In this document: one piece after another, positions 1 through 57,274 of the stretch
Position numbering within the stretch: the first letter of the stretch is position 1
How the letters are laid out: the number at the start of each line of letters is the position of its first letter
Source of the DNA: Desulfobacterales bacterium
GTDB lineage: Bacteria > Desulfobacterota > Desulfobacteria > Desulfobacterales > JASJAZ01
Assembly: GCA_030066785.1 (NCBI GenBank)
Contig: JASJAZ010000008.1
Span: 1 to 57,274 of the forward strand
Length of the DNA stretch: 57,274 nucleotides
Direction of reading: 5' to 3'
The notes under the pieces: model-generated
What the model was told of the DNA's origin: nothing
The model's database searches: none
What the model saw: the letters and a program-made list of their open reading frames with translations, nothing else
Translations under genes and position numbers: made by a program

Positions 1-241
1 CGGGAGGGTGTCTAAATCTTTTGGAAATCTTAAATAATTTCCAACCTAAAAATTTTCGATTTCTCTAACTAATCAGTGGCATTGGCCGATGTAAAAAACC
101 TTGTGATTTCCACTGTACATCTGCAATTTTGCCAAATTTTAGATTATCTCATGTCGTTAATCGGCCCTATTGCGGTCTAGATTGGCGCCCATCGCGTAAA
201 TCGCCCAAGATACCGACAAGATTGCCAGGTAGATGCGCCGG

Positions 242-979
242 TTATGAGCTGTCATTCTCGGATTTATCCGGCAATACACCGTTTTTCAAACAGTGCAATG
301 AATAACTTGGATAACCCAATTCTTTTAGAGCCTGCCAGGTGTTAGAGATTTCATACTCCAATCGCCCCAATTCAATTTGGCCTGTAGAAGTATCAAAGGT
401 AGCATAACTGGCACGCGGGTCTCCATCCCTCGGTTCGCCGACGCTTCCTGGGTTGATGAGAACTTTATCCATGATTTTTTTCACATAAGGTATGTGCGTA
501 TGGCCGGTGAAAATTATTTCAGCCTGGATATCCTGATAATACTCAGCCAGTTCAGGGTATGGGGTGTTAAGATCAAGGTAGTGGTTAAAAGGCATGTTGG
601 GCCCTGTATGATTCATATAAAATGAAATATCATCCAACTCGAATCGGCATTCCTGCGGAAGTTCCCGTAAAAAAGCCATAGAATCTTGGCTTATCAGACG
701 TCTTGTTAATTCGGTCACTCTATTCAGATCCTCCGCCAGATGTGCATACCTTTCTCCGATGTAATCAGAGGCCTTTTGGTCATGGGCGATAATGTAATCA
801 CTGTTACCAAAACAAATATGGTCACAGTTATCCATCAATACATCGATGCACTGTTCGGGAAAGGGATAATCAACCGCAATATCTCCGCAACAGATCAATT
901 TATCATGCCTGACGTTCTTCAGCACACAATCTAGGGCATGATAATTTCCATGAATATCCGATACAATTAGAATTTTCAC
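242..979 (-). CDS. Metallophosphoesterase, YfcE/MJ0936-like
   Basis: A 245-residue calcineurin-like phosphoesterase. The metal-binding motifs appear in order: SDIHGN at residues 7-12, CGDIAVD near 31, FGNSDY near 57 (the family GNH[DE] motif, here with Ser for His) and FTGHTHIPY near 158, followed by a NPGSVGEPRDGD segment typical of the small cytosolic phosphodiesterases of this family. It starts at an ATG just before the first motif, so the domain is complete. The substrate cannot be told from sequence. It stands alone on the minus strand with a 420-base gap before the next gene. Family confident, function open. Confidence 0.9.
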   Translation of the reverse strand: MKILIVSDIHGNYHALDCVLKNVRHDKLICCGDIAVDYPFPEQCIDVLMDNCDHICFGNSDYIIAHDQKASDYIGERYAHLAEDLNRVTELTRRLISQDSMAFLRELPQECRFELDDISFYMNHTGPNMPFNHYLDLNTPYPELAEYYQDIQAEIIFTGHTHIPYVKKIMDKVLINPGSVGEPRDGDPRASYATFDTSTGQIELGRLEYEISNTWQALKELGYPSYSLHCLKNGVLPDKSENDSS

Positions 980-1401
980 TGTTCAAGCTCATTAAGGTTC
1001 CGAGATTAATTTATTAAAATCCATGTCCGGTAATAGTTTCCAGGTTGATGCTTCGAAGTAATTTAACAACTAAGCAAAATTCATGAAGAAAATTTCAACA
1101 TATTGGTCCTGATATGTAAAGCTATAAAACAGAGAGGTTTCTATTTTCAAATGGTTAGATTCGACTAGCGGATTTATATGGTCTACCTGTGATATCCAAC
1201 AATTCGGCAATAATCAGTTACCAGAAACTTCTGTGATTTCAAATCGTAATCACCGCAAGAAAATAGCCAATTATTCCAAATAAACCCTGTTCAATTCAGC
1301 ACCCAATTTGACAAATTCAAGGTTTCCCGGATAAATTTCAGATGACCAAAATAAAACGGTAACGGTTCCATCATTCGATAAGTCCGGTTAAGGAGGCCGA
1401 A
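980..1401. other. Intergenic stretch, 422 bp
   Basis: AT-rich spacer between two divergent genes. No coding sequence, RNA gene or repeat was recognised. The only clear signal is a strong ribosome binding site, TAAGGAGG at 1389-1396, five bases before the ATG at 1402. Promoters for both neighbours should lie here but I see no convincing -35/-10 pair. Confidence 0.6.
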
Positions 1402-1815
1402 ATGGATAAGACGATCGTTGACATGCTCAGGAAAGAGGTTGGCATCAGCGATGAAGATTTGAATAAACTGACCCCGGAAGCAAAGAGAATACTTTCCTAT
1501 TTGCCCGAGCTTCGGAAATATAAGATATTCGCTGAGGTCATCGAATCAAAGTATTGCCAGGTACAGTGCAAGGTCGGTCAAAAATTCGTGTTTACAGCCA
1601 ACCCCCTGCTGCTGCATACAAATGAATCTACTTGCCCGCCTTGCATTGGCGCTTTGGTTCCAATAGATGCAGTTATCCGCCAGGTTTTTGATAATGTTGT
1701 CGAGGGAAATGAACCTGATGAATTTTTGGGAAATGTCGAATGCAGAGATAAAGGGCTGGATCATGGCGGTCTGGGTAAAGTGAAGTTCAAGGTTTACACA
1801 GTGAAGGCTGCCTGA
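1402..1815 (+). CDS. Small cysteine-containing protein, TIGR04076-like
   Basis: A 137-residue soluble protein with no signal peptide. The N-terminal 40 residues are helical and charged. The rest resembles the uncharacterised TIGR04076 type: a strand with VIESKYCQVQCKVGQKF, then TCPPCIGALVPIDAVIR, then a terminal strand KVKFKVYTV. Four cysteines in two CxxxC/CxxC-like pairs could bind a metal. An ATG with a strong Shine-Dalgarno sequence (TAAGGAGG) fixes the start. The next gene follows after 17 bases but looks unrelated. The family assignment is from memory of the pattern and is tentative; no function is known. Confidence 0.6.
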   Translation: MDKTIVDMLRKEVGISDEDLNKLTPEAKRILSYLPELRKYKIFAEVIESKYCQVQCKVGQKFVFTANPLLLHTNESTCPPCIGALVPIDAVIRQVFDNVVEGNEPDEFLGNVECRDKGLDHGGLGKVKFKVYTVKAA

Positions 1816-1832
1816 GTCCGTGAGCGTATAAC

Positions 1833-2996
1833 ATGATAAAAGCTTTCCCATTTGTCGTCCTCATTCTGGTTGTGACGGATGTATGTCATTCTGAAGATAA
1901 TTCGATTAATAGGGATTGGGCTGAAAACACCAAAAGCATGTTGAGTAGAACTTTAAAGCGATATAATTGTATGGATTATGCAGACAGGTGGAATAATTAT
2001 AGCCTGCCGACAAAACGAGATTGTCTTCAAGACGAGATTTACCCCATTTCTAAAAAGACAATGAATGAAGCGTATCAATTATGGCGTATAACTGAAAACC
2101 AAGAAGATAGACATGACGTCGAAAAATATTTTAACAAGTGCAGCCGTGAGTATAGCGACAGCTTATTAAAAGAAATTGACCTTCTTTATGCGGATGGCGC
2201 TAATAAGAAAGTTGCTCTCGGCTTTTTGGTCAAAGCAATTTATTTCCGTGAAATGTATTTTTGTATTGAAAACTTATACCGCTCACATCAATCCAGGATA
2301 CTGGAAGCTGCTGAAAAGTCATATTTCAAACAATATTATCGTAACGAGATCGCGTTAGACGTGGTTCGTGAGCATTGTGCGGTCAAGGGTGACCCCATTA
2401 CAAGTGATCAATATTTAACGCGAATCGCAAAAAAACGTGAGAAGCGAGCCGCTGACAGCAAGCCGATGCAAGCGCATAAACAGCTTGATGCGTCCCATGA
2501 GTATCAAACCGATCGAAACGAACCAAACCTCGCGGATAATCATGCGACGCGAATGACTATCAGAAATAAATTAAAAGATAAAACATACAAGTGTAAAAAC
2601 TTTGGCAATAGCTGGAAGCGCAGCCACGTGATTGAAAAGCGCGATGTTATCAATCATGTATTTAATCGACGAAGAAAGTTTACCAACTCAATTTTTAAAG
2701 AAAGCAATTCCCAAGGTATCGATGATGAACAACGCGCGTTTATGAAGATCTTGAAGAAATGCAGCGTCAGATATACAGATGCTATTCAGAAAGAGTTAGA
2801 CGCCTTTTATGATGACAAACAGAATGATCGTGTGGCTTTATTGATATCAATTAGAAAAATCTATGATAGGCGCTTCTTTCAATGCTTAAAGGATTCGGAA
2901 TCCCCGGTGGTAGCAGCGTTTTACGCTTATGATATTTACAGCACTTATAATGCAATTTTAATAGAGGAAATAAGACGGTTTTGCATGGAAAAATAG
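1833..2996 (+). CDS. Secreted protein with an internal duplication, unknown function
   Basis: A 387-residue protein that I do not recognise. It begins with a short lysine then a hydrophobic run (FPFVVLILVVTDVCHS) that looks like a signal peptide, so the product is probably exported. Two similar modules can be aligned: about residues 93-180 (KCSREYSDSLLKEIDLLYAD, then VALGFLVKAIYFREMYFC) and about residues 302-385 (KCSVRYTDAIQKELDAFYDD, then VALLISIRKIYDRRFFQC), each ending in a V/I-x-x-x-C helix. Between them is a basic, poorly ordered linker. It is more AT-rich than its neighbours, which may point to transfer. No catalytic motif is visible. Confidence 0.6.
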   Translation: MIKAFPFVVLILVVTDVCHSEDNSINRDWAENTKSMLSRTLKRYNCMDYADRWNNYSLPTKRDCLQDEIYPISKKTMNEAYQLWRITENQEDRHDVEKYFNKCSREYSDSLLKEIDLLYADGANKKVALGFLVKAIYFREMYFCIENLYRSHQSRILEAAEKSYFKQYYRNEIALDVVREHCAVKGDPITSDQYLTRIAKKREKRAADSKPMQAHKQLDASHEYQTDRNEPNLADNHATRMTIRNKLKDKTYKCKNFGNSWKRSHVIEKRDVINHVFNRRRKFTNSIFKESNSQGIDDEQRAFMKILKKCSVRYTDAIQKELDAFYDDKQNDRVALLISIRKIYDRRFFQCLKDSESPVVAAFYAYDIYSTYNAILIEEIRRFCMEK

Positions 2997-3000
2997 GTCA

Positions 3001-3456
3001 TCAAAGGATTCGCTCCAAGCTAACAATGGTGGTGGATGCGCTAAATTGGTTCGAGTTAAGAAAATGCAGCATTTTGGCATCATTGCGGTCAACCAAGGTA
3101 TTGACTTTGCGTACACCGAGTTCTTTCAAATGGTCCATGTATTCATTCACCAGCATTTCACCGATACCCTGTTTCTGGTAATCGGGATCAACCCCAATGG
3201 TGTCCAGGTTCGCTTCATCCTCGAAAATACCATATTCGCCCATAAAGAGTTGTCCCATGATAAACCCGACAACGGTTCCATCTGGTTTTTCAGCCACCAG
3301 TGACGTCGGCAAATACTCTTTTGATTTAAACAGCTTTTCAAATTTTATTTCATAAAACTCCTGTCGCGAAGTCTTGAGGACTTTTTCATCAATCTCTACG
3401 ACAGCGTCAAAGTCGTCATTCTTCATGAGCCTGACTCTAATGGTGCTTTCATTCAT
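3001..3456 (-). CDS. GNAT-family N-acetyltransferase
   Basis: A 151-residue GCN5-related acetyltransferase. The acetyl-CoA pyrophosphate loop is seen as GVDPDYQKQGIGEMLVNEY (Q-x-x-G-x-G type) at about residues 89-107, preceded by the usual strand VVGFIMGQLFM and followed by the C-terminal motif KMLHFLNSNQF. It ends four bases from the stop of the convergent secreted protein and lies 71 bases downstream of the membrane oxidoreductase on the same strand, so it may be the last gene of that operon. The substrate is unknown. Confidence 0.85.
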   Translation of the reverse strand: MNESTIRVRLMKNDDFDAVVEIDEKVLKTSRQEFYEIKFEKLFKSKEYLPTSLVAEKPDGTVVGFIMGQLFMGEYGIFEDEANLDTIGVDPDYQKQGIGEMLVNEYMDHLKELGVRKVNTLVDRNDAKMLHFLNSNQFSASTTIVSLERIL

Positions 3457-3527
3457 GCGACATCCTTTCTGTTGATGGATGGATATCAGATGGTGGCCAC
3501 GCTTTCAGCTGTTTGCAAAGGTCTGGG

Positions 3528-5636
3528 TCAGATCATATTTTGTGCCACAATTTCAGCGATATCCATTGTCTTAATCGTTTCTTCTTTCTCCAGCTCTTTC
3601 ATCCCGTCTTCGACCATTGTCAGGCAGAAGGGGCACCCCACCGCTACGGTGGATACATTCAGATTGACAATTTCCTCCGTTCTTTCCAGGTTAATTCGTT
3701 TGCCGATGGTCTCTTCCATCCACATGCGTCCCCCGCCGGCACCGCAGCAAAAACTTTCCCGGCCATGCCGATCGAGTTCCTTAACGGTGCCATTGGAAAC
3801 GGATTGCAGGATGGATCTGGGCTGATCGTAAATGTTATTGTAGCGTCCCAGGTAACACGGATCGTGATAGGTCAGCGCGCCTGCCGTTGCTTTATTCAGA
3901 CTGATTTTTCCCGCTTTGATGAGCCCGTCGATGAACTCGGCATGATGAATCACCTCGTAATGTCCGCCACTTTGAGGATAGTCATGCCTGAGGGTATTGA
4001 GGCAGTGCGGGCAGGCCGTGATTATTTTTTGAACGTTGTAGCCATTCAGGGTTGCAATGTTTTCCTCGGCCATCATTTGGTACATCATCTCATTGCCAAC
4101 GCGCTTGGCAAAATCACCGGTACATTTTTCCTCCACACCTAAGATGGAAAAGCTGATGCCTGCTTTTTGCAATATTTTAACCAGACTAATGGAAACTTTT
4201 TTGGATCGGTCGTCGAATGAGCCGGCGCAGCCCACCCAAAGCAGATAATCGACATCCGGGTTGTCGGCCATGGTTGTGACGCCCAAGCCTTCAGCCCAAT
4301 CGGCGCGTTTATCATAGCCGATTCCCCAGGGGTTGCCGTTGCGTTCGAGTCCTTTCAGGGCAGGGTTCAGCTCTTTGGGGTAAGACTCCGCCATCAAGGT
4401 TTGCCCTTGTCGCATGGCGATGATGCGGGGCACATGTTCAATGGTTACCGGACAGACCTCTTCGCAGGCACGGCAGGTGGTACATGCCCACAGCGTATCT
4501 TCGGCGATGACATCGCCCACCAACTGCTTCTTGCTGTTGTGTTCGGTGGCTGCTTCCTTCAGTTTTTCAATTTGATTTGCATCTTCGATTTGCTGGAGGG
4601 TGGATACCAATTTGGCTCTTTTGACAATATGATCAGCATTCTCATTCAGTTCATGCTTCAAATTGTCATTGAATTCATGCAAATTTAACGGCTTGTCGGT
4701 GGTGAAGGTCGGGCATACCTCTTTGCATCGTCCGCATTCGGTACAGGTATACAGGTCCAGACCCTGTTTCCAGTTGAGTTGATGGATGTGATTGATTCCC
4801 AGGGATTCATCCTCCCAGGCCTCTTCGTCTTCCAAATCCAGCAATTTAGGCTTTTCATGCGGATAGTCCAGGCTTTTTAGAAACACGTTGGGAAGTGCCG
4901 TGATCACATGAAAGTGTTTGCCCCGGGGCAGCAGATTTAAAAATACCAACTGGGTACAGATGTGCACCCAGAACATAATGACCATCAGGTAGTTGTGGGC
5001 TTCAAGGCCAAATCCTGAAATCAGGTTGGAGGCGCCCACCGCAACCGGTGTCCACCCGAATTCGGACCCGTATTGCGGATTATTGAAATAATGAAGATCT
5101 CCGGGATTGTTATATAATTGAACCAAATTGTAGCGTGCGCCGTCGTACAACAGATCAGACACCATTAAAATACCGATCAGCGCCAAGACCAAATAGGCTT
5201 CGAAGGTATTGTGCATGCGCTCGGGCTTTAAAACCGCGCGACGAAAAATGGCCCAGATGATCATCAACAAAACGATCCCTTCGGTAAAATCTTTGAGGGC
5301 CATGTACAGATAGCCGGGCAGGCCGTTGTCGCCCAGCAACGGCAGTTGAAATCCTGCCTGAAATCCCTCGCCATATAAATTCAAGCTGCGAATCAATAGG
5401 ATACAAAACCCCCAAAAGATGAACGCATGCATAATCCCGGAGCTTCTTTCTTTGGCCCGGCCGACCAGACGTTTCTGGCCCATGGCCAGAACGATCATAT
5501 TGATCAGCCGGTCTTTCAGACGGATGTCGCGATCGGCGGGCTCAAGCGCCTTTAACAATTGAATTTTGCGAAACATTGTGCGCCCGAATACCGTCAGCGC
5601 AATGATAAGTAAAAGCGCCATTAATAGGGGATTCAT
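3528..5636 (-). CDS. Membrane HdrD-like FeS/cytochrome b oxidoreductase (EtfAB:quinone oxidoreductase type)
   Basis: A 702-residue fusion of a NarI-like membrane domain and a heterodisulfide reductase D-like domain. About five hydrophobic helices fill residues 1-250 (for example MNPLLMALLLIIALTVFG and NYLMVIMFWVHICTQLVF). Then come two [4Fe-4S] motifs, CTECGRCKEVCP and CTTCRACEEVCP, and two CCG-type domains. The first has GCAGS, EKCTGD and CPHC (one Cys at the usual Cys-Cys position); the second has HDPCYLGR, FCCGAGGG and CPFC. Proteins of this type oxidise EtfAB and reduce menaquinone during acyl-CoA oxidation. It lies 178 bases downstream of etfA on the same strand, supporting that role. 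A paralogue at 29440-31506 differs in its first CCG domain. Confidence 0.9.
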   Translation of the reverse strand: MNPLLMALLLIIALTVFGRTMFRKIQLLKALEPADRDIRLKDRLINMIVLAMGQKRLVGRAKERSSGIMHAFIFWGFCILLIRSLNLYGEGFQAGFQLPLLGDNGLPGYLYMALKDFTEGIVLLMIIWAIFRRAVLKPERMHNTFEAYLVLALIGILMVSDLLYDGARYNLVQLYNNPGDLHYFNNPQYGSEFGWTPVAVGASNLISGFGLEAHNYLMVIMFWVHICTQLVFLNLLPRGKHFHVITALPNVFLKSLDYPHEKPKLLDLEDEEAWEDESLGINHIHQLNWKQGLDLYTCTECGRCKEVCPTFTTDKPLNLHEFNDNLKHELNENADHIVKRAKLVSTLQQIEDANQIEKLKEAATEHNSKKQLVGDVIAEDTLWACTTCRACEEVCPVTIEHVPRIIAMRQGQTLMAESYPKELNPALKGLERNGNPWGIGYDKRADWAEGLGVTTMADNPDVDYLLWVGCAGSFDDRSKKVSISLVKILQKAGISFSILGVEEKCTGDFAKRVGNEMMYQMMAEENIATLNGYNVQKIITACPHCLNTLRHDYPQSGGHYEVIHHAEFIDGLIKAGKISLNKATAGALTYHDPCYLGRYNNIYDQPRSILQSVSNGTVKELDRHGRESFCCGAGGGRMWMEETIGKRINLERTEEIVNLNVSTVAVGCPFCLTMVEDGMKELEKEETIKTMDIAEIVAQNMI

Positions 5637-5713
5637 AGCTTCCTCAACAACTTTATCACTTGCGTTATTTAATTAATAATTGAGCCGCCAGGGAGTTTCA
5701 AGCATCAACGCTT

Positions 5714-5788
5714 GTCATTCCTGACTTGATCCGGAATCTAATTCTATGTAAGGGACCATCTCTGGATGCCGGGCTGCATCGGCATGAC
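5714..5788. repeat. Imperfect intergenic inverted repeat, REP/MITE-like
   Basis: Within the etfA-oxidoreductase spacer, a 75-base segment begins GTCATTCCTGACTTGATCC and ends GGATGCCGGGCTGCATC followed by GGCATGAC. The ends are inverted and partly complementary (GTCAT...ATGAC). It matches the general pattern of short palindromic extragenic repeats found in many proteobacteria. It could fold in the transcript and separate expression of etfBA from the downstream oxidoreductase. I see no second copy in the window, so repeat status is inferred from pattern only. Confidence 0.5.
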
Positions 5789-5814
5789 AGCGAAACTTCT
5801 GATTGCTGAAATAA

Positions 5815-6774
5815 TTAACTTCTTATTTTTTTAATTTCTTCGCGCAGAAGCGGAACCACCTCGAAAAGATCTCCCACGATACCATAGTCGGCCACGTTGA
5901 AGATAGGCGCTTCAGGGTCTTTGTTGACGGCCAGGATCACTTTCGAGCCGTTCATGCCCGCAAGGTGCTGAATCGCGCCGGAGATCCCCATGGCCATATA
6001 AAGAGTGGGCGCCACGATTTTACCGGTTTGCCCGACCTGCTTGTTATGGGCCATAAAACCACCATCGACCATGGCGCGGGAGGAGCCAAAGCCCGCCCCT
6101 AAATCGTCGGCCAGCGCTCTGATCAAATCGACGCCGGTCTGATCCTTGGCCCCGCGTCCCACGGAAATGACGATGTCGGCATCGGCCAGATCGATTTCAC
6201 CGGTGGCGTCTGATATGAGTTCCTTAATTACGGCTTTTACATCTGCTGCCGGGGTTGCTAGCCGGACGACATTTTCGGTTCCGGAAATTCCTTCGGTGGC
6301 CTCAAAGGCACCGGCGCGGACCACGGCCACCAGCCTCTCCGCATTGATTTTCACCCGTTGTTTCACTTTATTGGCAATGGCAGGTCTGATGATTTCAACT
6401 TGATCGCCATTGAGTATCACATCGGTAATTTCAGTTGCGCATGCGGCGCCCAGCTGCGCGGCAACTCTTGGAGAGGCGGCTTTGCCGCTTTCTGAAAAAC
6501 TGAACCAGATCAGATCGGCACCGAATTGGTTGGCCGCATCGACGACACAGGATGCGTATGGGCCTGCCGAAAACAGCTCCAATCCCGGATCATCGGCAAT
6601 GTATTGGGTATCGGAACCGGCGTTTGCCAATTCGGGAATTAACGCTTCCAGATTACTGCCAATGGCCACTACGGCCGCTTCGGCTCCAATGGCTTTGGCT
6701 TTTGATAAAAGTTCGGCTGTGCTGCCTTTCAGTGCCCCTTGCTTGATGTCTGCGATTACGAGTACTTTGGCCAT
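5815..6774 (-). CDS. etfA: Electron transfer flavoprotein, alpha subunit (copy 1)
   Basis: A 319-residue EtfA. The N-terminal domain (residues 1-190) has the usual AKVLVIADIKQGALK start. The C-terminal FAD domain carries VGRGAKDQTGVDLIRALADD, then GQTGKIVAPTLYMAMGISGA and VNKDPEAPIFNVADYGIVGD, which are the FAD-binding signatures. It pairs with EtfB encoded 63 bases upstream and takes electrons from acyl-CoA dehydrogenases in the cytoplasm. The likely acceptor is the membrane oxidoreductase encoded just downstream. A second EtfA is encoded at 32470-33438. Confidence 0.95.
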   Translation of the reverse strand: MAKVLVIADIKQGALKGSTAELLSKAKAIGAEAAVVAIGSNLEALIPELANAGSDTQYIADDPGLELFSAGPYASCVVDAANQFGADLIWFSFSESGKAASPRVAAQLGAACATEITDVILNGDQVEIIRPAIANKVKQRVKINAERLVAVVRAGAFEATEGISGTENVVRLATPAADVKAVIKELISDATGEIDLADADIVISVGRGAKDQTGVDLIRALADDLGAGFGSSRAMVDGGFMAHNKQVGQTGKIVAPTLYMAMGISGAIQHLAGMNGSKVILAVNKDPEAPIFNVADYGIVGDLFEVVPLLREEIKKIRS

Positions 6775-6837
6775 AATATATTTTCCTTATATGAATATAT
6801 GGGTCTGCTGATGATCGTGAATGATGGGTTGGTTGCC

Positions 6838-7623
6838 CTATAACACCTTGGCTTCATTAACCAAAAGATCGACGACCTTGGCGGTGATGTCGGCTGCGTC
6901 GCCTTCAAATTTCTGCCCGGCCTCGCGCGTTTCCGATTTCATAAATTCGACAATTTCCGATTTCAGTGCGGTACCTCCGACCTCCTCAAAAGAGGTACCA
7001 AGCGCCGATAGATCCATCACATCTATTTTCTTTTTCTTGGCCATCATGAGGCCGCGCATTCCGGGTAGCCTCGGTTCATTAATACTATCAGTAACCGTGA
7101 CGACGGCCGGCAACTCCAAAGCAACAATTTCAGTCCCATTATCACCCAGACGGGATACGCTGATGTGCTGGTCGTCTAATACCTCGATTGCGATCACATT
7201 GCTGACACAAGGTATTGCCAGATACTCGGCCAGCATAATGCCGGTTTGACCATTATCCGTATCCTGGGCTTGTTTACCAGTGATAATCAGATCATAACCC
7301 TCCTTCTCGTAGACCTTTTGCAAAACTCGGGCGAATACAGACGAATCCGCTTCGGTCAGTGTTGGATCATCGATTTGAATACCGTTGTCAATCCCCATGG
7401 CAAAGCCTCGGCGGATAATCTTGGTATTGTCTTCACCACCGCCGATACTGACCATGGTTGTTTCCGCATTGTTGTTTTCCTTTAGTTGGACGGTGGCTTC
7501 CACTGCATTTTCATCCCAGGCATTCATGACATACTGTAAGCCATCCTCTACAATGGCGCCGGCCTCCACGTTGATGGTTAATTCCACATCGACTACTTTT
7601 TTGATCGTGGTAAGAATTTTCAA
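6838..7623 (-). CDS. etfB: Electron transfer flavoprotein, beta subunit (copy 1)
   Basis: A 261-residue EtfB, first gene of the minus-strand etfBA operon. The protein shows MKILTTIKKVVDVELTI at the N-terminus, NAWDENAVEATVQLKE, the signature LIITGKQAQDTDNGQTG near residues 119-135 and EPRLPGMRGLMMAKKKK near the C-terminal arm. It forms the heterodimer with EtfA. A good promoter lies about 100 bases upstream (7722-7750) that is almost identical to the bamB promoter, suggesting that this Etf is made together with the benzoyl-CoA pathway. Confidence 0.95.
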   Translation of the reverse strand: MKILTTIKKVVDVELTINVEAGAIVEDGLQYVMNAWDENAVEATVQLKENNNAETTMVSIGGGEDNTKIIRRGFAMGIDNGIQIDDPTLTEADSSVFARVLQKVYEKEGYDLIITGKQAQDTDNGQTGIMLAEYLAIPCVSNVIAIEVLDDQHISVSRLGDNGTEIVALELPAVVTVTDSINEPRLPGMRGLMMAKKKKIDVMDLSALGTSFEEVGGTALKSEIVEFMKSETREAGQKFEGDAADITAKVVDLLVNEAKVL

Positions 7624-7721
7624 TTTGCCCTCCCGCTCTTGTTTGTTTCGTTGGTTCGGTTACCAGGCCTGATTTATGAAAAAAATAAGGAAATTGGAGT
7701 TAAAACGTAACTTGTTTTTTA

Positions 7722-7750
7722 TTAATATGTTAAGCAATATTGGGTGTCAA
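7722..7750 (-). promoter_or_regulatory. etfB promoter with TTAACATATTAA core
   Basis: On the minus strand, TTGACA (7750-7745), a 17-base spacer and TATTAA (7727-7722). The spacer end and -10 form the inverted-repeat-like core TTAACATATTAA (7733-7722), followed by ACAAGTTA. The bamB promoter has the same -35, spacing, core and downstream ACAAGTTA. Promoter function is inferred from consensus match. Confidence 0.75.
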
Positions 7751-7830
7751 GTGTTTTTTTAGAAAAAAATATTTCATTAGATAGGTCTTCCGTCTGTGAA
7801 GATGAGCCGTATTTTGCGAAAATTTGATGA

Positions 7831-7853
7831 CATATCATTTGCAAAATGATATG
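7831..7853. promoter_or_regulatory. Perfect 10-bp inverted repeat, possible operator
   Basis: Arms CATATCATTT (7831-7840) and AAATGATATG (7844-7853) are exact reverse complements around GCA. It lies between the MarR gene end (8062) and the etfB promoter (-35 at 7750), 80 bases upstream of that -35 element. Size and symmetry fit a transcription-factor site; the binding protein is unknown. There is no T-run, so a terminator for the MarR gene is less likely. Confidence 0.5.
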
Positions 7854-8061
7854 CGCCGGATTGACAGCCTGCAGACAGAGCAGGATTTGACAGGAGGGTT
7901 TAATAGAAAGGTAGAATCTGTGTACCGTCACCGGAATAATATCATGGGCACTAGATTTCATTCCGTCTGTATCAGGCGGATATGTGGTGATATCTGCGGT
8001 AGTCTGTTCGTTTTTATGACGGCCAAAGCCGCCATGGACTTGAATCCGGGCTAGAGGACCG

Positions 8062-8550
8062 TTATTTTTTTAAGGGGCTGTTGCTATATAACTGTTTTAA
8101 GTCGCCCAACAGTCTTTTTTTCCCTTCTTCTGAAAAGCTTCTTAAATAGTTGCCTATGTTTTCATCATGCGCCGTCTGTATGTTTCTTATCACCTGTCTT
8201 CCTTTAGGCGTAATTTCAAGAATTGTTATGCGTTCGTCTTTTGAATCATGTTTCCTAAGAATAAACCCGTTTTTTTCTAATCGTTTGGCGACACCGGTCA
8301 TATTGGGTCCCGACACCAGCATGATTTTGCTTGCAATCGTCACTGAGTTTTGACCATCTTTAGAGTTATGTAAAACCCTCAGGGCATTGTATTGTGAAAA
8401 GGTCAACCCATAGTTTTTATAGATGGTATCGCAATCTTTTTTATATACTTCGGAAGCTTTGACCAGGGCCACTAATACTTTCTCATCAATTTTCAGACCG
8501 CTTTTATAGTTATAGGCACCCCAATCGGGTCTTTCGGATTCATCAGGCAT
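8062..8550 (-). CDS. MarR-family transcriptional regulator (BadR-like position)
   Basis: A 162-residue winged-helix regulator. Residues 25-60 form the first helices, then LTFSQYNALRVLHNS and SVTIASKIMLVSGPNMTGVAKRLEKNGF (recognition helix), and the wing KHDSKDERITILEITPKGR, all typical of MarR. It is divergent from bamB and lies directly upstream of the etfB operon. MarR-type regulators such as BadR control benzoate degradation in other bacteria. By position it is the candidate regulator of both bam and etf operons, probably answering to an aromatic acyl-CoA; this is inference. Confidence 0.9.
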   Translation of the reverse strand: MPDESERPDWGAYNYKSGLKIDEKVLVALVKASEVYKKDCDTIYKNYGLTFSQYNALRVLHNSKDGQNSVTIASKIMLVSGPNMTGVAKRLEKNGFILRKHDSKDERITILEITPKGRQVIRNIQTAHDENIGNYLRSFSEEGKKRLLGDLKQLYSNSPLKK

Positions 8551-8592
8551 GGCAGCATCCTCAACCTTTTAAGTATCGCATTAACCTTACCG

Positions 8593-8650
8593 TTATTACG
8601 TAATTAGTTATTTACACATGTCTTATATAAAACACCTTCTCAAAATACAA
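8593..8650 (-). promoter_or_regulatory. Promoter and possible operator of the MarR gene
   Basis: On the minus strand, TTGTAT (8650-8645), 17 bases, TATAAG (8627-8622). Just downstream, around the expected leader start, lies the palindromic TTACGTAA (8596-8603), part of TACGTAATTAGTTA (8597-8610), which occurs again at 43354-43367. Location after the -10 would suit autorepression. Confidence 0.5.
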
Positions 8651-8953
8651 TATATATTTTAGCTTCACGCTATTATTTCAATAACAATCTAAAAATATAT
8701 ATAAAAATTGTGGTTAAATAAAAAGATACGCAGTCCCTGTGCATCAGCTCGGCCGATTAAACCCCCTGCAGGCAACGCATCAAAATGAAATTTTATCAAT
8801 CGTTGCTAAAGCTAGCAGCAGAAGCAATGAGGTGGTTGCAAGCATTGCGGGTTAATGTAAAATACTATAACTTACTGTTATTCTAAATAATAAAGTATCT
8901 ATTTGATTTTACCGTGGGGGCCTGAAATTATTGCCTTCCGGCCTAAAAAAAGC

Positions 8954-9000
8954 TTGACAAGCAAATCTTGTTAACATATTAACAAAATACAAGTTAACAA
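8954..9000 (+). promoter_or_regulatory. bamB operon promoter with overlapping inverted repeat
   Basis: TTGACA (8954-8959), a 17-base spacer and TATTAA (8977-8982). An inverted repeat, TTGTTAA and TTAACAA separated by CATA (8968-8985), overlaps the -10, and a further TTAACAA follows at 8994-9000. A repressor bound here would block RNA polymerase. The ribosome binding site AAGGGG (9031-9036) precedes the bamB ATG at 9044. Confidence 0.75.
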
Positions 9001-9043
9001 ATAATACTTTATGCAATAAAGATGATTACAAAGGGGCCTAAAT

Positions 9044-11035
9044 ATGAGGTATGCAGAAACGGGGTTTAATCTAGAAGTTGATTTAACCCGGGGAAACATT
9101 GAAAAGGTAGCAACTGACCCTAAAGACACCGAACTCTATCTGGGCGGCCTGGGTACGAATGCCAAGATATTATGGGACAGGGTACCTCCCGAAGTCGAGG
9201 CCTTTTCTCCCGAGAATCTATTGATATTCGCAGCCGGACTATTATGCGGCACGCCTGCCATCGGTTGCAATCGTACAATTGTCACCACCATTTCTCCCCA
9301 GACCAAGCTGATGGCATTTTCAATGATGGGAGGCTTTCTTGCACCGGAATTAAAGTATGCCGGGTACGACAAAGTGATCCTTCGCGGCAAGTCCCCATCC
9401 CTGGTATATTTATGGATCAACAACGACAAGGTTGAAATTCGGGATGCCGCTCATCTCAAAGGCAAAGGCGCCATTGAAACGGCGGAAATTATCCGCAAAG
9501 AACTGAAGCAGCCCAAAGCCCAGGTCGCCGCTATCGGTATGGCCGGTGAAAATAGGGTTTTTTATGCGTCCATTGAGCAGGGCCGCTCCAGCGCCAGTCG
9601 CGGCGGTATCGGGGCCGTCATGGGCGACAAAGGGGTAAAGGCCATTGTTGTCCGCGGCACTCAGGACATCAATGTTGCCCAGCCTGAAGCGTTTATGGAA
9701 CTCACTAACGAAGTAATGGATTATATACAATTCCGGAATGACAATCCCATTCCGGGGGTCATGCCGATTCTGGCTGGGCTTGGATCGCCCCAGGAGATGA
9801 AGGTCCATGATGAGAAGTGGCACACTGAAAACTTCAATTGGGGAAATTCCCGAACCCGGCGCAAAGGCTTTTGGACCGATGAAATTGCCCTTGAGTGGAT
9901 GGAAACACTGGACAATGCCCGCACGCGGCTGATTAGTTGCTATAACTGCCCGATGACCTGCGGCGCAACCATTTCCATGCCGGGCCTGCCGACCTATATG
10001 ATGAAATGCTTTACCAAACTAACCTATACAATGGCCGCATATTCCGACCTCGATTTCGGTTTGAGGATTGCCCAGCGTGCCACCGAATACGGCCTGGACG
10101 GATTTTCCGCCCCCCAAGTGATGGCCTTCGCCCTTGAATTGCTCGAAAACGGAATTCTGACCGATGATGATTTCCCGGAAATGCCGGCTGATACCGAGGG
10201 CCGATTCTATTATCTGCTGGACAAAATTGTTCGACGTGAAGGTATTGGAGACATCCTGGCCAACGGCACTTATTGGGCGGCCAAAGAGATCGGCAACGGC
10301 GCCGAAGATTATGCCCATAACAACATCAAGAAGCACGAACAGCTACCGCTCAAACTTTCCATGCTCAATCCGATTTACTATTTGATGTACTGCACGGGCG
10401 AAAAGATCAACATTACCCAGATTGAAGGCCAGTTTCCCCAGGCGCCCTACCCCAAGAAAGAGCACCGGGAAGCGTTTGTGAAGGACTGGCACCAGGTTCC
10501 GGACGATAAGTTCAAACAATATTTTGTGGACTGGAACCCGCGCGGAGAGAATTCAATGCCCTTTTATCCAACCGTTGACATGTGTTGCGATATTGTCGAC
10601 TGGCAAGAGATGATGCACTACATCGATGACGCACTCGGTCAGTGTGCGGGCTTGTCATCCTTCCCTCTGAAACCACCCTACCATATCCACAATTACCCCA
10701 AGTTTATTTCAGCAGGCGCTGGCATCGAGATGGATGAAGACTCGTTGAGCAAGGCCGCCAAAAGATACCGAACCCTGGTCAGAGCGATTAATATTAGAAG
10801 GGGTATGCGAAGAAAAGATGAGACGCCGCCGGAAAACCATTGGAAGAAAAGGTTTCCCGAACTTGAAAAGGAGCTGTTGGATACCTACTACAAATTCAAG
10901 GGCTGGAACCACGACGGCATTCCCACCAAAGCGTCTTTACACGAATTGGGGCTCGACTATGTTGGTGAAGATTTTGTTAAGAGAGGGATCTTAACGGTTA
11001 ATGAGGATGTTCCTTCCGAAGAGGCAACAGCCTAA
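9044..11035 (+). CDS. bamB: Class II benzoyl-CoA reductase, tungsten active-site subunit BamB
   Basis: A 663-residue member of the aldehyde:ferredoxin oxidoreductase family. The N-terminal tungstopterin domain has YLGGLGTNAKILWD and the conserved RGGIGAVMGDKGVKAIVVRG near residues 187-206. The [4Fe-4S] ligands are CYNCPMTC near residues 304-311 and a later Cys in GQCAGLSSF. BamB reduces the ring of benzoyl-CoA to cyclohexa-1,5-diene-1-carbonyl-CoA without ATP, in complex with BamC. The assignment rests on this motif set plus the exact bamBCDEFGHI order downstream. It is the first gene of the operon, under a strong promoter at 8954. Confidence 0.93.
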   Translation: MRYAETGFNLEVDLTRGNIEKVATDPKDTELYLGGLGTNAKILWDRVPPEVEAFSPENLLIFAAGLLCGTPAIGCNRTIVTTISPQTKLMAFSMMGGFLAPELKYAGYDKVILRGKSPSLVYLWINNDKVEIRDAAHLKGKGAIETAEIIRKELKQPKAQVAAIGMAGENRVFYASIEQGRSSASRGGIGAVMGDKGVKAIVVRGTQDINVAQPEAFMELTNEVMDYIQFRNDNPIPGVMPILAGLGSPQEMKVHDEKWHTENFNWGNSRTRRKGFWTDEIALEWMETLDNARTRLISCYNCPMTCGATISMPGLPTYMMKCFTKLTYTMAAYSDLDFGLRIAQRATEYGLDGFSAPQVMAFALELLENGILTDDDFPEMPADTEGRFYYLLDKIVRREGIGDILANGTYWAAKEIGNGAEDYAHNNIKKHEQLPLKLSMLNPIYYLMYCTGEKINITQIEGQFPQAPYPKKEHREAFVKDWHQVPDDKFKQYFVDWNPRGENSMPFYPTVDMCCDIVDWQEMMHYIDDALGQCAGLSSFPLKPPYHIHNYPKFISAGAGIEMDEDSLSKAAKRYRTLVRAINIRRGMRRKDETPPENHWKKRFPELEKELLDTYYKFKGWNHDGIPTKASLHELGLDYVGEDFVKRGILTVNEDVPSEEATA

Positions 11036-11067
11036 CATAAGCTAAATTAGAGTGGAGGGCGTGAACC

Positions 11068-11613
11068 TTGAAATCTCAAAAGACCAAAAAAACAATCAAA
11101 ACAATAAAAATCGATGTGGACAAATGCAACGGTTGCCGGGCCTGTGAAATGATCTGCTCTGCTTTTCACGCCGAACCGAAATACAGCAGCAATAATCCCG
11201 CTAGATCGAGGATTCGAATTATTCGCGAACCACTGCGCGACCTATACATTCCTGTTTATGCAGGTGAATATGCCGTTGCCGAGTGCGCGGGTAGGGATAA
11301 ATACACCATTGACGGGAAAGAATATGACGAGTGCTCTTTCTGTCGGGCATCGTGCCCGTCAAGGGACGAATTCAAAGAACCCGATTCCGGCCTCCCGCTC
11401 AAATGTGATATGTGCGAGGGTGAACAGGAGCCCTTGTGTGTAAAGTGGTGCATGCACGACGCATTGCTTCTTGAAGAAAGAGAAGAAGAAGTCGATGAAC
11501 CGGAGCCCGAGGATGAACAGGAAGAGTTGGAAATCGGATTGGAAGCTTTGGCTGACAAGTACGGCTTGGAAAAGGTAAAAGACGCGATGGCCCGAATTTC
11601 TAAAAAGGATTAA
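11068..11613 (+). CDS. bamC: Benzoyl-CoA reductase FeS subunit BamC
   Basis: A 181-residue polyferredoxin that shuttles electrons to BamB. Cysteine groups are CNGCRACEMIC near residue 19, CSFCRASC near 91 and CDMCEGEQEPLCVKWC near 113, enough for three [4Fe-4S] clusters. The C-terminal 50 residues are very acidic (EEREEEVDEPEPEDEQEE) and have no cluster motif; they may be a docking tail. The start is a TTG at 11068, chosen because GGAGGG at 11054-11059 sits eight bases before it and no in-frame ATG fits. It lies 32 bases after bamB. Confidence 0.9.
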   Translation: MKSQKTKKTIKTIKIDVDKCNGCRACEMICSAFHAEPKYSSNNPARSRIRIIREPLRDLYIPVYAGEYAVAECAGRDKYTIDGKEYDECSFCRASCPSRDEFKEPDSGLPLKCDMCEGEQEPLCVKWCMHDALLLEEREEEVDEPEPEDEQEELEIGLEALADKYGLEKVKDAMARISKKD

Positions 11614-11648
11614 CCCGGCAAGGTCAAAAAAAAGGATCAATAAAGACA

Positions 11649-12800
11649 GTGGAAACAGTCGCCCCTTTCAAAGAAGTCATTGATGAGATTAAAGAATCAG
11701 GTGGAGACGCCTTCAGGTACTGCTTTCAATGCGGATTATGTGATACGGTTTGCCCCTGGAACAAGGTCAGGCAATTCAGCATCCGCAAGATCATTCGTGA
11801 AGCGACATTTGGATTGACCGAAATCGAAGGCGAGAATATATGGCGCTGTACGACCTGCGGAAGATGCCCTGAGCGTTGTCCCAGAGGCGTGAAACAGATT
11901 GAGGTCGGAGTTTCTCTGCGACGGGTCGCCTCAGCCTATGAAGTTTTTCCCGCCTCGGTACGCTCCGCGCGTACGGCCAGAGCCAGCCTCATCTCCGAAG
12001 GTAACCCTCTGCAGGTGGAACGCAGCAAGCGTGCGGATTGGGCCAAGGGTCTGGCGGTTAAAACATTCAGCGAGGAAATGGAGATATTGTACTTCGCTGG
12101 CTGTTACCTTAGTTTCGATCCCAGAATGAAAAAGGTGGCTGTGGCCACGGCCGATATCCTCAACAAGGCCGGCGTTGACTTCGGCATACTGGGCAACAAA
12201 GAAAACTGCTGCGGCGAGAGCATCCGCAAAATCGGCAGTGAGAATGTATTTAAGGATCTAGCCAAACAAAACATCAAAACTTTTATCGATGCGGGTGTGA
12301 AAAAAATCGTTGTTTCATCACCGCATTGCTACCACACCTTCAAAAATGAATATCCTGAATTCATGGTGAACTTTGAGGTAATTCATATCGCTCAGTATAT
12401 ATCTGAGCTGATCAATGAAGGGCGACTTCAGATAAGCAATGCCTATGACAAAAAAGTAACCTATCATGATCCGTGTTACCTAGGGCGACATAACGACATA
12501 TATGATGCGCCCCGCGACATACTTCAGAAAATTCCCGGGTTGGAGCTGGTCGAGATGGTGGATTCTCGCTCTAACAGCTTATGCTGCGGCGGCGGTGGCG
12601 GAAGAATTTGGATGGACACGCCCAAGGAGGAAAGATTTTCAGATATTAGATTACAGCAATCCAAAGCTTCGGGGGCGCAGGTGCTGGTCACGGCCTGCCC
12701 TTATTGCATCACCAACTTCGAGGAAAGCCGCTTGAACCTCGAGTATGATGACGTCATAGAAATTAAGGATATCACGGAAATTATCCAGGAAATTATCTAG
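11649..12800 (+). CDS. bamD: BamD, HdrD-like FeS protein
   Basis: A 383-residue soluble protein with two [4Fe-4S] motifs at the N-terminus (CFQCGLCDTVCP and CTTCGRCPERCP) and two CCG domains like HdrB/HdrD. The first has AGCYLSF, NCCGES and SPHC, so the first Cys of the CxxC pair is Ser; the second is complete (HDPCYLGRHND, LCCGGGGGRIW, CPYC). It has no membrane helices, unlike the two membrane oxidoreductases of this window. It is thought to link BamBC with the BamE-I electron-bifurcating part. It starts at GTG 11649, 35 bases after bamC. Confidence 0.88.
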   Translation: METVAPFKEVIDEIKESGGDAFRYCFQCGLCDTVCPWNKVRQFSIRKIIREATFGLTEIEGENIWRCTTCGRCPERCPRGVKQIEVGVSLRRVASAYEVFPASVRSARTARASLISEGNPLQVERSKRADWAKGLAVKTFSEEMEILYFAGCYLSFDPRMKKVAVATADILNKAGVDFGILGNKENCCGESIRKIGSENVFKDLAKQNIKTFIDAGVKKIVVSSPHCYHTFKNEYPEFMVNFEVIHIAQYISELINEGRLQISNAYDKKVTYHDPCYLGRHNDIYDAPRDILQKIPGLELVEMVDSRSNSLCCGGGGGRIWMDTPKEERFSDIRLQQSKASGAQVLVTACPYCITNFEESRLNLEYDDVIEIKDITEIIQEII

Positions 12801-12867
12801 CCCATATTGGGACTAACCCGGCCGATCTAAGATTCAATGGCCTGAAAATATAATGAGGGGATCGAAA

Positions 12868-15800
12868 GTGGAAAACGAAGTATTGCCAAAGGAAGTCATT
12901 CAACAATTTTCCGGGAGCCTTGAAGGCGCCAATTTCGGAGATGTTATGGTTGTCGGCGGCGGCATCAGCGGCATCCAGGCGTCTCTTGATCTGGCCACGG
13001 CAGGATTTAAAGTCTATTTGGTTGAAAAAGGACCAAGCATTGGCGGCCATATGGCCCAGCTTGACAAGACCTTTCCAACCAATGACTGCTCCATGTGAAT
13101 CCTGGCGCCCAAACTGGTCGAGGTCGGCCGGCACCCCAACATAGAAATTTTGACATTCACGGAAGTCGACGGTGTAGAGGGACAAGCAGGTGATTTCAAA
13201 GTCACCCTGACCACCAAGCCCCGATACATTATCGAGGACAAATGCACGGGCTGCACCACCTGCGTAAAGTACTGCCCGGTAGAATACCCCGATCCCTTCA
13301 ATCAAGAAATATCGGACAACAAGGCTGTGCATGTATACTTTTCCCAGGCTATTCCCCTGGTGGCCTACATTGACGAAAGCTGTCTTTTTCTGAAAGAGGG
13401 AAAGTGCGATATCTGCCGAGGCGTGTGTCAGGCCGATGCCATCGATTTCAAACAAACCACAGAGAAAAAACAAGTCAATGTCGGGGCCATCATCTTGTCA
13501 TCCGGCATGCAACCGTTCGATCCGCAAACCAAAGATGAATACCAATACGGCAAGCTGCCGAATGTGGTCACCAGCATGGATTATGAACGGCTGCTTTCCT
13601 CCACCGGCCCATACGGCGGCAAGGTATTGCGCGGTTCCGACCGCAAGCATCCCCAGAAGGTCGCCTGGATTCAATGTGTCGGATCCAGACGGGTGCTCGA
13701 GGATGAAAACAGTTATTGCTCCGGCGTATGCTGCACCTATACCCAGAAGCAGGTGATCCTGACCAAGGATCATGAACCCGACGCCCAGTGCACCATTTTC
13801 CATAACGATATTCGCTCGTACGGCAAGGATTTTGAACGCTACTTTCAAAGGACGGAACAACTGCCCGGCGTAGAATTCATCAGAAGCTACACCTCCATCG
13901 TCGGAGAAAACCCGGCAAACAATAACGTCATTGTAAGATATGCGACCAATGATGATGGCGTCAAAGAAGAAGAATTCGAAATGGTGGTCTTGTCGGTGGG
14001 ATTGAATCCTCCGGCGGACAATGCGGTCTTGGCGGATAAATTCGGCTTAGAACTCAGTTCTCACGGATTCAATAAAGCCATTCACTCCAATCCCATGGAG
14101 ACCAATCAACGCGGCATTTTTGTCAGCGGCGCCTTTCAGGGACCTACCGATATACCCGAATCGGTATTTAGCGCCAGTGCGGCCGGCACCCAGTGCGGCG
14201 AAATGCTTGACTACCGGCGTGGGAAGCTGTCTACGGAGAGGGTTTATCCGCCCGAACGCGATATCTCCCAAGAGGCGCCCAAAATCGGCGTCTTTGTGTG
14301 CCATTGCGGGGCGAATATCTCCAGTGTGGTAAATGTTCCCGACACCGTAGAATATGCCATGACCCTGCCCAATGTGGTCTACGCCCAGGAACAGCTCTTT
14401 TCCTGCGCCAACAATTCTGCCAAGGAAATATCCGATCTGGCCAAGGAAAAAGGACTGAATCGGGTGGTGATCGCAGCTTGCTCCCCCCGAACCCTGGAGC
14501 CGTTGTTCCGGGACACCCTGCGCGAAGCCGGTCTTAATCAATATTACCTGGATATGGCCAATATCCGGGAGCACTGCTCCTGGGTGCATTCCAAAGAAAA
14601 GGAAGAGGCCACGGAAAAGGCGCAGGATATCATCAGAATGTCGATTGCCCGTGCCGGCCATCTGGAACCCTTGCAGGAATTCGACCTTCCGGTGAACAAA
14701 ACGGCCTTGGTGGTCGGCGGCGGTATCGCCGGTATGACCTGCGCGCTTTCCATCGCCAAACAGGGGCATGAGGTTCACCTGATTGAAAAAGCCAAAGACT
14801 TAGGCGGCATAGTCCGCCGAATCCATACCACCATCGAAGGGATGGATGTTCAAGCATATTTGAATGATCTGATACGGGCGGTCTACAATAATCCCCTTAT
14901 CCACGTATCCCATGAAGCCACCATCACCGACGTATCCGGCTACCTGGGTAATTTTGTTACCACGGTAAAGGCCGAAGGCCGGATCAAAGAGATCAAACAT
15001 GGCGCCTCGGTCATTGCCATCGGCGCGGACGTGTACAAACCCACCGAGTACCTTTACGGCGAAAATGATAAGGTCTTTACCCACATCGAATTAGGCGAAG
15101 AAATCGCCAAGCAAAATGAAACCGTTCTTAATGCCGAAAGCCTGGTGATGATCCAGTGCGTCGGCTGTCGAAACGAGGACAGAAATTATTGCAGTCGGGT
15201 GTGCTGCAGCCACGCGGTAAAAAATGCCTTGAAACTTAAAGAGACCAATCCTGCGATGGATATTTACATCCTCTTTCGGGACATGCGTACCTATGGATTG
15301 CGAGAGGATTATTACCGCGAAGCATCGGACAAACATGTAAGGTTTATTCGCTACGTACCGGAAGATCCGCCGCTGGTGGAAACAGCCAAAGAGGGCGGCA
15401 AAGATATTATTCGGGTCACCGTGCCGGATACCATTCTGGGCCAGCGGCTTGAGTTGGATGCCGATATCCTCTCGCTGGCGGCGGCGGTCATTCCTTCTGC
15501 ATCGACCAAAGAGGTCGCCGGGTTGTTCAAGGTGACATTGAGCCCGGATGACTTCTTTAAAGAAGCCCATGTCAAGCTAAAGCCCGTGGAGTTTGCCACT
15601 GATGGCGTATTTCTATGCGGAACGGCGCACTATCCCAAGCATATCCAGGAAACGATCAACCAGGCCTACGGCGCCGCCGGTCGGGTCCTGACGCTGCTTT
15701 CTAACGATACGGTTACCGCCTCGGGGTCGGTTTGCGAGGTGATCGAAAACGATTGTGTTTCATGCGGTGCCTGCATTACGGCATGCAGCTATGCCGCTAT

Positions 15801-16005
15801 AGATTTTATCGACACACCGAAAGGTAAAAAAGCGTGGGTCAATCCGATTCTCTGCAAGGGCGACGGTCTTTGCACGGCAAAGTGCCCCACCAGTGCGATT
15901 TTCCTGAAGCACTTTACCGATGAAGCAATTTGGAGCCAAATTGATGCGGCCACCACAAGTGAAGAGATAATACAGCAAATTGATGCCGCGGCTGAAAATG
16001 AATAA
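12868..16005 (+). CDS. bamE: BamE, HdrA-like FAD/FeS selenoprotein (UGA decoded as Sec)
   Basis: One reading frame runs through an in-frame TGA at 13096-13098. Upstream it reads FPTNDCSM and downstream [15 protein letters not shown]; HdrA homologues have Cys at the TGA position, so Sec is inserted (codon 77 from GTG 12868, codon 82 from ATG 12853). GTG is preferred because GAGGGG lies seven bases before it. The protein of about 1045 residues carries two HdrA-like FAD modules: [20 protein letters not shown] near the start and [20 protein letters not shown] near the middle. FeS motifs include [12 protein letters not shown] and two C-terminal ferredoxin clusters ([24 protein letters not shown]). 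FAD here is the likely bifurcation site. A hairpin at 13114-13131 may be the SECIS. Confidence 0.92.
13096..13131 (+). promoter_or_regulatory. Sec UGA codon and SECIS-like hairpin in bamE
   Basis: UGA at 13096-13098. Downstream CTGGTC (13114-13119) can pair with GGCCGG (13126-13131) over six pairs, two of them G-U, leaving the loop GAGGTC. The loop contains GGUC, as in the Escherichia coli fdhF SECIS, starting 23 bases after the UGA, which is within the usual range. Function is inferred from this likeness. Confidence 0.6.
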
Positions 16006-16055
16006 GGGTGTATACATGAGGCAAGTCATAAAGGCGATCAAAGGGGGTGAAAGTG

Positions 16056-16823
16056 ATGAGTGCCGGCCTTGAATTTAAACCTAAAGTTTTAGGCTTTGTC
16101 TGCCATTGGTGAGCCTACGGGGCTGCTGACCTGGCTGGAGTTTCCAGACTACAATATACAAGTGAAATGCGGCTTATTCGGATCATGTGTTCCGGTCGCA
16201 TCGACTTGGAATTCATCCTCAGAGCTTTCGCAAATGGACAAGACGGCGTGTTTATCGGCGGTTGCCGCTTAGATGAGTGCAACTATATCACCCACGGCAA
16301 TTACGATGCGTGGGCCAATACCTACCTATGTAAAAAGATATTAGCGTACATGGGCCTGAACCCCGCGAGGCTGAGAATCGATTTTATGTCCGGCGCCGAC
16401 GGGAATCTGCTGGCCGAAGCCACCGACGATTTTACCGCGCAATTAAAAAAGCTGGGACCCATCGGTGAAAGTGAAGGATTAGACCCTAAGGCGTTAAAGG
16501 TTGGTCTCGAAGCGGCCAGGAAATTGGTTCCTTACATCAGGCTGGTGGAAAGAGAACGGCTCAGAGTACCAGTTAAGACCAAAGAAGCGTATACTGAATT
16601 TTTTGAAAGCAACGAGACAGACCGGTTAGTTGATGACCTTTTATCAGATAAGTGGGCGATCAGCCAGATCATGTTGCTTTTAGAGGAGAAACCCCTTTCG
16701 ACGAGAGACATTTCTGAAAGGCTGGGCCTGAACCCGTCCGATGTGTCCCGACACATGAACACTTCATCACGGCACGGGTTGGTTAAGTACGATGCCGCCA
16801 ACAAATGTTACACGTTGGCCTGA
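16056..16823 (+). CDS. bamF: BamF, MvhD/FrhD-like FeS selenoprotein (UGA decoded as Sec)
   Basis: The frame begins at ATG 16056 (AAAGGGGGTGA ribosome binding site at 16040-16050) and contains TGA at 16110-16112, reading VCHW-Sec-AYGAADLAG. MvhD/FrhD homologues have Cys there, in the CxWC-x-YG motif that binds the [2Fe-2S] cluster. It continues with MCSGRID, GGCRLDECNY and a C-terminal extension that looks like a winged helix (STRDISERLGLNPSDVSRHM), unusual for plain MvhD. The protein is about 255 residues. MvhD passes electrons between HdrA and a hydrogenase or NADH module; here the partners are BamE and BamGHI. A reading from ATG 16167 would lose the cluster motif. Confidence 0.9.
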
Positions 16824-16836
16824 GGAAAGACGGATT

Positions 16837-17289
16837 ATGGATATCGAAAAAATAGACCGGATCATTGATAAACATAACAGCGACGCCAGCGCACTTATTC
16901 AAATACTGCTGGATATTCAAAGCGAAAACAACTGGCTTCCTAAAGAAGCCCTGGACAGGGTTAGCCAACAGTTAGAAGTTCCGGCAACCCGGGTACAGCA
17001 CATCGCTACCTTTTATAAAGCCTTTAGTGTGGTTCCCAAGGGGCGTCATAAGGTCCACATATGTATGGGGACGGCCTGTCATGTCCGCGGAGCAACCCGC
17101 GTACTTGACAAAGTGCAGGAAGCGACGGGAATCAAACCCGGCGAAACGGATCTGGAATTGAAATTCAGCCTGGAAACCGTCAACTGCCTTGGTTGTTGTG
17201 CCTTGGGGCCGGTGATGGAAGTTAACGGTAAAGCCCATGGTAAGATGACACCGAGACAAACAACAGACGTGCTTAAAACTTATGAGTAG
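16837..17289 (+). CDS. bamG: BamG, NuoE-like [2Fe-2S] subunit
   Basis: A 150-residue NuoE/HydA-type thioredoxin-like ferredoxin. The four cluster ligands are in CMGTACHVRGA and NCLGCCALGP. The start is ATG 16837, six bases after TGAGGAAAGA, which itself overlaps the bamF stop; a longer frame from 16792 would run into bamF and is not supported. With BamH and BamI it forms an NADH-oxidising module like NuoEFG. Gene spacing on both sides is 13 and 9 bases, so it is translationally linked. Confidence 0.92.
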   Translation: MDIEKIDRIIDKHNSDASALIQILLDIQSENNWLPKEALDRVSQQLEVPATRVQHIATFYKAFSVVPKGRHKVHICMGTACHVRGATRVLDKVQEATGIKPGETDLELKFSLETVNCLGCCALGPVMEVNGKAHGKMTPRQTTDVLKTYE

Positions 17290-17298
17290 GGGAAAATT

Positions 17299-19221
17299 AT
17301 GGCGCGGTTAAATACGCCTGAAGCATTGGAGTCCTTCAGACAGGAGTTGCTATCTAAAAAAGATCCCAACACGCCATGCATCTCAATCTGTGCCGGTGCC
17401 GGTTGTATCGCTTCGGGTGCGGATGAGGTGATTGCCGCTTTTCAGGCCGAGATTGAAAAAGAAGGCCTGACCGCCAAGGTTGACACCAAGGGAACCGGGT
17501 GCCCGGGATTTTGTGAGCAGGGACCTGTTGTGGTGATCTATCCTGAAGAGACATGCTATCTGCAGGTGCAGGCTGAAGATGTTCCCGAGATCGTTTCCCA
17601 GACGATTAAAGCGCATGAGGTTGTCGAACGCCTGCTCTATGAAGATCCGGTCACAGGTGAAAAAGTAACTCGGGAGTCCGATATCCCCTTCTATAAAAAC
17701 CAGCAGCGGACGCTTCTGTGCAGCAATATTAAAATCGATTCCAAAAGCATCGATGACTACCTGGCCATTGGCGGTTACTCGGCACTGAGCAAAGCCCTCT
17801 TCCAAATGACCGACGTGGCGGTTTTGGAAGAAGTCAAAAAATCAAACCTCAGAGGAAGGGGTGGTGCGGGTTTTCCGGCCGGTCGGAAATGGGAAGGCTC
17901 CCGCAATGCCGCCGAGCCGATCAAATATGTGATCGTCAATGCCGATGAGGGTGATCCCGGCGCGTTTATGGATCGGGCATTGCTGGAAGGCAACCCGCAT
18001 TCAATTCTCGAAGGACTGATCATCGGCGGCTTCGCTGTCGGCGCCCAAGAAGGCTATGTGTATGTGCGTCAGGAATACCCTCTGGCGGTTGAAAACATCA
18101 ACCTGGCCATCAAGCAGGCCGAAGCTTACGGTTTTCTGGGGGAAAATATCCTGGGTTCGGGATTTAATTTCAAAGTCATCGTCCACATGGGGGCGGGTGC
18201 GTTTGTCTGCGGTGAATCAACCGCATTAATGACGGCCTTGGAGGGCCGTGTCGGTGAGCCCAGGCCCAAGTATACTCGATCCAATATCAAAGGCCTTTGG
18301 GAAAGGCCTTCGGTGTTGAACAATGTCGAGACCTGGGCCAATGTGCCGTTAATCATCAATAACGGTGCTGACTGGTTTACCACCGTCGGCACAGACGGCA
18401 GCAAGGGGACCAAAATCTTTTCGCTGGTGGGCAAGATCACCAATACCGGGCTTGTGGAGGTCCCCATGGGAATCACCCTGCGAAATATCATTTACAATAT
18501 CGGGGGTGGAATCCCTGAAGGCAAGAAGTTCAAGGCGGTGCAGACCGGCGGTCCCTCCGGCGGATGTATTCCCGAAGATCAATTGGACCTTGAAGTCGGA
18601 TTTGATGAGTTGACCAAGGCCGGCTCAATGATGGGTTCCGGCGGGATGATCGTTATGGATGAAGATACCTGCATGGTCGATGTCGCCCGGTACTTCATCG
18701 AATTCCTCACGGATGAATCCTGCGGCAAGTGTATCCCGTGCCGGGAAGGTTTGCGGCAGATGCACAGAATTTTAACCAATATCACCAGAGGAAAGGGAAA
18801 AGAAGGTGATATCGAGCTTTTAGAGGAGCTGTCCGAAACGGCCATTGAAGCCTCCCTTTGCGCATTAGGAAAAAGTGCCCCCAATCCGTTTTTGAGTACG
18901 CTGAACTATTTCAGGGATGAGTATGAGGCCCACATCAGGGACAAACGATGTCCGGCACTGTCCTGCAAGGATTTGGTTTCGTATGTGATCGACCCGGACA
19001 AGTGCCAGGCCTGTATGATATGCCTGCGGAAATGTCCGGCCGATGCAATCATCGGCGGCAAGAAAAAGATTCATGTGGTTGACCAGGAAAAATGCACCAA
19101 TTGCGGAACCTGTCTTGAGGTCTGTCCCTCCCGATTCGGTGCGGTAAAAATAGTTTCAGGCGAATTAGACCTGCCCCCCATCCCTGAAGAAGAACGCAAC
19201 ATAGCCAGAAAGAGCAACTAA
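17299..19221 (+). CDS. bamH: BamH, NuoF-like NAD(H)/FMN subunit
   Basis: A 640-residue flavoprotein. Order of domains: an N-terminal thioredoxin-like [2Fe-2S] part with CAGAGC and GTGCPGFCEQGP, the NuoF core with NADH/FMN motifs LRGRGGAGFPAGRKWE near residue 184 and DEGDPGAFMDRALLEGNP, the [4Fe-4S] motif SCGKCIPCREG near 474, and two C-terminal ferredoxin clusters (CQACMICLRKCP, CTNCGTCLEVCP). This is the architecture of bifurcating HydB/NuoF-like proteins. In the Bam complex it should oxidise or reduce NAD(H) while passing electrons toward BamEF. Confidence 0.93.
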   Translation: MARLNTPEALESFRQELLSKKDPNTPCISICAGAGCIASGADEVIAAFQAEIEKEGLTAKVDTKGTGCPGFCEQGPVVVIYPEETCYLQVQAEDVPEIVSQTIKAHEVVERLLYEDPVTGEKVTRESDIPFYKNQQRTLLCSNIKIDSKSIDDYLAIGGYSALSKALFQMTDVAVLEEVKKSNLRGRGGAGFPAGRKWEGSRNAAEPIKYVIVNADEGDPGAFMDRALLEGNPHSILEGLIIGGFAVGAQEGYVYVRQEYPLAVENINLAIKQAEAYGFLGENILGSGFNFKVIVHMGAGAFVCGESTALMTALEGRVGEPRPKYTRSNIKGLWERPSVLNNVETWANVPLIINNGADWFTTVGTDGSKGTKIFSLVGKITNTGLVEVPMGITLRNIIYNIGGGIPEGKKFKAVQTGGPSGGCIPEDQLDLEVGFDELTKAGSMMGSGGMIVMDEDTCMVDVARYFIEFLTDESCGKCIPCREGLRQMHRILTNITRGKGKEGDIELLEELSETAIEASLCALGKSAPNPFLSTLNYFRDEYEAHIRDKRCPALSCKDLVSYVIDPDKCQACMICLRKCPADAIIGGKKKIHVVDQEKCTNCGTCLEVCPSRFGAVKIVSGELDLPPIPEEERNIARKSN

Positions 19222-19222
19222 A

Positions 19223-19837
19223 ATGAGCGACATTCCTTTACAGATAGATGGCCAAGAAGTCAGTGCCAAGGAAGGCACAACTGTTTTAGAAGCAGCCCAG
19301 GGTATGGGGATATCCATACCCACGCTTTGCCACCACGAAAAATTGGAACCCTTTGGAGGATGCCGGCTTTGTATTGTAGAAGTGGAATCGCGTGGCTGGA
19401 CCAAGCTGGTGGTTTCCTGTGTTTATCCGGTTGAAGAAAATTTAGTGGTCAGAACCAGATCCGACAAAGTGGATCGACTCCGCAAGACCATCCTGGAACT
19501 GCTGCTGGCCCACGCCCCGGACGCACCGCAATTGGTGGAATATGCCCAGGTATACGGCGCAGATAAAGACCGTTATGAGAAAGATCCTTCATTCTGCGTC
19601 CATTGCGGACTTTGTGTCAGATATTGTGCCGAGGTAAAAAAGGCCGACGCACTGGGTTTTGTTGACCGCGGTATTCGCAAAGAGATCAGTTTTATTCCCG
19701 AAATCGCCGCCAAGGAATGCAATGCGTGCAAAGAATGCTTTCCGCTCTGCCCGACATCGTATCTCCAAGCTGCTTTTGTTTTAACCGAATCGCTGGCGTT
19801 TCCTTCGTCGTCGGCCAAATCCGTTTCAAAGGCATAG
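19223..19837 (+). CDS. bamI: BamI, NuoG N-terminal-like FeS protein
   Basis: A 204-residue protein like the N-terminus of NuoG or HydA. A [2Fe-2S] ferredoxin domain has PTLCHHEKLEPFGGCRLC and a later Cys in VVSCVYP. Then come CVHCGLCVRYC and CNACKECFPLCP for two [4Fe-4S] clusters. No hydrogenase H-cluster or molybdopterin domain follows. The ATG is one base after the bamH stop. It closes the bamB-I set; bamR begins 51 bases downstream. Confidence 0.9.
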   Translation: MSDIPLQIDGQEVSAKEGTTVLEAAQGMGISIPTLCHHEKLEPFGGCRLCIVEVESRGWTKLVVSCVYPVEENLVVRTRSDKVDRLRKTILELLLAHAPDAPQLVEYAQVYGADKDRYEKDPSFCVHCGLCVRYCAEVKKADALGFVDRGIRKEISFIPEIAAKECNACKECFPLCPTSYLQAAFVLTESLAFPSSSAKSVSKA

Positions 19838-19888
19838 GCCGCCGCAGTATTGTTTGTAACAATTTTCAAAAAATGAGGGGAAGGATTT

Positions 19889-20659
19889 ATGACGGAACTT
19901 AAATTCCACCAATTGACCAAGGAAAAGGGGGTTGCCCGGATTGTCCTCAACCGCCCCAAACACAATGTCTTTAATATCGATATGATGCAGGAGTTGACCC
20001 AGTTGCTGGCGCAGCTCAACGATGACGCTGAGCTGAAGTGTGTGCTCATCGCCGCCCAAGGAGCAAGCTGGTGCGCCGGGGTGGAAGTGTCTGATCACAA
20101 ACCGGAATTGGCACCAGAGATGATCCGGGTTTTCGATGCGCTGCTCAAGCAGATTCACGCGTTGGCGGTTCCTTCCATCGCCGCGGTGCACGGCGCCTGT
20201 CTGGGCGGCGGTATGGAGGTGGCCATTGCCTGCGACATGATCGTGGCCTCCAAGGCCGCCATTTTCGGCCAACCTGAGATCAAACTCGGTTTTCTGCCGC
20301 CCTATGCAGCGGTTCGCCTGCCGCACCTGGTAGGTCCGTCCAAAGCCATTGAAATCTGCACCACCGGAAGGCGCTACAGTGCCGAAGCCGTTTACAATAT
20401 GGGACTTGTGGCCGAATTGCTGGAGGTTGAAACTTTTGAAGAGGGTCTGACCAAATTAATTAAGGAAATCGGCCATTGCAGCCCCCTGATTATTCGCCTG
20501 AACAAAAAGGCCGTCAATCTGCACCTGGGCCTGGATATCAATGCGGCCATGGAGAGCGTCAGCGATCTGTTCCTCAATCAATTGATGAAAACCGAAGACA
20601 CCCTCGAAGGCATCAAGAGCTTTGAAGAAAAGCGGCGGCCTGAATGGAAGAATTGTTGA
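19889..20659 (+). CDS. bamR: Cyclohexa-1,5-diene-1-carbonyl-CoA hydratase
   Basis: A 256-residue crotonase-fold enzyme. It has the CoA-binding loop GASWCAGVEVSDHKPEL, the oxyanion-hole region HGACLGGGMEVAIACDMIVA and the downstream FGQPEIKLGFLPPYAAVRLP. The WCAGV and LPPYAAV features are those of dienoyl-CoA hydratases of the benzoyl-CoA pathway. It adds water to the diene to give 6-hydroxycyclohex-1-ene-1-carbonyl-CoA. The ribosome binding site ATGAGGGGAAGG precedes the ATG. It lies between bamI and fdhD in a continuous plus-strand operon. Family confident; exact substrate by context. Confidence 0.9.
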   Translation: MTELKFHQLTKEKGVARIVLNRPKHNVFNIDMMQELTQLLAQLNDDAELKCVLIAAQGASWCAGVEVSDHKPELAPEMIRVFDALLKQIHALAVPSIAAVHGACLGGGMEVAIACDMIVASKAAIFGQPEIKLGFLPPYAAVRLPHLVGPSKAIEICTTGRRYSAEAVYNMGLVAELLEVETFEEGLTKLIKEIGHCSPLIIRLNKKAVNLHLGLDINAAMESVSDLFLNQLMKTEDTLEGIKSFEEKRRPEWKNC

Positions 20660-20666
20660 TGATGGG

Positions 20667-21506
20667 ATGATGCCGCTAGCTAAAGATTCGCCGGCTTATT
20701 ATCCTTTGATGAGCTACGCCGGTTTGAAGCCGACATATCCTGTGGCAGCCGTCAATGAAAACGGAGATCCGCGGAATGTCGAAATCGCCGGTGAGCTGCC
20801 GCTGACCATATTTGTCGACGATCAGGAAGTAGTGACGTTAATGACGTTGGGTACGCACCCTGAGGAGCTGGCCCTCGGTTACCTGCATAATCAACGATTA
20901 ATCGAAAAAATCGAAACCGTCGAATCGGTGCATGTCGATTGGGCGAAAGAATCGGCTTACATCAAAACCATCGGCGGCAACACCGGGGAGCTTTTGCAAA
21001 GCAAACTGATCAAGCGGACTGTTACCACTGGATGCGGACAGGGAACGGTCTTTAGCTGCACCATCGACGGACTCTATGAATCCAACATAACACCCATGAA
21101 ACTGCACCAGTTGACGGTTAACAGAATTTTGAAGGATTTGACCCAATACAACGAAATTTACAAGGCTGCCGGGGCTGTACACGGCTGTGCGCTTTGCAGT
21201 ACGCAACAGGTGGAAATATTCGTGGAGGATGTCGGACGCCATAATGCCGCCGACACCATTGCCGGAAAAATGTGGCTGGAACGTATCAGCGGGAAAGACA
21301 AGATCTTTTACAGCACCGGCCGCCTGACTTCCGAAATCGTGATGAAAGCGGCACTGATGGAAATACCCGTTCTAATTTCCCGATCAGGCATAACCCATAT
21401 GGGCCTTGAACTTGCCCAAGATCTGGGCATCACCATGATCGCTCGCGTAAAAGGCAGTAAATTTCTCATTTTCAACGGGCACGATCATTTTATCCATGAC
21501 GCGTGA
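20667..21506 (+). CDS. fdhD: FdhD-family sulfurtransferase for Mo/W cofactor
   Basis: A 279-residue FdhD homologue. FdhD transfers sulfur from a cysteine desulfurase to the Mo/W-pterin of formate dehydrogenases. Visible features: GELPLTIFVDDQEVVTLMTL, HPEELALGYLHNQ, TTGCGQGTVFS, the catalytic CxxC as GCALCS near residue 175, and EDVGRHNAADTIAGK. The ATG at 20667 lies seven bases after the bamR stop; a TTG at 20622 inside bamR has no ribosome binding site. No formate dehydrogenase gene is in the window, so its place in the bam operon is notable. Confidence 0.92.
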   Translation: MMPLAKDSPAYYPLMSYAGLKPTYPVAAVNENGDPRNVEIAGELPLTIFVDDQEVVTLMTLGTHPEELALGYLHNQRLIEKIETVESVHVDWAKESAYIKTIGGNTGELLQSKLIKRTVTTGCGQGTVFSCTIDGLYESNITPMKLHQLTVNRILKDLTQYNEIYKAAGAVHGCALCSTQQVEIFVEDVGRHNAADTIAGKMWLERISGKDKIFYSTGRLTSEIVMKAALMEIPVLISRSGITHMGLELAQDLGITMIARVKGSKFLIFNGHDHFIHDA

Positions 21507-21595
21507 TCCGACTGGTGACCAATATCAAAACCGACAATGGACGCAAATAGGGGTCAAAATTAAAACGTAACTTAAAAAAATAAGGAGCGGTTATC

Positions 21596-22669
21596 ATGAC
21601 AACAATGGTATCTTGGCAAATGGTGAAACCCAACCAGCCACTGGAACGTGTGGAGTCAAACCTTCCCGAACCAGGTCCCGGAGAGGTTTTGTTGAAAGTC
21701 AGCGGATGCGGTGTGTGCCACACGGATCTTGGCTTCTTCTATGACGGGGTTCCGATCAAATCGGAGCTGCCACTTACTCTGGGGCACGAAATCAGCGGAA
21801 TCGTCCAGACCGCAGGTCCCGGCGCCGAGGAGTGGAACAATTGCGCCGCCGTGGTTCCGGCGGTCATGCCCTGTGGCGACTGTGATGTCTGCAAGGATGG
21901 ATGCGGAAATATCTGCATGGGCCAGAAAATGCCCGGCAATGATATACAAGGTGGCTTTGCCAGCCATATCGTGGTGCCTGCCAAGCAACTATGCAAGGTG
22001 CCCGTGGACGCGAACATGAAACCCGTCGGTGATGCGGATGTCTCTTTGGAAGAACTGTCCGTGGTGGCCGATGCGATCACCACGCCTTACCAGTCCATCA
22101 TTGAAGCAGATCTCACCGAAAAAGACCTGGCTGTGTTTGTCGGCGTCGGCGGTGTGGGTGGATTCGGTGCCCTGCTGGCCAAAAGTTTTGGGGCCGCCGC
22201 AGTAGCCATCGACGTAGACCAACAAAAGCTCGACAACCTGGCGACCTACGTGGATGCGACCTTTAATGTCAAAGAGATTCCTTTTAAAGAGTTGCGCAAG
22301 GGTGTGTATGGTACGGCCAAAGAAACCGGCCGGGCCCGCACCAATCTCAAGATTTTTGAAACCTCGGGTACCGCTGCCGGTCAGGAGACCGCTTTCGGGT
22401 TGATGACTTTCGGATCCCATCTGTCGGTGATCGGATTTACCCTGGACAAAGTCAATATCCGCCTGTCCAACCTGATGGCCTTCAATGCCACGGCCCGGGG
22501 TAATTGGGGATGCCTCCCCCAATACTATCGCCCGGTGGTGGATTTGATCCTGGATGGAAAAATGGATCTGAAACCTTTCGTCAAAACCTTTCCGCTGGAT
22601 TCCATCAATGAGGTATTTGAGATGGCCCATCAGCGCAAAATTAACCAACGACCGATTATGGTACCTTAG
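21596..22669 (+). CDS. bamQ: 6-Hydroxycyclohex-1-ene-1-carbonyl-CoA dehydrogenase
   Basis: A 357-residue zinc-type medium-chain alcohol dehydrogenase. Catalytic zinc ligands are in GCGVCHTD and LGHEISG; structural zinc ligands in CGDCDVCKDGCGNIC. The Rossmann motif is VGVGGVGGFGALLAKSFG near residue 182. Length and the HTDLGFFYDGVP segment match the Had/BamQ group, which oxidises the ring alcohol to 6-oxocyclohex-1-ene-1-carbonyl-CoA with NAD. It sits immediately before bamA. RBS TAAGGAGCGG is seen. A TTAAAACGTAACTT motif precedes it. Confidence 0.92.
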   Translation: MTTMVSWQMVKPNQPLERVESNLPEPGPGEVLLKVSGCGVCHTDLGFFYDGVPIKSELPLTLGHEISGIVQTAGPGAEEWNNCAAVVPAVMPCGDCDVCKDGCGNICMGQKMPGNDIQGGFASHIVVPAKQLCKVPVDANMKPVGDADVSLEELSVVADAITTPYQSIIEADLTEKDLAVFVGVGGVGGFGALLAKSFGAAAVAIDVDQQKLDNLATYVDATFNVKEIPFKELRKGVYGTAKETGRARTNLKIFETSGTAAGQETAFGLMTFGSHLSVIGFTLDKVNIRLSNLMAFNATARGNWGCLPQYYRPVVDLILDGKMDLKPFVKTFPLDSINEVFEMAHQRKINQRPIMVP

Positions 22670-22731
22670 CAACGAATTGAAAGGAAAATTCCGCTGTCGG
22701 CTATTGCCGACGGCCCAAAAAGGAGGAAAAA

Positions 22732-23865
22732 ATGAGCGATTTAAGCTGGCTGCCACGAGAATCCGGGCTCAAGGATCATCACCTGTGGAGCGAAGACATG
22801 TTCTCCACGGAAGCTCCCGGAGTGATGTATGAAAAAAAACCGATTAGCGACCCTCAGGGCAACACGGTCGACGGACTTTACTCGGCCTGGGTCACCCTGA
22901 ATAATCCCAGACAGTACAACTCCTATACCACGGAAATGGTCAAAGCGATTATCGCCGGTTTTCACCGGGCCTCGGCCGATTCCTCGGTGGTGGCCTGTGT
23001 TTTCACCGCCATGGGCGACAAGGCTTTTTGTACCGGCGGCAACACCAAGGAATATGCCGAATATTATGCCAGCCGACCCAACGAATACGGTCTTTACATG
23101 GATTTGTTCAATGCCATGGTGGACACCATCTTGTTTTGTAAAAAACCGACCATCTGCCGGGTCAACGGCATGCGTGTGGCCGGTGGCCAGGAGATCGGCA
23201 TGGCTTGCGACATCGCCATCTCCAGCGATCTGGCCATATTCGGGCAGGCCGGTCCCAAGCACGGTAGCGCACCGGACGGCGGTAGCAGTGATTTTCTGCC
23301 TTGGATGCTGCCCATGGAACTGGCCATGTGGAACTGTGTCTCCTGTGAGATGTGGAGCGCTTACAAGATGTACCGCCTTGGCCTGATTTCCAAGTGTGTG
23401 CCGGTGATAAAGGCCGATGGCAAATGGGTGCGCAATCCCGGTGTGATTACCGATGCATATGTGGCCGACGGCGACCTGGTCTATGGTGAGTATAAAACCG
23501 GCGATGCAGCCAAAGAGGCCCGGGCGTACCTCAAAACCGCCCAAACCGATTTTGAACTGCTAGATAAAGAAGTGGACAAAATTTTGTGGACTTACACCAA
23601 CTTGTTCCCCGGCTGCCTGATCAAGAGTGTCGAGGGCATTCGCTTAAAGAAAAAATTCTTCTGGGATCAGGCCAAGGTTATTAACCGTCACTGGTTGGCC
23701 GCCAATATGGCCGGCGAAGCCTTTTTGGGCTTTAATGCCTTCAACACCAAAAAGATTACGGGTCAGGATACCATCGACTTTATCGAGTATCGTAAACGCC
23801 TGGCAGCCGGAGATCCCATGGACACCGCATTGATGGCGGCCGTATTGGGAAAACCCAAAGACTAA
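22732..23865 (+). CDS. bamA: 6-Oxocyclohex-1-ene-1-carbonyl-CoA hydrolase
   Basis: A 377-residue crotonase-superfamily hydrolase with the long form typical of BamA. Landmarks: GDKAFCTGGNTKEYAEYY, VNGMRVAGGQEIGMACDIAI, FGQAGPKHGSAPDGGSSDF and the C-terminal FNAFNTKKITGQDTIDFIEY. BamA adds two waters to open the ring, giving 3-hydroxypimelyl-CoA. It is the standard marker gene for anaerobic aromatic degradation. The start is supported by AAAAGGAGGAAAAA right before the ATG. The 62-base spacer after bamQ and the 26-base spacer to the SDR keep it in the operon. Confidence 0.95.
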   Translation: MSDLSWLPRESGLKDHHLWSEDMFSTEAPGVMYEKKPISDPQGNTVDGLYSAWVTLNNPRQYNSYTTEMVKAIIAGFHRASADSSVVACVFTAMGDKAFCTGGNTKEYAEYYASRPNEYGLYMDLFNAMVDTILFCKKPTICRVNGMRVAGGQEIGMACDIAISSDLAIFGQAGPKHGSAPDGGSSDFLPWMLPMELAMWNCVSCEMWSAYKMYRLGLISKCVPVIKADGKWVRNPGVITDAYVADGDLVYGEYKTGDAAKEARAYLKTAQTDFELLDKEVDKILWTYTNLFPGCLIKSVEGIRLKKKFFWDQAKVINRHWLAANMAGEAFLGFNAFNTKKITGQDTIDFIEYRKRLAAGDPMDTALMAAVLGKPKD

Positions 23866-23891
23866 TAGAATTATCAAATGGAGGGCGAATC

Positions 23892-24641
23892 ATGTTGTTA
23901 GAAGGAAAAAGTGCAATTGTTACCGGAGGGTCGCAGGGCATTGGTACGGCCTCATCGCTGATGCTGGCTGAGGAAGGGGCCGATGTCTGTCTGACCTATC
24001 GCAAACATAAGGAAGAGGCCGAGGCGGTTAAGGAACAGATCGAAGCCATGGGGCGCAAGGCGCTGGCGATCAAGTGTGATATCTCCTCTTTTGCCGAGGC
24101 GGAGACCGTGGTGAAAGCCACTGTGGAAGCATTTGGCAAACTGGATATTTTGGTCAACAATGCCGGCATGAACTGGGATGGCGTGTGTTGGAAAATGACT
24201 GAAGAACAGTGGGACCGGGTGTTGGACGTCAACCTGAAAGGATATTTCAACTTCACCCGTCATACCGCACCTTTGTTTAAAGAGCAAAAATATGGCCGTG
24301 TTATCAATGTTACCTCCATCAACGGTCTGCGTGGCAAATTCGGCCAAACCAACTATTCCGCCTCCAAAGCCGGCATAGTGGGCTATACCAAAGCAGTGGC
24401 CAAGGAACTGGGGGCCTTTGGCGTTACGGTTAATGCCGTAGCTCCGGGCCTAATTGAAACCGCCATGCTCAAAGAGTCGGAAGCCCGGGACAAGATCATC
24501 GATATGGCCATGGCCGAAATCGTGCTCAAGCGTGTGGGGCAGCCCGAAGATCTGGCCAACGTGATCGCATTTTTGGCATCGGACAAGGCCAAACATGTCA
24601 CCGGAGAAGTGATCAAGGTAGACGGCGGTCAGTACATTTAA
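23892..24641 (+). CDS. SDR-family 3-hydroxyacyl-CoA dehydrogenase candidate
   Basis: A 249-residue short-chain dehydrogenase. Cofactor motif TGGSQGIGTAS at residues 12-22, NNAGMNWDG near 91, catalytic Ser in TSINGLRG and YSASKAGIVG (Tyr-x-x-x-Lys), and the C-terminal LASDKAKHVTGEVIKVDGG. It resembles FabG. Between bamA and a thiolase, the obvious role is to oxidise 3-hydroxypimelyl-CoA to 3-oxopimelyl-CoA; this is inference. RBS TGGAGGGCG precedes the ATG. Confidence 0.9.
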   Translation: MLLEGKSAIVTGGSQGIGTASSLMLAEEGADVCLTYRKHKEEAEAVKEQIEAMGRKALAIKCDISSFAEAETVVKATVEAFGKLDILVNNAGMNWDGVCWKMTEEQWDRVLDVNLKGYFNFTRHTAPLFKEQKYGRVINVTSINGLRGKFGQTNYSASKAGIVGYTKAVAKELGAFGVTVNAVAPGLIETAMLKESEARDKIIDMAMAEIVLKRVGQPEDLANVIAFLASDKAKHVTGEVIKVDGGQYI

Positions 24642-24678
24642 ACGTGACTTGAACTCTTGGATGAAAAAGGAATGACTC

Positions 24679-25848
24679 ATGGGAAAAGTAGCTATAATTG
24701 GTGTGGGACAAAGCAAATTTGTCCGCAAATATCCGGGATCGTTGCGCGAGCTTGCCTTCGAGGGGTTTAAAGAGGCGATTACTGACGCGGGAATTACCAA
24801 CAATGAGATCGACGCCTCAGTTTTTTGTTCGGCACCGGAATACGATAAACAGCGCTCACCTTCAGCTGTTGTGGCTGAATATCTGGGGCTCAATCCGCAA
24901 CCCACATTTTACGTGGAAACATTGTGCTCATCTTCCAGTACAGGACTCAAGCTCGCCTATTCCATGGTGGCCTCAGGTCTTCATGATGTGGTAGCGATAA
25001 TTGGATTGCAAAAGATGTCGGAGATCTCTTCGGCCGAGTCCCAGGAGCGCATGGGCCGCGGAGCCGACATCCAGTGGGAAAGCCCTTTTGGCACCATGAT
25101 GCCGGCCTATTACGCCATGCATGCCCAGGCCCACATAGACAAATACGGCACAACCCTGGAAGATCTTGCAGCCATTCGCGTCAAAGCGGCCACCTATGGA
25201 CAGATCAATGATCGTGCGGTTTATCGCAAAGCGGTCACCCCCGAGATGTTCACTGATCCGGACAACATGATGTCCGGTACGGTCTCGAGCCCATTGCGGG
25301 TAGGCGATTGCTGCGCCAATGCGGATGGCACCTCATGTCTTATCGTGGCCAATGAAGAAAAAGCCAAACAGTTTTGCAAAAAACCGATCTGGATCCTGGG
25401 CGTGGGCACCGCCAGCGCCAGTGTCAATCTGACCGGGCGCGATCGAGTGCATGGGTTGCTGGCGGCCGAACAAGCGGCTCAAAAAGCGTATACCATGGCC
25501 GGTGTCGGCCCCAAAGATATCGATGTGGCCGAAGTCCACGATTGCTTTACCATTGCAGAATTGCTGGCCTATGAGGCGCTGGGATTTGCCGACCCCGGCG
25601 GAGGCAAAGAACTGATTCAGGGCCAAGAAACTTACAAAGAGGGCAGCATACCTGTCAACGTAGATGGCGGACTTTTATCCAAAGGTCACCCCATTGGCGC
25701 CACGGGTGGCAGCCAGATCCGCACGATCGTACTGCAGCTGCGCGGCGAAGCCGGCGACATGCAGGTTCAGGATCCGCAGATCGGTCTGGTACACAATATC
25801 GGCGGAGTCGGCATCTACGGCAATGTGACCATTTTAGGTAATCAGTAA
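24679..25848 (+). CDS. Thiolase (acetyl-CoA acyltransferase, SCP2/archaeal type)
   Basis: A 389-residue thiolase of the type that works with an OB-fold partner. The nucleophile is in ETLCSSSSTGLKLAYSM near residue 90. C-terminal catalytic histidines are in EVHDCFTIAELLAYEALGF and GGLLSKGHPIGATGGSQ. BbsB-like and archaeal acetoacetyl-CoA thiolases share this layout. It would cleave 3-oxopimelyl-CoA with CoA to glutaryl-CoA and acetyl-CoA. Its partner follows after 14 bases. Confidence 0.9.
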   Translation: MGKVAIIGVGQSKFVRKYPGSLRELAFEGFKEAITDAGITNNEIDASVFCSAPEYDKQRSPSAVVAEYLGLNPQPTFYVETLCSSSSTGLKLAYSMVASGLHDVVAIIGLQKMSEISSAESQERMGRGADIQWESPFGTMMPAYYAMHAQAHIDKYGTTLEDLAAIRVKAATYGQINDRAVYRKAVTPEMFTDPDNMMSGTVSSPLRVGDCCANADGTSCLIVANEEKAKQFCKKPIWILGVGTASASVNLTGRDRVHGLLAAEQAAQKAYTMAGVGPKDIDVAEVHDCFTIAELLAYEALGFADPGGGKELIQGQETYKEGSIPVNVDGGLLSKGHPIGATGGSQIRTIVLQLRGEAGDMQVQDPQIGLVHNIGGVGIYGNVTILGNQ

Positions 25849-25862
25849 TCGGAGGTAAAAAG

Positions 25863-26300
25863 ATGAGCAAAGCAAAAAAACAGGAAGATGTCCGCTTTGG
25901 CAAATTCGGCACCGTCAGCTTTACAAAAACGACGCGGGTCAACGACTTCATCGACTACTTGGAAAACGGCAAAGTGATGTATACCCATTGTAAAACCTGC
26001 GGTGTAAACTATTTTCCCCCGCGGGCCGACTGCGGTGGATGTCTTTCCAGCGACACGGAATGGAAAGAAGTAACCGGCAATGGCAAGCTGGTTTCCTATA
26101 GCCAGCTCAAATATGCACCGGTGGGCTTCGACGAAGACTTGCCCTACAGCATTGCGATGTTGGACTATGGCGACTACCAGGTCTTTGGACGTCTCGACAG
26201 CAGCCTGGATATCGACACCGTGAAAATTGGCATGGAGATGACCACCGTGGTCAATGAACTGCCCAATGGTCAACTCAATTATATCTTTAAAAAAGCATAG
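25863..26300 (+). CDS. DUF35 zinc-ribbon/OB-fold thiolase partner
   Basis: A 145-residue DUF35 protein. The zinc ribbon is THCKTCGVNYFPPRADCGGC at about residues 40-59; the OB fold follows (GKLVSYSQLKYAPVGF...GDYQVFGRLDS). Such proteins form a tight complex with SCP2-like thiolases, as in BbsAB or the archaeal thiolase/HMG-CoA synthase complex, and help channel CoA. The gene lies directly after the thiolase with RBS CGGAGGT, so the pair acts together. Confidence 0.9.
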   Translation: MSKAKKQEDVRFGKFGTVSFTKTTRVNDFIDYLENGKVMYTHCKTCGVNYFPPRADCGGCLSSDTEWKEVTGNGKLVSYSQLKYAPVGFDEDLPYSIAMLDYGDYQVFGRLDSSLDIDTVKIGMEMTTVVNELPNGQLNYIFKKA

Positions 26301-26347
26301 CCGATGTCAGCGACATCGCCTGTGTTTGCCCAAAGGAGTTGCTGAAA

Positions 26348-27511
26348 ATGGATTTTAAACTTTCAAGAGAACTCGAGATGTTGCGCAAGGCCGTGCGCGA
26401 GTTTGCCAATAAAAAAATCGCACCCAATGTGGATCAGTGGGACGCAGAGCACTACTTCCCTTATAAGGAAGCCATCAAACCCATGGGCGAGCTGGGATTT
26501 TGGGGCACGGTGATCCCCGAGGAGTATGATGGCGAAGAAATGGGGTGGATGGCCGCCATGATCGTTACCGAAGAGATTGCCAGGGTGTGCAGTTCGCTCA
26601 GAGTGCAGGTCAACATGCAGGTTCTGGGCTGTGCCTACACCATTTTTACATACGGCAGCGAGGAGTTGAAGAAAAAATACATACCCGGGCTGTGCAGCGC
26701 CGATCTCATCGGCGGCTTCGGCATCACCGAGCCGGACGCCGGCTCGGACGTGATGGCCATGACCAGCACGGCCGAAGACAAGGGCGACCACTGGTTGCTT
26801 AACGGCTCCAAAACCTGGATCTCCAATGCCGATGTGGCCGATGTGCTGATTTACTATGCCTATACCGACATCGAAGCCGGTTCCAAGGGGCTCTCCGCTT
26901 TTGTGATCGAGCCTAAAAACTTTAACGGCGTCAAAACCACCCGGCTGGACAAAATGGGTTCTTTTTGTTCGCCCACCGGAGAGGTGTTCCTGGACAGCAC
27001 CAAGGTCCCCAAAGAGAACATTTTAGGTGAACCGGGTATGGGCGCCAAGATTGTTTTCGGTTCTTTGAACCAGACCCGGCTCTCGGCTGCCGCCGGCGCC
27101 GTGGGTGTTGCCCAGGCATGCCTGGAAGAAGTAACCAAATACTGCAACGACCGCAAACAGTTCGGCAAATCCATCGGCCAGTACCAGATGAACCAGGACA
27201 TGGTGGCCCAAATGGCCACTGAGATCGATGCGGCCCGCCTGCTGGTCTACAAGGCCGCCTGGGCCAAAGATCAGGGACAGCTCAACAACGGTCTTGATGT
27301 GGCCAAGGCCAAGTACTTTGCCGGAGAAACGGTCAACAAGTGCGCCAATTACGCTATGCGCATTCTGGGCGCTTACGGCTATTCCACCGAGTATCCGGTG
27401 GCCCGGATATACCGGGATACGCCCACCTATTACATGGTGGAGGGCTCGGCCAACATCTGCAAGTGGATCATCGCCTTGGATCAGTTGGGGTATCGCAAAG
27501 CCAACCGGTAA
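26348..27511 (+). CDS. Acyl-CoA dehydrogenase, probably non-decarboxylating glutaryl-CoA dehydrogenase
   Basis: A 387-residue acyl-CoA dehydrogenase. FAD/substrate motifs: GGFGITEPDAGSDVMAM, LNGSKTWISNA, RKQFGKSIGQYQMNQ. The catalytic base is Glu in MVEGSANI near residue 365. Decarboxylating glutaryl-CoA dehydrogenases have Tyr before this Glu (YEGTHDI); here it is Val, as I recall for the non-decarboxylating enzyme of Desulfococcus multivorans. The substrate-binding Arg is kept in CSSLRVQVN. The product would be glutaconyl-CoA, and the next gene encodes a glutaconyl-CoA decarboxylase subunit. Start ATG 26348 follows AAAGGAG; an in-frame TTG at 26339 is not used. Confidence 0.88.
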   Translation: MDFKLSRELEMLRKAVREFANKKIAPNVDQWDAEHYFPYKEAIKPMGELGFWGTVIPEEYDGEEMGWMAAMIVTEEIARVCSSLRVQVNMQVLGCAYTIFTYGSEELKKKYIPGLCSADLIGGFGITEPDAGSDVMAMTSTAEDKGDHWLLNGSKTWISNADVADVLIYYAYTDIEAGSKGLSAFVIEPKNFNGVKTTRLDKMGSFCSPTGEVFLDSTKVPKENILGEPGMGAKIVFGSLNQTRLSAAAGAVGVAQACLEEVTKYCNDRKQFGKSIGQYQMNQDMVAQMATEIDAARLLVYKAAWAKDQGQLNNGLDVAKAKYFAGETVNKCANYAMRILGAYGYSTEYPVARIYRDTPTYYMVEGSANICKWIIALDQLGYRKANR

Positions 27512-27592
27512 ATAGTATTTGTTGACGTCTTATGCCGGATCCGGATGCCGATTAACCGTGCCACCTGCACTAAAACGTAACAGGATTGCAAA

Positions 27593-29326
27593 ATGAAAAA
27601 CTATTTTGAAAAGATGACCCCTTTTGGCAGTGAATTGACGGAAGGACAACTCAAAAGCACCGAATCAAATGTTGGCCCGATCAAAGAAATGGAAGGCGAG
27701 GTGCGGGCGGCCATGGATAAGGTCAAGGCCTCCGGTTTTCCAGAGGAAAAGATCAATGCCCGCGGGCAAATGACGGTCTGGCAACGGATCAATTATCTAG
27801 TGGATCCGGGCACCTGGTGCCCCCTGCACACCCTGTACAATCCCGAAGGCAATGCCGAGGGCCACACCAATGTCTTTGACGGTTTGGCCAAAATATCCGG
27901 CAAATGGTGCGTGGTAATCGGCTTTGACAACAAGGTCATGGCCGGTGCCTGGGTGGCCGGCCAGCCGGACAATATTTTGCGAGTGACCAATCTGTCCAAA
28001 CGGCTGAATGTTCCGCTGGTCTGGTTGGTCAACTGCAGCGGCGTCAAACTGACCGAGCAGGAGAAGTTCTATGCCAGCCGACGCGGATCAGGAACCACCT
28101 TTTTCCGCCATGCCGAATTGAACCAGTTGGGCATACCGGTGCTGGCCGGTATTTACGGCACGAATCCAGCCGGTGGTGGCTACCAGGGAATCAGCCCCAC
28201 CATCTTGTTCGCCCACAAAAATTGCAACATCGCCGTGGGCGGTGGCGGCATTTTAAGCGGCATGTCCCCCAAAGGTTATTTCGATGAAGAGGGTGCCGAG
28301 GCGCTCATTTCAGCGGCTAAGCAATACAAAGCCAAGCCGCCCGGATCGGTGAGCATTCACCATAATGAGACCGGGTTTTTCCGCTACGCCTATGAAGATG
28401 AAACGGGTGTGCTGGACGGCCTCAAGGACTACATGCGCGAGATGCCGACCTACCACCCCAAATTTTTCAGAGTGGCGACTCCCAAGGATCCGGCCTTCAA
28501 GGCTGATGATCTCTATCGGCTGATGCCCTTCAATCAGAAGCAGATCTATAGCTTTGATGAAGTCCTGGCCCGCCTGGTTGATAGCAGCGAGCATATGGAA
28601 TTTAGACCGGATTACGGCCCGGAAGTGTATACCGGACTAGTGAAGTTGGGTGGTTTTTTGGTGGGCTGTATCGGCAATCGGCAGGGGTGGTTGGGCGAAG
28701 GTTATCCCGAGTATGCCGACTATCCGGGCATCGGCGGCAAGCTCTATCGCCAGGGCTTGGTCAAGATGAACGAGTTCGTGACCCTCTGCGGCCGCGACCG
28801 GTTGCCGATTATATGGTTCCAGGATACCAGCGGCATCGACGTTGGCGATATTGCTGAAAAGGCTGAATTGCTGGGCTTGGGCCAAAGCCTGATCTACTCC
28901 ATCCAGCAGACCGATGTACCTCAGATGCTGGTGGTACTGCGCAAGGGGACTGCTGCGGCCCACTATGTGATGGGCGGACCGACGGCCAACCGGCACAACG
29001 CCTTCACCCTGGGTATTCCCACAACCGAAATATACGTCATGCACGGCGAAACCGCTGCAGCGGCCAGTTTTTCACGGCGGCTGGTCAAGGAGAAAGATGC
29101 CGGACGTCCCCTGCAACCGATCATCGACAAGATGAACCAGATGGCGCAGGAGTATCATGACAACTCCAGACCGATCTATTGCGCCGCGCATGGTTTGGTG
29201 GATGAGGTGGTTGAGATGACCGCGCTGCGCAAGTATCTTCTGGCGTTTGCCGGCGCTGTCTATCAGAATCCCCAATCGATCTGTCCGCAGCACCAGATGC
29301 TGCTTCCCAGAAGCATAAAGGGCTAA
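27593..29326 (+). CDS. gcdA: Glutaconyl-CoA decarboxylase alpha subunit (carboxyltransferase)
   Basis: A 577-residue biotin-dependent carboxyltransferase with two crotonase-like halves. N-half: GFDNKVMAGAWVAGQPDN and GTNPAGGGYQGISPTILFAH. C-half: GFLVGCIGNRQGWLGEGYPE, FQDTSGIDVGDIAEKAELLG and RKGTAAAHYVMGGPT. GcdA moves the carboxyl group of glutaconyl-CoA to biotin, giving crotonyl-CoA. The membrane Na+-pump subunit (GcdB) and biotin carrier (GcdC/D) are not encoded nearby, so they must lie elsewhere. The preceding gene makes its substrate. RBS is weak. Confidence 0.88.
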   Translation: MKNYFEKMTPFGSELTEGQLKSTESNVGPIKEMEGEVRAAMDKVKASGFPEEKINARGQMTVWQRINYLVDPGTWCPLHTLYNPEGNAEGHTNVFDGLAKISGKWCVVIGFDNKVMAGAWVAGQPDNILRVTNLSKRLNVPLVWLVNCSGVKLTEQEKFYASRRGSGTTFFRHAELNQLGIPVLAGIYGTNPAGGGYQGISPTILFAHKNCNIAVGGGGILSGMSPKGYFDEEGAEALISAAKQYKAKPPGSVSIHHNETGFFRYAYEDETGVLDGLKDYMREMPTYHPKFFRVATPKDPAFKADDLYRLMPFNQKQIYSFDEVLARLVDSSEHMEFRPDYGPEVYTGLVKLGGFLVGCIGNRQGWLGEGYPEYADYPGIGGKLYRQGLVKMNEFVTLCGRDRLPIIWFQDTSGIDVGDIAEKAELLGLGQSLIYSIQQTDVPQMLVVLRKGTAAAHYVMGGPTANRHNAFTLGIPTTEIYVMHGETAAAASFSRRLVKEKDAGRPLQPIIDKMNQMAQEYHDNSRPIYCAAHGLVDEVVEMTALRKYLLAFAGAVYQNPQSICPQHQMLLPRSIKG

Positions 29327-29439
29327 TCGAAAACCGCGACCGCCAGTCGGTTTCTACATGCACAACCGTGTTTAAAACAGTCTGGCCTTGCAAAGATTAG
29401 CACAACATACCATAAACTAAAGAGGAATATGAAGATAAA

Positions 29440-31506
29440 ATGCAACCCGGACTAATACCACCGGCCAATGCGACCTTTTTTGGAATTCCAACCATTATTT
29501 TTTCTTGGTTGATTCCCCTAGTGGGCGTCGCCGTATTTACCTACATCATAGCGTTGCGTATGGCGCCGCTTGTCAGGGCGGCTCCAGACAACCGCCTCGA
29601 TCGCATCCCCCAGCGCATCGGTAATGTGCTCAAGATCTGGCTGGCCCAGTATCGCCAGCCGCGCTACATGGTGGCGGGCGTCGTACATATTGTCATCTTT
29701 GCCGGTTTTTTGATCCTGAGTATTCGCTCCTTCTCCCTTGTTATCATCGGCATTTCCGAAGATTTTGTTATGCCGGGATTCGAAGGGATGATAGGGCATT
29801 TTTATAATTATCTGAAAGATTATGCGGCTACCATGGTGCTGATTGCCTGCGGCGTGGCCGCCTACCGACGGGTCGTGGTCAAACCGGAGCGTTACGCCGT
29901 GCCGGCTAAATACGGCAAGGAACACACTGCCGAAGCCCTCATCGTGCTGGGCCTGATTTCGACGCTGATGATTTCCGAGAGTCTCTTTGAGGCCAGTTCT
30001 GTAGCAGCCGACACTCATGCAGGACGGCCCACAGAGTTCCTTGTCCCCTTGAGCTTGGTGTGGTTGTGTAAAATTGCGCTGCTTCCCATATCGGTGGAGA
30101 GTCTGCAGCGTATCCACGTGGCCTCCTATTATATCCATGATGTGACTTTTTTCTTTTTCCTCTGTTTTTTACCCATGGGCAAACATTTCCATGTGATTAC
30201 TTCCTTATTCAATGTCTTTTTCATGCGCATCGACCGGGGTAGCGTAAAACCGGTGCGGCACGGCATCAGGGATGAAGACCTGGACGATCTGGAATCGTTC
30301 GGCGTTAAAAAATTGGAGGATTTTACCTGGAAGCATATCCTGGATTTTTATTCGTGCGCCGACTGCGGCCGCTGCTCGGATAATTGTCCGGCTAACACGG
30401 TGGGACGGCCTTTGTCGCCACGCTTTATCTCCATCAAAGGACGTGACCTGACCTTCAAAAACTACCCGATCTACCCTTACGGCCGTCCCTTCAAAAAAAG
30501 TGAAGATTTGATCGGCCGCACTTACGAAGAGGACGAAATCTGGTCCTGTACCACCTGCAGCGCCTGCGAACAAGAGTGCCCCATCGGTATCGAATACATT
30601 GACAAGATCGTGGACCTACGCAGGGGCATGGTGGATGAGGGCATAGTGCCGCAGAGTTTGCAAAAACCTTTGCGCGCCCTTGAAAAACGCGGCAATCCCT
30701 GGGGAAAGATGGAAAAAAAACGCGCTGACTGGACTAAAGATCTACCCGAAGATATCAAAATCAAGGACCTTGATAAAGATAGCGCTCACGACCTGTACTT
30801 TGTGGACAGCATTACCTCTTATGATGATCGCATGCAGGCGATCGGTCAAGCCACGGCAACCATTTTGTCCAAGGCCGGTTCCGATTTTGGCATTCTGGGT
30901 AAAAAAGAAAAAGACAGCGGCAACGAGATCCGTCGATTTGGCGAAGAGATGCTGTTTCAGATCATGAAGGAGATGAATACCGAAGCTATTATTAACACCG
31001 GCGTCCAGCGCATTATCACCGCCGACCCCCACGCATACAACGTTTTAAAAAATGAGTACAACGGACTGCCGCCCGTCGAACACATCAGCCAGTTTATTAC
31101 TCGCAAGATCAAATCCGGCGACATTGCACTTGCTGGTGCCAACGGCGACGGTAAGGTCTATACTTACCACGATCCGTGTTACCTGGGGCGCCACAACGAT
31201 CTCTACGAGGATCCCCGTATGGCCATAGATGCCATTGACGGAGTAAAGCGCGTGGAGATGCAGCGCTGCCGCGACCGCTCCTTTTGCTGTGGCGGCGGCG
31301 GATTGATGCTTTTTTACGAACCCGAAGAGGAACAGCGTATGGGCGTGCTGCGGGTGGAAATGGCCGCCCAGGCCGGCGCAAATGTGATCGTCACGGCGTG
31401 CCCGTTTTGCCTGGTTAACATAGAAGACGCCGTCAAGGTGGCCGGTATGGAAGGCAAAATGGAGGCTATCGACCTGTGCGAATTAATTGTGCAACACTTA
31501 AAATAG
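29440..31506 (+). CDS. Membrane HdrD-like FeS/cytochrome b oxidoreductase with degenerate first CCG domain
   Basis: A 688-residue paralogue of the protein at 3528-5636. N-terminal membrane part of about six helices (IFSWLIPLVGVAVFTYII, VVHIVIFAGFLILSI and others), then [4Fe-4S] motifs CADCGRCSDNCP and CTTCSACEQECP. The second CCG domain is complete (HDPCYLGRHND with C580, CC at 616-617, CPFC at 654-657). In the first, all four expected cysteine positions are replaced: S457 (VDSITS), D492 (EKDSGN), D529 and A532 (ADPHA). So it can bind only one non-cubane cluster. It is followed by etfB/etfA and preceded by gcdA, so it likely serves glutaryl-CoA dehydrogenase electrons to quinone. Confidence 0.9.
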   Translation: MQPGLIPPANATFFGIPTIIFSWLIPLVGVAVFTYIIALRMAPLVRAAPDNRLDRIPQRIGNVLKIWLAQYRQPRYMVAGVVHIVIFAGFLILSIRSFSLVIIGISEDFVMPGFEGMIGHFYNYLKDYAATMVLIACGVAAYRRVVVKPERYAVPAKYGKEHTAEALIVLGLISTLMISESLFEASSVAADTHAGRPTEFLVPLSLVWLCKIALLPISVESLQRIHVASYYIHDVTFFFFLCFLPMGKHFHVITSLFNVFFMRIDRGSVKPVRHGIRDEDLDDLESFGVKKLEDFTWKHILDFYSCADCGRCSDNCPANTVGRPLSPRFISIKGRDLTFKNYPIYPYGRPFKKSEDLIGRTYEEDEIWSCTTCSACEQECPIGIEYIDKIVDLRRGMVDEGIVPQSLQKPLRALEKRGNPWGKMEKKRADWTKDLPEDIKIKDLDKDSAHDLYFVDSITSYDDRMQAIGQATATILSKAGSDFGILGKKEKDSGNEIRRFGEEMLFQIMKEMNTEAIINTGVQRIITADPHAYNVLKNEYNGLPPVEHISQFITRKIKSGDIALAGANGDGKVYTYHDPCYLGRHNDLYEDPRMAIDAIDGVKRVEMQRCRDRSFCCGGGGLMLFYEPEEEQRMGVLRVEMAAQAGANVIVTACPFCLVNIEDAVKVAGMEGKMEAIDLCELIVQHLK

Positions 31507-31560
31507 GCAACCATCAAATTGGGCTAAAACACAGTAAATTGATTTATGGAAAGATTTCAT

Positions 31561-31621
31561 GCAAGCTGCGATCCCCTTCCCTGCCGGGCCATATTTTTAT
31601 CATTGACACCTCGTAGCTTGC
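31561..31621. promoter_or_regulatory. Long inverted repeat in the leader of the second etf pair
   Basis: Arms GCAAGCTGCGA (31561-31571) and TCGTAGCTTGC (31611-31621) match at 10 of 11 positions. They flank 39 bases containing CATTGACACC. In RNA the single mismatch becomes a G-U pair. It lies between the membrane oxidoreductase stop and etfB (31682) and could be a regulatory hairpin or operator. No U-run follows directly. Confidence 0.4.
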
Positions 31622-31681
31622 TTGAAATGAGGCCTTCATTTTTTAGCTTAACAACAGCTAATTACTTCATAGGAGAAAATC

Positions 31682-32470
31682 ATGGAGATTTTGGTTTGTG
31701 TCAAATGGGTACCCGATACGGCTGAAAACGAGATCGAAGTCAATCGTGACGGCAGCGATATCGAACGCGACGACTTGGTCTATTCGGTTAACGAGTGGGA
31801 TAACTATGCAGTGGAAGAAGCTATTCAGATCTGCGACAAGGTAGGCGGCAACGTCACGGTGGTCACCGTGGGCGACGAAGAGACTGAAGAGGTCTTACGG
31901 CGGGAGATGGCCATGGGTGCCGACAACGGTCTGCTGCTGCACGATGACGCCTTTGACGGTTCAGACGGCAGAGGCATTGCCACCGTGCTCAAGGCTGCCG
32001 TACAAAAAGGTCAATACGATCTGATCCTTACCGGCGCCCAAGCTGACGACGGGGCGGCACAGGTGGGCGGCATGCTGGCAGCCATGCTGGATTACCCCTA
32101 TGCGTCATTGGTAAACAAAATCGAAGTGGATGGCGATACTCTCAAAGTGGGCCGTGAAATCGAAGGTGGCAACCAGGAGATGAACGCCATCGCAATGCCA
32201 TGCGTCCTATCCATCCAGACTGGCATCAACGAACCGCGTTACGTCGGCATCCGCGGCATTCGCAAGGTGGCTTCTGTGGAGATCCCCCAACAGGGCGTCG
32301 ATACTCTGGGAATTGACGCTGCGATGGTGGGTGCGATCGGGGCCAGGGTCAAACGCCTGGATTACTTCGTGCCTGATCTGGGCGAGGGTGCCGAAATGCT
32401 CGAAGGCAGCAACGAAGAGATTATTGCCAAGCTGATCGAACTCTTGAAGGCCAAAGGAGGGTTGAAATAA
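31682..32470 (+). CDS. etfB: Electron transfer flavoprotein, beta subunit (copy 2)
   Basis: A 262-residue EtfB: MEILVCVKWVPDTAENEI, NEWDNYAVEEAIQICDK, LILTGAQADDGAAQVGGMLA and NEPRYVGIRGIRK. It differs clearly in sequence from copy 1 at 6838-7623, so the two are not a recent duplication. Its stop overlaps the etfA start (TAATG), so the pair is translationally coupled. The RBS TAGGAGAAAA is clear. The likely donors are the glutaryl-CoA dehydrogenase upstream and other acyl-CoA dehydrogenases. Confidence 0.95.
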   Translation: MEILVCVKWVPDTAENEIEVNRDGSDIERDDLVYSVNEWDNYAVEEAIQICDKVGGNVTVVTVGDEETEEVLRREMAMGADNGLLLHDDAFDGSDGRGIATVLKAAVQKGQYDLILTGAQADDGAAQVGGMLAAMLDYPYASLVNKIEVDGDTLKVGREIEGGNQEMNAIAMPCVLSIQTGINEPRYVGIRGIRKVASVEIPQQGVDTLGIDAAMVGAIGARVKRLDYFVPDLGEGAEMLEGSNEEIIAKLIELLKAKGGLK

Positions 32471-33438
32471 TGGCTGATATCTATGTATATATTACACACA
32501 AAAACGGCGTGGCCGATGATTCGGCCTTGGAACTGTTGGCTGCGGCCCATAAAATAGACGCAAGTGCAGCTGTCACGGCCATCGTGACCGGATCGGGGGC
32601 CGATCTGGACAAGGTGGCTGATGCGCTGGCCGCCTCCTATCCAAAAGTGCTGAAATTCAACCAGGTTGCATTGGCTTATCCCAACGCCGAAGTAGTCCGC
32701 AAGCTATTGGTCAATATCCTGCCTGCCAATGCCGTCGTTCTGGTTCCGCACGACACCTTTGGCATGGATCTATCACCGGGGCTGTCCATCAAGCTGGATT
32801 CGACCTTCGTGGCCGACGTGGTGGATATCGAGGCTCTGGACGGCAGCGATCTGAAGCTGATTCGCCAAGAGTACGCCGGAATGGTCAGCACCCACATCAG
32901 CGCCGACATCGCCAAGGGCGCGGTGATCAATGTGCGTCCTGGAAGCTTTGCCCCGGATGAAAGTCAATCGGCCAGCGGAAGTGTGGAAGACAAATCTGTC
33001 GATGATAGTGACCTAAAGGTCCAACGGACTTTTTTGGAAGTGGTGGAAGCTGAGATGGGCGATGTGGACATCACCAAATCCGATGTTCTGGTTTCCATCG
33101 GTCGCGGCATCGAGGACGAGGAGAACATCGAGATCGCCGATGATCTGGCCGAAGCGCTGGGTGCCGTGGTTTCTTGTTCGCGGCCCATCGTGGATGCCAA
33201 ATGGCTGGAAAAATCCCGTCAGGTCGGCACCTCCGGCAAGACCGTCAAGCCCAAAGTATATATCGCCTGTGGTATCAGCGGCAGCTTCCAGCATATGGGC
33301 GGTATCAAGGGATCGCCCTTTATCGTCGCCATCAACAAAAACATCAAGGCGCCTATTTTTCAGGTGGCCGATGTGGGCATTGAAGCCGACATCCTTGATT
33401 TTCTGCCCGAAATGACCGAGGCCATTAAAGCAATGTGA
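32470..33438 (+). CDS. etfA: Electron transfer flavoprotein, alpha subunit (copy 2)
   Basis: A 322-residue EtfA. The C-terminal FAD domain shows VSIGRGIEDEENIEIADDLA, then GTSGKTVKPKVYIACGISGS, then INKNIKAPIFQVADVGIEAD. It is coupled to etfB2 by a one-base overlap. With the membrane oxidoreductase at 29440 it makes a second complete Etf-to-quinone branch beside the one at 3528-7623. Confidence 0.95.
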   Translation: MADIYVYITHKNGVADDSALELLAAAHKIDASAAVTAIVTGSGADLDKVADALAASYPKVLKFNQVALAYPNAEVVRKLLVNILPANAVVLVPHDTFGMDLSPGLSIKLDSTFVADVVDIEALDGSDLKLIRQEYAGMVSTHISADIAKGAVINVRPGSFAPDESQSASGSVEDKSVDDSDLKVQRTFLEVVEAEMGDVDITKSDVLVSIGRGIEDEENIEIADDLAEALGAVVSCSRPIVDAKWLEKSRQVGTSGKTVKPKVYIACGISGSFQHMGGIKGSPFIVAINKNIKAPIFQVADVGIEADILDFLPEMTEAIKAM

Positions 33439-33469
33439 TATTGAGTCCGGCTGAAAGAGGAGTTGGCAG

Positions 33470-34165
33470 GTGTCGATTATTGTCATGAAGGACGGGGTCC
33501 CGACAATAAAATCTGTGATATTTGACTTGGACGGCACCCTCATCGATTCCGTACCGGGGTACTATCACCTGATGGATTCCATTCTTGAAGTCGTTGGATT
33601 GCCGCCCGCACCCAAATCGGCAGTGACTAAATTCATGCTTCAGGGGCGTGATGCCATCGTCGACATGATTCCCGCAGAGATGCATGACCGTAAGAAAGAG
33701 TTGATCGAAAAGTGTATCACTGAGGGGCGCAAAATGCTGCAAAATATGTTTCGTAATCAGGTTGATTTGATACCGGGTGTTGGCAGATTGTTTAAGCTGA
33801 TGATACGTCTAAAAATCCCCATTGGTGTGGTCAGTTCAACACATCGGTTCAACATAGACCTAAAATTGATTCCGCTGGCACGCAGAGGACTTAAAGAAGC
33901 GCTGGCGGCAGTGATTGCCATAGAAGACGCCCCCAAAAAGAAACCGTTCCCCGATCCGTTAATGGTGTGCGCAAGTCAATTAGGGGTTCCGCCGCAACGC
34001 TGTCTATACGTCGGTGACTCCCGAATCGATATCCAGGCGGGCAAGGCCGCCGGTATGCTGACCATCGGCGTGTTGACCGGGCTGGATGATCGCGATACTC
34101 TAATGCGGGAAACGCCCATGATGATCCTTGACAGCGTTGCGGATCTTCTCCCGTTTTTTGCCTGA
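33470..34165 (+). CDS. HAD-superfamily hydrolase, PGP/Gph-like
   Basis: A 231-residue phosphatase-like HAD protein. Motif I is FDLDGTLIDS, motif II VVSSTHRFN, motif III lysine in KKKPFPDPL, and motif IV VGDSRIDIQAGKAAG. A helical cap between motifs I and II suggests subclass I (phosphoglycolate phosphatase-like). The start is GTG 33470 after GAGGAG; an in-frame ATG lies at 33485. It follows etfA2 by 31 bases and may share its transcript, though no functional link is obvious. Confidence 0.85.
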   Translation: MSIIVMKDGVPTIKSVIFDLDGTLIDSVPGYYHLMDSILEVVGLPPAPKSAVTKFMLQGRDAIVDMIPAEMHDRKKELIEKCITEGRKMLQNMFRNQVDLIPGVGRLFKLMIRLKIPIGVVSSTHRFNIDLKLIPLARRGLKEALAAVIAIEDAPKKKPFPDPLMVCASQLGVPPQRCLYVGDSRIDIQAGKAAGMLTIGVLTGLDDRDTLMRETPMMILDSVADLLPFFA

Positions 34166-34240
34166 GACCTCAATTGCTACCCCTTTTTGCGTGGGTTCTT
34201 AACTGCCGCGTAAACAATCATAAGCGCAGGAGCCGTTGTC

Positions 34241-35143
34241 ATGCAGCTTAAGCCCGACTGTATTCCCTGTATTCTAACCATGTCAGTTGGCGCAATCAGA
34301 AAGCTTGGACTTGATGATACCGAAGCCAAGAATTTGTTCACCGATATATTAAAGATTTTTGGCTTAAGGGGGCTCGAGTGGAACCGGACCAGCCCCGCTG
34401 TCGTTGAGGTTATAATGAAAAAAATCAGTGCTGCGGTTAACAATCCCGATCCCTTTCACGAAGAAAAAATCGATTTGAACAGACGCGTATTAAAGATCTA
34501 TCCGTTTCTCGAAAAATTGGTGAAAGACTCACCTGAGCCCTTAAATACCGCCGTAAAGATCTCAATACTTGGAAATTCAATTGATTTCATGATGCCGGAA
34601 GGCATCTCCACTTTAGAAGATTTTATCATTAATAAATTGGAAACAACGATTTCAGAGCAGGGGTTTGCGGCGTTTCGTCGACAACTGCCAAAGACTAAAC
34701 GGATTTTAATCTTTGGCGACAACTGCGGAGAAATCATTTTCGATAGATTACTCATCAAAACCATTAAAGAACACTATAATATCGATTTTACCTATGTGGT
34801 TAGACGCCTGCCCACAATGAACGACGCAACATTGCGAGAAGCTTACGATGTGGGGCTTGATGAGGTCGCTACAATTATCGACAATGGCATTGACGGGCCA
34901 TTGCCAGGAACTGTTCTCAAAAGATGCTCGTCTCAGGTGAATAAATGGGTTCTCACTTCAGACTTGATCATTGCCAAAGGCACCGGAAATTTTGACAGCC
35001 TGGAAGAGGAGTTATCCTTTTTTAAAGCAAACCAATTGAAAATTACATTCATGCTTCTATCAAAATGCCATCCAATCAGCTCTTATTTCAAGGTAGACCG
35101 TCATACCCCCATTATTGCCAATTTCTTTTGGAACAAGGATTAG
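34241..35143 (+). CDS. DUF89-family protein (ARMT1-like)
   Basis: A 300-residue DUF89 protein. The N-terminal cysteine pair CIPCIL at residues 7-12 is typical of the bacterial/archaeal AF1104-like subgroup. The metal-dependent phosphatase core shows ILIFGDNCGEIIFDRLLI near residue 152, VRRLPTMNDATLREAY and IIAKGTGNFDSLEEE near 245. Family members act as damage-control phosphatases on sugar phosphates or CoA-pathway intermediates; which one applies here is unknown. RBS GCAGGAG lies before the ATG. Confidence 0.85.
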   Translation: MQLKPDCIPCILTMSVGAIRKLGLDDTEAKNLFTDILKIFGLRGLEWNRTSPAVVEVIMKKISAAVNNPDPFHEEKIDLNRRVLKIYPFLEKLVKDSPEPLNTAVKISILGNSIDFMMPEGISTLEDFIINKLETTISEQGFAAFRRQLPKTKRILIFGDNCGEIIFDRLLIKTIKEHYNIDFTYVVRRLPTMNDATLREAYDVGLDEVATIIDNGIDGPLPGTVLKRCSSQVNKWVLTSDLIIAKGTGNFDSLEEELSFFKANQLKITFMLLSKCHPISSYFKVDRHTPIIANFFWNKD

Positions 35144-35225
35144 CGCAAAAATAAACTCGTATTATTGCGCAACCTTCGACGGCGGGTAGTTATGAGGCAC
35201 CCGTTGATCTTGATCCAGAGAGGAT

Positions 35226-35257
35226 GCATGGCGGAGGGCCAAGCCCTCCTGCCATGC
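35226..35257. terminator. Bidirectional terminator hairpin
   Basis: GCATGGCGGAGGGC (35226-35239) pairs with GCCCTCC and GCCATGC (35243-35257) around CAA, with one bulged T. It lies between the convergent DUF89 and dodecin genes, so it can stop transcription from both sides. Flanking T-runs are short. Confidence 0.75.
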
Positions 35258-35296
35258 ACTTAAATCAATTTAGATCGTGACAATAAGTTTGCCCGA

Positions 35297-35509
35297 TCAT
35301 TCTGTTGCATACTTGAATGATAAATCTACCCGGGCACGATATGCGGTAACTTTGCCGTTCTCCACACGCATATCCAACTTGGAAATTTCGGCAATTCGAA
35401 GATCCTTCAAGGATTTGCCCGCTGTTTCAACTGCATTCTTAGCCGCATCTTCCCATGATGTCGTGCTGGTCCCCACCAATTCGATGACTTTGTAAATACT
35501 TTCGCTCAT
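35297..35509 (-). CDS. Dodecin (flavin-storage protein)
   Basis: A 70-residue dodecin. The full-length pattern is visible: YKVIELVGTSTTSWEDAAKN at the start, then EISKLDMRVENGKV and YRARVDLSFKY. The Trp in TSWEDA is the residue that stacks on the flavin in bacterial dodecins. Dodecins form hollow dodecamers holding FMN or riboflavin. The RBS AAAAGGAGGATTG is strong. It is a single-gene unit ended by the hairpin at 35226-35257. Its place near flavin-rich pathways is suggestive only. Confidence 0.9.
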   Translation of the reverse strand: MSESIYKVIELVGTSTTSWEDAAKNAVETAGKSLKDLRIAEISKLDMRVENGKVTAYRARVDLSFKYATE

Positions 35510-35747
35510 TCAATCCTCCTTTTGATAATCAGTTAATCGTGTAAAACCGCTGAAAATCAACTTTCAACGGATAGCCCATTGGCAGATTCAATCGCGCCTG
35601 CCCGATGTACAGTGACGCCAAATAACCTTTACTGTGCAAAATCGACGGATATCGCTCAGCGTGTCATATGCAGGACTGTTTTGAAAACTTAATAGAGGGC
35701 AGATTGCCAGTCAAGGGAAAATAAATCCCACCGTTGCTTTGATAGGG

Positions 35748-36209
35748 TTAGTAGCCGGCCCAATCACCGTTGTATCGTTTGGCTTTTGGTTTGCGCCCGT
35801 AAAAAACATCGTCCAGAAATGTGAACAATTGCTGATTGAGTCGGTTGCGCTGGGTCAGGTAAACGATCAATTTATGGGGCCAGGTTCGCGCGTGGCTCCA
35901 AGGGCAAACGCGCATGCAGACGTTGCAATCGGTGCCCACTTTAGCCCAGTAATCAAAACAGCTTTCCTCTTTAAGTTTCCAGCGCAAGGTGCCATTGACC
36001 TCCTTGGGATCATCATCTTCGGGAATCGATTGCGAAGGGCAGCATACGGCACACTTTTTACACACCACGCAAAAGCTCTGTATGCTTAGGTCGACCGGTT
36101 TGTCGACCTCCAGGGGCATGCCGGTGGTTACCGCACTTAGCCGGATCCCCTGCATCGACCGCCATGTTTGGTTCCGCATCGGTCTCACCGGGCCAGAATC
36201 ATCCCTCAT
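35748..36209 (-). pseudogene. C-terminal remnant of a reductive dehalogenase (RdhA)
   Basis: A 153-residue frame that matches only the C-terminal third of RdhA proteins. It holds both cluster motifs, CVVCKKCAVCCPSQSIP and CNVCMRVCPWSHARTW, and the typical ending GDWAGY, plus the lead-in MPLEVDKPVDL. The cobalamin-binding part of about 300 residues and the Tat signal are absent. An in-frame TAA lies 24 bases upstream of the first ATG, and the next gene ends only 55 bases away, so no room exists for the missing domain. It may be a decayed gene, or a reused small ferredoxin since the remaining clusters are intact. Confidence 0.8.
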
Positions 36210-36264
36210 TAGCAGTGAATCAGCGGTATATTATGACGACAGCCACGACCGCTTCCTTTCGTTG

Positions 36265-37011
36265 CTAATGCAGATGTCCGCAATGGTCACAATCCGGATT
36301 GCGCTGGATTCGAAACTCACGAAAGACCATGGCCAGGCCATCATAATGAATCATCCTATTTGTTAACAGTTCCCCCCTGCCGATCAGAAACTTGATGACT
36401 TCGGTGGCCTGAATGCTGCCGATGATCCCCGGCGTGACGCCGATAACCGGTGTGACGGCTTCCGGGACCGGTCCTTTGTGCAGACACCGCAGGCAGGCGG
36501 ACTTGCCGGGAAGAATGCTCATGGCCCGCCCTTCGAATCCACTGACGGCACCGTGGAAAAAGGGAATGCCACAAGCTATGGCTGCCTGATTCAGGATATA
36601 ACGGGTGTTCAAGTTGTCCAAGGCATCTACAACGGCATTATATCCGGCTACCAGTTTGGATGCGTTATCTGCATCTATTTGGGTGCTGCTGACCTCAACC
36701 CGGATGTCGGGATTCATGCGGACAAGTTTATCAAGAGCTGATTGGCTTTTGGGTCGGCCGATATCCTTTTGCCAATGGAGTAGCTGTCGATTCAGATTTC
36801 CGGTTTCCACCGTATCACAATCAATCAAGCTTAGCTTGCCCACGCCGGCTGCCGCCAGGTACATGGCGATAGGCGATCCCAGCCCGCCGGCGCCGGCAAT
36901 GACGATACGAGCCTGCTTAAGCCGCTCTTGACCTGCGCGACCGACCTGGTGGATCAACATCTGGCGGTCATAACGACTCAGCTCTATGGGGGTAAATTCG
37001 GTAAGGGTCAC
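36265..37011 (-). CDS. ThiF/MoeB/HesA-family adenylyltransferase
   Basis: A 248-residue E1-like protein. ATP motif GAGGLGSPIAMYLAAAG near residues 40-56, Arg in NLNRQLLHW, DALDN, and zinc ligands CLRC near 172 and CDHC near the C-terminus. It has no rhodanese domain. Such enzymes adenylate the C-terminal Gly-Gly of MoaD or ThiS. A MoaD-like protein ending in AGG is encoded at 46409-46681 near the AOR genes, making it a possible substrate for tungstopterin assembly; this link is inference. Confidence 0.88.
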   Translation of the reverse strand: MTLTEFTPIELSRYDRQMLIHQVGRAGQERLKQARIVIAGAGGLGSPIAMYLAAAGVGKLSLIDCDTVETGNLNRQLLHWQKDIGRPKSQSALDKLVRMNPDIRVEVSSTQIDADNASKLVAGYNAVVDALDNLNTRYILNQAAIACGIPFFHGAVSGFEGRAMSILPGKSACLRCLHKGPVPEAVTPVIGVTPGIIGSIQATEVIKFLIGRGELLTNRMIHYDGLAMVFREFRIQRNPDCDHCGHLH

Positions 37012-37087
37012 TGGTATACTTCTACGTTTCTGCCTTGACTGAACTCGTTTGGTATCTTTTATTATTCCTCACTTTACATGCAACCGT

Positions 37088-38338
37088 TTATCTCGTGATC
37101 ATTTTGTCGAGTGCATCAACAACGGCCGATGCGAACATCCGCGAATTGATATGCGCGTCAACCTCTTCCACCACAATCGCCGGCTTTAGTCGTTCACGCA
37201 AATATGGTGCAAAAACTGCGTTCGTCTCCGGTTCATACAGAGGTTCACCCTTGCCGCTAAGGACCGACCATCCCTGGGTCGGAATCAAGAAGATGACGGG
37301 GCCTTGCGCTTTGTTCAATTTTTCTGCCAACACCGCCACAATTTCACGCAGTTCCTCCGCATTTGTTCGGGCCTGTACCCGATATTTGTCCGGGATGTAC
37401 ATTTTGCGTTCGGCAATGCGGCGGTTGAGCCACAGCTGATCATTTTGCTCTTGCCGCTCCAGGGGACCGCAGCTAATAATGTCAAAGCCGCAGGGCGTTA
37501 GCACTTGCGGGATGCCTTGCCGCCCAGCGGCTTCCAGCCGATCTTCATTGGCTGCTCGATTGCCGCCGAAAAGGTATTCACTGATTCCCGCCGGCACTAA
37601 ATCGATAACGCCGTCAAACATGCCCTGATCGATCAGCCCATCCATCACCCGGTCGCCCACGCCTTGCGAGTGAAAGGGGATAATGTCGTACCCTCTTTCA
37701 CGCAGCATATCCTGAATGTAGTGGCTGCACTCGCCGCAAAATTTAAACTCGGTCATGGTGATTAACGGCCGTTCCCCTTTTGGTTGGACGGCTCCCCTAC
37801 TGGCGTCAACCATGCCGCAAATACCGCCCGCCGCCCTTTCCAACACACTGATCGATAGATCGTTTAAACCGTCAATATCAACCACCGAATGCATCATCGT
37901 AATGTCTTTGGTGTCGATGTAATGGGCTGCATAGGCCGGGATTGAAGCCGCGCTGGAGGCCATAAACTTGGGGATGCCGAAGGGCAAGGATTTCATAATA
38001 CTTGTGGCAACTGTCGTGCCCGATGCGCCGCCGAAGGCGGCGATGCCATCCAATTGTCCCGCCTTAAGTAGCGCTTGCACTTTGGCGATGGCACCGCGAA
38101 TCATGAGCGGGGTTATCTCGCCGGTGTTTTTCGAGGTTCGAATGCTGTGAATATCGCCACCCCCTGCGGCGGCTACCTCTGCCGCCGAAATGTCGGGAGG
38201 AATAGATGGTTCGCCACCCATATTGACATCAATCAGCACCGTGTTGAAACCTCTTGCTTCAATACACGCTTTAAAAAATTTGGCCGGCTCCCCCTTCGTA
38301 TCAAGTGCTGCAATAATTACAATTGTCTTCATCACCAC
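37088..38338 (-). CDS. UPF0261/Tm-1-like ATP-binding protein
   Basis: A 416-residue UPF0261 protein. The N-terminal part shows IIAALDTKGEPAKFFKACIE, IDVNMGGEPSIPPDISAAEV and IAAFGGASGTTVATSIMKSL, and the C-terminal half has HSQGVGDRVMDGLIDQGMFD and LVPAGISEYLFGG, as in Tm-1-like proteins and related TIM-barrel fusions. The start ATG 38338 or 38332 (two close Met codons) cannot be decided. Its function in bacteria is not known. It lies 77 bases upstream of the ThiF gene on the same strand. Confidence 0.85.
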   Translation of the reverse strand: MVMKTIVIIAALDTKGEPAKFFKACIEARGFNTVLIDVNMGGEPSIPPDISAAEVAAAGGGDIHSIRTSKNTGEITPLMIRGAIAKVQALLKAGQLDGIAAFGGASGTTVATSIMKSLPFGIPKFMASSAASIPAYAAHYIDTKDITMMHSVVDIDGLNDLSISVLERAAGGICGMVDASRGAVQPKGERPLITMTEFKFCGECSHYIQDMLRERGYDIIPFHSQGVGDRVMDGLIDQGMFDGVIDLVPAGISEYLFGGNRAANEDRLEAAGRQGIPQVLTPCGFDIISCGPLERQEQNDQLWLNRRIAERKMYIPDKYRVQARTNAEELREIVAVLAEKLNKAQGPVIFLIPTQGWSVLSGKGEPLYEPETNAVFAPYLRERLKPAIVVEEVDAHINSRMFASAVVDALDKMITR

Positions 38339-38922
38339 TAACCTCCATTTTGCTCCTCCTACTGTTTGGTGAATACGTTTTTTGGCAATGGCTGTGCCGC
38401 ATTCATCAATATGAGACGGCTACCCGAATAATGCTTACTGTGAGCCATAATCACCCAAAACCATCTGGACCCCCTTCTATAATGGTAATCAACGACAACT
38501 AATCTAATTTTTCGACCTGGTCAATTTTCGACAAATGTATGCCTTTACTATAAAGCGCCGCACCGTAAACCCAAGCCGGGCCCAATCGGATGGTTGTCGG
38601 CTGCTGCTGTTTCTGTTTATAGGGTTTAACCGCATCTGGCATTTCACCTGCATCCGACGGAATGCCATGTTGTGGGGGTTTTTTCTATCTGAAATGGATG
38701 CCGGTAAGATTGCGTTCAACGCATGCTAATTCGGGCAGATGCTGAATTTCAAAGTTGGGCAACATACGCGGAAAAAGACGCCAGCACGCAAACCGGGCCC
38801 ATTTCCTCGAAATTGACCCCACGCCGTAGCTGTAAACCAAGTACCGGCTATCCGGATAATTGCATAGCGTCTGCCATGAATTCGAAAATAATGAGGATGG
38901 TCGTTGGACCATCCCAGGCCAT
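38339..38922. other. Intergenic stretch, 584 bp, with a possible MITE-like element
   Basis: No gene is supported. Short frames on both strands have no recognisable product or ribosome binding site. The inner part (38519-38818) is bounded by inverted near-repeats, described separately. The rest should hold the promoter of the UPF0261 operon. Confidence 0.5.
38519..38818. repeat. Candidate decayed MITE or IS remnant
   Basis: Left end GGTCAATTTTCGA (38519-38531) and right end TCGAAATTGACC (38807-38818) are inverted copies differing by one T. Just outside the left end is a further AATTTTTCGACC, so the end carries a nested repeat as in some IS21-type ends. No transposase reading frame and no target-site duplication were seen. 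Confidence 0.35.
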
Positions 38923-40416
38923 TTAATCGCTGTGAAACACCAGGGATTTCACCGTCACCGGAAACACCTGATTCTTCACCAAAGGCTCACCGATATCGAT
39001 CCAGTCTCCCTCTCTAAGATCCAATTCGTCAAGGGTGAGCAGATTGGTTTTGAGATCTGTTTCCCGGCGGATGACGTTCCCGACGCCGCAGGCGATATCG
39101 CTTTTAAAAATGAGAATAATCGGCAGGTGCATTTTAATGGCGTTAGGCAGCGCCGCCTCGATGGCATGCGCAAATAACTCCAGCTTAGGATAGGAGTTGC
39201 CCACCAGGTCCTTGAAATAAAGGGCCACCATGTCTTGGCCTTCTGCCAGATCGAATCTTTTAAATGCGTCGGCAACCTTGGAGACCACGTGATCGTGGCT
39301 CAGTTTGGATTGCTCCACATCAACCCTGATAACCGGTACATTCCGGATTGGGAAGGTCAATTGATCGTCCATGAATCCCGAAGATCCTGAGATCGACAAG
39401 GTGTGCACACCCGCGCCAATGACAGTGGCCCTGATTTTGTTCGTCGGTTCAACGAGCGGAATGGTCAGCTGGGGTATCTGGGAAAGTAACTTGGCCGCGA
39501 GAAGTTGGCCGATGTCGCCGTGATTGCCATTGTCGCCGTATTTCAATTCAGTGACGGCGCCCGAAAAAAGATCGCAGTGCTTACCATTGTCGCAGTACAT
39601 ATATTCTGAGACGCCACCCGAAAAAATGTATTCATCGATTGGTTTGGAAAAATCCAGATTATCTGTCACCATTAGCATTTTAGGCAGATCTGAAACGGCA
39701 GGGCCGGTGATCACCTCGATGAGCGCTTCGGCGAGTGTTGTAGCGATCTGGTCAAGCACCTTCAGGGGAATTTTGTCCCCGATATTATAGTGCAGGCCTA
39801 AATGGTCTATAACCCTATGGGCCGGTTGACTCATTCGCGATATTTGCCCTTGCGTATTAACGGCAAGCAACCTACCGCCCACGGCAATACAGCCGGTTGA
39901 TACGATCTTACCATCGATCGAGATGGCCATATTGGATGTGCCACCCCCTATATCGCAGGAAAGTACGGTTTTGCCGGCTTTTTTTGATCGATCGGTGGCG
40001 CCTGAACCCATTGCGGCAATAACACTCTCGAAGTTGGGCCCTGCGGTGGCTGCAACAAATTTCCCCGCATCACTGGCCAGTGCTGCAACGATTTGTTCTG
40101 CGTTTTGTTTCTTGGCTGTTTCTCCGGTTATGATCACCGCACCGGTATGGACATCATCCAGTTCAACGCCTGCACGCTGGTACTCGCCCCTAAAAAAGCC
40201 GGTCAAACTCTCGATGTCGATCGTGTCCTGATCCAATAGGGGCGTATTGATAATTTGGCTTTCGTAAACAACTTTTCGCTCAGCGATATTAAACCGGCGG
40301 GTCTTCGATTTCTCATCCCTTCTCAAAAAGAGATTGGCGAAAGCCAAATGGCTCGTGGACGACCCCACATCAATCCCAACACTAAGCAGCTCGATTGCAT
40401 TAACTTCCATCGACAT
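38923..40416 (-). CDS. EutA-like reactivating factor, actin-fold ATPase
   Basis: A 497-residue protein like EutA, the reactivase for ethanolamine ammonia-lyase. It begins SVGIDVGSSTSHLAFANL, continues with ITGETAKKQNAEQIV, and has the actin-like phosphate loop LSCDIGGGTSNMAISIDG near residue 150 and FSGGVSEYMY near 270. No eutBC genes are in the window. It is the last gene of a tight minus-strand operon after a MetV-like gene (4-base spacing), so it may act on another cobalamin enzyme. Family assignment is good; target unknown. Confidence 0.85.
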   Translation of the reverse strand: MSMEVNAIELLSVGIDVGSSTSHLAFANLFLRRDEKSKTRRFNIAERKVVYESQIINTPLLDQDTIDIESLTGFFRGEYQRAGVELDDVHTGAVIITGETAKKQNAEQIVAALASDAGKFVAATAGPNFESVIAAMGSGATDRSKKAGKTVLSCDIGGGTSNMAISIDGKIVSTGCIAVGGRLLAVNTQGQISRMSQPAHRVIDHLGLHYNIGDKIPLKVLDQIATTLAEALIEVITGPAVSDLPKMLMVTDNLDFSKPIDEYIFSGGVSEYMYCDNGKHCDLFSGAVTELKYGDNGNHGDIGQLLAAKLLSQIPQLTIPLVEPTNKIRATVIGAGVHTLSISGSSGFMDDQLTFPIRNVPVIRVDVEQSKLSHDHVVSKVADAFKRFDLAEGQDMVALYFKDLVGNSYPKLELFAHAIEAALPNAIKMHLPIILIFKSDIACGVGNVIRRETDLKTNLLTLDELDLREGDWIDIGEPLVKNQVFPVTVKSLVFHSD

Positions 40417-40420
40417 ATCC

Positions 40421-41092
40421 TCATAACGGTTTATTGAAGGGCCGGACCAGGCTCCGTGGCCCTTTTCCGTCGGCGGAACGCCAGTCTCTGAGTTGCCGCA
40501 TTTTATGCATACAATGAAGTTGGTTGGTTTTTTTCAGCTTGTAGTAAATCATTGACCAAGCGCATGGTGTTTCCCGTCGCACCTCACAACTGCCGTTATT
40601 TGTGCCGCCACAAGGTCCATTGAAAAGATTCTTCGCGCATCTGGCAATAGGGCATATCCCTCCAGTGTGGGCCAGCATGCAGTCCCCGCAGCCCCTACAC
40701 ATTTCCTGCCAGACACCTGGTTCGCTTGTGGCACCCATGAATGTCGTGTTGACAGCTGGGATAATGGGCACGGGATCAAAAACTGCTGCCATGGTCTGCA
40801 CACCTGCCCCACAGGCCAAGGTTAACACCGCATCGGTGCCTTCCGGAATATTTAAAAATGATTTTAAAAAATCAGGCTCGCATTGGCGTTCGATGGTAGC
40901 CACCGAAAGACACGGCGGCTCTTTTTCGTAAAATCGGACATGGCCCAGTTCAGTTGCCAATGCGTTGGCCTCCCTGTCACCACCGGTGAGACAAACGGAG
41001 ACACAACCGCCACAGCCGACGACGAAAACCTTCCGATATTCCGCTATGCTGGCAACAATTTCCTCCAACGGCTTGAGATGGCCAACAATCAT
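40421..41092 (-). CDS. MetV-like protein (methylene-THF reductase C-terminal family)
   Basis: A 223-residue cysteine-rich protein. The N-terminal part has VVGCGGCVSVCLTGGDREAN, then a Rossmann-like core with LACGAGVQTMA. The C-terminal zinc/FeS part has CRGCGDCMLAHTGGICPIARC and KNLFNGPCGGTNNGSCEV, the signature of MetV and of methylene-THF reductase C-terminal domains. MetV partners MetF in the Wood-Ljungdahl methyl branch. No metF is nearby; its neighbours are two ferredoxins, so here it may be part of a different FeS complex. Confidence 0.85.
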   Translation of the reverse strand: MIVGHLKPLEEIVASIAEYRKVFVVGCGGCVSVCLTGGDREANALATELGHVRFYEKEPPCLSVATIERQCEPDFLKSFLNIPEGTDAVLTLACGAGVQTMAAVFDPVPIIPAVNTTFMGATSEPGVWQEMCRGCGDCMLAHTGGICPIARCAKNLFNGPCGGTNNGSCEVRRETPCAWSMIYYKLKKTNQLHCMHKMRQLRDWRSADGKGPRSLVRPFNKPL

Positions 41093-41096
41093 ATCG

Positions 41097-41495
41097 CTAT
41101 ACCTCCATTTTCCGGGTGCGGCCCTTCAAAAAATGGGCCCCAGCAATCTTGGGCAACTCATCCCGGTGCTTGGAACAAACAGGTTTAAACGTTTTATCCA
41201 TTTTTTCAGATAAGGTTTTTCCGAAATCCGCCGTATACAAGGGATCACCACATACGCTACAGTAGACCAGATCGAGAGTTTTCACTTCATCCCATCTGTT
41301 CTCAAGGAGAAATTGAAATTCTATGGCTTCTTGTGGACAGATTCGCCAGCAATTGCCGCAGCGTGCACAGCGGGTCATATTGTGGGAAAGAACACGGCTG
41401 GCTTCTGCATCCACTGCGCGCAATGCAGTCGCAGGGCAATTTTGGACGCATGCCAGGCACCCGTTACATCGATCATTGACTTGAAAATAGGACAT
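41097..41495 (-). CDS. Ferredoxin-like protein with extra Cys-rich tail
   Basis: A 132-residue protein from ATG 41495 (RBS GGAG 13 bases upstream). Two [4Fe-4S] motifs, CNGCLACVQNCP and CARCGNCWRICP, fill the first 60 residues. The tail has YCSVCGDPLY and a further Cys-His (VCSKHRDELPKIAG), which may bind zinc. It overlaps nothing and ends four bases before the MetV-like gene. It likely carries electrons within the module made by this operon. Alternative start 41543 has no ribosome binding site. Confidence 0.8.
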   Translation of the reverse strand: MSYFQVNDRCNGCLACVQNCPATALRAVDAEASRVLSHNMTRCARCGNCWRICPQEAIEFQFLLENRWDEVKTLDLVYCSVCGDPLYTADFGKTLSEKMDKTFKPVCSKHRDELPKIAGAHFLKGRTRKMEV

Positions 41496-41576
41496 GATCT
41501 TAGCTCCATCTGCTCTATACAAAAATTTATATGATAACCCCAAAGGCCGTCACATAACGCTTAAGTGCCGACAGGT

Positions 41577-42050
41577 TTATCGCCTTACGCCGGTGAGTTT
41601 TAATGCCGACTGCCTGGTTTGGGCATATTGGAGCATGCTCGCCTCCCTAAATGTTAGCGCCATAGGTTCGCAAAAATGAACGCACAAGGGGTCTCCCCCA
41701 CAAAGATCACATTTAAAAGGTCGCCCCCGGTGGTCATCAAATCCAATGGCACCGAAAGGACAGGCATGGATACACATCTGGCAGCCGACACAAAGGTTGT
41801 AGTCAATGACGGTTCGCACATGCTCACTATCCCGATAGATAGCCTCCTTGGGGCAGGCTGCCGCGCAGGGTGCGTCCTCGCAATGTTGACAGGCGAGGGG
41901 CAGATACTGACCGTAAGCTTCCATCTCTAAAATACGAACGCGGGATTTTTCCGGATTGCAAACCCCGGCTTTGCGCATTGAGCAGGCGACCCGGCATAGC
42001 CCGCAACCTGTGCATTTATTGGGATCCGACATTAATACTCTCGTAGTCAT
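41577..42050 (-). CDS. Polyferredoxin, AOR-associated electron-transfer subunit (left module)
   Basis: A 157-residue protein with four cluster motifs: CTGCGLCRVAC, CQHCEDAPCAAACP, CVGCQMCIHACPFGA and CDLCGGDPLCVHFC. It is a clear paralogue of the protein at 45715-46224, with the same order and spacing. Start ATG 42050 lies 14 bases after the truncated AOR-like gene and has AGAGTGG before it. Such four-cluster proteins partner AOR-type tungsten enzymes. That its direct upstream gene encodes an AOR lacking its own FeS site is notable. Confidence 0.88.
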   Translation of the reverse strand: MTTRVLMSDPNKCTGCGLCRVACSMRKAGVCNPEKSRVRILEMEAYGQYLPLACQHCEDAPCAAACPKEAIYRDSEHVRTVIDYNLCVGCQMCIHACPFGAIGFDDHRGRPFKCDLCGGDPLCVHFCEPMALTFREASMLQYAQTRQSALKLTGVRR

Positions 42051-42064
42051 GAACCACTCTCCAT

Positions 42065-43150
42065 TTAAGCTTTTAACTGGTCCCACAGATCATCGATCCG
42101 CAGCCGATCAAATACCTTCCTTTTTTTAACCACCGCCTTGCGGGTCCACCCGTAATCACGATACTTCTCGGCTGTCCGTCCTCTTTGAGCGGCAATACCC
42201 TCCCTGATGTTATACAGTCGTTCAAGCGTGATACAGCGGTAAGCAATATCTTTCAAATCGTTTTCATTCAGCACCACGCCGGTGTTGAGCCGGATCCGGT
42301 CCAGCGCAGTTGCAAAGACAGATGCCGTGACATCACCGCCACCATTTGTTCCCAAAGGCAGACCGAGGCACTGCTTAATGGTTTCTTCGATTTCCATCAA
42401 CTCTACCTTTCCTGCCGGACCGCTGATTATAGACGCCTCTAAATCATTTGATGGTGTTATTGGGTCCAAATGACGATTTAGATAGTTCTTTTCGTATTCA
42501 ATAATACCCTCGGGATCTTTTACCTCTATGTCCAAGGTTCCCCTGCAGGCCACTGCTTCAATATTTTTATTGGCAAGGACCGCACCTACGTCGCTGCTTT
42601 CCGGTTCGTCATCAGGGGATAAAGAATCATCTTCAAGCAAAAACCGATCTTCCCCCTCTTTTTTGATGCCGAGCAATCGGGTTTCTCTGCCGGCTGTGGC
42701 ATCACGAAGATTTGTTCTGCGTTCAATCGGATTCTTTCCCGCGAAGTTGGGTGCTTCGATAAGCTCGATATGGCTGTCATGGATGAAAAGATAGGTTGGT
42801 CTATTGGCCCGGCCTTTAAAAACAATGTGATCAAAACCCGCCTGGCGCATCTCAGAGGCAAATGGGCCGTTCAGGCGCGCCCTTGACATTAAATCTGTGG
42901 ATCCGGATTTGGTTGTAAGAATCGTATATCCCTGGGTAGCGCTCAATGTACCACCCAACAATCCACTACTGATCACACAAACATTTTCGGCGGAGAGTGG
43001 GTGGCACTTTTTCGGCGCATATCTACAGAGCAGATAGACCGCAAGACCAGCACCTCCAAGAAATCTATCTCGCAAATCCGCCGATACCGGAAAAGTGTCG
43101 ATGTGACGCCGGGCGAGATCTATAAAGGCAATTTTTCGATATAATGCCAT
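42065..43150 (-). CDS. AOR-family paralogue lacking the FeS-binding middle part
   Basis: A 361-residue protein. Residues 1-215 follow the tungstopterin domain of AOR (FLGGAGLAVYLLCRYA, GGTLSATQGYTILTTKSG, DVGAVLANKNIEAVACRG). Residues from about 290 follow the AOR C-terminus (LNTGVVLNENDLKDIAYRC, LERLYNIREGIAA). Roughly 280 residues of domain 2/3 present in the full-length AOR at 43746-45686 are missing, including the CxxCxxxC cluster ligands. There is no stop or frameshift, and the gene heads an operon, so it may be a non-catalytic or scaffold subunit. It could also be a neutral deletion derivative. Confidence 0.82.
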   Translation of the reverse strand: MALYRKIAFIDLARRHIDTFPVSADLRDRFLGGAGLAVYLLCRYAPKKCHPLSAENVCVISSGLLGGTLSATQGYTILTTKSGSTDLMSRARLNGPFASEMRQAGFDHIVFKGRANRPTYLFIHDSHIELIEAPNFAGKNPIERRTNLRDATAGRETRLLGIKKEGEDRFLLEDDSLSPDDEPESSDVGAVLANKNIEAVACRGTLDIEVKDPEGIIEYEKNYLNRHLDPITPSNDLEASIISGPAGKVELMEIEETIKQCLGLPLGTNGGGDVTASVFATALDRIRLNTGVVLNENDLKDIAYRCITLERLYNIREGIAAQRGRTAEKYRDYGWTRKAVVKKRKVFDRLRIDDLWDQLKA

Positions 43151-43274
43151 ACCCCCTCCTTTTCGCCTTGGGGTGTTTGCGTATACTAGTATTTAGTCAG
43201 CTGGGTCTCTATTTTGTTCATTGAATCAATAACTCCTGAAAAAAGTTACGTAAAACAGTCAAATATGCGAAAAA

Positions 43275-43292
43275 GGTTCACTATATTGAACC
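43275..43292. promoter_or_regulatory. IclR-type operator site A
   Basis: GGTTCACTATATTGAACC, a palindrome except for one base pair. It matches the perfect palindrome GTTCACTATAGTGAAC in front of the IclR gene (48502-48517). It lies about 125 bases upstream of the truncated AOR-like gene in the divergent promoter region. Confidence 0.7.
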
Positions 43293-43353
43293 AGCATATA
43301 GCAAGTTAGTTTGACCGCTGTCAACCAAAATATACCTATTATCTATGAAAAAA

Positions 43354-43367
43354 TACGTAATTAGTTA
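43354..43367. promoter_or_regulatory. Motif TACGTAATTAGTTA shared with the MarR promoter
   Basis: This 14-base string is identical at 8597-8610 in the leader of the MarR gene. Here it ends nine bases before the -35 of the zinc-ribbon/AOR promoter. A further TTACGTAA lies at 43246-43253. It may be a regulator site; nothing more can be said. Confidence 0.45.
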
Positions 43368-43375
43368 ATTTTTTC

Positions 43376-43430
43376 TTGACATACGATCTGATAATGGTAT
43401 GGTTTTGCTCAAATTGGTTCACTATAATGA
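43376..43430 (+). promoter_or_regulatory. Promoter of the AOR operon with IclR-type half site B
   Basis: TTGACA (43376-43381), 16 bases, TATGGT (43398-43403). Directly downstream, near the expected transcription start, GGTTCACTATAATGA (43416-43430) repeats the left half and core of operator A and of the iclR palindrome. Position fits repression. The -10 is a moderate match. Confidence 0.6.
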
Positions 43431-43465
43431 TTTTTTGCATTAGGTATTCCGGAAAGGAGAGGCGC

Positions 43466-43744
43466 ATGGCAATCGAAGGGAAACAATTAACCGGTGCTGA
43501 AAGTCTCCAAAAAACCAGAACTTTCGGCAAAGTCAGGTGTCATAACCCAAGTTGCATGGAACGTATCGTTCCCGAGAAAGGCGCGAATCATGCAAAATGC
43601 CCAACATGCGGCATGGAATTTCGTATTTTCTGGGTCAATCCAAAACTGCCGCGGATCAGGGGGCCAGTCTGGGATGTCAACAAAAGGATCGCGCAGGAGC
43701 GATTTGAACAAGTGCAAAAGGCTAAAGAAAAAGGGGGTAAATAA
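43466..43744 (+). CDS. Small zinc-ribbon protein preceding AOR
   Basis: A 92-residue protein from ATG 43466 (GGAAAGGAGAGG upstream). It carries a four-Cys ribbon, CHNPSC near residue 25 and CPTCG near 45, followed by EFRIFWVNPKLPRIRGPVW and a lysine/glutamine-rich helical end. It ends one base before the AOR ATG, so the two are coupled. It may help AOR folding, metal loading or complex formation; no function is known to me. A longer frame from 43376 has no ribosome binding site. Confidence 0.8.
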   Translation: MAIEGKQLTGAESLQKTRTFGKVRCHNPSCMERIVPEKGANHAKCPTCGMEFRIFWVNPKLPRIRGPVWDVNKRIAQERFEQVQKAKEKGGK

Positions 43745-43745
43745 A

Positions 43746-45686
43746 ATGGCATTGGATAGAAAGATCGCCTACATCAATCTGACCACCGGCGACATCAAGG
43801 TTAAGCCCATACCGATCGAAGTGCGCAAAAAATTTCTGGGCGGGCGAGGCCTTGACGCATATTTGCTTCTCAACCATACTGAACAAGGCTGTGATCCGAT
43901 AGGACCCGACAATGCGCTGATCGTCAGCGGCGGGATTTTGACAGCCACATGCGCATCGGCAACCGCTCGAACCCATGTCATGGCCAAATCTCCCCTTACC
44001 GGCCTTTTGGGCAGCTGCAACATGGGTGGCTTCTTCGCACCTGAGATGGCCTGGGCCGGATTTCACCACCTGGTTATCAAGGGCAAGGCCAAAAAGCCAG
44101 TTTATATCTATATTCATAACGGAGAGATCGAAATCAGGGATGCGGCCAATCTCTGGGGTAAAACCGTTACCGACACCCAGTGGGCCATCCGGGAAGAGCT
44201 AGATGATGAGGAAGTGAAAAGCCTTGTCATCGGTCCTGCCGGGGAGAACCTGGTGGCCTTCGCCAATGTGATGACCGGCATTAAAAATGCCGGCGGCAGA
44301 ACCGGCATGGGCTGTGTCCTGGGGTCGAAAAATTTGAAGGCCATCGCTTGTCGCGGCACCATGGACATCAAGATCGCCCATCCGGTGGAAGCCCTTGAAT
44401 ACAACAAACGCTTCATCGACCAAATCACCGGGGCCAAGGTGAGTCAGACACAAGGAACTCTCGGCACGCCGTTTATCTGGGGAGCCACCAATTCCTGGGG
44501 CGGCGTTCGAACCGAAAATTTCCGCTACAATCAATTGGAATATGCTGACGACATCGAGCCGGAAAGAATCGATGAAATCGCCACGGAAACCATGGGGCCC
44601 TATCACATGGCCGGCTGCTATGGCTGCCAGGTTCACTGTCGCGCCCAGTATAAAATTCCGTCAGGCAAGTATAAAGGCAAATATGACGAAGGACCGGAAT
44701 ATACATCCCAAGGGGCCTTTGGCGGAGAAGTGGGCTGCCGGAGCGCGGAAACTGTTCTGGCGGGCAACCACCTGGTGGACCAGTTCGGCATGGACAATCT
44801 GGAAACCGGCAGCATGATTGCATGGGCCATGGAAATGTATGAAGAGGGCATCATTACGCCGGAGCAGACCGACGGTATTGATTTGAGGTTCGGCAATGAT
44901 GAGGCTGTTCTGGAGATGATTGAAAGAATCTGCTACCGCAAAGGATGGCTGGGGGACGTGCTGGCCAAAGGCGGTATTCCGGCGTCCGAGGACGTCGGCA
45001 AAAATTCGTTCGACTATCTCATCCAGGTCAAAGGGATGGCCAACCTTCACTCGGATGAACGCGCCACTCCTGGGCTGGCCCTCAACATCGCAACATCTTC
45101 AAGGGGTTCGGACCACCTGCGGAGTCGGCCGGCCATTGATCTTTACCACCTGCCGGAAAAGGTTCTGCGCAAAATCTACAGCACCCCCGTTCCCTATGAC
45201 GGCCCGCTGAGTTCGGAACACACTGAATATATCGGCAAACCGTGGCAGGTATTTTGGCAGGAGAACTGCTACATGGCCGTTGATAGTCTTGGTATCTGCA
45301 AATACCACACGACCTTCCTCGGCGCCACCCTGCCCAATTTCGAAGATTGGCCCACGGTATTGTACTACAACACAGGTCTGGAATTCACCCCTGAAGAAAT
45401 CTGGCAAATCGCCAGAAGAAACAACATGCTTGAGCGTCTGTTCAACCTCCGCGAGGGATTGACCCGCAACGACCCGAAAAAAGGCGATGTACTGAACCAC
45501 CGCTACCATGATGAACCGTGTAAACGGGGTGCCATCGACGTTATCGGCAGGTATATCGACAAAGAAAAATTTGATGTTATGGTCGATGAGTTCTATGAGC
45601 ATAAAGGGCTGGATAAAAATGGCATTCCCAAAAAGAAAACGCTCATAGAACTCGGCTTGGAAAACGAACCGTCACACATGTTGTAG
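43746..45686 (+). CDS. Tungsten-dependent aldehyde:ferredoxin oxidoreductase family protein
   Basis: A 646-residue AOR. Domain 1 has KFLGGRGLDAYLLLNHT and GGRTGMGCVLGSKNLKAIAC. Cluster ligands are CYGCQVHC near residue 298 and a later Cys in SLGICKYHTTF. It ends with the AOR-type C-terminus (EDWPTVLYYNTGLEFTPEE; LERLFNLREG). The start is ATG 43746, four bases after GGGGGTAA; a longer frame from 43494 only overlaps the zinc-ribbon gene. AORs oxidise aldehydes or reduce acids with ferredoxin. It is distinct from BamB and its substrate is unknown. It is followed by its ferredoxin subunit. Confidence 0.92.
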   Translation: MALDRKIAYINLTTGDIKVKPIPIEVRKKFLGGRGLDAYLLLNHTEQGCDPIGPDNALIVSGGILTATCASATARTHVMAKSPLTGLLGSCNMGGFFAPEMAWAGFHHLVIKGKAKKPVYIYIHNGEIEIRDAANLWGKTVTDTQWAIREELDDEEVKSLVIGPAGENLVAFANVMTGIKNAGGRTGMGCVLGSKNLKAIACRGTMDIKIAHPVEALEYNKRFIDQITGAKVSQTQGTLGTPFIWGATNSWGGVRTENFRYNQLEYADDIEPERIDEIATETMGPYHMAGCYGCQVHCRAQYKIPSGKYKGKYDEGPEYTSQGAFGGEVGCRSAETVLAGNHLVDQFGMDNLETGSMIAWAMEMYEEGIITPEQTDGIDLRFGNDEAVLEMIERICYRKGWLGDVLAKGGIPASEDVGKNSFDYLIQVKGMANLHSDERATPGLALNIATSSRGSDHLRSRPAIDLYHLPEKVLRKIYSTPVPYDGPLSSEHTEYIGKPWQVFWQENCYMAVDSLGICKYHTTFLGATLPNFEDWPTVLYYNTGLEFTPEEIWQIARRNNMLERLFNLREGLTRNDPKKGDVLNHRYHDEPCKRGAIDVIGRYIDKEKFDVMVDEFYEHKGLDKNGIPKKKTLIELGLENEPSHML

Positions 45687-45714
45687 CCCGCACGTGCGTA
45701 AAAAGGAGATAAAA

Positions 45715-46224
45715 ATGGAATCTAACGGCAAGGTACTATTAATCAATCATGAAAAATGCACGGGATGCAGGCTTTGTGAACAGGTTTGCGCGGTAAAACA
45801 CGATGGCATATCCAATCCTACACGCAGCCGCATTCGTGTCATGAAATGGGAAATGGAGGGTCTGTACATCCCCATGTCCTGCCAACAGTGCCAGGATGCG
45901 CCTTGTTTGACCGGCTGCCCGGTTGGCGCCATAGCGCGGAATGAAACGATGAACCGGGTTGAGGTTGACTATGACATCTGCATCGGGTGCCGAACCTGTG
46001 TCTCGGTCTGCCCCTTCGGTGCCATGAACTATAACGTTATCGACAGAAAAGTCGCCAAATGCGATCTTTGCGACGGCGAGCCGCAGTGCGTGAGGTTCTG
46101 TGAAGTAAAAGCCGTCGAGTATGTGGACGGCGGAGATGTCAGTATAGAGAAGAAAAGACATGCCGCCCTGCGCCTGTCCATGGCCAGCAAGCAGGCAGCC
46201 GCACTAGATGAACATGCCGTTTAA
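45715..46224 (+). CDS. Polyferredoxin, AOR electron-transfer subunit (right module)
   Basis: A 169-residue protein with four [4Fe-4S] motifs: CTGCRLCEQVC, CQQCQDAPCLTGCP, CIGCRTCVSVCPFGA and CDLCDGEPQCVRFC. It is the paralogue of the protein at 41577-42050. Start ATG 45715 follows AAAGGAGATAA. It lies 28 bases after AOR and is the last gene before a strong terminator, so the operon is zinc ribbon, AOR, ferredoxin. It should carry electrons from the AOR [4Fe-4S] cluster to a soluble acceptor. Confidence 0.9.
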   Translation: MESNGKVLLINHEKCTGCRLCEQVCAVKHDGISNPTRSRIRVMKWEMEGLYIPMSCQQCQDAPCLTGCPVGAIARNETMNRVEVDYDICIGCRTCVSVCPFGAMNYNVIDRKVAKCDLCDGEPQCVRFCEVKAVEYVDGGDVSIEKKRHAALRLSMASKQAAALDEHAV

Positions 46225-46291
46225 CTTCGAGTGCAAACATGCGCGTAGAATGTCAGCTTCCGCGCCCTTAAAGGCGGCGTATTAAAAGAGT

Positions 46292-46315
46292 TGGCAGGGG
46301 CTTAAGCCCCTGCCA
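46292..46315. terminator. Strong terminator hairpin
   Basis: TGGCAGGGGC (46292-46301) and GCCCCTGCCA (46306-46315) pair perfectly around TTAA. It is flanked by AAAAGAG on one side and CTTTCTTATTT on the other, so it can serve the AOR operon on the plus strand and the convergent MoaD-like gene on the minus strand. Confidence 0.85.
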
Positions 46316-46408
46316 GCTTTCTTATTTAAGTAAATCCCCGGTCTTAAAATTGGGAGTTCTTGCCTCAGGTACCACGTGTGTAAAGAGAAGCTTGGCGTAA
46401 AGGCCCCC

Positions 46409-46681
46409 CTACCCCCCCGCCAGCAGTATGGTCAAGTGGATCTCATCCCCAGCATTTACAGCCTTTTTCAGCTCATCGGGGTAGGCGCTCTCCATATTCA
46501 AATAAATCTCGATAGTGTTGAGCAATTTGCCCTTGCCATCGAAAAGCTTTTCTTTCAATCCTGGGTACCGCACAATCAAGTCGTCGATGCACTCGCCAAC
46601 CGTGTTGCCTTCGGTTTCGACTACTTCCAATCCGTCCGCGTGTGCACGATGGGTTTGGTGAAGGTTGATCATGACGCCCAT
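46409..46681 (-). CDS. MoaD/ThiS-like beta-grasp protein
   Basis: A 90-residue ubiquitin-like protein ending in LLAGG, the free Gly-Gly that is activated and thiocarboxylated. The body shows VGECIDDLIVRYPGLKEKLF and LNTIEIYLNMESAY, as in MoaD. It is convergent with the AOR operon. MoaD-like proteins near AOR genes are often used for tungstopterin synthesis. The adenylating enzyme may be the ThiF/HesA protein at 36265-37011. RBS AAGGAGC is visible before the ATG. Confidence 0.85.
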   Translation of the reverse strand: MGVMINLHQTHRAHADGLEVVETEGNTVGECIDDLIVRYPGLKEKLFDGKGKLLNTIEIYLNMESAYPDELKKAVNAGDEIHLTILLAGG

Positions 46682-46894
46682 ATCAAGCTCCTTGCAAGCA
46701 ATCTTTCGTTGCCTTTTTTACTAGTATGTCTTTTTTATTCGAGAGTATCACCGCACTTTGAAATATAGTAACGCGGTGTTTAAAAGTAAACGCCGGAATA
46801 TCACGGTCAGGGAGAGCCTTTGGCCTCGCGTATAGCTGTCCCATATCTGCTGATGGCCGTACCTTTTCCTGGCCCCTAATTCTTACGCAAACTA

Positions 46895-48280
46895 TCAGCT
46901 GGGTGCGGGCGGCTCCCACCACTCCACCCATGAGTTCATCCTTGGATACTGCAATCCGGTTTCGGCCTCCACGGCCCGGATCCAGTCGCCCAAGGCCGAG
47001 TCATGATGAATGATCAACGGCGTACTGTGATACGGCAGTATATCAACGTCCAAGCCATAATTACCGATCACCTGCTGATTTCGCGCAAGGGTCTCTTCCG
47101 AATCCCATGGGGTTGGATGAATAAATCCATGATTGCCCCCTTCATCTCGCGTATAGCTCAACTGAAACGGAAACTCTTTTTTCAGCCGGCGGATTAGTCG
47201 CACGGCTTTCAAGTTGGATGACACGGTCACCCCCTTGTTCAAATTACGCAGTATCACGTTATTAAAGCTCTCAAAGCCCACCGAGGCCAAAACAATGACC
47301 ATTCGATGCTTGCGCGCAAGCTGCAAGGCCGAACGGAACGATCTTGCGCCCTTTAACAAGGCGTCAACCCTCACGGCCAAACCAATTTTCGACAGCCCCA
47401 AGCTTCGGGAAAGGCATGCGTCAATGAGCGAAACCAAGGAGGGAAAAGGATTTTCATTAATCAGTTCAAAAGGGATTTTACGGCCATCCGGTCCATCCGG
47501 CAACCCTTTGATCTGGCGCAAAACGGTTGCCAAATCCAAAGATCCGAAAAAGCCTTTATCCACGGCGACATCACAGAAACTGCATCCTTTGGAATTGATG
47601 TGGATTTTTTTGCCGGTCATTTCGGGTATTGCCGCCGGAAAATCAATCCCAATCCTATGACGACCCGCTGCCCAGGGGCAGCCGATCTGTTGGAGGACCT
47701 GACCCTGTGTTATCTGGAGAGGGACAAACCCGCTTCTGTCTAAGATGCAAATGTTTTCCCATTCAACGTGATCGAGATAACACTGATCCCAGTCATTGGC
47801 CGGATTACGGATCAAGCTGCCGTTCCGATCCAGGTAGGCAGAACCGTGGAGTGCTTTCCATTTGATATTTACGGGATCATCAAGAAAGGGAATAATCTGT
47901 TCCGCCGGTCCCTGGAGGGCAAAGCTGAAATGATCAGAGAATCCTTTAAATCGATGCCGCCAATTCCGCCGCCCTTTTTCACCGCAATAGTCCACCGCGG
48001 CCTGAGGTCCGGCCAGAATTGTTATGGCCCCCTCTTTTTTTAGTTCACGGGCCAGCGAAATCAGATCTTCCCGCCCGCTGAGGTTTGAAAAACCCACAAT
48101 TGGCATTTGACTGCCAAAATAGCTGCTGAGCGCCCGCTTTAAAAATGTTTTCTTGTATCCGGCTGGTAATGCGATAACGATACTCTCGCATGGGGAGTTT
48201 CTCCGGATAACGCTGGCCGCCATTTGGGGTCCAAGCACGCCATAGCTTTCACCCTGAAAATAAGATGAAATGATGGCCAT
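46895..48280 (-). CDS. Radical SAM-like protein with B12-binding-like N-terminus
   Basis: A 461-residue protein. The N-terminal 150 residues have a Rossmann-like layout (FSNLSGREDLISLARELKKE, ITILAGPQAAVDY) as in B12-binding radical SAM proteins. The expected cluster loop reads INSKGCSFCDVAVDKGFFG. It has CxxC but Asn at the position of the first Cys of CxxxCxxC, so canonical cluster binding is doubtful. The downstream barrel (GLAVRVDALL, VLASVGFESFNNVILRNLNK) is radical SAM-like. It is divergent from the IclR gene and upstream of the MoaD-like gene. Function unknown. Confidence 0.7.
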   Translation of the reverse strand: MAIISSYFQGESYGVLGPQMAASVIRRNSPCESIVIALPAGYKKTFLKRALSSYFGSQMPIVGFSNLSGREDLISLARELKKEGAITILAGPQAAVDYCGEKGRRNWRHRFKGFSDHFSFALQGPAEQIIPFLDDPVNIKWKALHGSAYLDRNGSLIRNPANDWDQCYLDHVEWENICILDRSGFVPLQITQGQVLQQIGCPWAAGRHRIGIDFPAAIPEMTGKKIHINSKGCSFCDVAVDKGFFGSLDLATVLRQIKGLPDGPDGRKIPFELINENPFPSLVSLIDACLSRSLGLSKIGLAVRVDALLKGARSFRSALQLARKHRMVIVLASVGFESFNNVILRNLNKGVTVSSNLKAVRLIRRLKKEFPFQLSYTRDEGGNHGFIHPTPWDSEETLARNQQVIGNYGLDVDILPYHSTPLIIHHDSALGDWIRAVEAETGLQYPRMNSWVEWWEPPAPS

Positions 48281-48459
48281 TTTTCTATGATGTAATTGAT
48301 TTGAGATAATGCTACCGTACTAAAAATAACAGTGTGGCACTCAGAGTAGCGTAGGACTCCAAATGAGTGAAAAGAGGCAGAAAAAAAATATAAAAATCAC
48401 ACTTTAATTACAAGTAGAAATAATATTCTACCCCTGTAAACAAATTTGTTTAAATTTTC

Positions 48460-48517
48460 TTGACAAAAACTTTAAATATCGCTAATGATTAGAAAATTAA
48501 CGTTCACTATAGTGAAC
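48460..48517 (+). promoter_or_regulatory. iclR promoter and perfect palindromic operator
   Basis: TTGACA at 48460-48465 is the likely -35; the -10 is less clear (TAATGA at 48483-48488). Downstream GTTCACTATAGTGAAC (48502-48517) is a perfect 16-base palindrome, 47 bases before the IclR ATG at 48564. Related sites at 43275 and 43416 suggest one regulon. Confidence 0.7.
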
Positions 48518-48563
48518 ACTATGTTAGTATTTATCATCGGCATATCGATTGTAAGGAAAGCTA

Positions 48564-49343
48564 ATGTCTTTAAAGAAAAAAAAACCAGATGGTTACCATG
48601 CGCCTGCCGTAGAAAAAGCATTCCGTTTACTTAGATTTGTGGCCAATTCCAATGAAGCCTTGAGACTCAGCGATCTGTCGGCTCACCTTCAAATCAGCAA
48701 AAGCACCACCCATGGCTTGATCCGGGCCCTGGTTGCCACCGGCGCCCTAAACCAAAGCACACAGAATAAAAAGATCACCCTGGGACCGGCCACGGTTGAA
48801 CTGGCCTTGAAAAACCAGAACTATCTACAATTGGGCACCTTGACCCAGCCCCTCCTTGATGATTTGCGGGACCGCATCAATGAGACTGTTTTTTTCGGCC
48901 TGCTGCACCCGTGGCGTGCACTCATCATGGCCACTTCCGAGGCCCGCAAACCCATGAAAATCTCATCTCCTCCAGGATCCTCGGTTCTCTTAATGGTGGG
49001 TGCCCTGGGAAAGGTGTTTCTATCACAGATGGATGATGCCGAGGTGCTTCAAATCATCAAGGAGAATGGATTGCCGCAGTTCACCAATGCCTCGATCATC
49101 GATGAGCAGACTTATTTGAAAGAAATTGCCTATGTCCGTCAAACGGGGTATGCCCTGGACAAAGGCGAATATTTGTCCGGCGTCAATGCCATCGCTGTCG
49201 GACTGGGCCACCATTGCGAACTGCCCGTGGTCTTATGGGTGGTTGGGTTTGCCGAGTCTTTAAACTCGGAAAAAATCGATGAGGTCAAAGAATTAATCCT
49301 GGCAACGGCCACTAAACTGCGCAAAGTGCTGCATACCAATTGA
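48564..49343 (+). CDS. IclR-family transcriptional regulator
   Basis: A 259-residue regulator. The N-terminal winged helix reads AVEKAFRLLRFVANSNEALR, then LSDLSAHLQISKSTTHGLIR (recognition helix). The C-terminal effector domain begins near residue 95 and holds AYVRQTGYALDKGEYLSGV and VNAIAVGLGHH, typical of IclR. The palindrome in its own leader suggests autoregulation. Sites with the same sequence in the divergent AOR promoter region suggest that it controls the AOR modules. Its ligand is unknown. RBS AAGGAAAG precedes the ATG. Confidence 0.92.
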   Translation: MSLKKKKPDGYHAPAVEKAFRLLRFVANSNEALRLSDLSAHLQISKSTTHGLIRALVATGALNQSTQNKKITLGPATVELALKNQNYLQLGTLTQPLLDDLRDRINETVFFGLLHPWRALIMATSEARKPMKISSPPGSSVLLMVGALGKVFLSQMDDAEVLQIIKENGLPQFTNASIIDEQTYLKEIAYVRQTGYALDKGEYLSGVNAIAVGLGHHCELPVVLWVVGFAESLNSEKIDEVKELILATATKLRKVLHTN

Positions 49344-49523
49344 TGCATTTGAATACCGGTATCATTTATCACCTTTGCACATGGCGTGGTTTTATCATTT
49401 TGTAATCAACCGGGTCGACAGGTCCAAGAAAAAAATGGACCTTGCTTTTCTATAACAAACGGAAATGTCATCTCAATGAAACAGGCACCATAAGACTTAA
49501 AACACAACATTCAGGAGGTAAGT

Positions 49524-49919
49524 GTGGATCCCGAACAATTAAAACAAAAGACAAGCGAAGTTGCCAATCTCTATTTTTCCACGGTAAAAAAGGATGACGC
49601 GCCTTACAATTTATGGAAAACCTTTGATAAGGATCTAGCAAAAACATTATCGCTGCACATCACCGGCCAAATCTATGCAAGGGAAAAAATTCCACATCCA
49701 ACCCGGCAGATAGCTGCCGTGGCTGCTCTGACAGCACTATCCAGGCCGGATGAACTCAAACTTCATATCCATGCGGCACTCAATGTGGGATGCACCCAAG
49801 CAGAGATTGCCGAAGTGATCTTTCAGGTCAGTGTATATTGCGGCATGCCGGCTGCAAATACGGCATTAAAAGTACTGAAGGATGTTTTAGAAGAACGTGA
49901 GCAATCTGAATCTTCTTGA
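49524..49919 (+). CDS. Carboxymuconolactone decarboxylase-family protein
   Basis: A 131-residue all-helical CMD/AhpD-like protein. The core LKLHIHAALNVGCTQAEIAE and VIFQVSVYCGMPAANTALKV is the family signature. The AhpD CxxC redox motif is not present as such; the visible cysteines are in NVGC and VYCG. The start is GTG 49524, right after CAGGAGGTAA. The same-strand IclR gene is 180 bases upstream. CMD proteins are frequent beside aromatic pathways, but no reaction can be named. Confidence 0.85.
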   Translation: MDPEQLKQKTSEVANLYFSTVKKDDAPYNLWKTFDKDLAKTLSLHITGQIYAREKIPHPTRQIAAVAALTALSRPDELKLHIHAALNVGCTQAEIAEVIFQVSVYCGMPAANTALKVLKDVLEEREQSESS

Positions 49920-50170
49920 ATTAAACCAGATTGAAACCGGCTGCGAACGTGATGCGGCCGGTATCTTGGATGAGCCGGGGAACCGTCTGTGCGTGCAGAT
50001 CGTTGCGAAGCTGTATCGAAAAGCTGATCACAAACCTAAGAAATTGATGTTGCCTGGCTTGCGTCTTTAACAATATCGATAACCCGAAGTTAAATTTTAA
50101 GGACCTTGCCGAAGGCGGCCTACGGGGCAGGTTGTCAAGCACAAGGGCGTCTGTCAGGCGTTTTATTTTC

Positions 50171-50941
50171 CTAAGTTTGCGATTGGATAGCAGATTTTTC
50201 CAGCGCCCCGCATACCTGATCTAATACAACCGATGCGCTTTCATGAATCACCAAATCCGCCATACGGTCCAGTGGCGTTGCATCTTTATTTAAAATTAAT
50301 AATTTAGCACCGTTCTCTTTTGCCATCACCGGTAAAGACGCTGCCGGTTGCACCACCAAGGAGCTACCCACCACCAGAAAAAGATCGCAATCCCTAGATA
50401 CGGAAATAGCTTCATCCAGTACCGTAGGTGGCAACGATTCGCCAAAAAACACAACATCGGGTTTCAAGACACCGTCACATTTTGAGCATCGTGGAGGTAG
50501 CTGTGTTTCGATTAAACGGTAAACCGTTTCGATACCATACAATTCGCCACACTCTAAGCAGAGAATCCGACGAGTATTGCCATGTAGCTCCAGCACCCGA
50601 TTCGATCCGGCAATTTGATGAAGCCCGTCGATATTTTGTGTGATAATCGCGCTCAGCTTGTCAGTTTCTTCGAGTTTAGCAAGGGCAAGATGCCCCTTAT
50701 TCGGTTGGGCCTTTTTCAAGACAGGGCATCTGACGTCTTTAAAAAAATTCCAATAATAGGAAGGCTCTTCTCTAAAGTATCGGATGTCAGCATATTTTGA
50801 TGGATCATATTTATTCCAAACCCCATCAGCACCGCGATAGGTAGGAATCCCACTTTCTGCAGAAATACCGGCCCCGGTGAATGCAACGAGGCGTGCTGCA
50901 CTTGCGACCATCGCCTTTAAAGTTAGTGCATCGTTTCCCAT
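50171..50941 (-). CDS. cobB: Sir2-family NAD-dependent protein deacylase
   Basis: A 256-residue sirtuin. NAD motifs: GAGISAESGIPTYRGADGVW near residues 20-39, TQNIDGLHQIAG near 98 and the base His in ELHGN. Zinc ligands are CLECGELYG and CSKCDGVLKPDVVFFGE. VVGSSLVVQPAASLP follows. It removes acyl groups from lysines. Such enzymes may reverse acylation by reactive acyl-CoA species that build up in aromatic degradation. It is 27 bases downstream of ubiD on the same strand and probably co-transcribed. Confidence 0.93.
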   Translation of the reverse strand: MGNDALTLKAMVASAARLVAFTGAGISAESGIPTYRGADGVWNKYDPSKYADIRYFREEPSYYWNFFKDVRCPVLKKAQPNKGHLALAKLEETDKLSAIITQNIDGLHQIAGSNRVLELHGNTRRILCLECGELYGIETVYRLIETQLPPRCSKCDGVLKPDVVFFGESLPPTVLDEAISVSRDCDLFLVVGSSLVVQPAASLPVMAKENGAKLLILNKDATPLDRMADLVIHESASVVLDQVCGALEKSAIQSQT

Positions 50942-50968
50942 ATGTTTTCATTCTCTTTATATTAAGAA

Positions 50969-52333
50969 CTATGTTTTTTTACAATAACGGTCCAAAAGAG
51001 TCTGCATTTTGTTTAGGACATCACTTGGCACACAGATCTTTTCAAATTTACCATCGTCATCAATGGGCTTGGTCGCATCCAAGCCCATTTTTGCTGTTAA
51101 GTAATCTGCTTTTGTGGATGGATCCAATGGGAACCCAATAAGGTCCGACAGCACCACAAGATCCATGTCCGCTTGAAACCGGGTGGCCAAGGCCCATTCA
51201 ACTTCCCGTTGGTTGTATACGTCAACGTCATCGTCAACCACCACGACACGCTTGATCGATGCATTATCGGCGAGAAAGTATGTCATCATCTGGCGCTTCA
51301 TCCCTCTGCTTGCCTTTTTGACGGAAACAACCGCATGTGCCCCGACCGTTTCGGGAACCAGGTTGAGGTGCCGCACTTCCGGAAACTTGCCCCGAAGCTT
51401 TTTCAGCATCTCAGCTTCCCACGAAACCAACAAAGAAAATGCCTCATTGCTACAGGGGCACAACACTTGAAAATAGGGATTTTCTCTATGGGTCACCGTC
51501 TCTATTTCGACGACCGGACTTTCATACGGCACATAATAGCCACTGCTTTCGCCAAACGGCCCATCCTTTTCACGTATGTGCGGTAGAATCTTTCCTTCAA
51601 GCACTATCTCTGCATGGGCAGGGACATTCAGATCAACGGTCTCTGCCTGAACCATTTCAACCGGCTCGCCATAGAGGCTTCCGACCAATTCAAGCTTGTC
51701 GCCGCCCTCCGGCATCCACGCGACTGTTGAAAACATAAACAAAGGATCTAATCCGATGGCGATGGCGACTTCGAGGGGCTCATTCCGTTCTTCATTTTGC
51801 TGGTAGAAGAGAGATACAGGCGGATTCAAAAGAAGAACTGTCAACCGGTTTTGACCCAACACCTGCATCCTGTGAAGCCCCATGGTCTGATTACCGGAAA
51901 CCGGGTTCTTTACGAGAACCACACCCGATGTGAGATAAGGGTTCGAATCTTTTTCGCTGTACGTCGCTACCGGAAAAAACCTCAAGATGTCGATATCATG
52001 TTTTATTACAACTTCCTTCACCGGCCCGTCCGAAACCAGTTTTGAAGGGATTGGATGTTTTTTTCTACGCAAATATTCCTCAATAAGTTCTTTATCCTCA
52101 ATATCCATCGCCATGGCAAGGCGATTCCGTTTCCCCAGAATGTTGCCGACTGCCTTTACAGAGTATCCTTTGGGACTATCAAAAACCGCGGCCGGCCCAC
52201 CCTGTTCATCAAGAATTCTTAATACCCCAGGTATTTCAAACTTCGGATCAACTTCCTCTTCTATTTGAATAAGTTCTCCTTTGTTGGCCAGTTGTTCCAT
52301 AAAAGCACGCAAGCTTCTTTCCGGCATCTCCAA
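50969..52333 (-). CDS. UbiD-family (prenylated-FMN) decarboxylase/carboxylase
   Basis: A 454-residue UbiD protein, near the usual length. It starts with SLRAFMEQLANKGELIQIEE, has LTSGVVLVKNPVSGNQTMGL and the catalytic-site segment REKDGPFGESSGYYVPYESP near residue 260 (the conserved Glu in PFGE). UbiD family members carboxylate or decarboxylate aromatic or unsaturated acids with prenylated FMN; a UbiX partner is not in the window. The substrate is unclear. RBS GGAGG precedes the start. Confidence 0.92.
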   Translation of the reverse strand: MEMPERSLRAFMEQLANKGELIQIEEEVDPKFEIPGVLRILDEQGGPAAVFDSPKGYSVKAVGNILGKRNRLAMAMDIEDKELIEEYLRRKKHPIPSKLVSDGPVKEVVIKHDIDILRFFPVATYSEKDSNPYLTSGVVLVKNPVSGNQTMGLHRMQVLGQNRLTVLLLNPPVSLFYQQNEERNEPLEVAIAIGLDPLFMFSTVAWMPEGGDKLELVGSLYGEPVEMVQAETVDLNVPAHAEIVLEGKILPHIREKDGPFGESSGYYVPYESPVVEIETVTHRENPYFQVLCPCSNEAFSLLVSWEAEMLKKLRGKFPEVRHLNLVPETVGAHAVVSVKKASRGMKRQMMTYFLADNASIKRVVVVDDDVDVYNQREVEWALATRFQADMDLVVLSDLIGFPLDPSTKADYLTAKMGLDATKPIDDDGKFEKICVPSDVLNKMQTLLDRYCKKT

Positions 52334-52472
52334 CCTCCTTTATATATACGGGAATCTTTTGGTAAGTGGAACCGGCAGGAAGGGCCGTTTTGTCAAGCCG
52401 CACACCAATAAGGTTTTACCGAGCAATCGAAAAAAATCGTTTCGATAGAGAGCCACGGCGATGGTAAGTGCA

Positions 52473-53465
52473 CTATCGGTAGGGCAAAACGGCATATCCT
52501 GCAAACTTTTGCTGGTATTCCTTTGGCCGAAGGCCTGTTAAGCGGACAAATATTTTACGGAAAAACGAAATATCCTCATACCCCACTTCATAGGTGATCT
52601 CATTAAAGGTCAGAGTGCCATCTTCCAGCATGCGTTTAGCCTGCTCGACCCGCAATTTCTGAAGGTATGCAAGGGGTGTGTTGCCGGTGGCTTGTTTGAA
52701 TCTGCGCTCAAGGGACCGGCGGCTGACCCTGAATCGATCTGCCATATTATCATAGTCAATAGCCTGTGTACTATTTTGTTCCATCCACGCCTGGGCCTTT
52801 GCCACCAGAAGATCGGTGTGGTCCCTGGGAGGCAGAAAACAATCATAAGGAGTCTGAGCTTTTCTATCCATATCTAATAGCATTGTCTTGGCCGATTGGA
52901 GGGCAGCCTTTTGGCCACAGAACTTTGCCACAAGATAAAGAGTGAGGTCCATGCCAGCGCTCACCCCGGCCGAACAATAAAGCCTTCCATGATCAATGAA
53001 CACGCGGTCCTGCTGCAGCGTCACCTTTGGATACCGTTCCTTGAACGCTTGTGCAAATCCCCAGTGCAATGTTGCGGATTTCCCGTCCAGCAGCCCTGTT
53101 TCCGCAAGCAAAAGCACCCCTGTACAAATACTGGCCACATGGGTACCTCGTTTGTAATGATGTCGGATCCAGGGAACCAGTTCCGGGTTCTTTTGCAAAA
53201 TCTTAACAATATATGTAGCAGACGCAATAATCAGAAGATCCATGTTTTCGATTTCATTTATACGGCAATGGGGCTGGATCTGGATATTATTCACAGACCG
53301 GATGGGCCGGCCATCTGCTGAAGCAACAGTCACATCAAAAAACGGGGTGTGGGTGGTTTTGTTTAGCCGGTTCCAGAGCCGGCCGGCCTGGTTGAGGATG
53401 TCCATGGGGCCGAAAATGGTGGTGGCCATGGAGTTATAAAGCCCCAGGATGGTCACGCGTTTCAT
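52473..53465 (-). CDS. GlxA-type AraC-family regulator (DJ-1/PfpI plus HTH)
   Basis: A 330-residue regulator. The N-terminal amidase-like DJ-1/PfpI domain shows VTILGLYNSMATTIFGPMDI and THVASICTGVLLLAETGLLD (nucleophile-elbow Cys near residue 110). The C-terminal AraC domain has RFRVSRRSLERRFKQATGNT and EITYEVGYEDISFFRKIF. Start ATG 53465 is chosen because GGAGG lies six bases before it; longer starts at 53504 and 53477 lack one. It is upstream of ubiD on the same strand and may regulate it. Confidence 0.92.
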   Translation of the reverse strand: MKRVTILGLYNSMATTIFGPMDILNQAGRLWNRLNKTTHTPFFDVTVASADGRPIRSVNNIQIQPHCRINEIENMDLLIIASATYIVKILQKNPELVPWIRHHYKRGTHVASICTGVLLLAETGLLDGKSATLHWGFAQAFKERYPKVTLQQDRVFIDHGRLYCSAGVSAGMDLTLYLVAKFCGQKAALQSAKTMLLDMDRKAQTPYDCFLPPRDHTDLLVAKAQAWMEQNSTQAIDYDNMADRFRVSRRSLERRFKQATGNTPLAYLQKLRVEQAKRMLEDGTLTFNEITYEVGYEDISFFRKIFVRLTGLRPKEYQQKFAGYAVLPYR

Positions 53466-53590
53466 TGATGCCTCCATAAAATCGATCTGTGACGATATTG
53501 CCACCTTAACTGTCGTTTATGCCACTATTTTTCTCCTGATGCAATGGGTATGATCAAATTAGTTCCTAAACAAAAGAAAGGAGATTTACC

Positions 53591-54046
53591 ATGACAGACG
53601 CCACTATCAAAGAAACTATAGCTCCATGTGGTTTGTGCTGTGAAACGTGCTTTGCCCATGTTAAGGGGGATATCAGAAAATACAGCCTACAGCTCAAAGA
53701 AAAACTGGGCAATTTTCACATCAATGCCAAACGGTTTGAAACCCTGCTGGGGAACCCGATTTTTAAAAAATATGCAGATTTTAAGGAGATGCTCGATTAT
53801 TTTGCATCTGAAAACTGCCAAGGATGCCGCAACGAACAGTGCAAAATGTTTAAAAATTGCGGTGTCCGCCCCTGCCACCAAGAAAAGGGGGTCGATTTCT
53901 GCTTTCAGTGTGAAGAATTTCCCTGTGACAGGACCAATTTTGATGCAAGCCTGTACAAAGGCTGGGTAGCCATCAATGAAATTATCAGGAAAAAAGGTAT
54001 AGAGACCTATTGTGAAAAAGCAAGGAACCGTCCCAGATACGGTTGA
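53591..54046 (+). CDS. DUF3795 cysteine-rich protein
   Basis: A 151-residue DUF3795 protein. Twelve cysteines in small groups: APCGLCCETC near the start, NCQGCRNEQC near 77, then CGVRPCHQEKGVDFCFQC and FPCD. This pattern is typical of the family, which is common in anaerobes and probably binds metal, but no function is known. It is divergent from the AraC gene, with AAAGGAG before the ATG at 53591. Confidence 0.88.
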   Translation: MTDATIKETIAPCGLCCETCFAHVKGDIRKYSLQLKEKLGNFHINAKRFETLLGNPIFKKYADFKEMLDYFASENCQGCRNEQCKMFKNCGVRPCHQEKGVDFCFQCEEFPCDRTNFDASLYKGWVAINEIIRKKGIETYCEKARNRPRYG

Positions 54047-54175
54047 TTAAAGTTCTGCAGATATCCGGTCTGTAAACGGAAATCCTCACTAAATAGTACC
54101 CAAACTTTGACCAAAACAACTAAGAATTGCCGGTGGCCGCGCGGTTCCCCCCTGTTATTTCGGTTTTCCCCGGAA

Positions 54176-54994
54176 CTACTGCCCTTTGAAGCGCGGTTGA
54201 CGTTTTTCTTTCATTGCCCGTACGCCCTCGAAGTGGTCTTCTGTTCGCTGGGTGATGCCCTGGAAGGCGGCCAACAGATCGAGATGGCCGCTGATTTCCG
54301 CTGTTCGTGCCTGACGAATGGCTTTTTTGACCATAGATACCGCGATAGGACTGTTGGCCGCGATGGAAAGGGCCAGTTTTTCCGTTTCCTCTTTCAGTGT
54401 GTCGACTTCCACCAGGTTGTTCAGAAGACCCAGGGAAACGGCTTCATCCGCTGAAACAATCCGACCCGTGAGAGAGAGTTCCATAGCCTTGGCATAACCT
54501 ACGACTCTTTGCAGAAAGAAGGTGCCGCCGTCGCCCGGTACCAAGGCCAGTTTGGCAAAGGTTTCTCCAAATCTTGAATGCCTGCATCCCACTCGGATAT
54601 CGCACATGCAGGCCAAATCACAACCGGCGCCGATCGCCGCACCATTGACCATGGCCACGATAGGGGTTTGGAGGGCCTCGATGGTGAGCGGAATCTGTTG
54701 GATACCTTTTGTGTAGCGACGCCTCAGTCCCTCTGGATCACCGGCGAACATGCCGCTTTTTTCTTCCATTGCTTTTACGTCACCGCCTGCGCAAAACGTC
54801 TTGCCGGCCCCCGTCAGGATGATGACGCGGACGTCGTCATCCCAATCTGCCTCTCGGAGCAGGTGGCAAAGTTCGGTGATCATCTCATCAGAAAACGCAT
54901 TGCTATGCTGCGGGCGGTTGAGCGTAACCCACAACAGGGGCGCGTCCTCTTCTACCAAAAGATCCGTGTAAGCTTCATTGATGTAATCTTGCAT
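54176..54994 (-). CDS. Enoyl-CoA hydratase/isomerase family protein
   Basis: A 272-residue crotonase. CoA loop GKTFCAGGDVKAMEEKSG near residues 70-87, oxyanion region VNGAAIGAGCDLACMCDIRV and catalytic FGETFAKLALVPGDGGTFFL. The first catalytic Glu (FGE) is kept; the second position is Asp (PGDGG), so it may be an isomerase or act on an unusual substrate. It stands alone between DUF3795 and LysR genes. It is not close to bamR or BamA in sequence features. Confidence 0.88.
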   Translation of the reverse strand: MQDYINEAYTDLLVEEDAPLLWVTLNRPQHSNAFSDEMITELCHLLREADWDDDVRVIILTGAGKTFCAGGDVKAMEEKSGMFAGDPEGLRRRYTKGIQQIPLTIEALQTPIVAMVNGAAIGAGCDLACMCDIRVGCRHSRFGETFAKLALVPGDGGTFFLQRVVGYAKAMELSLTGRIVSADEAVSLGLLNNLVEVDTLKEETEKLALSIAANSPIAVSMVKKAIRQARTAEISGHLDLLAAFQGITQRTEDHFEGVRAMKEKRQPRFKGQ

Positions 54995-55419
54995 GGCCTT
55001 ACTCTCCTTGCTGTATCATGGATGTCGCCACGTATGTGTCACTGTTATGGTGACCGCTATGGTATCGTCCGGTCAGGCGGTATATCGTTTAGCCATTATC
55101 CGGTGATAGGAAGTGTCCTCTTTGATTAGCCTTTTTTCACCCTCACCGGGAAAACTGTTAGACCCTGAAACGGCAAGAGGCCGAAAAAGCCCGGATTCTG
55201 TGCAGTGTTTTTAAAGGCCATAACGCCGGCAGGTCAATTGATATTGCCATTGAAAATACCAATCAGCGCTCTCAAGGCTATAGCAATATAAATGATCATT
55301 TCCGACGGGACATGCCGATTATACCTGGTCGGATCAGCTGAACTGTCTTTTAAAGGCAATAGCAGGCGCTTAAATTTAACATTCTGAAGCGTTAGATATT
55401 TTTACGCGAAGGCTCCCTT
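54995..55419. other. Intergenic stretch, 425 bp
   Basis: No coding sequence, RNA gene or clear repeat was recognised. It should hold the promoter of the crotonase gene near its left end. The crotonase RBS (AAGGAGAGTAAGG on the minus strand) is just before its ATG. Confidence 0.5.
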
Positions 55420-56322
55420 CTAGATGGGGTGTTCAGTGGCTCGCAACTCATCCAGTGTTTGAAGAAAGGCCTGAGCCGGCAAGGATAGGGGCTGCCTTTT
55501 AAGATAGGCAATACTGGCATCCAGGTAAAGCTTTCCGCTTTGGAAGGGGATGGTCTTTAGCCTTCCTTCCTGAAGGTCTTCGAGGACGGCTTCCTTAACT
55601 AAAAAAGAGATACCACCACCCCGCCCCACCAGCTGTTTGATGAAATCGGTATTGGCTGTCTCCATCAAAATATTCGGCGTACAATCATGCTGTTTAAACA
55701 GCTCATCAATTGATTTTCTGGTACCGGATCCGATCTCTCGCATGATGATTGGCTCCCTGGAACAACACTCAATAGGCAAAAAATCTTCGGTCGCAAGGGG
55801 GTGATTGAGGCCGAGAATAGGGATCACTTCTTCTTCGCTAAATGGGATATACTGAATATCGGGGTCGTCCTTTACATTGGCAATAATGGCAATTTCGTTT
55901 TTCAGTTCAAGCAAACTGAGACACATGTCCATTGAACTGCCTTCATCCAGAATAAGCTTTATCTCCGGATATTTCTTATGGAAGCGACGCATCATGCGAG
56001 GCATAAGGTAACGAGCGTAAGTTCTGGTTGAACCGAGGCGCAGCACGCCTTGTTTCAACTGCCGCATATCGTCGAGCAGGCTTTCAATTTGCCTTTCATA
56101 TTCGAATAACTGGCGGGCGTATTGATATAGTGTTTCACCTTCGTCCGTCAGGCAAATCCCTCTTCCTTTTTTTTTAAAAAATTTGAGCTCCCACAAATCC
56201 TCAAAAATTTTTACCTGGGCAGAAACCGCCGGTTGGGTAATACACAGCTCATCAGCTGCTTTGGTAAAGCTCAGATTATCAGCAACACTATAGAACACAC
56301 GCAGCTGGTTGAGATTAATCAT
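55420..56322 (-). CDS. LysR-family transcriptional regulator
   Basis: A 300-residue LysR protein. The N-terminal HTH reads NLNQLRVFYSVADNLSFTKA, then ADELCITQPAVSAQVKIFED. The effector domain (residues 90-295) shows RLGSTRTYARYLMPRMMRRF and PIIMREIGSGTRKSIDELFK, as in CysB/CbbR-like members. It is divergent from the second UbiD gene across 521 bases, the usual place for a LysR target, so it may regulate that gene. The effector is unknown. Confidence 0.93.
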   Translation of the reverse strand: MINLNQLRVFYSVADNLSFTKAADELCITQPAVSAQVKIFEDLWELKFFKKKGRGICLTDEGETLYQYARQLFEYERQIESLLDDMRQLKQGVLRLGSTRTYARYLMPRMMRRFHKKYPEIKLILDEGSSMDMCLSLLELKNEIAIIANVKDDPDIQYIPFSEEEVIPILGLNHPLATEDFLPIECCSREPIIMREIGSGTRKSIDELFKQHDCTPNILMETANTDFIKQLVGRGGGISFLVKEAVLEDLQEGRLKTIPFQSGKLYLDASIAYLKRQPLSLPAQAFLQTLDELRATEHPI

Positions 56323-56843
56323 AATCGGAGGTCCTCTAATTGAGAGAATACGGCGACTTAGCGTTTCTCTTAACCGGATTGCGATCCTCAGAGAGGATTG
56401 GTTCTTAAATTGGATGGGGATATTTCCCCTACGAACTGTGCAAACTAAACCACAACAGATCAGATATCTTAAACACTTTAATAATAGGCTTGGTCAATGG
56501 CAGGGATTTTAATTCATAATTTTAGTTTATATATAGCATAAGAATTATGAAATTGACAAGTTGTATTGCAGTTGTAATGGTGACACGGTCATGCTCGATT
56601 CATGCAATCGCTCTCCATGCTGTTGGTACGTAAATCATTTTAACTAATTGATATTAATATAAAATATAGACTAAAAGATGATGAGCAACCTGGCGCTTCA
56701 CAGTCACATTTGTTTGTATTATTTTTTTTTATATATTGTTGATGTTTGTTTTCGGCGACTGGCTTTTTTAGAGCCCTATCATTGTCCAATAACCCATCAA
56801 CAAATAACCGGGAAAGAAATTTCCGGTGAGAGGTAATGATAGC
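56323..56843. other. Intergenic stretch, 521 bp, AT-rich
   Basis: Spacer between the divergent LysR gene and the second ubiD-family gene. It is AT-rich, especially around 56510-56560 and 56640-56760. It should hold both promoters and any LysR site. A 67-codon frame on the plus strand from 56309 has no RBS or recognisable product. Confidence 0.5.
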
Positions 56844-57274
56844 ATGAGGAGAATGAGCGGACTTAGAGAGTTTGTCAAAACCTTGGATGACTTGGGAGAA
56901 CTTCGGAAGGTTCCGGTCCCGGTGGATCCCCGCTATGAAATCCCCGCTGTCCTTGCTCAGGTTTGCGACACTGATGAAACACCGGCCATACTTTTTGAAC
57001 ATGTCAAAGGGCATGCCATGCCTGTAGTGAGCAACCTTTTGGGGTCAAAGCGTCGCCTGTCTCTGGCGCTGGGTATTGATGATGGAGACCTCATTCAGCA
57101 CTTGCTTCCCAAACTTGAGAAAAGAATTAGCCCTTTCATGTTAAAGGAGGAAAATGAGCGGGTGGTTTTCCCCATCGATAAGGAAAATGCCATCCAGAAA
57201 ATTGTTCCGGTCCTGACCCACTATGCCAAAGACTCAGGCCCGTATATCACCACAGGCATAACCTCTGCCAGGGA
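56844..57274 (+). CDS. UbiD-family decarboxylase, N-terminal part (cut by window end)
   Basis: A partial frame of 143 codons open to the end of the window. It reads SGLREFVKTLDDLGELRKVP, EIPAVLAQVCDTDETPAILF and VVSNLLGSKRRLSLALGI, which align with the N-terminus of UbiD proteins, including the one at 50969-52333 (there SLRAFMEQLANKGELIQIEE). The catalytic part lies beyond the window. Start ATG 56844 has AGAGGT ten bases upstream; ATG 56853 in the same frame is possible. The locus thus has two UbiD-family genes about 4.5 kb apart. Confidence 0.85.
   Translation, partial: MRRMSGLREFVKTLDDLGELRKVPVPVDPRYEIPAVLAQVCDTDETPAILFEHVKGHAMPVVSNLLGSKRRLSLALGIDDGDLIQHLLPKLEKRISPFMLKEENERVVFPIDKENAIQKIVPVLTHYAKDSGPYITTGITSAR

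Follow-up and report, generated by a model that had tools for sequence, protein, structure and literature searches.

BadR is a MarR repressor of the bad-ali genes in Rhodopseudomonas palustris and Aromatoleum sp. CIB, with cyclohexanecarboxyl-CoA as its effector (PMC9795900), and CoA thioesters are also the ligands of MarR proteins that govern other aromatic pathways (PMC4424350, PMC4737184). For the benzoate genes of Geobacter, BamVW and BgeR are cited as regulators (PMC4424350, PMC7324539). In Desulfobacteraceae, catabolic and regulatory networks were called essentially unknown in a 2025 study (PMC11887813).

The locus described here lies in a window of 57,274 nt (the whole stretch of DNA analysed), where a marR gene is located between an etf operon and a class II bam operon:

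3528..5636, minus strand: FeS/CCG oxidoreductase, probable Etf:menaquinone oxidoreductase (EMO-type; PF02754 and 4Fe-4S domains), presumed to act on quinone; ends the etfBA operon and follows etfBA in relatives
5815..6774, minus strand: etfA of set 1 (PF00766, PF01012)
6838..7623, minus strand: etfB of set 1 (PF01012), with an 84% orthologue behind a matching site in genome G197
8062..8550, minus strand: marR, 162 aa, predicted regulator of both promoters (PF01047, 5e-11; PF12802; PF22381)
9044..11035, plus strand: bamB, active-site subunit of class II benzoyl-CoA reductase (AOR family, PF02730/PF01314) and first gene of the bam operon; loci 82-90% identical in Desulfobacterota
11068..19837, plus strand: bamC to bamI-like genes downstream of bamB (FeS protein, HdrD-like, HdrA-like, MvhD-like, NuoF-like and others)

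The regulator scores above the cut-offs of PF01047 (42.7 bits, cut-off 24.6) and PF12802 (34.1 bits, cut-off 27), and the best PDB matches of its winged-helix model (monomer model, pLDDT 79.9) are all MarR proteins, with Z of 12-14. Its best NCBIfam model is HpaR TIGR02337, which stays below threshold (57.5 bits against a curated cut-off of 121.2); CouR is not among the 50 structure matches listed for the model, which excludes nothing. The bam-like genes are followed by a crotonase-family protein, whose match to dienoyl-CoA hydratase TIGR03189 is below cut-off, and then by TIGR03201 and TIGR03200, enzymes of the ring-cleavage pathway, both above cut-off. Close BamB relatives bearing a specific name are mostly from Desulfobacterota, and a few MAG labels differ. 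The bamE-like (12802-16005) and bamF-like (16011-16823) genes contain in-frame TGA in typical contexts, including VCHW-U-AYGAADLAG, and the open reading frame listing cuts their N-termini; their products are probably selenoproteins. A second AOR-family gene (43494-45686, 730 aa) is found 32 kb from bamB, near genes for an FeS protein (41577-42086), an IclR regulator (48564-49343) and a UbiD-family protein (50969-52333).

The initial annotation had described near-identical promoters for bamB and etfB, and both were found where it had placed them, aligning without gaps. The promoters, and the operator elements that we predict within them, are:

8943..9006, plus strand: bamB promoter region with A-tract, TTGACA (8954-8959), 17-nt spacer and TATTAA (8977-8982), aligned with five other promoters from three genomes
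8953-8996, plus strand: bamB site, with TTAACATATTAA at 8971-8982, containing TATTAA, and ACAAGTTA at 8989-8996
7698..7761, minus strand: etfB promoter region with A-tract, TTGACA (7750-7745), 17-nt spacer and TATTAA (7727-7722)
7708-7751, minus strand: etfB site, with TTAACATATTAA at 7733-7722, containing TATTAA, and ACAAGTTA at 7715-7708
8972..8981, plus strand: predicted operator element 1 of bamB, TAACATATTA, overlapping the -10
8987..8996, plus strand: predicted operator element 2 of bamB, ATACAAGTTA, 15 bp downstream of element 1 and near the likely transcription start; the sigma-70 consensus does not explain it
7723..7732, minus strand: predicted operator element 1 of etfB, TAACATATTA
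7708..7717, minus strand: predicted operator element 2 of etfB, AAACAAGTTA

Both promoters follow the same ungapped order of A-tract, CTTGACA, N12, TAACATATTA, N7 and ACAAGTTA, with a best ungapped identity of 42/55 over 55 bp. In an all-against-all comparison of 55-mers across the window, this pair is tied second, the other top pairs being one short tandem repeat and paralogous protein-coding stretches. The gap between TTAACATATTAA and ACAAGTTA, previously given as four to six bases, is exactly 6 nt in both promoters, although the two motifs are present in the order described. A promoter scan listed neither promoter, because the scanner requires a T in the final position of the -10.

The initial annotation had also proposed a genome-wide motif scan, and this returned the bamB and etfB sites only: TTAACATATTAA-N6-ACAAGTTA has exactly two matches in the 4.62-Mb genome, both in the window and flanking marR, while a reversed control pattern gave 0. 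A 64-bp profile likewise recovered these two sites alone (E 6.4e-15 and 3.0e-11, both sites being in the training set; next best 0.14), in a draft assembly of 278 contigs and 92.9% completeness from which a third site could be missing. One further match, at C140:17034 with 3 mismatches, was dropped for having neither a -35 nor an A-tract. An operator-only profile (R2) added no further convincing site in this genome or in G197. Motif and profile searches found no site at the promoter of marR itself, and thus the usual MarR autoregulation was not seen. Nor did they find one in this genome at the second etf set (31682), in agreement with the initial annotation; its suggestion that the two Etf branches are regulated differently draws on this absence of the motif.

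Comparison with related genomes, in which sites were searched with a sequence-only profile built from six promoters (R1), extended the pattern. In the Desulfobacterales MAG G197, a 75% identical MarR adjoins bamB, and two clear sites (next R1 match E 0.85) are located on different contigs, one at bamB and the other some 65 bp upstream of etfB-etfA-oxidoreductase. In the Desulfobacula MAG G196 (MarR 70%), one site belongs to the second of its bam operons and one to a molybdopterin oxidoreductase/AMP-ligase cluster; a further site, absent from training, is immediately in front of a TRAP dctQ gene that runs divergently from marR (R1, E 1.5e-6). Two sites outside training were likewise found in G357 (MarR 67%; R1, E 1.3e-6 and 3.1e-6), at the divergent promoters of bamB2-bamC2-marR and of a molybdopterin oxidoreductase cluster. 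In G403, a 74% MarR is encoded inside the bam operon, the bamB promoter falls off the contig end and there is no close orthologue of EtfB1. The marR orthologues are linked to bam genes in G197, G403 and G357, and in the first two marR also adjoins a TRAP plus aromatic amino-acid lyase cluster. Single matches to the pattern with 2 mismatches in six other genomes were discarded, since they were at the same level as the reversed control.

The two bam operons of G196 differ in this respect. The one most similar to the operon in the window (L120:8223-18001, BamB 89%), along with its etf genes, has no site by motif and profile search, whereas the other (L010:1487-12326, BamB 56%) has one, suggesting that they encode separately regulated reductases. 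A 27-bp operator-like stretch is identical in G403 (L196:9068-9094) and G197 (L011:8444-8470), between marR and the dctP-dctQ-dctM and aromatic amino-acid lyase cluster; the R2 profile does not find it, and it possibly marks a further target.

Taken across eleven sites, the consensus TAAC-AT-ATTA, N5, WAAC-AA-GTTA consists of two 10-bp elements, 15 bp apart. Element 1 reads TAAYATATTA in 9/9 clear sites from four genomes, with one C in the TRAP site, and TAACATATTA and TAACAAGTTA agree at 8/10 positions (shuffle p 0.006). Each 10-bp element has partial dyad symmetry, no more than suggestive by column permutation (p about 0.12 for either element). Between this genome and G197, the distance to the -35 shifts by 1 bp (further in G197), while the spacing of TAACATATTA-N7-ACARGTTA is kept; because this 7-bp spacing stays constant as the -35 moves, the two motifs appear to form one binding unit apart from the promoter hexamers. 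In the etfB promoter of G197 (L119:3052-3105), another 15 bp along, a weaker third repeat follows (TAACAGGTTT), a hint that several dimers may bind cooperatively.

It could be argued that the two promoters look alike because both are strong promoters of the housekeeping or an alternative sigma factor, or because one arose from the other by recent duplication nearby, since TTGACA-17-TATTAA resembles a sigma-70 promoter and the two copies are less than 1.3 kb apart. We regard this as very improbable. ACAAGTTA is no sigma element, and its conservation downstream, along with the presence of only two sites in the genome, rules out plain sigma-70 similarity, as the genome scans and the relatives rule out chance similarity. 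The spacer and flanks of the two promoters are not alike, which bears out the earlier view that this is no simple recent copy, and the operator unit occurs on separate contigs in both G197 and G196. Moreover, promoter skeleton and operator are separable, because the etf-oxidoreductase-bam promoters of two other loci (L013:5863-5935 and L024:5687-5760) keep the A-tract and CTTGACA but differ downstream. There, a different repeat (around CTACAATATAGTTACATTGT) is possibly the operator of another regulator; with skeletons alike and operator regions not, regulators seem to have been exchanged on the bam pathway.

The distribution of the site follows that of this MarR lineage. A scan of 389 genomes of the order detected full sites in G000, G324 (the genome G196) and G357, and MarR orthologues of at least 67% identity in the same three and G403. 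Full sites are thus present in 3/4 genomes with such an orthologue and in 0/385 others (Fisher 4e-7, a value that ignores relatedness and is too small, as the four genomes are related). Among 80 bamB loci, the one from G197 (L011) is the only one with a MarR orthologue beside bamB and the only one with a site; the other 79 have no site. More distant MarR homologues (44-49%) have a related site nearby in G057 (E 7.5e-4) and in G261 (E 0.013, the best of that genome), suggesting that a wider MarR group uses a similar operator type.

This distribution bears on whether another regulator, such as a two-component or a TetR/Rrf2 protein, binds the common sites while the adjacency of MarR is incidental. 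Other bam systems are indeed served by BamVW or BgeR (PMC4424350). However, the sites track the MarR lineage, being near MarR in G000, G197, G357 and G196 in differing arrangements, and related sites also accompany the homologues in G261 and G057, so that we consider another regulator improbable.

The genomic context of the Etf set was compared across the same 80 loci. The genes etfB-etfA-oxidoreductase immediately precede bamB, in its orientation, in L009 (where etfB lies beyond the contig piece), L013 and L024, and precede it by 1.4 kb in L025; etfB is downstream of the bam genes in L010, L014, L022, L023, L043 and L048. In G196 and G357, etfB follows an FdhD-like gene. Many relatives without the site thus encode EtfBA and the quinone oxidoreductase within the bam operon or next to it, and this Etf set therefore belongs with bam. 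In the present genome and in G197, etf and bam are instead separate transcription units with a common promoter, as one regulon would require.

The claim that a single regulator, the MarR protein, controls both bamB and the Etf/quinone branch therefore stands in part. It is favoured by the repetition of the pairing in G197, the co-occurrence of site and MarR across the order, the sites adjoining marR and the etf-bam linkage, but the pairing is not general, as G196 and G403 illustrate. Site and MarR are missing from most bam genomes, and bamB and etfB are paired in two genomes only. Comparisons of sequence and gene order give good support to joint control by MarR of bamB and the Etf/quinone branch. 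We consider it probable that a common operator is present at both promoters, bound most likely by the MarR protein encoded between them, and that the predicted repression is released by an aromatic CoA thioester or another intermediate.

In the proposed mechanism, MarR would bind two tandem 10-bp elements, 15 bp apart and of the form TAAC-nn-RTTA. Since the first of them overlaps the -10 and the second lies around the likely start, bound MarR should block RNA polymerase, which makes repression the most natural interpretation. If BadR and CouR are a guide, MarR would be released by a CoA thioester or another intermediate formed as aromatic acids are broken down, and the operons for benzoyl-CoA reductase and for EtfBA/quinone oxidoreductase would be turned on together. 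A CoA-thioester ligand is likely, judging from these regulators, and benzoyl-CoA is one candidate.

MarR might instead bind both sites as an activator or dual regulator, or respond to a ligand unrelated to benzoyl-CoA, such as another aromatic acid or its CoA ester. This is possible though doubtful. The predicted regulon of the relatives exceeds benzoyl-CoA reduction, also taking in the TRAP transporter, the molybdopterin oxidoreductase with its AMP ligase and the second bam operon, and the lyase cluster beside marR in G197 and G403 points the same way. Against this, repressors usually sit where elements 1 and 2 do, on the -10 and the start region, and the -35 matches TTGACA perfectly.

Beyond repression at these two promoters, we lean towards the broader reading that an undescribed MarR lineage of Desulfobacterota is the specific regulator of class II benzoyl-CoA reductase, acting via paired TAAC-nn-RTTA elements 15 bp apart, and that a dedicated Etf/quinone branch is thereby coupled with ring reduction, through a joint operon in some species and through a common operator in others. 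In a genome with at least two Etf sets, EtfBA with its quinone oxidoreductase would thus be tied to ring reduction, which bears on the electron route to the membrane. A predicted regulator, its exact operator and its target genes are now named for direct testing.

MarR regulons are already known in anaerobic aromatic degradation, and this locus would add one for class II benzoyl-CoA reductase. BamVW and BgeR similarly control the benzoyl-CoA pathway in obligate anaerobes, BamVW differing in being a two-component system. CouR and HpaR are similar in MarR fold and aromatic-pathway setting, but have low identity and serve other pathways. BadR is likewise a MarR-type protein encoded beside anaerobic ring-degradation genes, and its 10-bp operator at the promoter likewise has two 4-bp arms separated by 2 bp (CAAT-nn-ATTG for BadR, TAAC-nn-RTTA here; PMC9795900). 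The BadR operator CAAN4TTG is absent from 7690-7765 and 8940-9015, and no bad-ali genes neighbour marR, which is flanked by etfBA-oxidoreductase and the class II bam genes. Unlike in BadR, two elements 15 bp apart extend here over the -10 and the start, and the predicted targets are the class II bam genes and the Etf/quinone branch instead of bad-ali.

Follow-up and report, generated by a model that had tools for sequence, protein, structure and literature searches.

A shortened, apparently non-catalytic AOR paralogue at the head of a ferredoxin and MetV operon in Desulfobacterales

The closest described relatives of the gene reported here are the large subunits of the tungsten AOR/WOR family (AOR, aldehyde:ferredoxin oxidoreductase; subunits AorB and WorL; structures 1aor for PfAOR and 8c0z for AorB), whose genes are paired with that of a four-cluster ferredoxin. 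A cluster cysteine motif has been reported in about 99% of AOR-family proteins, and in the Aromatoleum AOR, a ferredoxin nanowire with an AorA/AorB protomer, the AOR-fold subunit AorB docks the polyferredoxin AorA (PMC10413684). WOR4 of Pyrococcus furiosus has altered cluster ligands, and no activity was detected for it (PMC12096430). A classification of WOR proteins into 92 clades requires both the AFOR_N and the AFOR_C domain (PMC13328260). In MetVF-type methylene-THF reductases, electrons are thought to come from ferredoxin (PMC8760232). In the open literature searched, we found no truncated or non-catalytic AOR/WOR paralogue of the kind reported below, which is weak evidence given that open papers only were covered, and work on the proteomes of Desulfobacula and Desulfococcus made no mention of the gene.

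We analysed a 57,274-nucleotide stretch of contig JASJAZ010000008.1 (assembly GCA_030066785.1) from a Desulfobacterales bacterium, called the window here. Its genes are arranged as two divergent AOR/ferredoxin modules, as the initial annotation had proposed (Table 1). The minus-strand module runs from a short AOR paralogue, the pseudo-AOR, through ferredoxin A, ferredoxin 2 and a MetV-like gene to a EutA-like gene. The pseudo-AOR had been described as an AOR paralogue lacking the FeS-binding middle part, with about 280 residues missing, and as a complete gene heading a tight operon, followed by a four-cluster ferredoxin paralogous to that of the full AOR; each of these points held. The protein is 285 residues shorter than the adjoining 646-aa AOR: domain 2 and half of domain 3 are gone, and so are the four cysteines of the cluster and the residues that anchor the pterin. 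Residues 1-205 form the beta-sandwich of AOR domain 1, the C-terminal helices span about 246-322, and a conserved tail (323-361, ...RIDDLW) completes the protein. In a Pfam search, AFOR_N (PF02730) matched at residues 6-205 over the full domain length (E=5e-40) and AFOR_C (PF01314) at residues 281-323 only (43 residues; 20.9 bits, under the 27-bit cut-off); the adjoining AOR matched both domains completely. Since both domains are needed for entry into the current classification, it would miss the shortest pseudo-AORs. A good ribosome site (AAAAGGAGGGGGTATG, reverse strand) lies upstream of the ATG, and the gaps within the operon are 11 bp before the ATG of ferredoxin A, ~80 bp before ferredoxin 2, and 4 bp before each of the MetV-like and EutA-like genes. 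Ferredoxins A and B were 41% identical. The whole genome contains 12 AOR N-domains.

Table 1. Features of the two divergent modules and their surroundings, in window coordinates.
Feature	Position	Strand	Remarks
EutA-like ATPase-fold protein (PF06277)	38923..40416	-	last gene of the operon
MetV-like protein (PF12225, methylene-THF reductase C-terminal family)	40421..41092	-	
Ferredoxin 2	41097..41498	-	two [4Fe-4S] motifs and a Cys-containing C-terminal part
Ferredoxin A, 158 aa	41577..42053	-	four [4Fe-4S] motifs (by eye); second gene of the operon
Pseudo-AOR, 361 aa	42065..43150	-	ATG start, no internal stop; heads the operon
Palindrome TTCACTATATTGAA	43277..43290		between the divergent operons; probable IclR-family operator
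Second operator-like site	43418..43431		one mismatch; near the catalytic operon
Zinc-ribbon protein, 93 aa	43463..43744	+	directly upstream of the catalytic AOR
Full catalytic-type AOR, F-type, 646 aa	43746..45686	+	with cluster cysteines and pterin residues
Ferredoxin B	45694..46224	+	four clusters; partner of the catalytic AOR
MoaD/SAMP1-like sulfur-carrier protein	46409..46681	-	frequent at AOR loci of this kind
Perfect palindrome TTCACTATAGTGAA	48503..48516		just upstream of the IclR gene
IclR-family regulator	48564..49343	+	between or beside both divergent operons in most relatives

The pseudo-AOR and the AOR/WOR large subunits are homologous in domain 1 and the C-terminal helices, and both are paired with a four-cluster ferredoxin; unlike those subunits, the pseudo-AOR has no domain 2, cluster cysteines, pterin ligands or active-site His. 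Measured against WorL, the catalytic large subunit, it has AFOR_N and the AOR fold and is without AFOR_C, the four cluster cysteines and the pterin/Mg ligands. As in the Aromatoleum protomer, a polyferredoxin is combined with an AOR-fold subunit; in contrast to that system, the subunit here is predicted to be cofactor-free, and the operon showed no FAD subunit resembling AorC. WOR4 likewise has altered cluster ligands, but it still binds W and a 3Fe cluster and is not truncated. A MetV-family gene is common to the operon and to the MetVF-type reductases (PMC8760232), but no MetF adjoins the MetV copy in the window; the other two of the three MetV copies in the genome share contigs with MetF.

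Relatives were sought within the order (146 genomes, then 389), in the genus Desulfobacula, and in 395 genomes across the phylum, and the gene context was read at about 60 loci. At least 14 intact pseudo-AORs of 316-555 aa were found, including the window gene and all in Desulfobacterales; this number is a lower bound because the order-wide search scored three candidates per genome, and a further copy interrupted by N (G065) was left out. The check proposed initially, a search for homologues that resemble the gene in length and lie in synteny with full AORs, returned proteins of 374 (G356), 365 (G244), 330 (G236) and 316 aa (G364) in Desulfobacula, with 50-55% identity to the window protein. 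Elsewhere, next to the 361 aa of the window, lengths were 387 (G178), 395 (G138), 498 (G007), 509 (G018), 519 (G161), 524 (G064), 538 (G015) and 555 aa (G106 and G195), most relatives outside Desulfobacula retaining 498-555 aa. In 13 of the 14 loci, the gene could be seen to diverge from an operon of zinc-ribbon, AOR and ferredoxin genes; the exception was G018, in which the two lie on separate contigs, and the G364 contig stops within the zinc-ribbon gene. Ferredoxin A followed in all 14, as did ferredoxin 2 and MetV wherever the contig extends, and this place at the head of the operon and the divergent synteny were kept across about ten genera and several families. In Desulfobacula, MetF (PF02219) comes after EutA within the operon. 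The ferredoxin A operon was also present without a pseudo-AOR (G002, G112, G055, G158 and G092). Outside the order, no pseudo-AOR-type match was found in the 395-genome phylum sample, which consisted mostly of other orders, and plasmid records gave partial AOR matches alone, at <60% identity.

The possibility that the short gene is an assembly artefact or a neutral deletion private to one genome would have been favoured by finding the same deletion in no other genome. Homologues are present in other genomes, nothing was found in support of an artefact, and the same architecture and synteny at this level of identity in independent genomes leave that explanation virtually ruled out. Nor is the deletion a single fixed event: stepwise shortening was seen across the family, and gene loss in several lineages.

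In a common alignment, the equivalents of PfAOR Arg76, Asn93, Gly95, Cys288, Cys291, Cys295 and His448 were absent from all 14 pseudo-AORs and kept in 25 of 25 full-length F- and C-type AORs compared; in solved structures, these positions anchor the tungstopterin and the cluster (PMC10413684). The cluster cysteines (CxxCxxxC and C494) were gone apart from a single Cys that G178 has in the C494 column. One of the two AORs had been called apparently non-catalytic, and the loss of cluster, pterin and active-site residues throughout the family agrees with this. From the alignment, the pseudo-AOR is predicted to be a large-subunit paralogue within the tungsten AOR family that has lost catalysis. 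With common descent from catalytic members, loss of catalytic residues and purifying selection (below), it qualifies on its sequence as a putative pseudoenzyme. The same losses bear on a role as a cofactor chaperone that would supply the catalytic AOR with tungstopterin. The protein still has the domain at the base of the cofactor site, but the pterin/Mg anchors Arg76, Asn93 and Gly95 are missing from every member, and the Arg182 equivalent is likewise lost in the window protein, making such a role highly improbable. Of the initial suggestion of a scaffold, chaperone or regulatory subunit, the chaperone was therefore dropped, whereas a retained non-catalytic paralogue was upheld.

An N-domain tree placed the 14 pseudo-AORs in one clade (100/99) nested in catalytic C-type AORs (98/86), with the F-type AOR next door separate from this group. 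The tree rules out a recent duplicate of the adjoining AOR; the short gene belongs to a different, C-type lineage. In a ferredoxin tree, ferredoxin A also formed one clade (100/99), which included the ferredoxins whose pseudo-AOR is missing and was sister to the ferredoxins of catalytic C-type AORs (97/85). In G171 and G187, ferredoxin, MoaD-like, ferredoxin 2 and MetV genes still have a catalytic C-type AOR at their head. These trees indicate a single descent of the pseudo-AORs from a catalytic C-type AOR. The simplest history would be that of a second catalytic AOR operon in which the AOR died and was retained, then became shorter in several lineages and disappeared from at least 2-3.

Two further observations were made among these loci. 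At L109 and L111, the order of catalytic C-type AOR, ferredoxin, MoaD-like, ferredoxin 2 and MetV genes ties a tungsten AOR to MetV, a gene-order link that is seemingly undescribed. A second truncated AOR in G004 (L126:8517-9680; 388 aa) is without CxxCxxxC and has its own ferredoxin directly after it; it keeps the Arg76 and Cys494 equivalents, lies in a different context and outside the pseudo-AOR clade, and is apparently an independent truncation; it was set aside.

An AlphaFold model of the pseudo-AOR built with 52 aligned relatives was compact (pLDDT 88.3, pTM 0.90), with the C-terminal helices packed on the beta-sandwich; a four-sequence prediction (pLDDT 45) was discarded. Foldseek with this model returned AOR-family structures alone at E<=0.001, with E from 1e-15 to 1e-19. 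Full AORs were in the AlphaFold alignment and the fold match is thus partly built in; the informative result is the compactness of the joined pieces.

Pairwise omega of the pseudo-AOR was 0.30 (G356-G244), 0.34 (G236-G364), 0.33 and 0.37 (other Desulfobacula pairs) and 0.29 for the 555-aa pair (G106-G195), about three times the 0.07-0.12 of the catalytic AOR in the close pairs where the two were compared. Neutrality was rejected in the three pairs tested (p<=3e-6), and neutral simulation at the divergence between the window and Desulfobacula gave a mean of 12 stops and an open frame in 0 of 1000 runs. Between the same two, the C-terminal tail was 79% identical compared to 53% overall, with synonymous sites near saturation. 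These estimates indicate that the constraint on the pseudo-AOR is real purifying selection, relaxed relative to the catalytic AOR.

Several relatives do without the pseudo-AOR, which makes decay the main rival to a retained function. A dead AOR would be decaying stepwise, with residual selection merely preserving translation of the operon (coupling to ferredoxin A) or avoiding misfolding. The graded lengths (538, 390, 361 and 316 aa, then loss), at least 2-3 independent losses with ferredoxin A retained, a further 41-residue deletion inside the beta-sandwich of three Desulfobacula genomes (G236, G364 and G386), two frameshifts in the G386 copy and the raised omega are all consistent with decay. 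However, the frameshifts may be errors, because coverage of that contig is low (3.9) and its MetV gene is broken too. An omega well below 1, in the 555-aa forms also, together with 14 intact frames, a C-terminal tail specifically conserved between families and a compact predicted fold, argues against decay, and we consider it rather unlikely.

The reading that fits the neighbourhood best is that the pseudo-AOR, what is left of a second catalytic AOR, has been retained in a ferredoxin-MetV chain as a structural, non-catalytic subunit, probably docking ferredoxin A, because AorB and AorA provide a model for such docking, MetVF enzymes are presumably fed by ferredoxin, and MetF follows EutA in Desulfobacula. 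We give this reading about an even chance. Ferredoxin A would be docked by the surviving beta-sandwich, the conserved C-terminal helix, or both. Doing no chemistry itself, the pseudo-AOR would either keep the electron chain of ferredoxin A, ferredoxin 2 and MetV in one assembly or tether that chain to the catalytic AOR and ferredoxin B. Counting against a structural subunit, the gene is absent where ferredoxin A, ferredoxin 2 and MetV persist and so is not essential to the module, and the threefold omega, the beta-sandwich deletions and the one frameshifted copy weigh in the same direction. More tentatively, and at clearly less than even odds, we propose that in sulfate reducers cofactor-free pseudo-AORs act as scaffold subunits through which a tungsten AOR module is joined to a MetV(F)/ferredoxin chain. 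If true, the pseudo-AORs would be an undescribed family, in a complex where one of two AOR-fold subunits has turned purely structural. The family appears to display stages of a metalloenzyme becoming a structural part or being lost, and it suggests that in sulfate reducers, Desulfobacula included, a tungsten AOR is linked to a MetV-type chain in a way that is unstudied and apparently involves co-regulation.

A TTCAYTATARTGAA-like palindrome was present in 16 of 17 divergent intergenic regions of related loci, often twice, about 130-185 bp apart. Such sites numbered 26 in 4.7 kb of intergenic sequence versus about 3 in the remaining 225 kb, an enrichment that is descriptive, the pattern being partly derived from the same intergenic regions. 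The only other exact match in the genome (C262:9924) was, by eye, apparently inside coding sequence. The palindrome is probably an IclR-family operator, and it would follow naturally that the IclR regulator controls both operons and its own gene. Because the palindrome is shared by the intergenic regions and a site lies upstream of the IclR gene, the pseudo-AOR and catalytic AOR modules are probably co-regulated and expressed together.

This apparent co-regulation through shared operators and the constant neighbourhood would also suit a regulatory or assembly subunit acting directly on the catalytic AOR, as a heterodimer partner, inhibitor or activator, and pseudoenzymes often regulate their relatives. 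However, domain 2, which carries the homodimer contact in PfAOR structures, is deleted in the short forms, and the pseudo-AOR goes with a separate ferredoxin lineage, distinct from the AOR/ferredoxin B pair. We regard direct action on the catalytic AOR as quite unlikely.

Several minor observations concern the surrounding genes. The 93-aa zinc-ribbon gene was immediately 5' of such AORs in nearly all loci read. In several related genomes, some of them Desulfobacula (L088, L091, L097, L105 and L124), a conserved group of genes lies ahead of another AOR operon; the group includes a UPF0261 protein and three proteins of ~200-226 aa. In nearly all F- and C-type full AORs, the second-shell residues PfAOR Glu313 and Tyr427 are replaced by Thr and Ser with His448 retained, and these enzymes may act on something other than an ordinary aldehyde. 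The EutA-like gene is conserved at AOR loci, although the genome (92.9% complete) yielded no EutB. The ethanolamine link that EutA would suggest was rejected on this ground, and the EutA-like protein probably serves something besides ethanolamine ammonia-lyase. A 461-aa protein at 46895-48280 has a Cys-rich motif (GCSFCDV) and no Pfam match, is perhaps radical-SAM-like, and has ~50% identical copies near several AOR loci. Finally, a class II benzoyl-CoA reductase cluster (BamBCDEFGHI-like) was recognized by eye at 9044-19837, with an AOR-family BamB at 9044, its ferredoxin, and HdrA-like and NuoEFG-like genes; by eye, genes typical of ring-cleavage beta-oxidation come after it.
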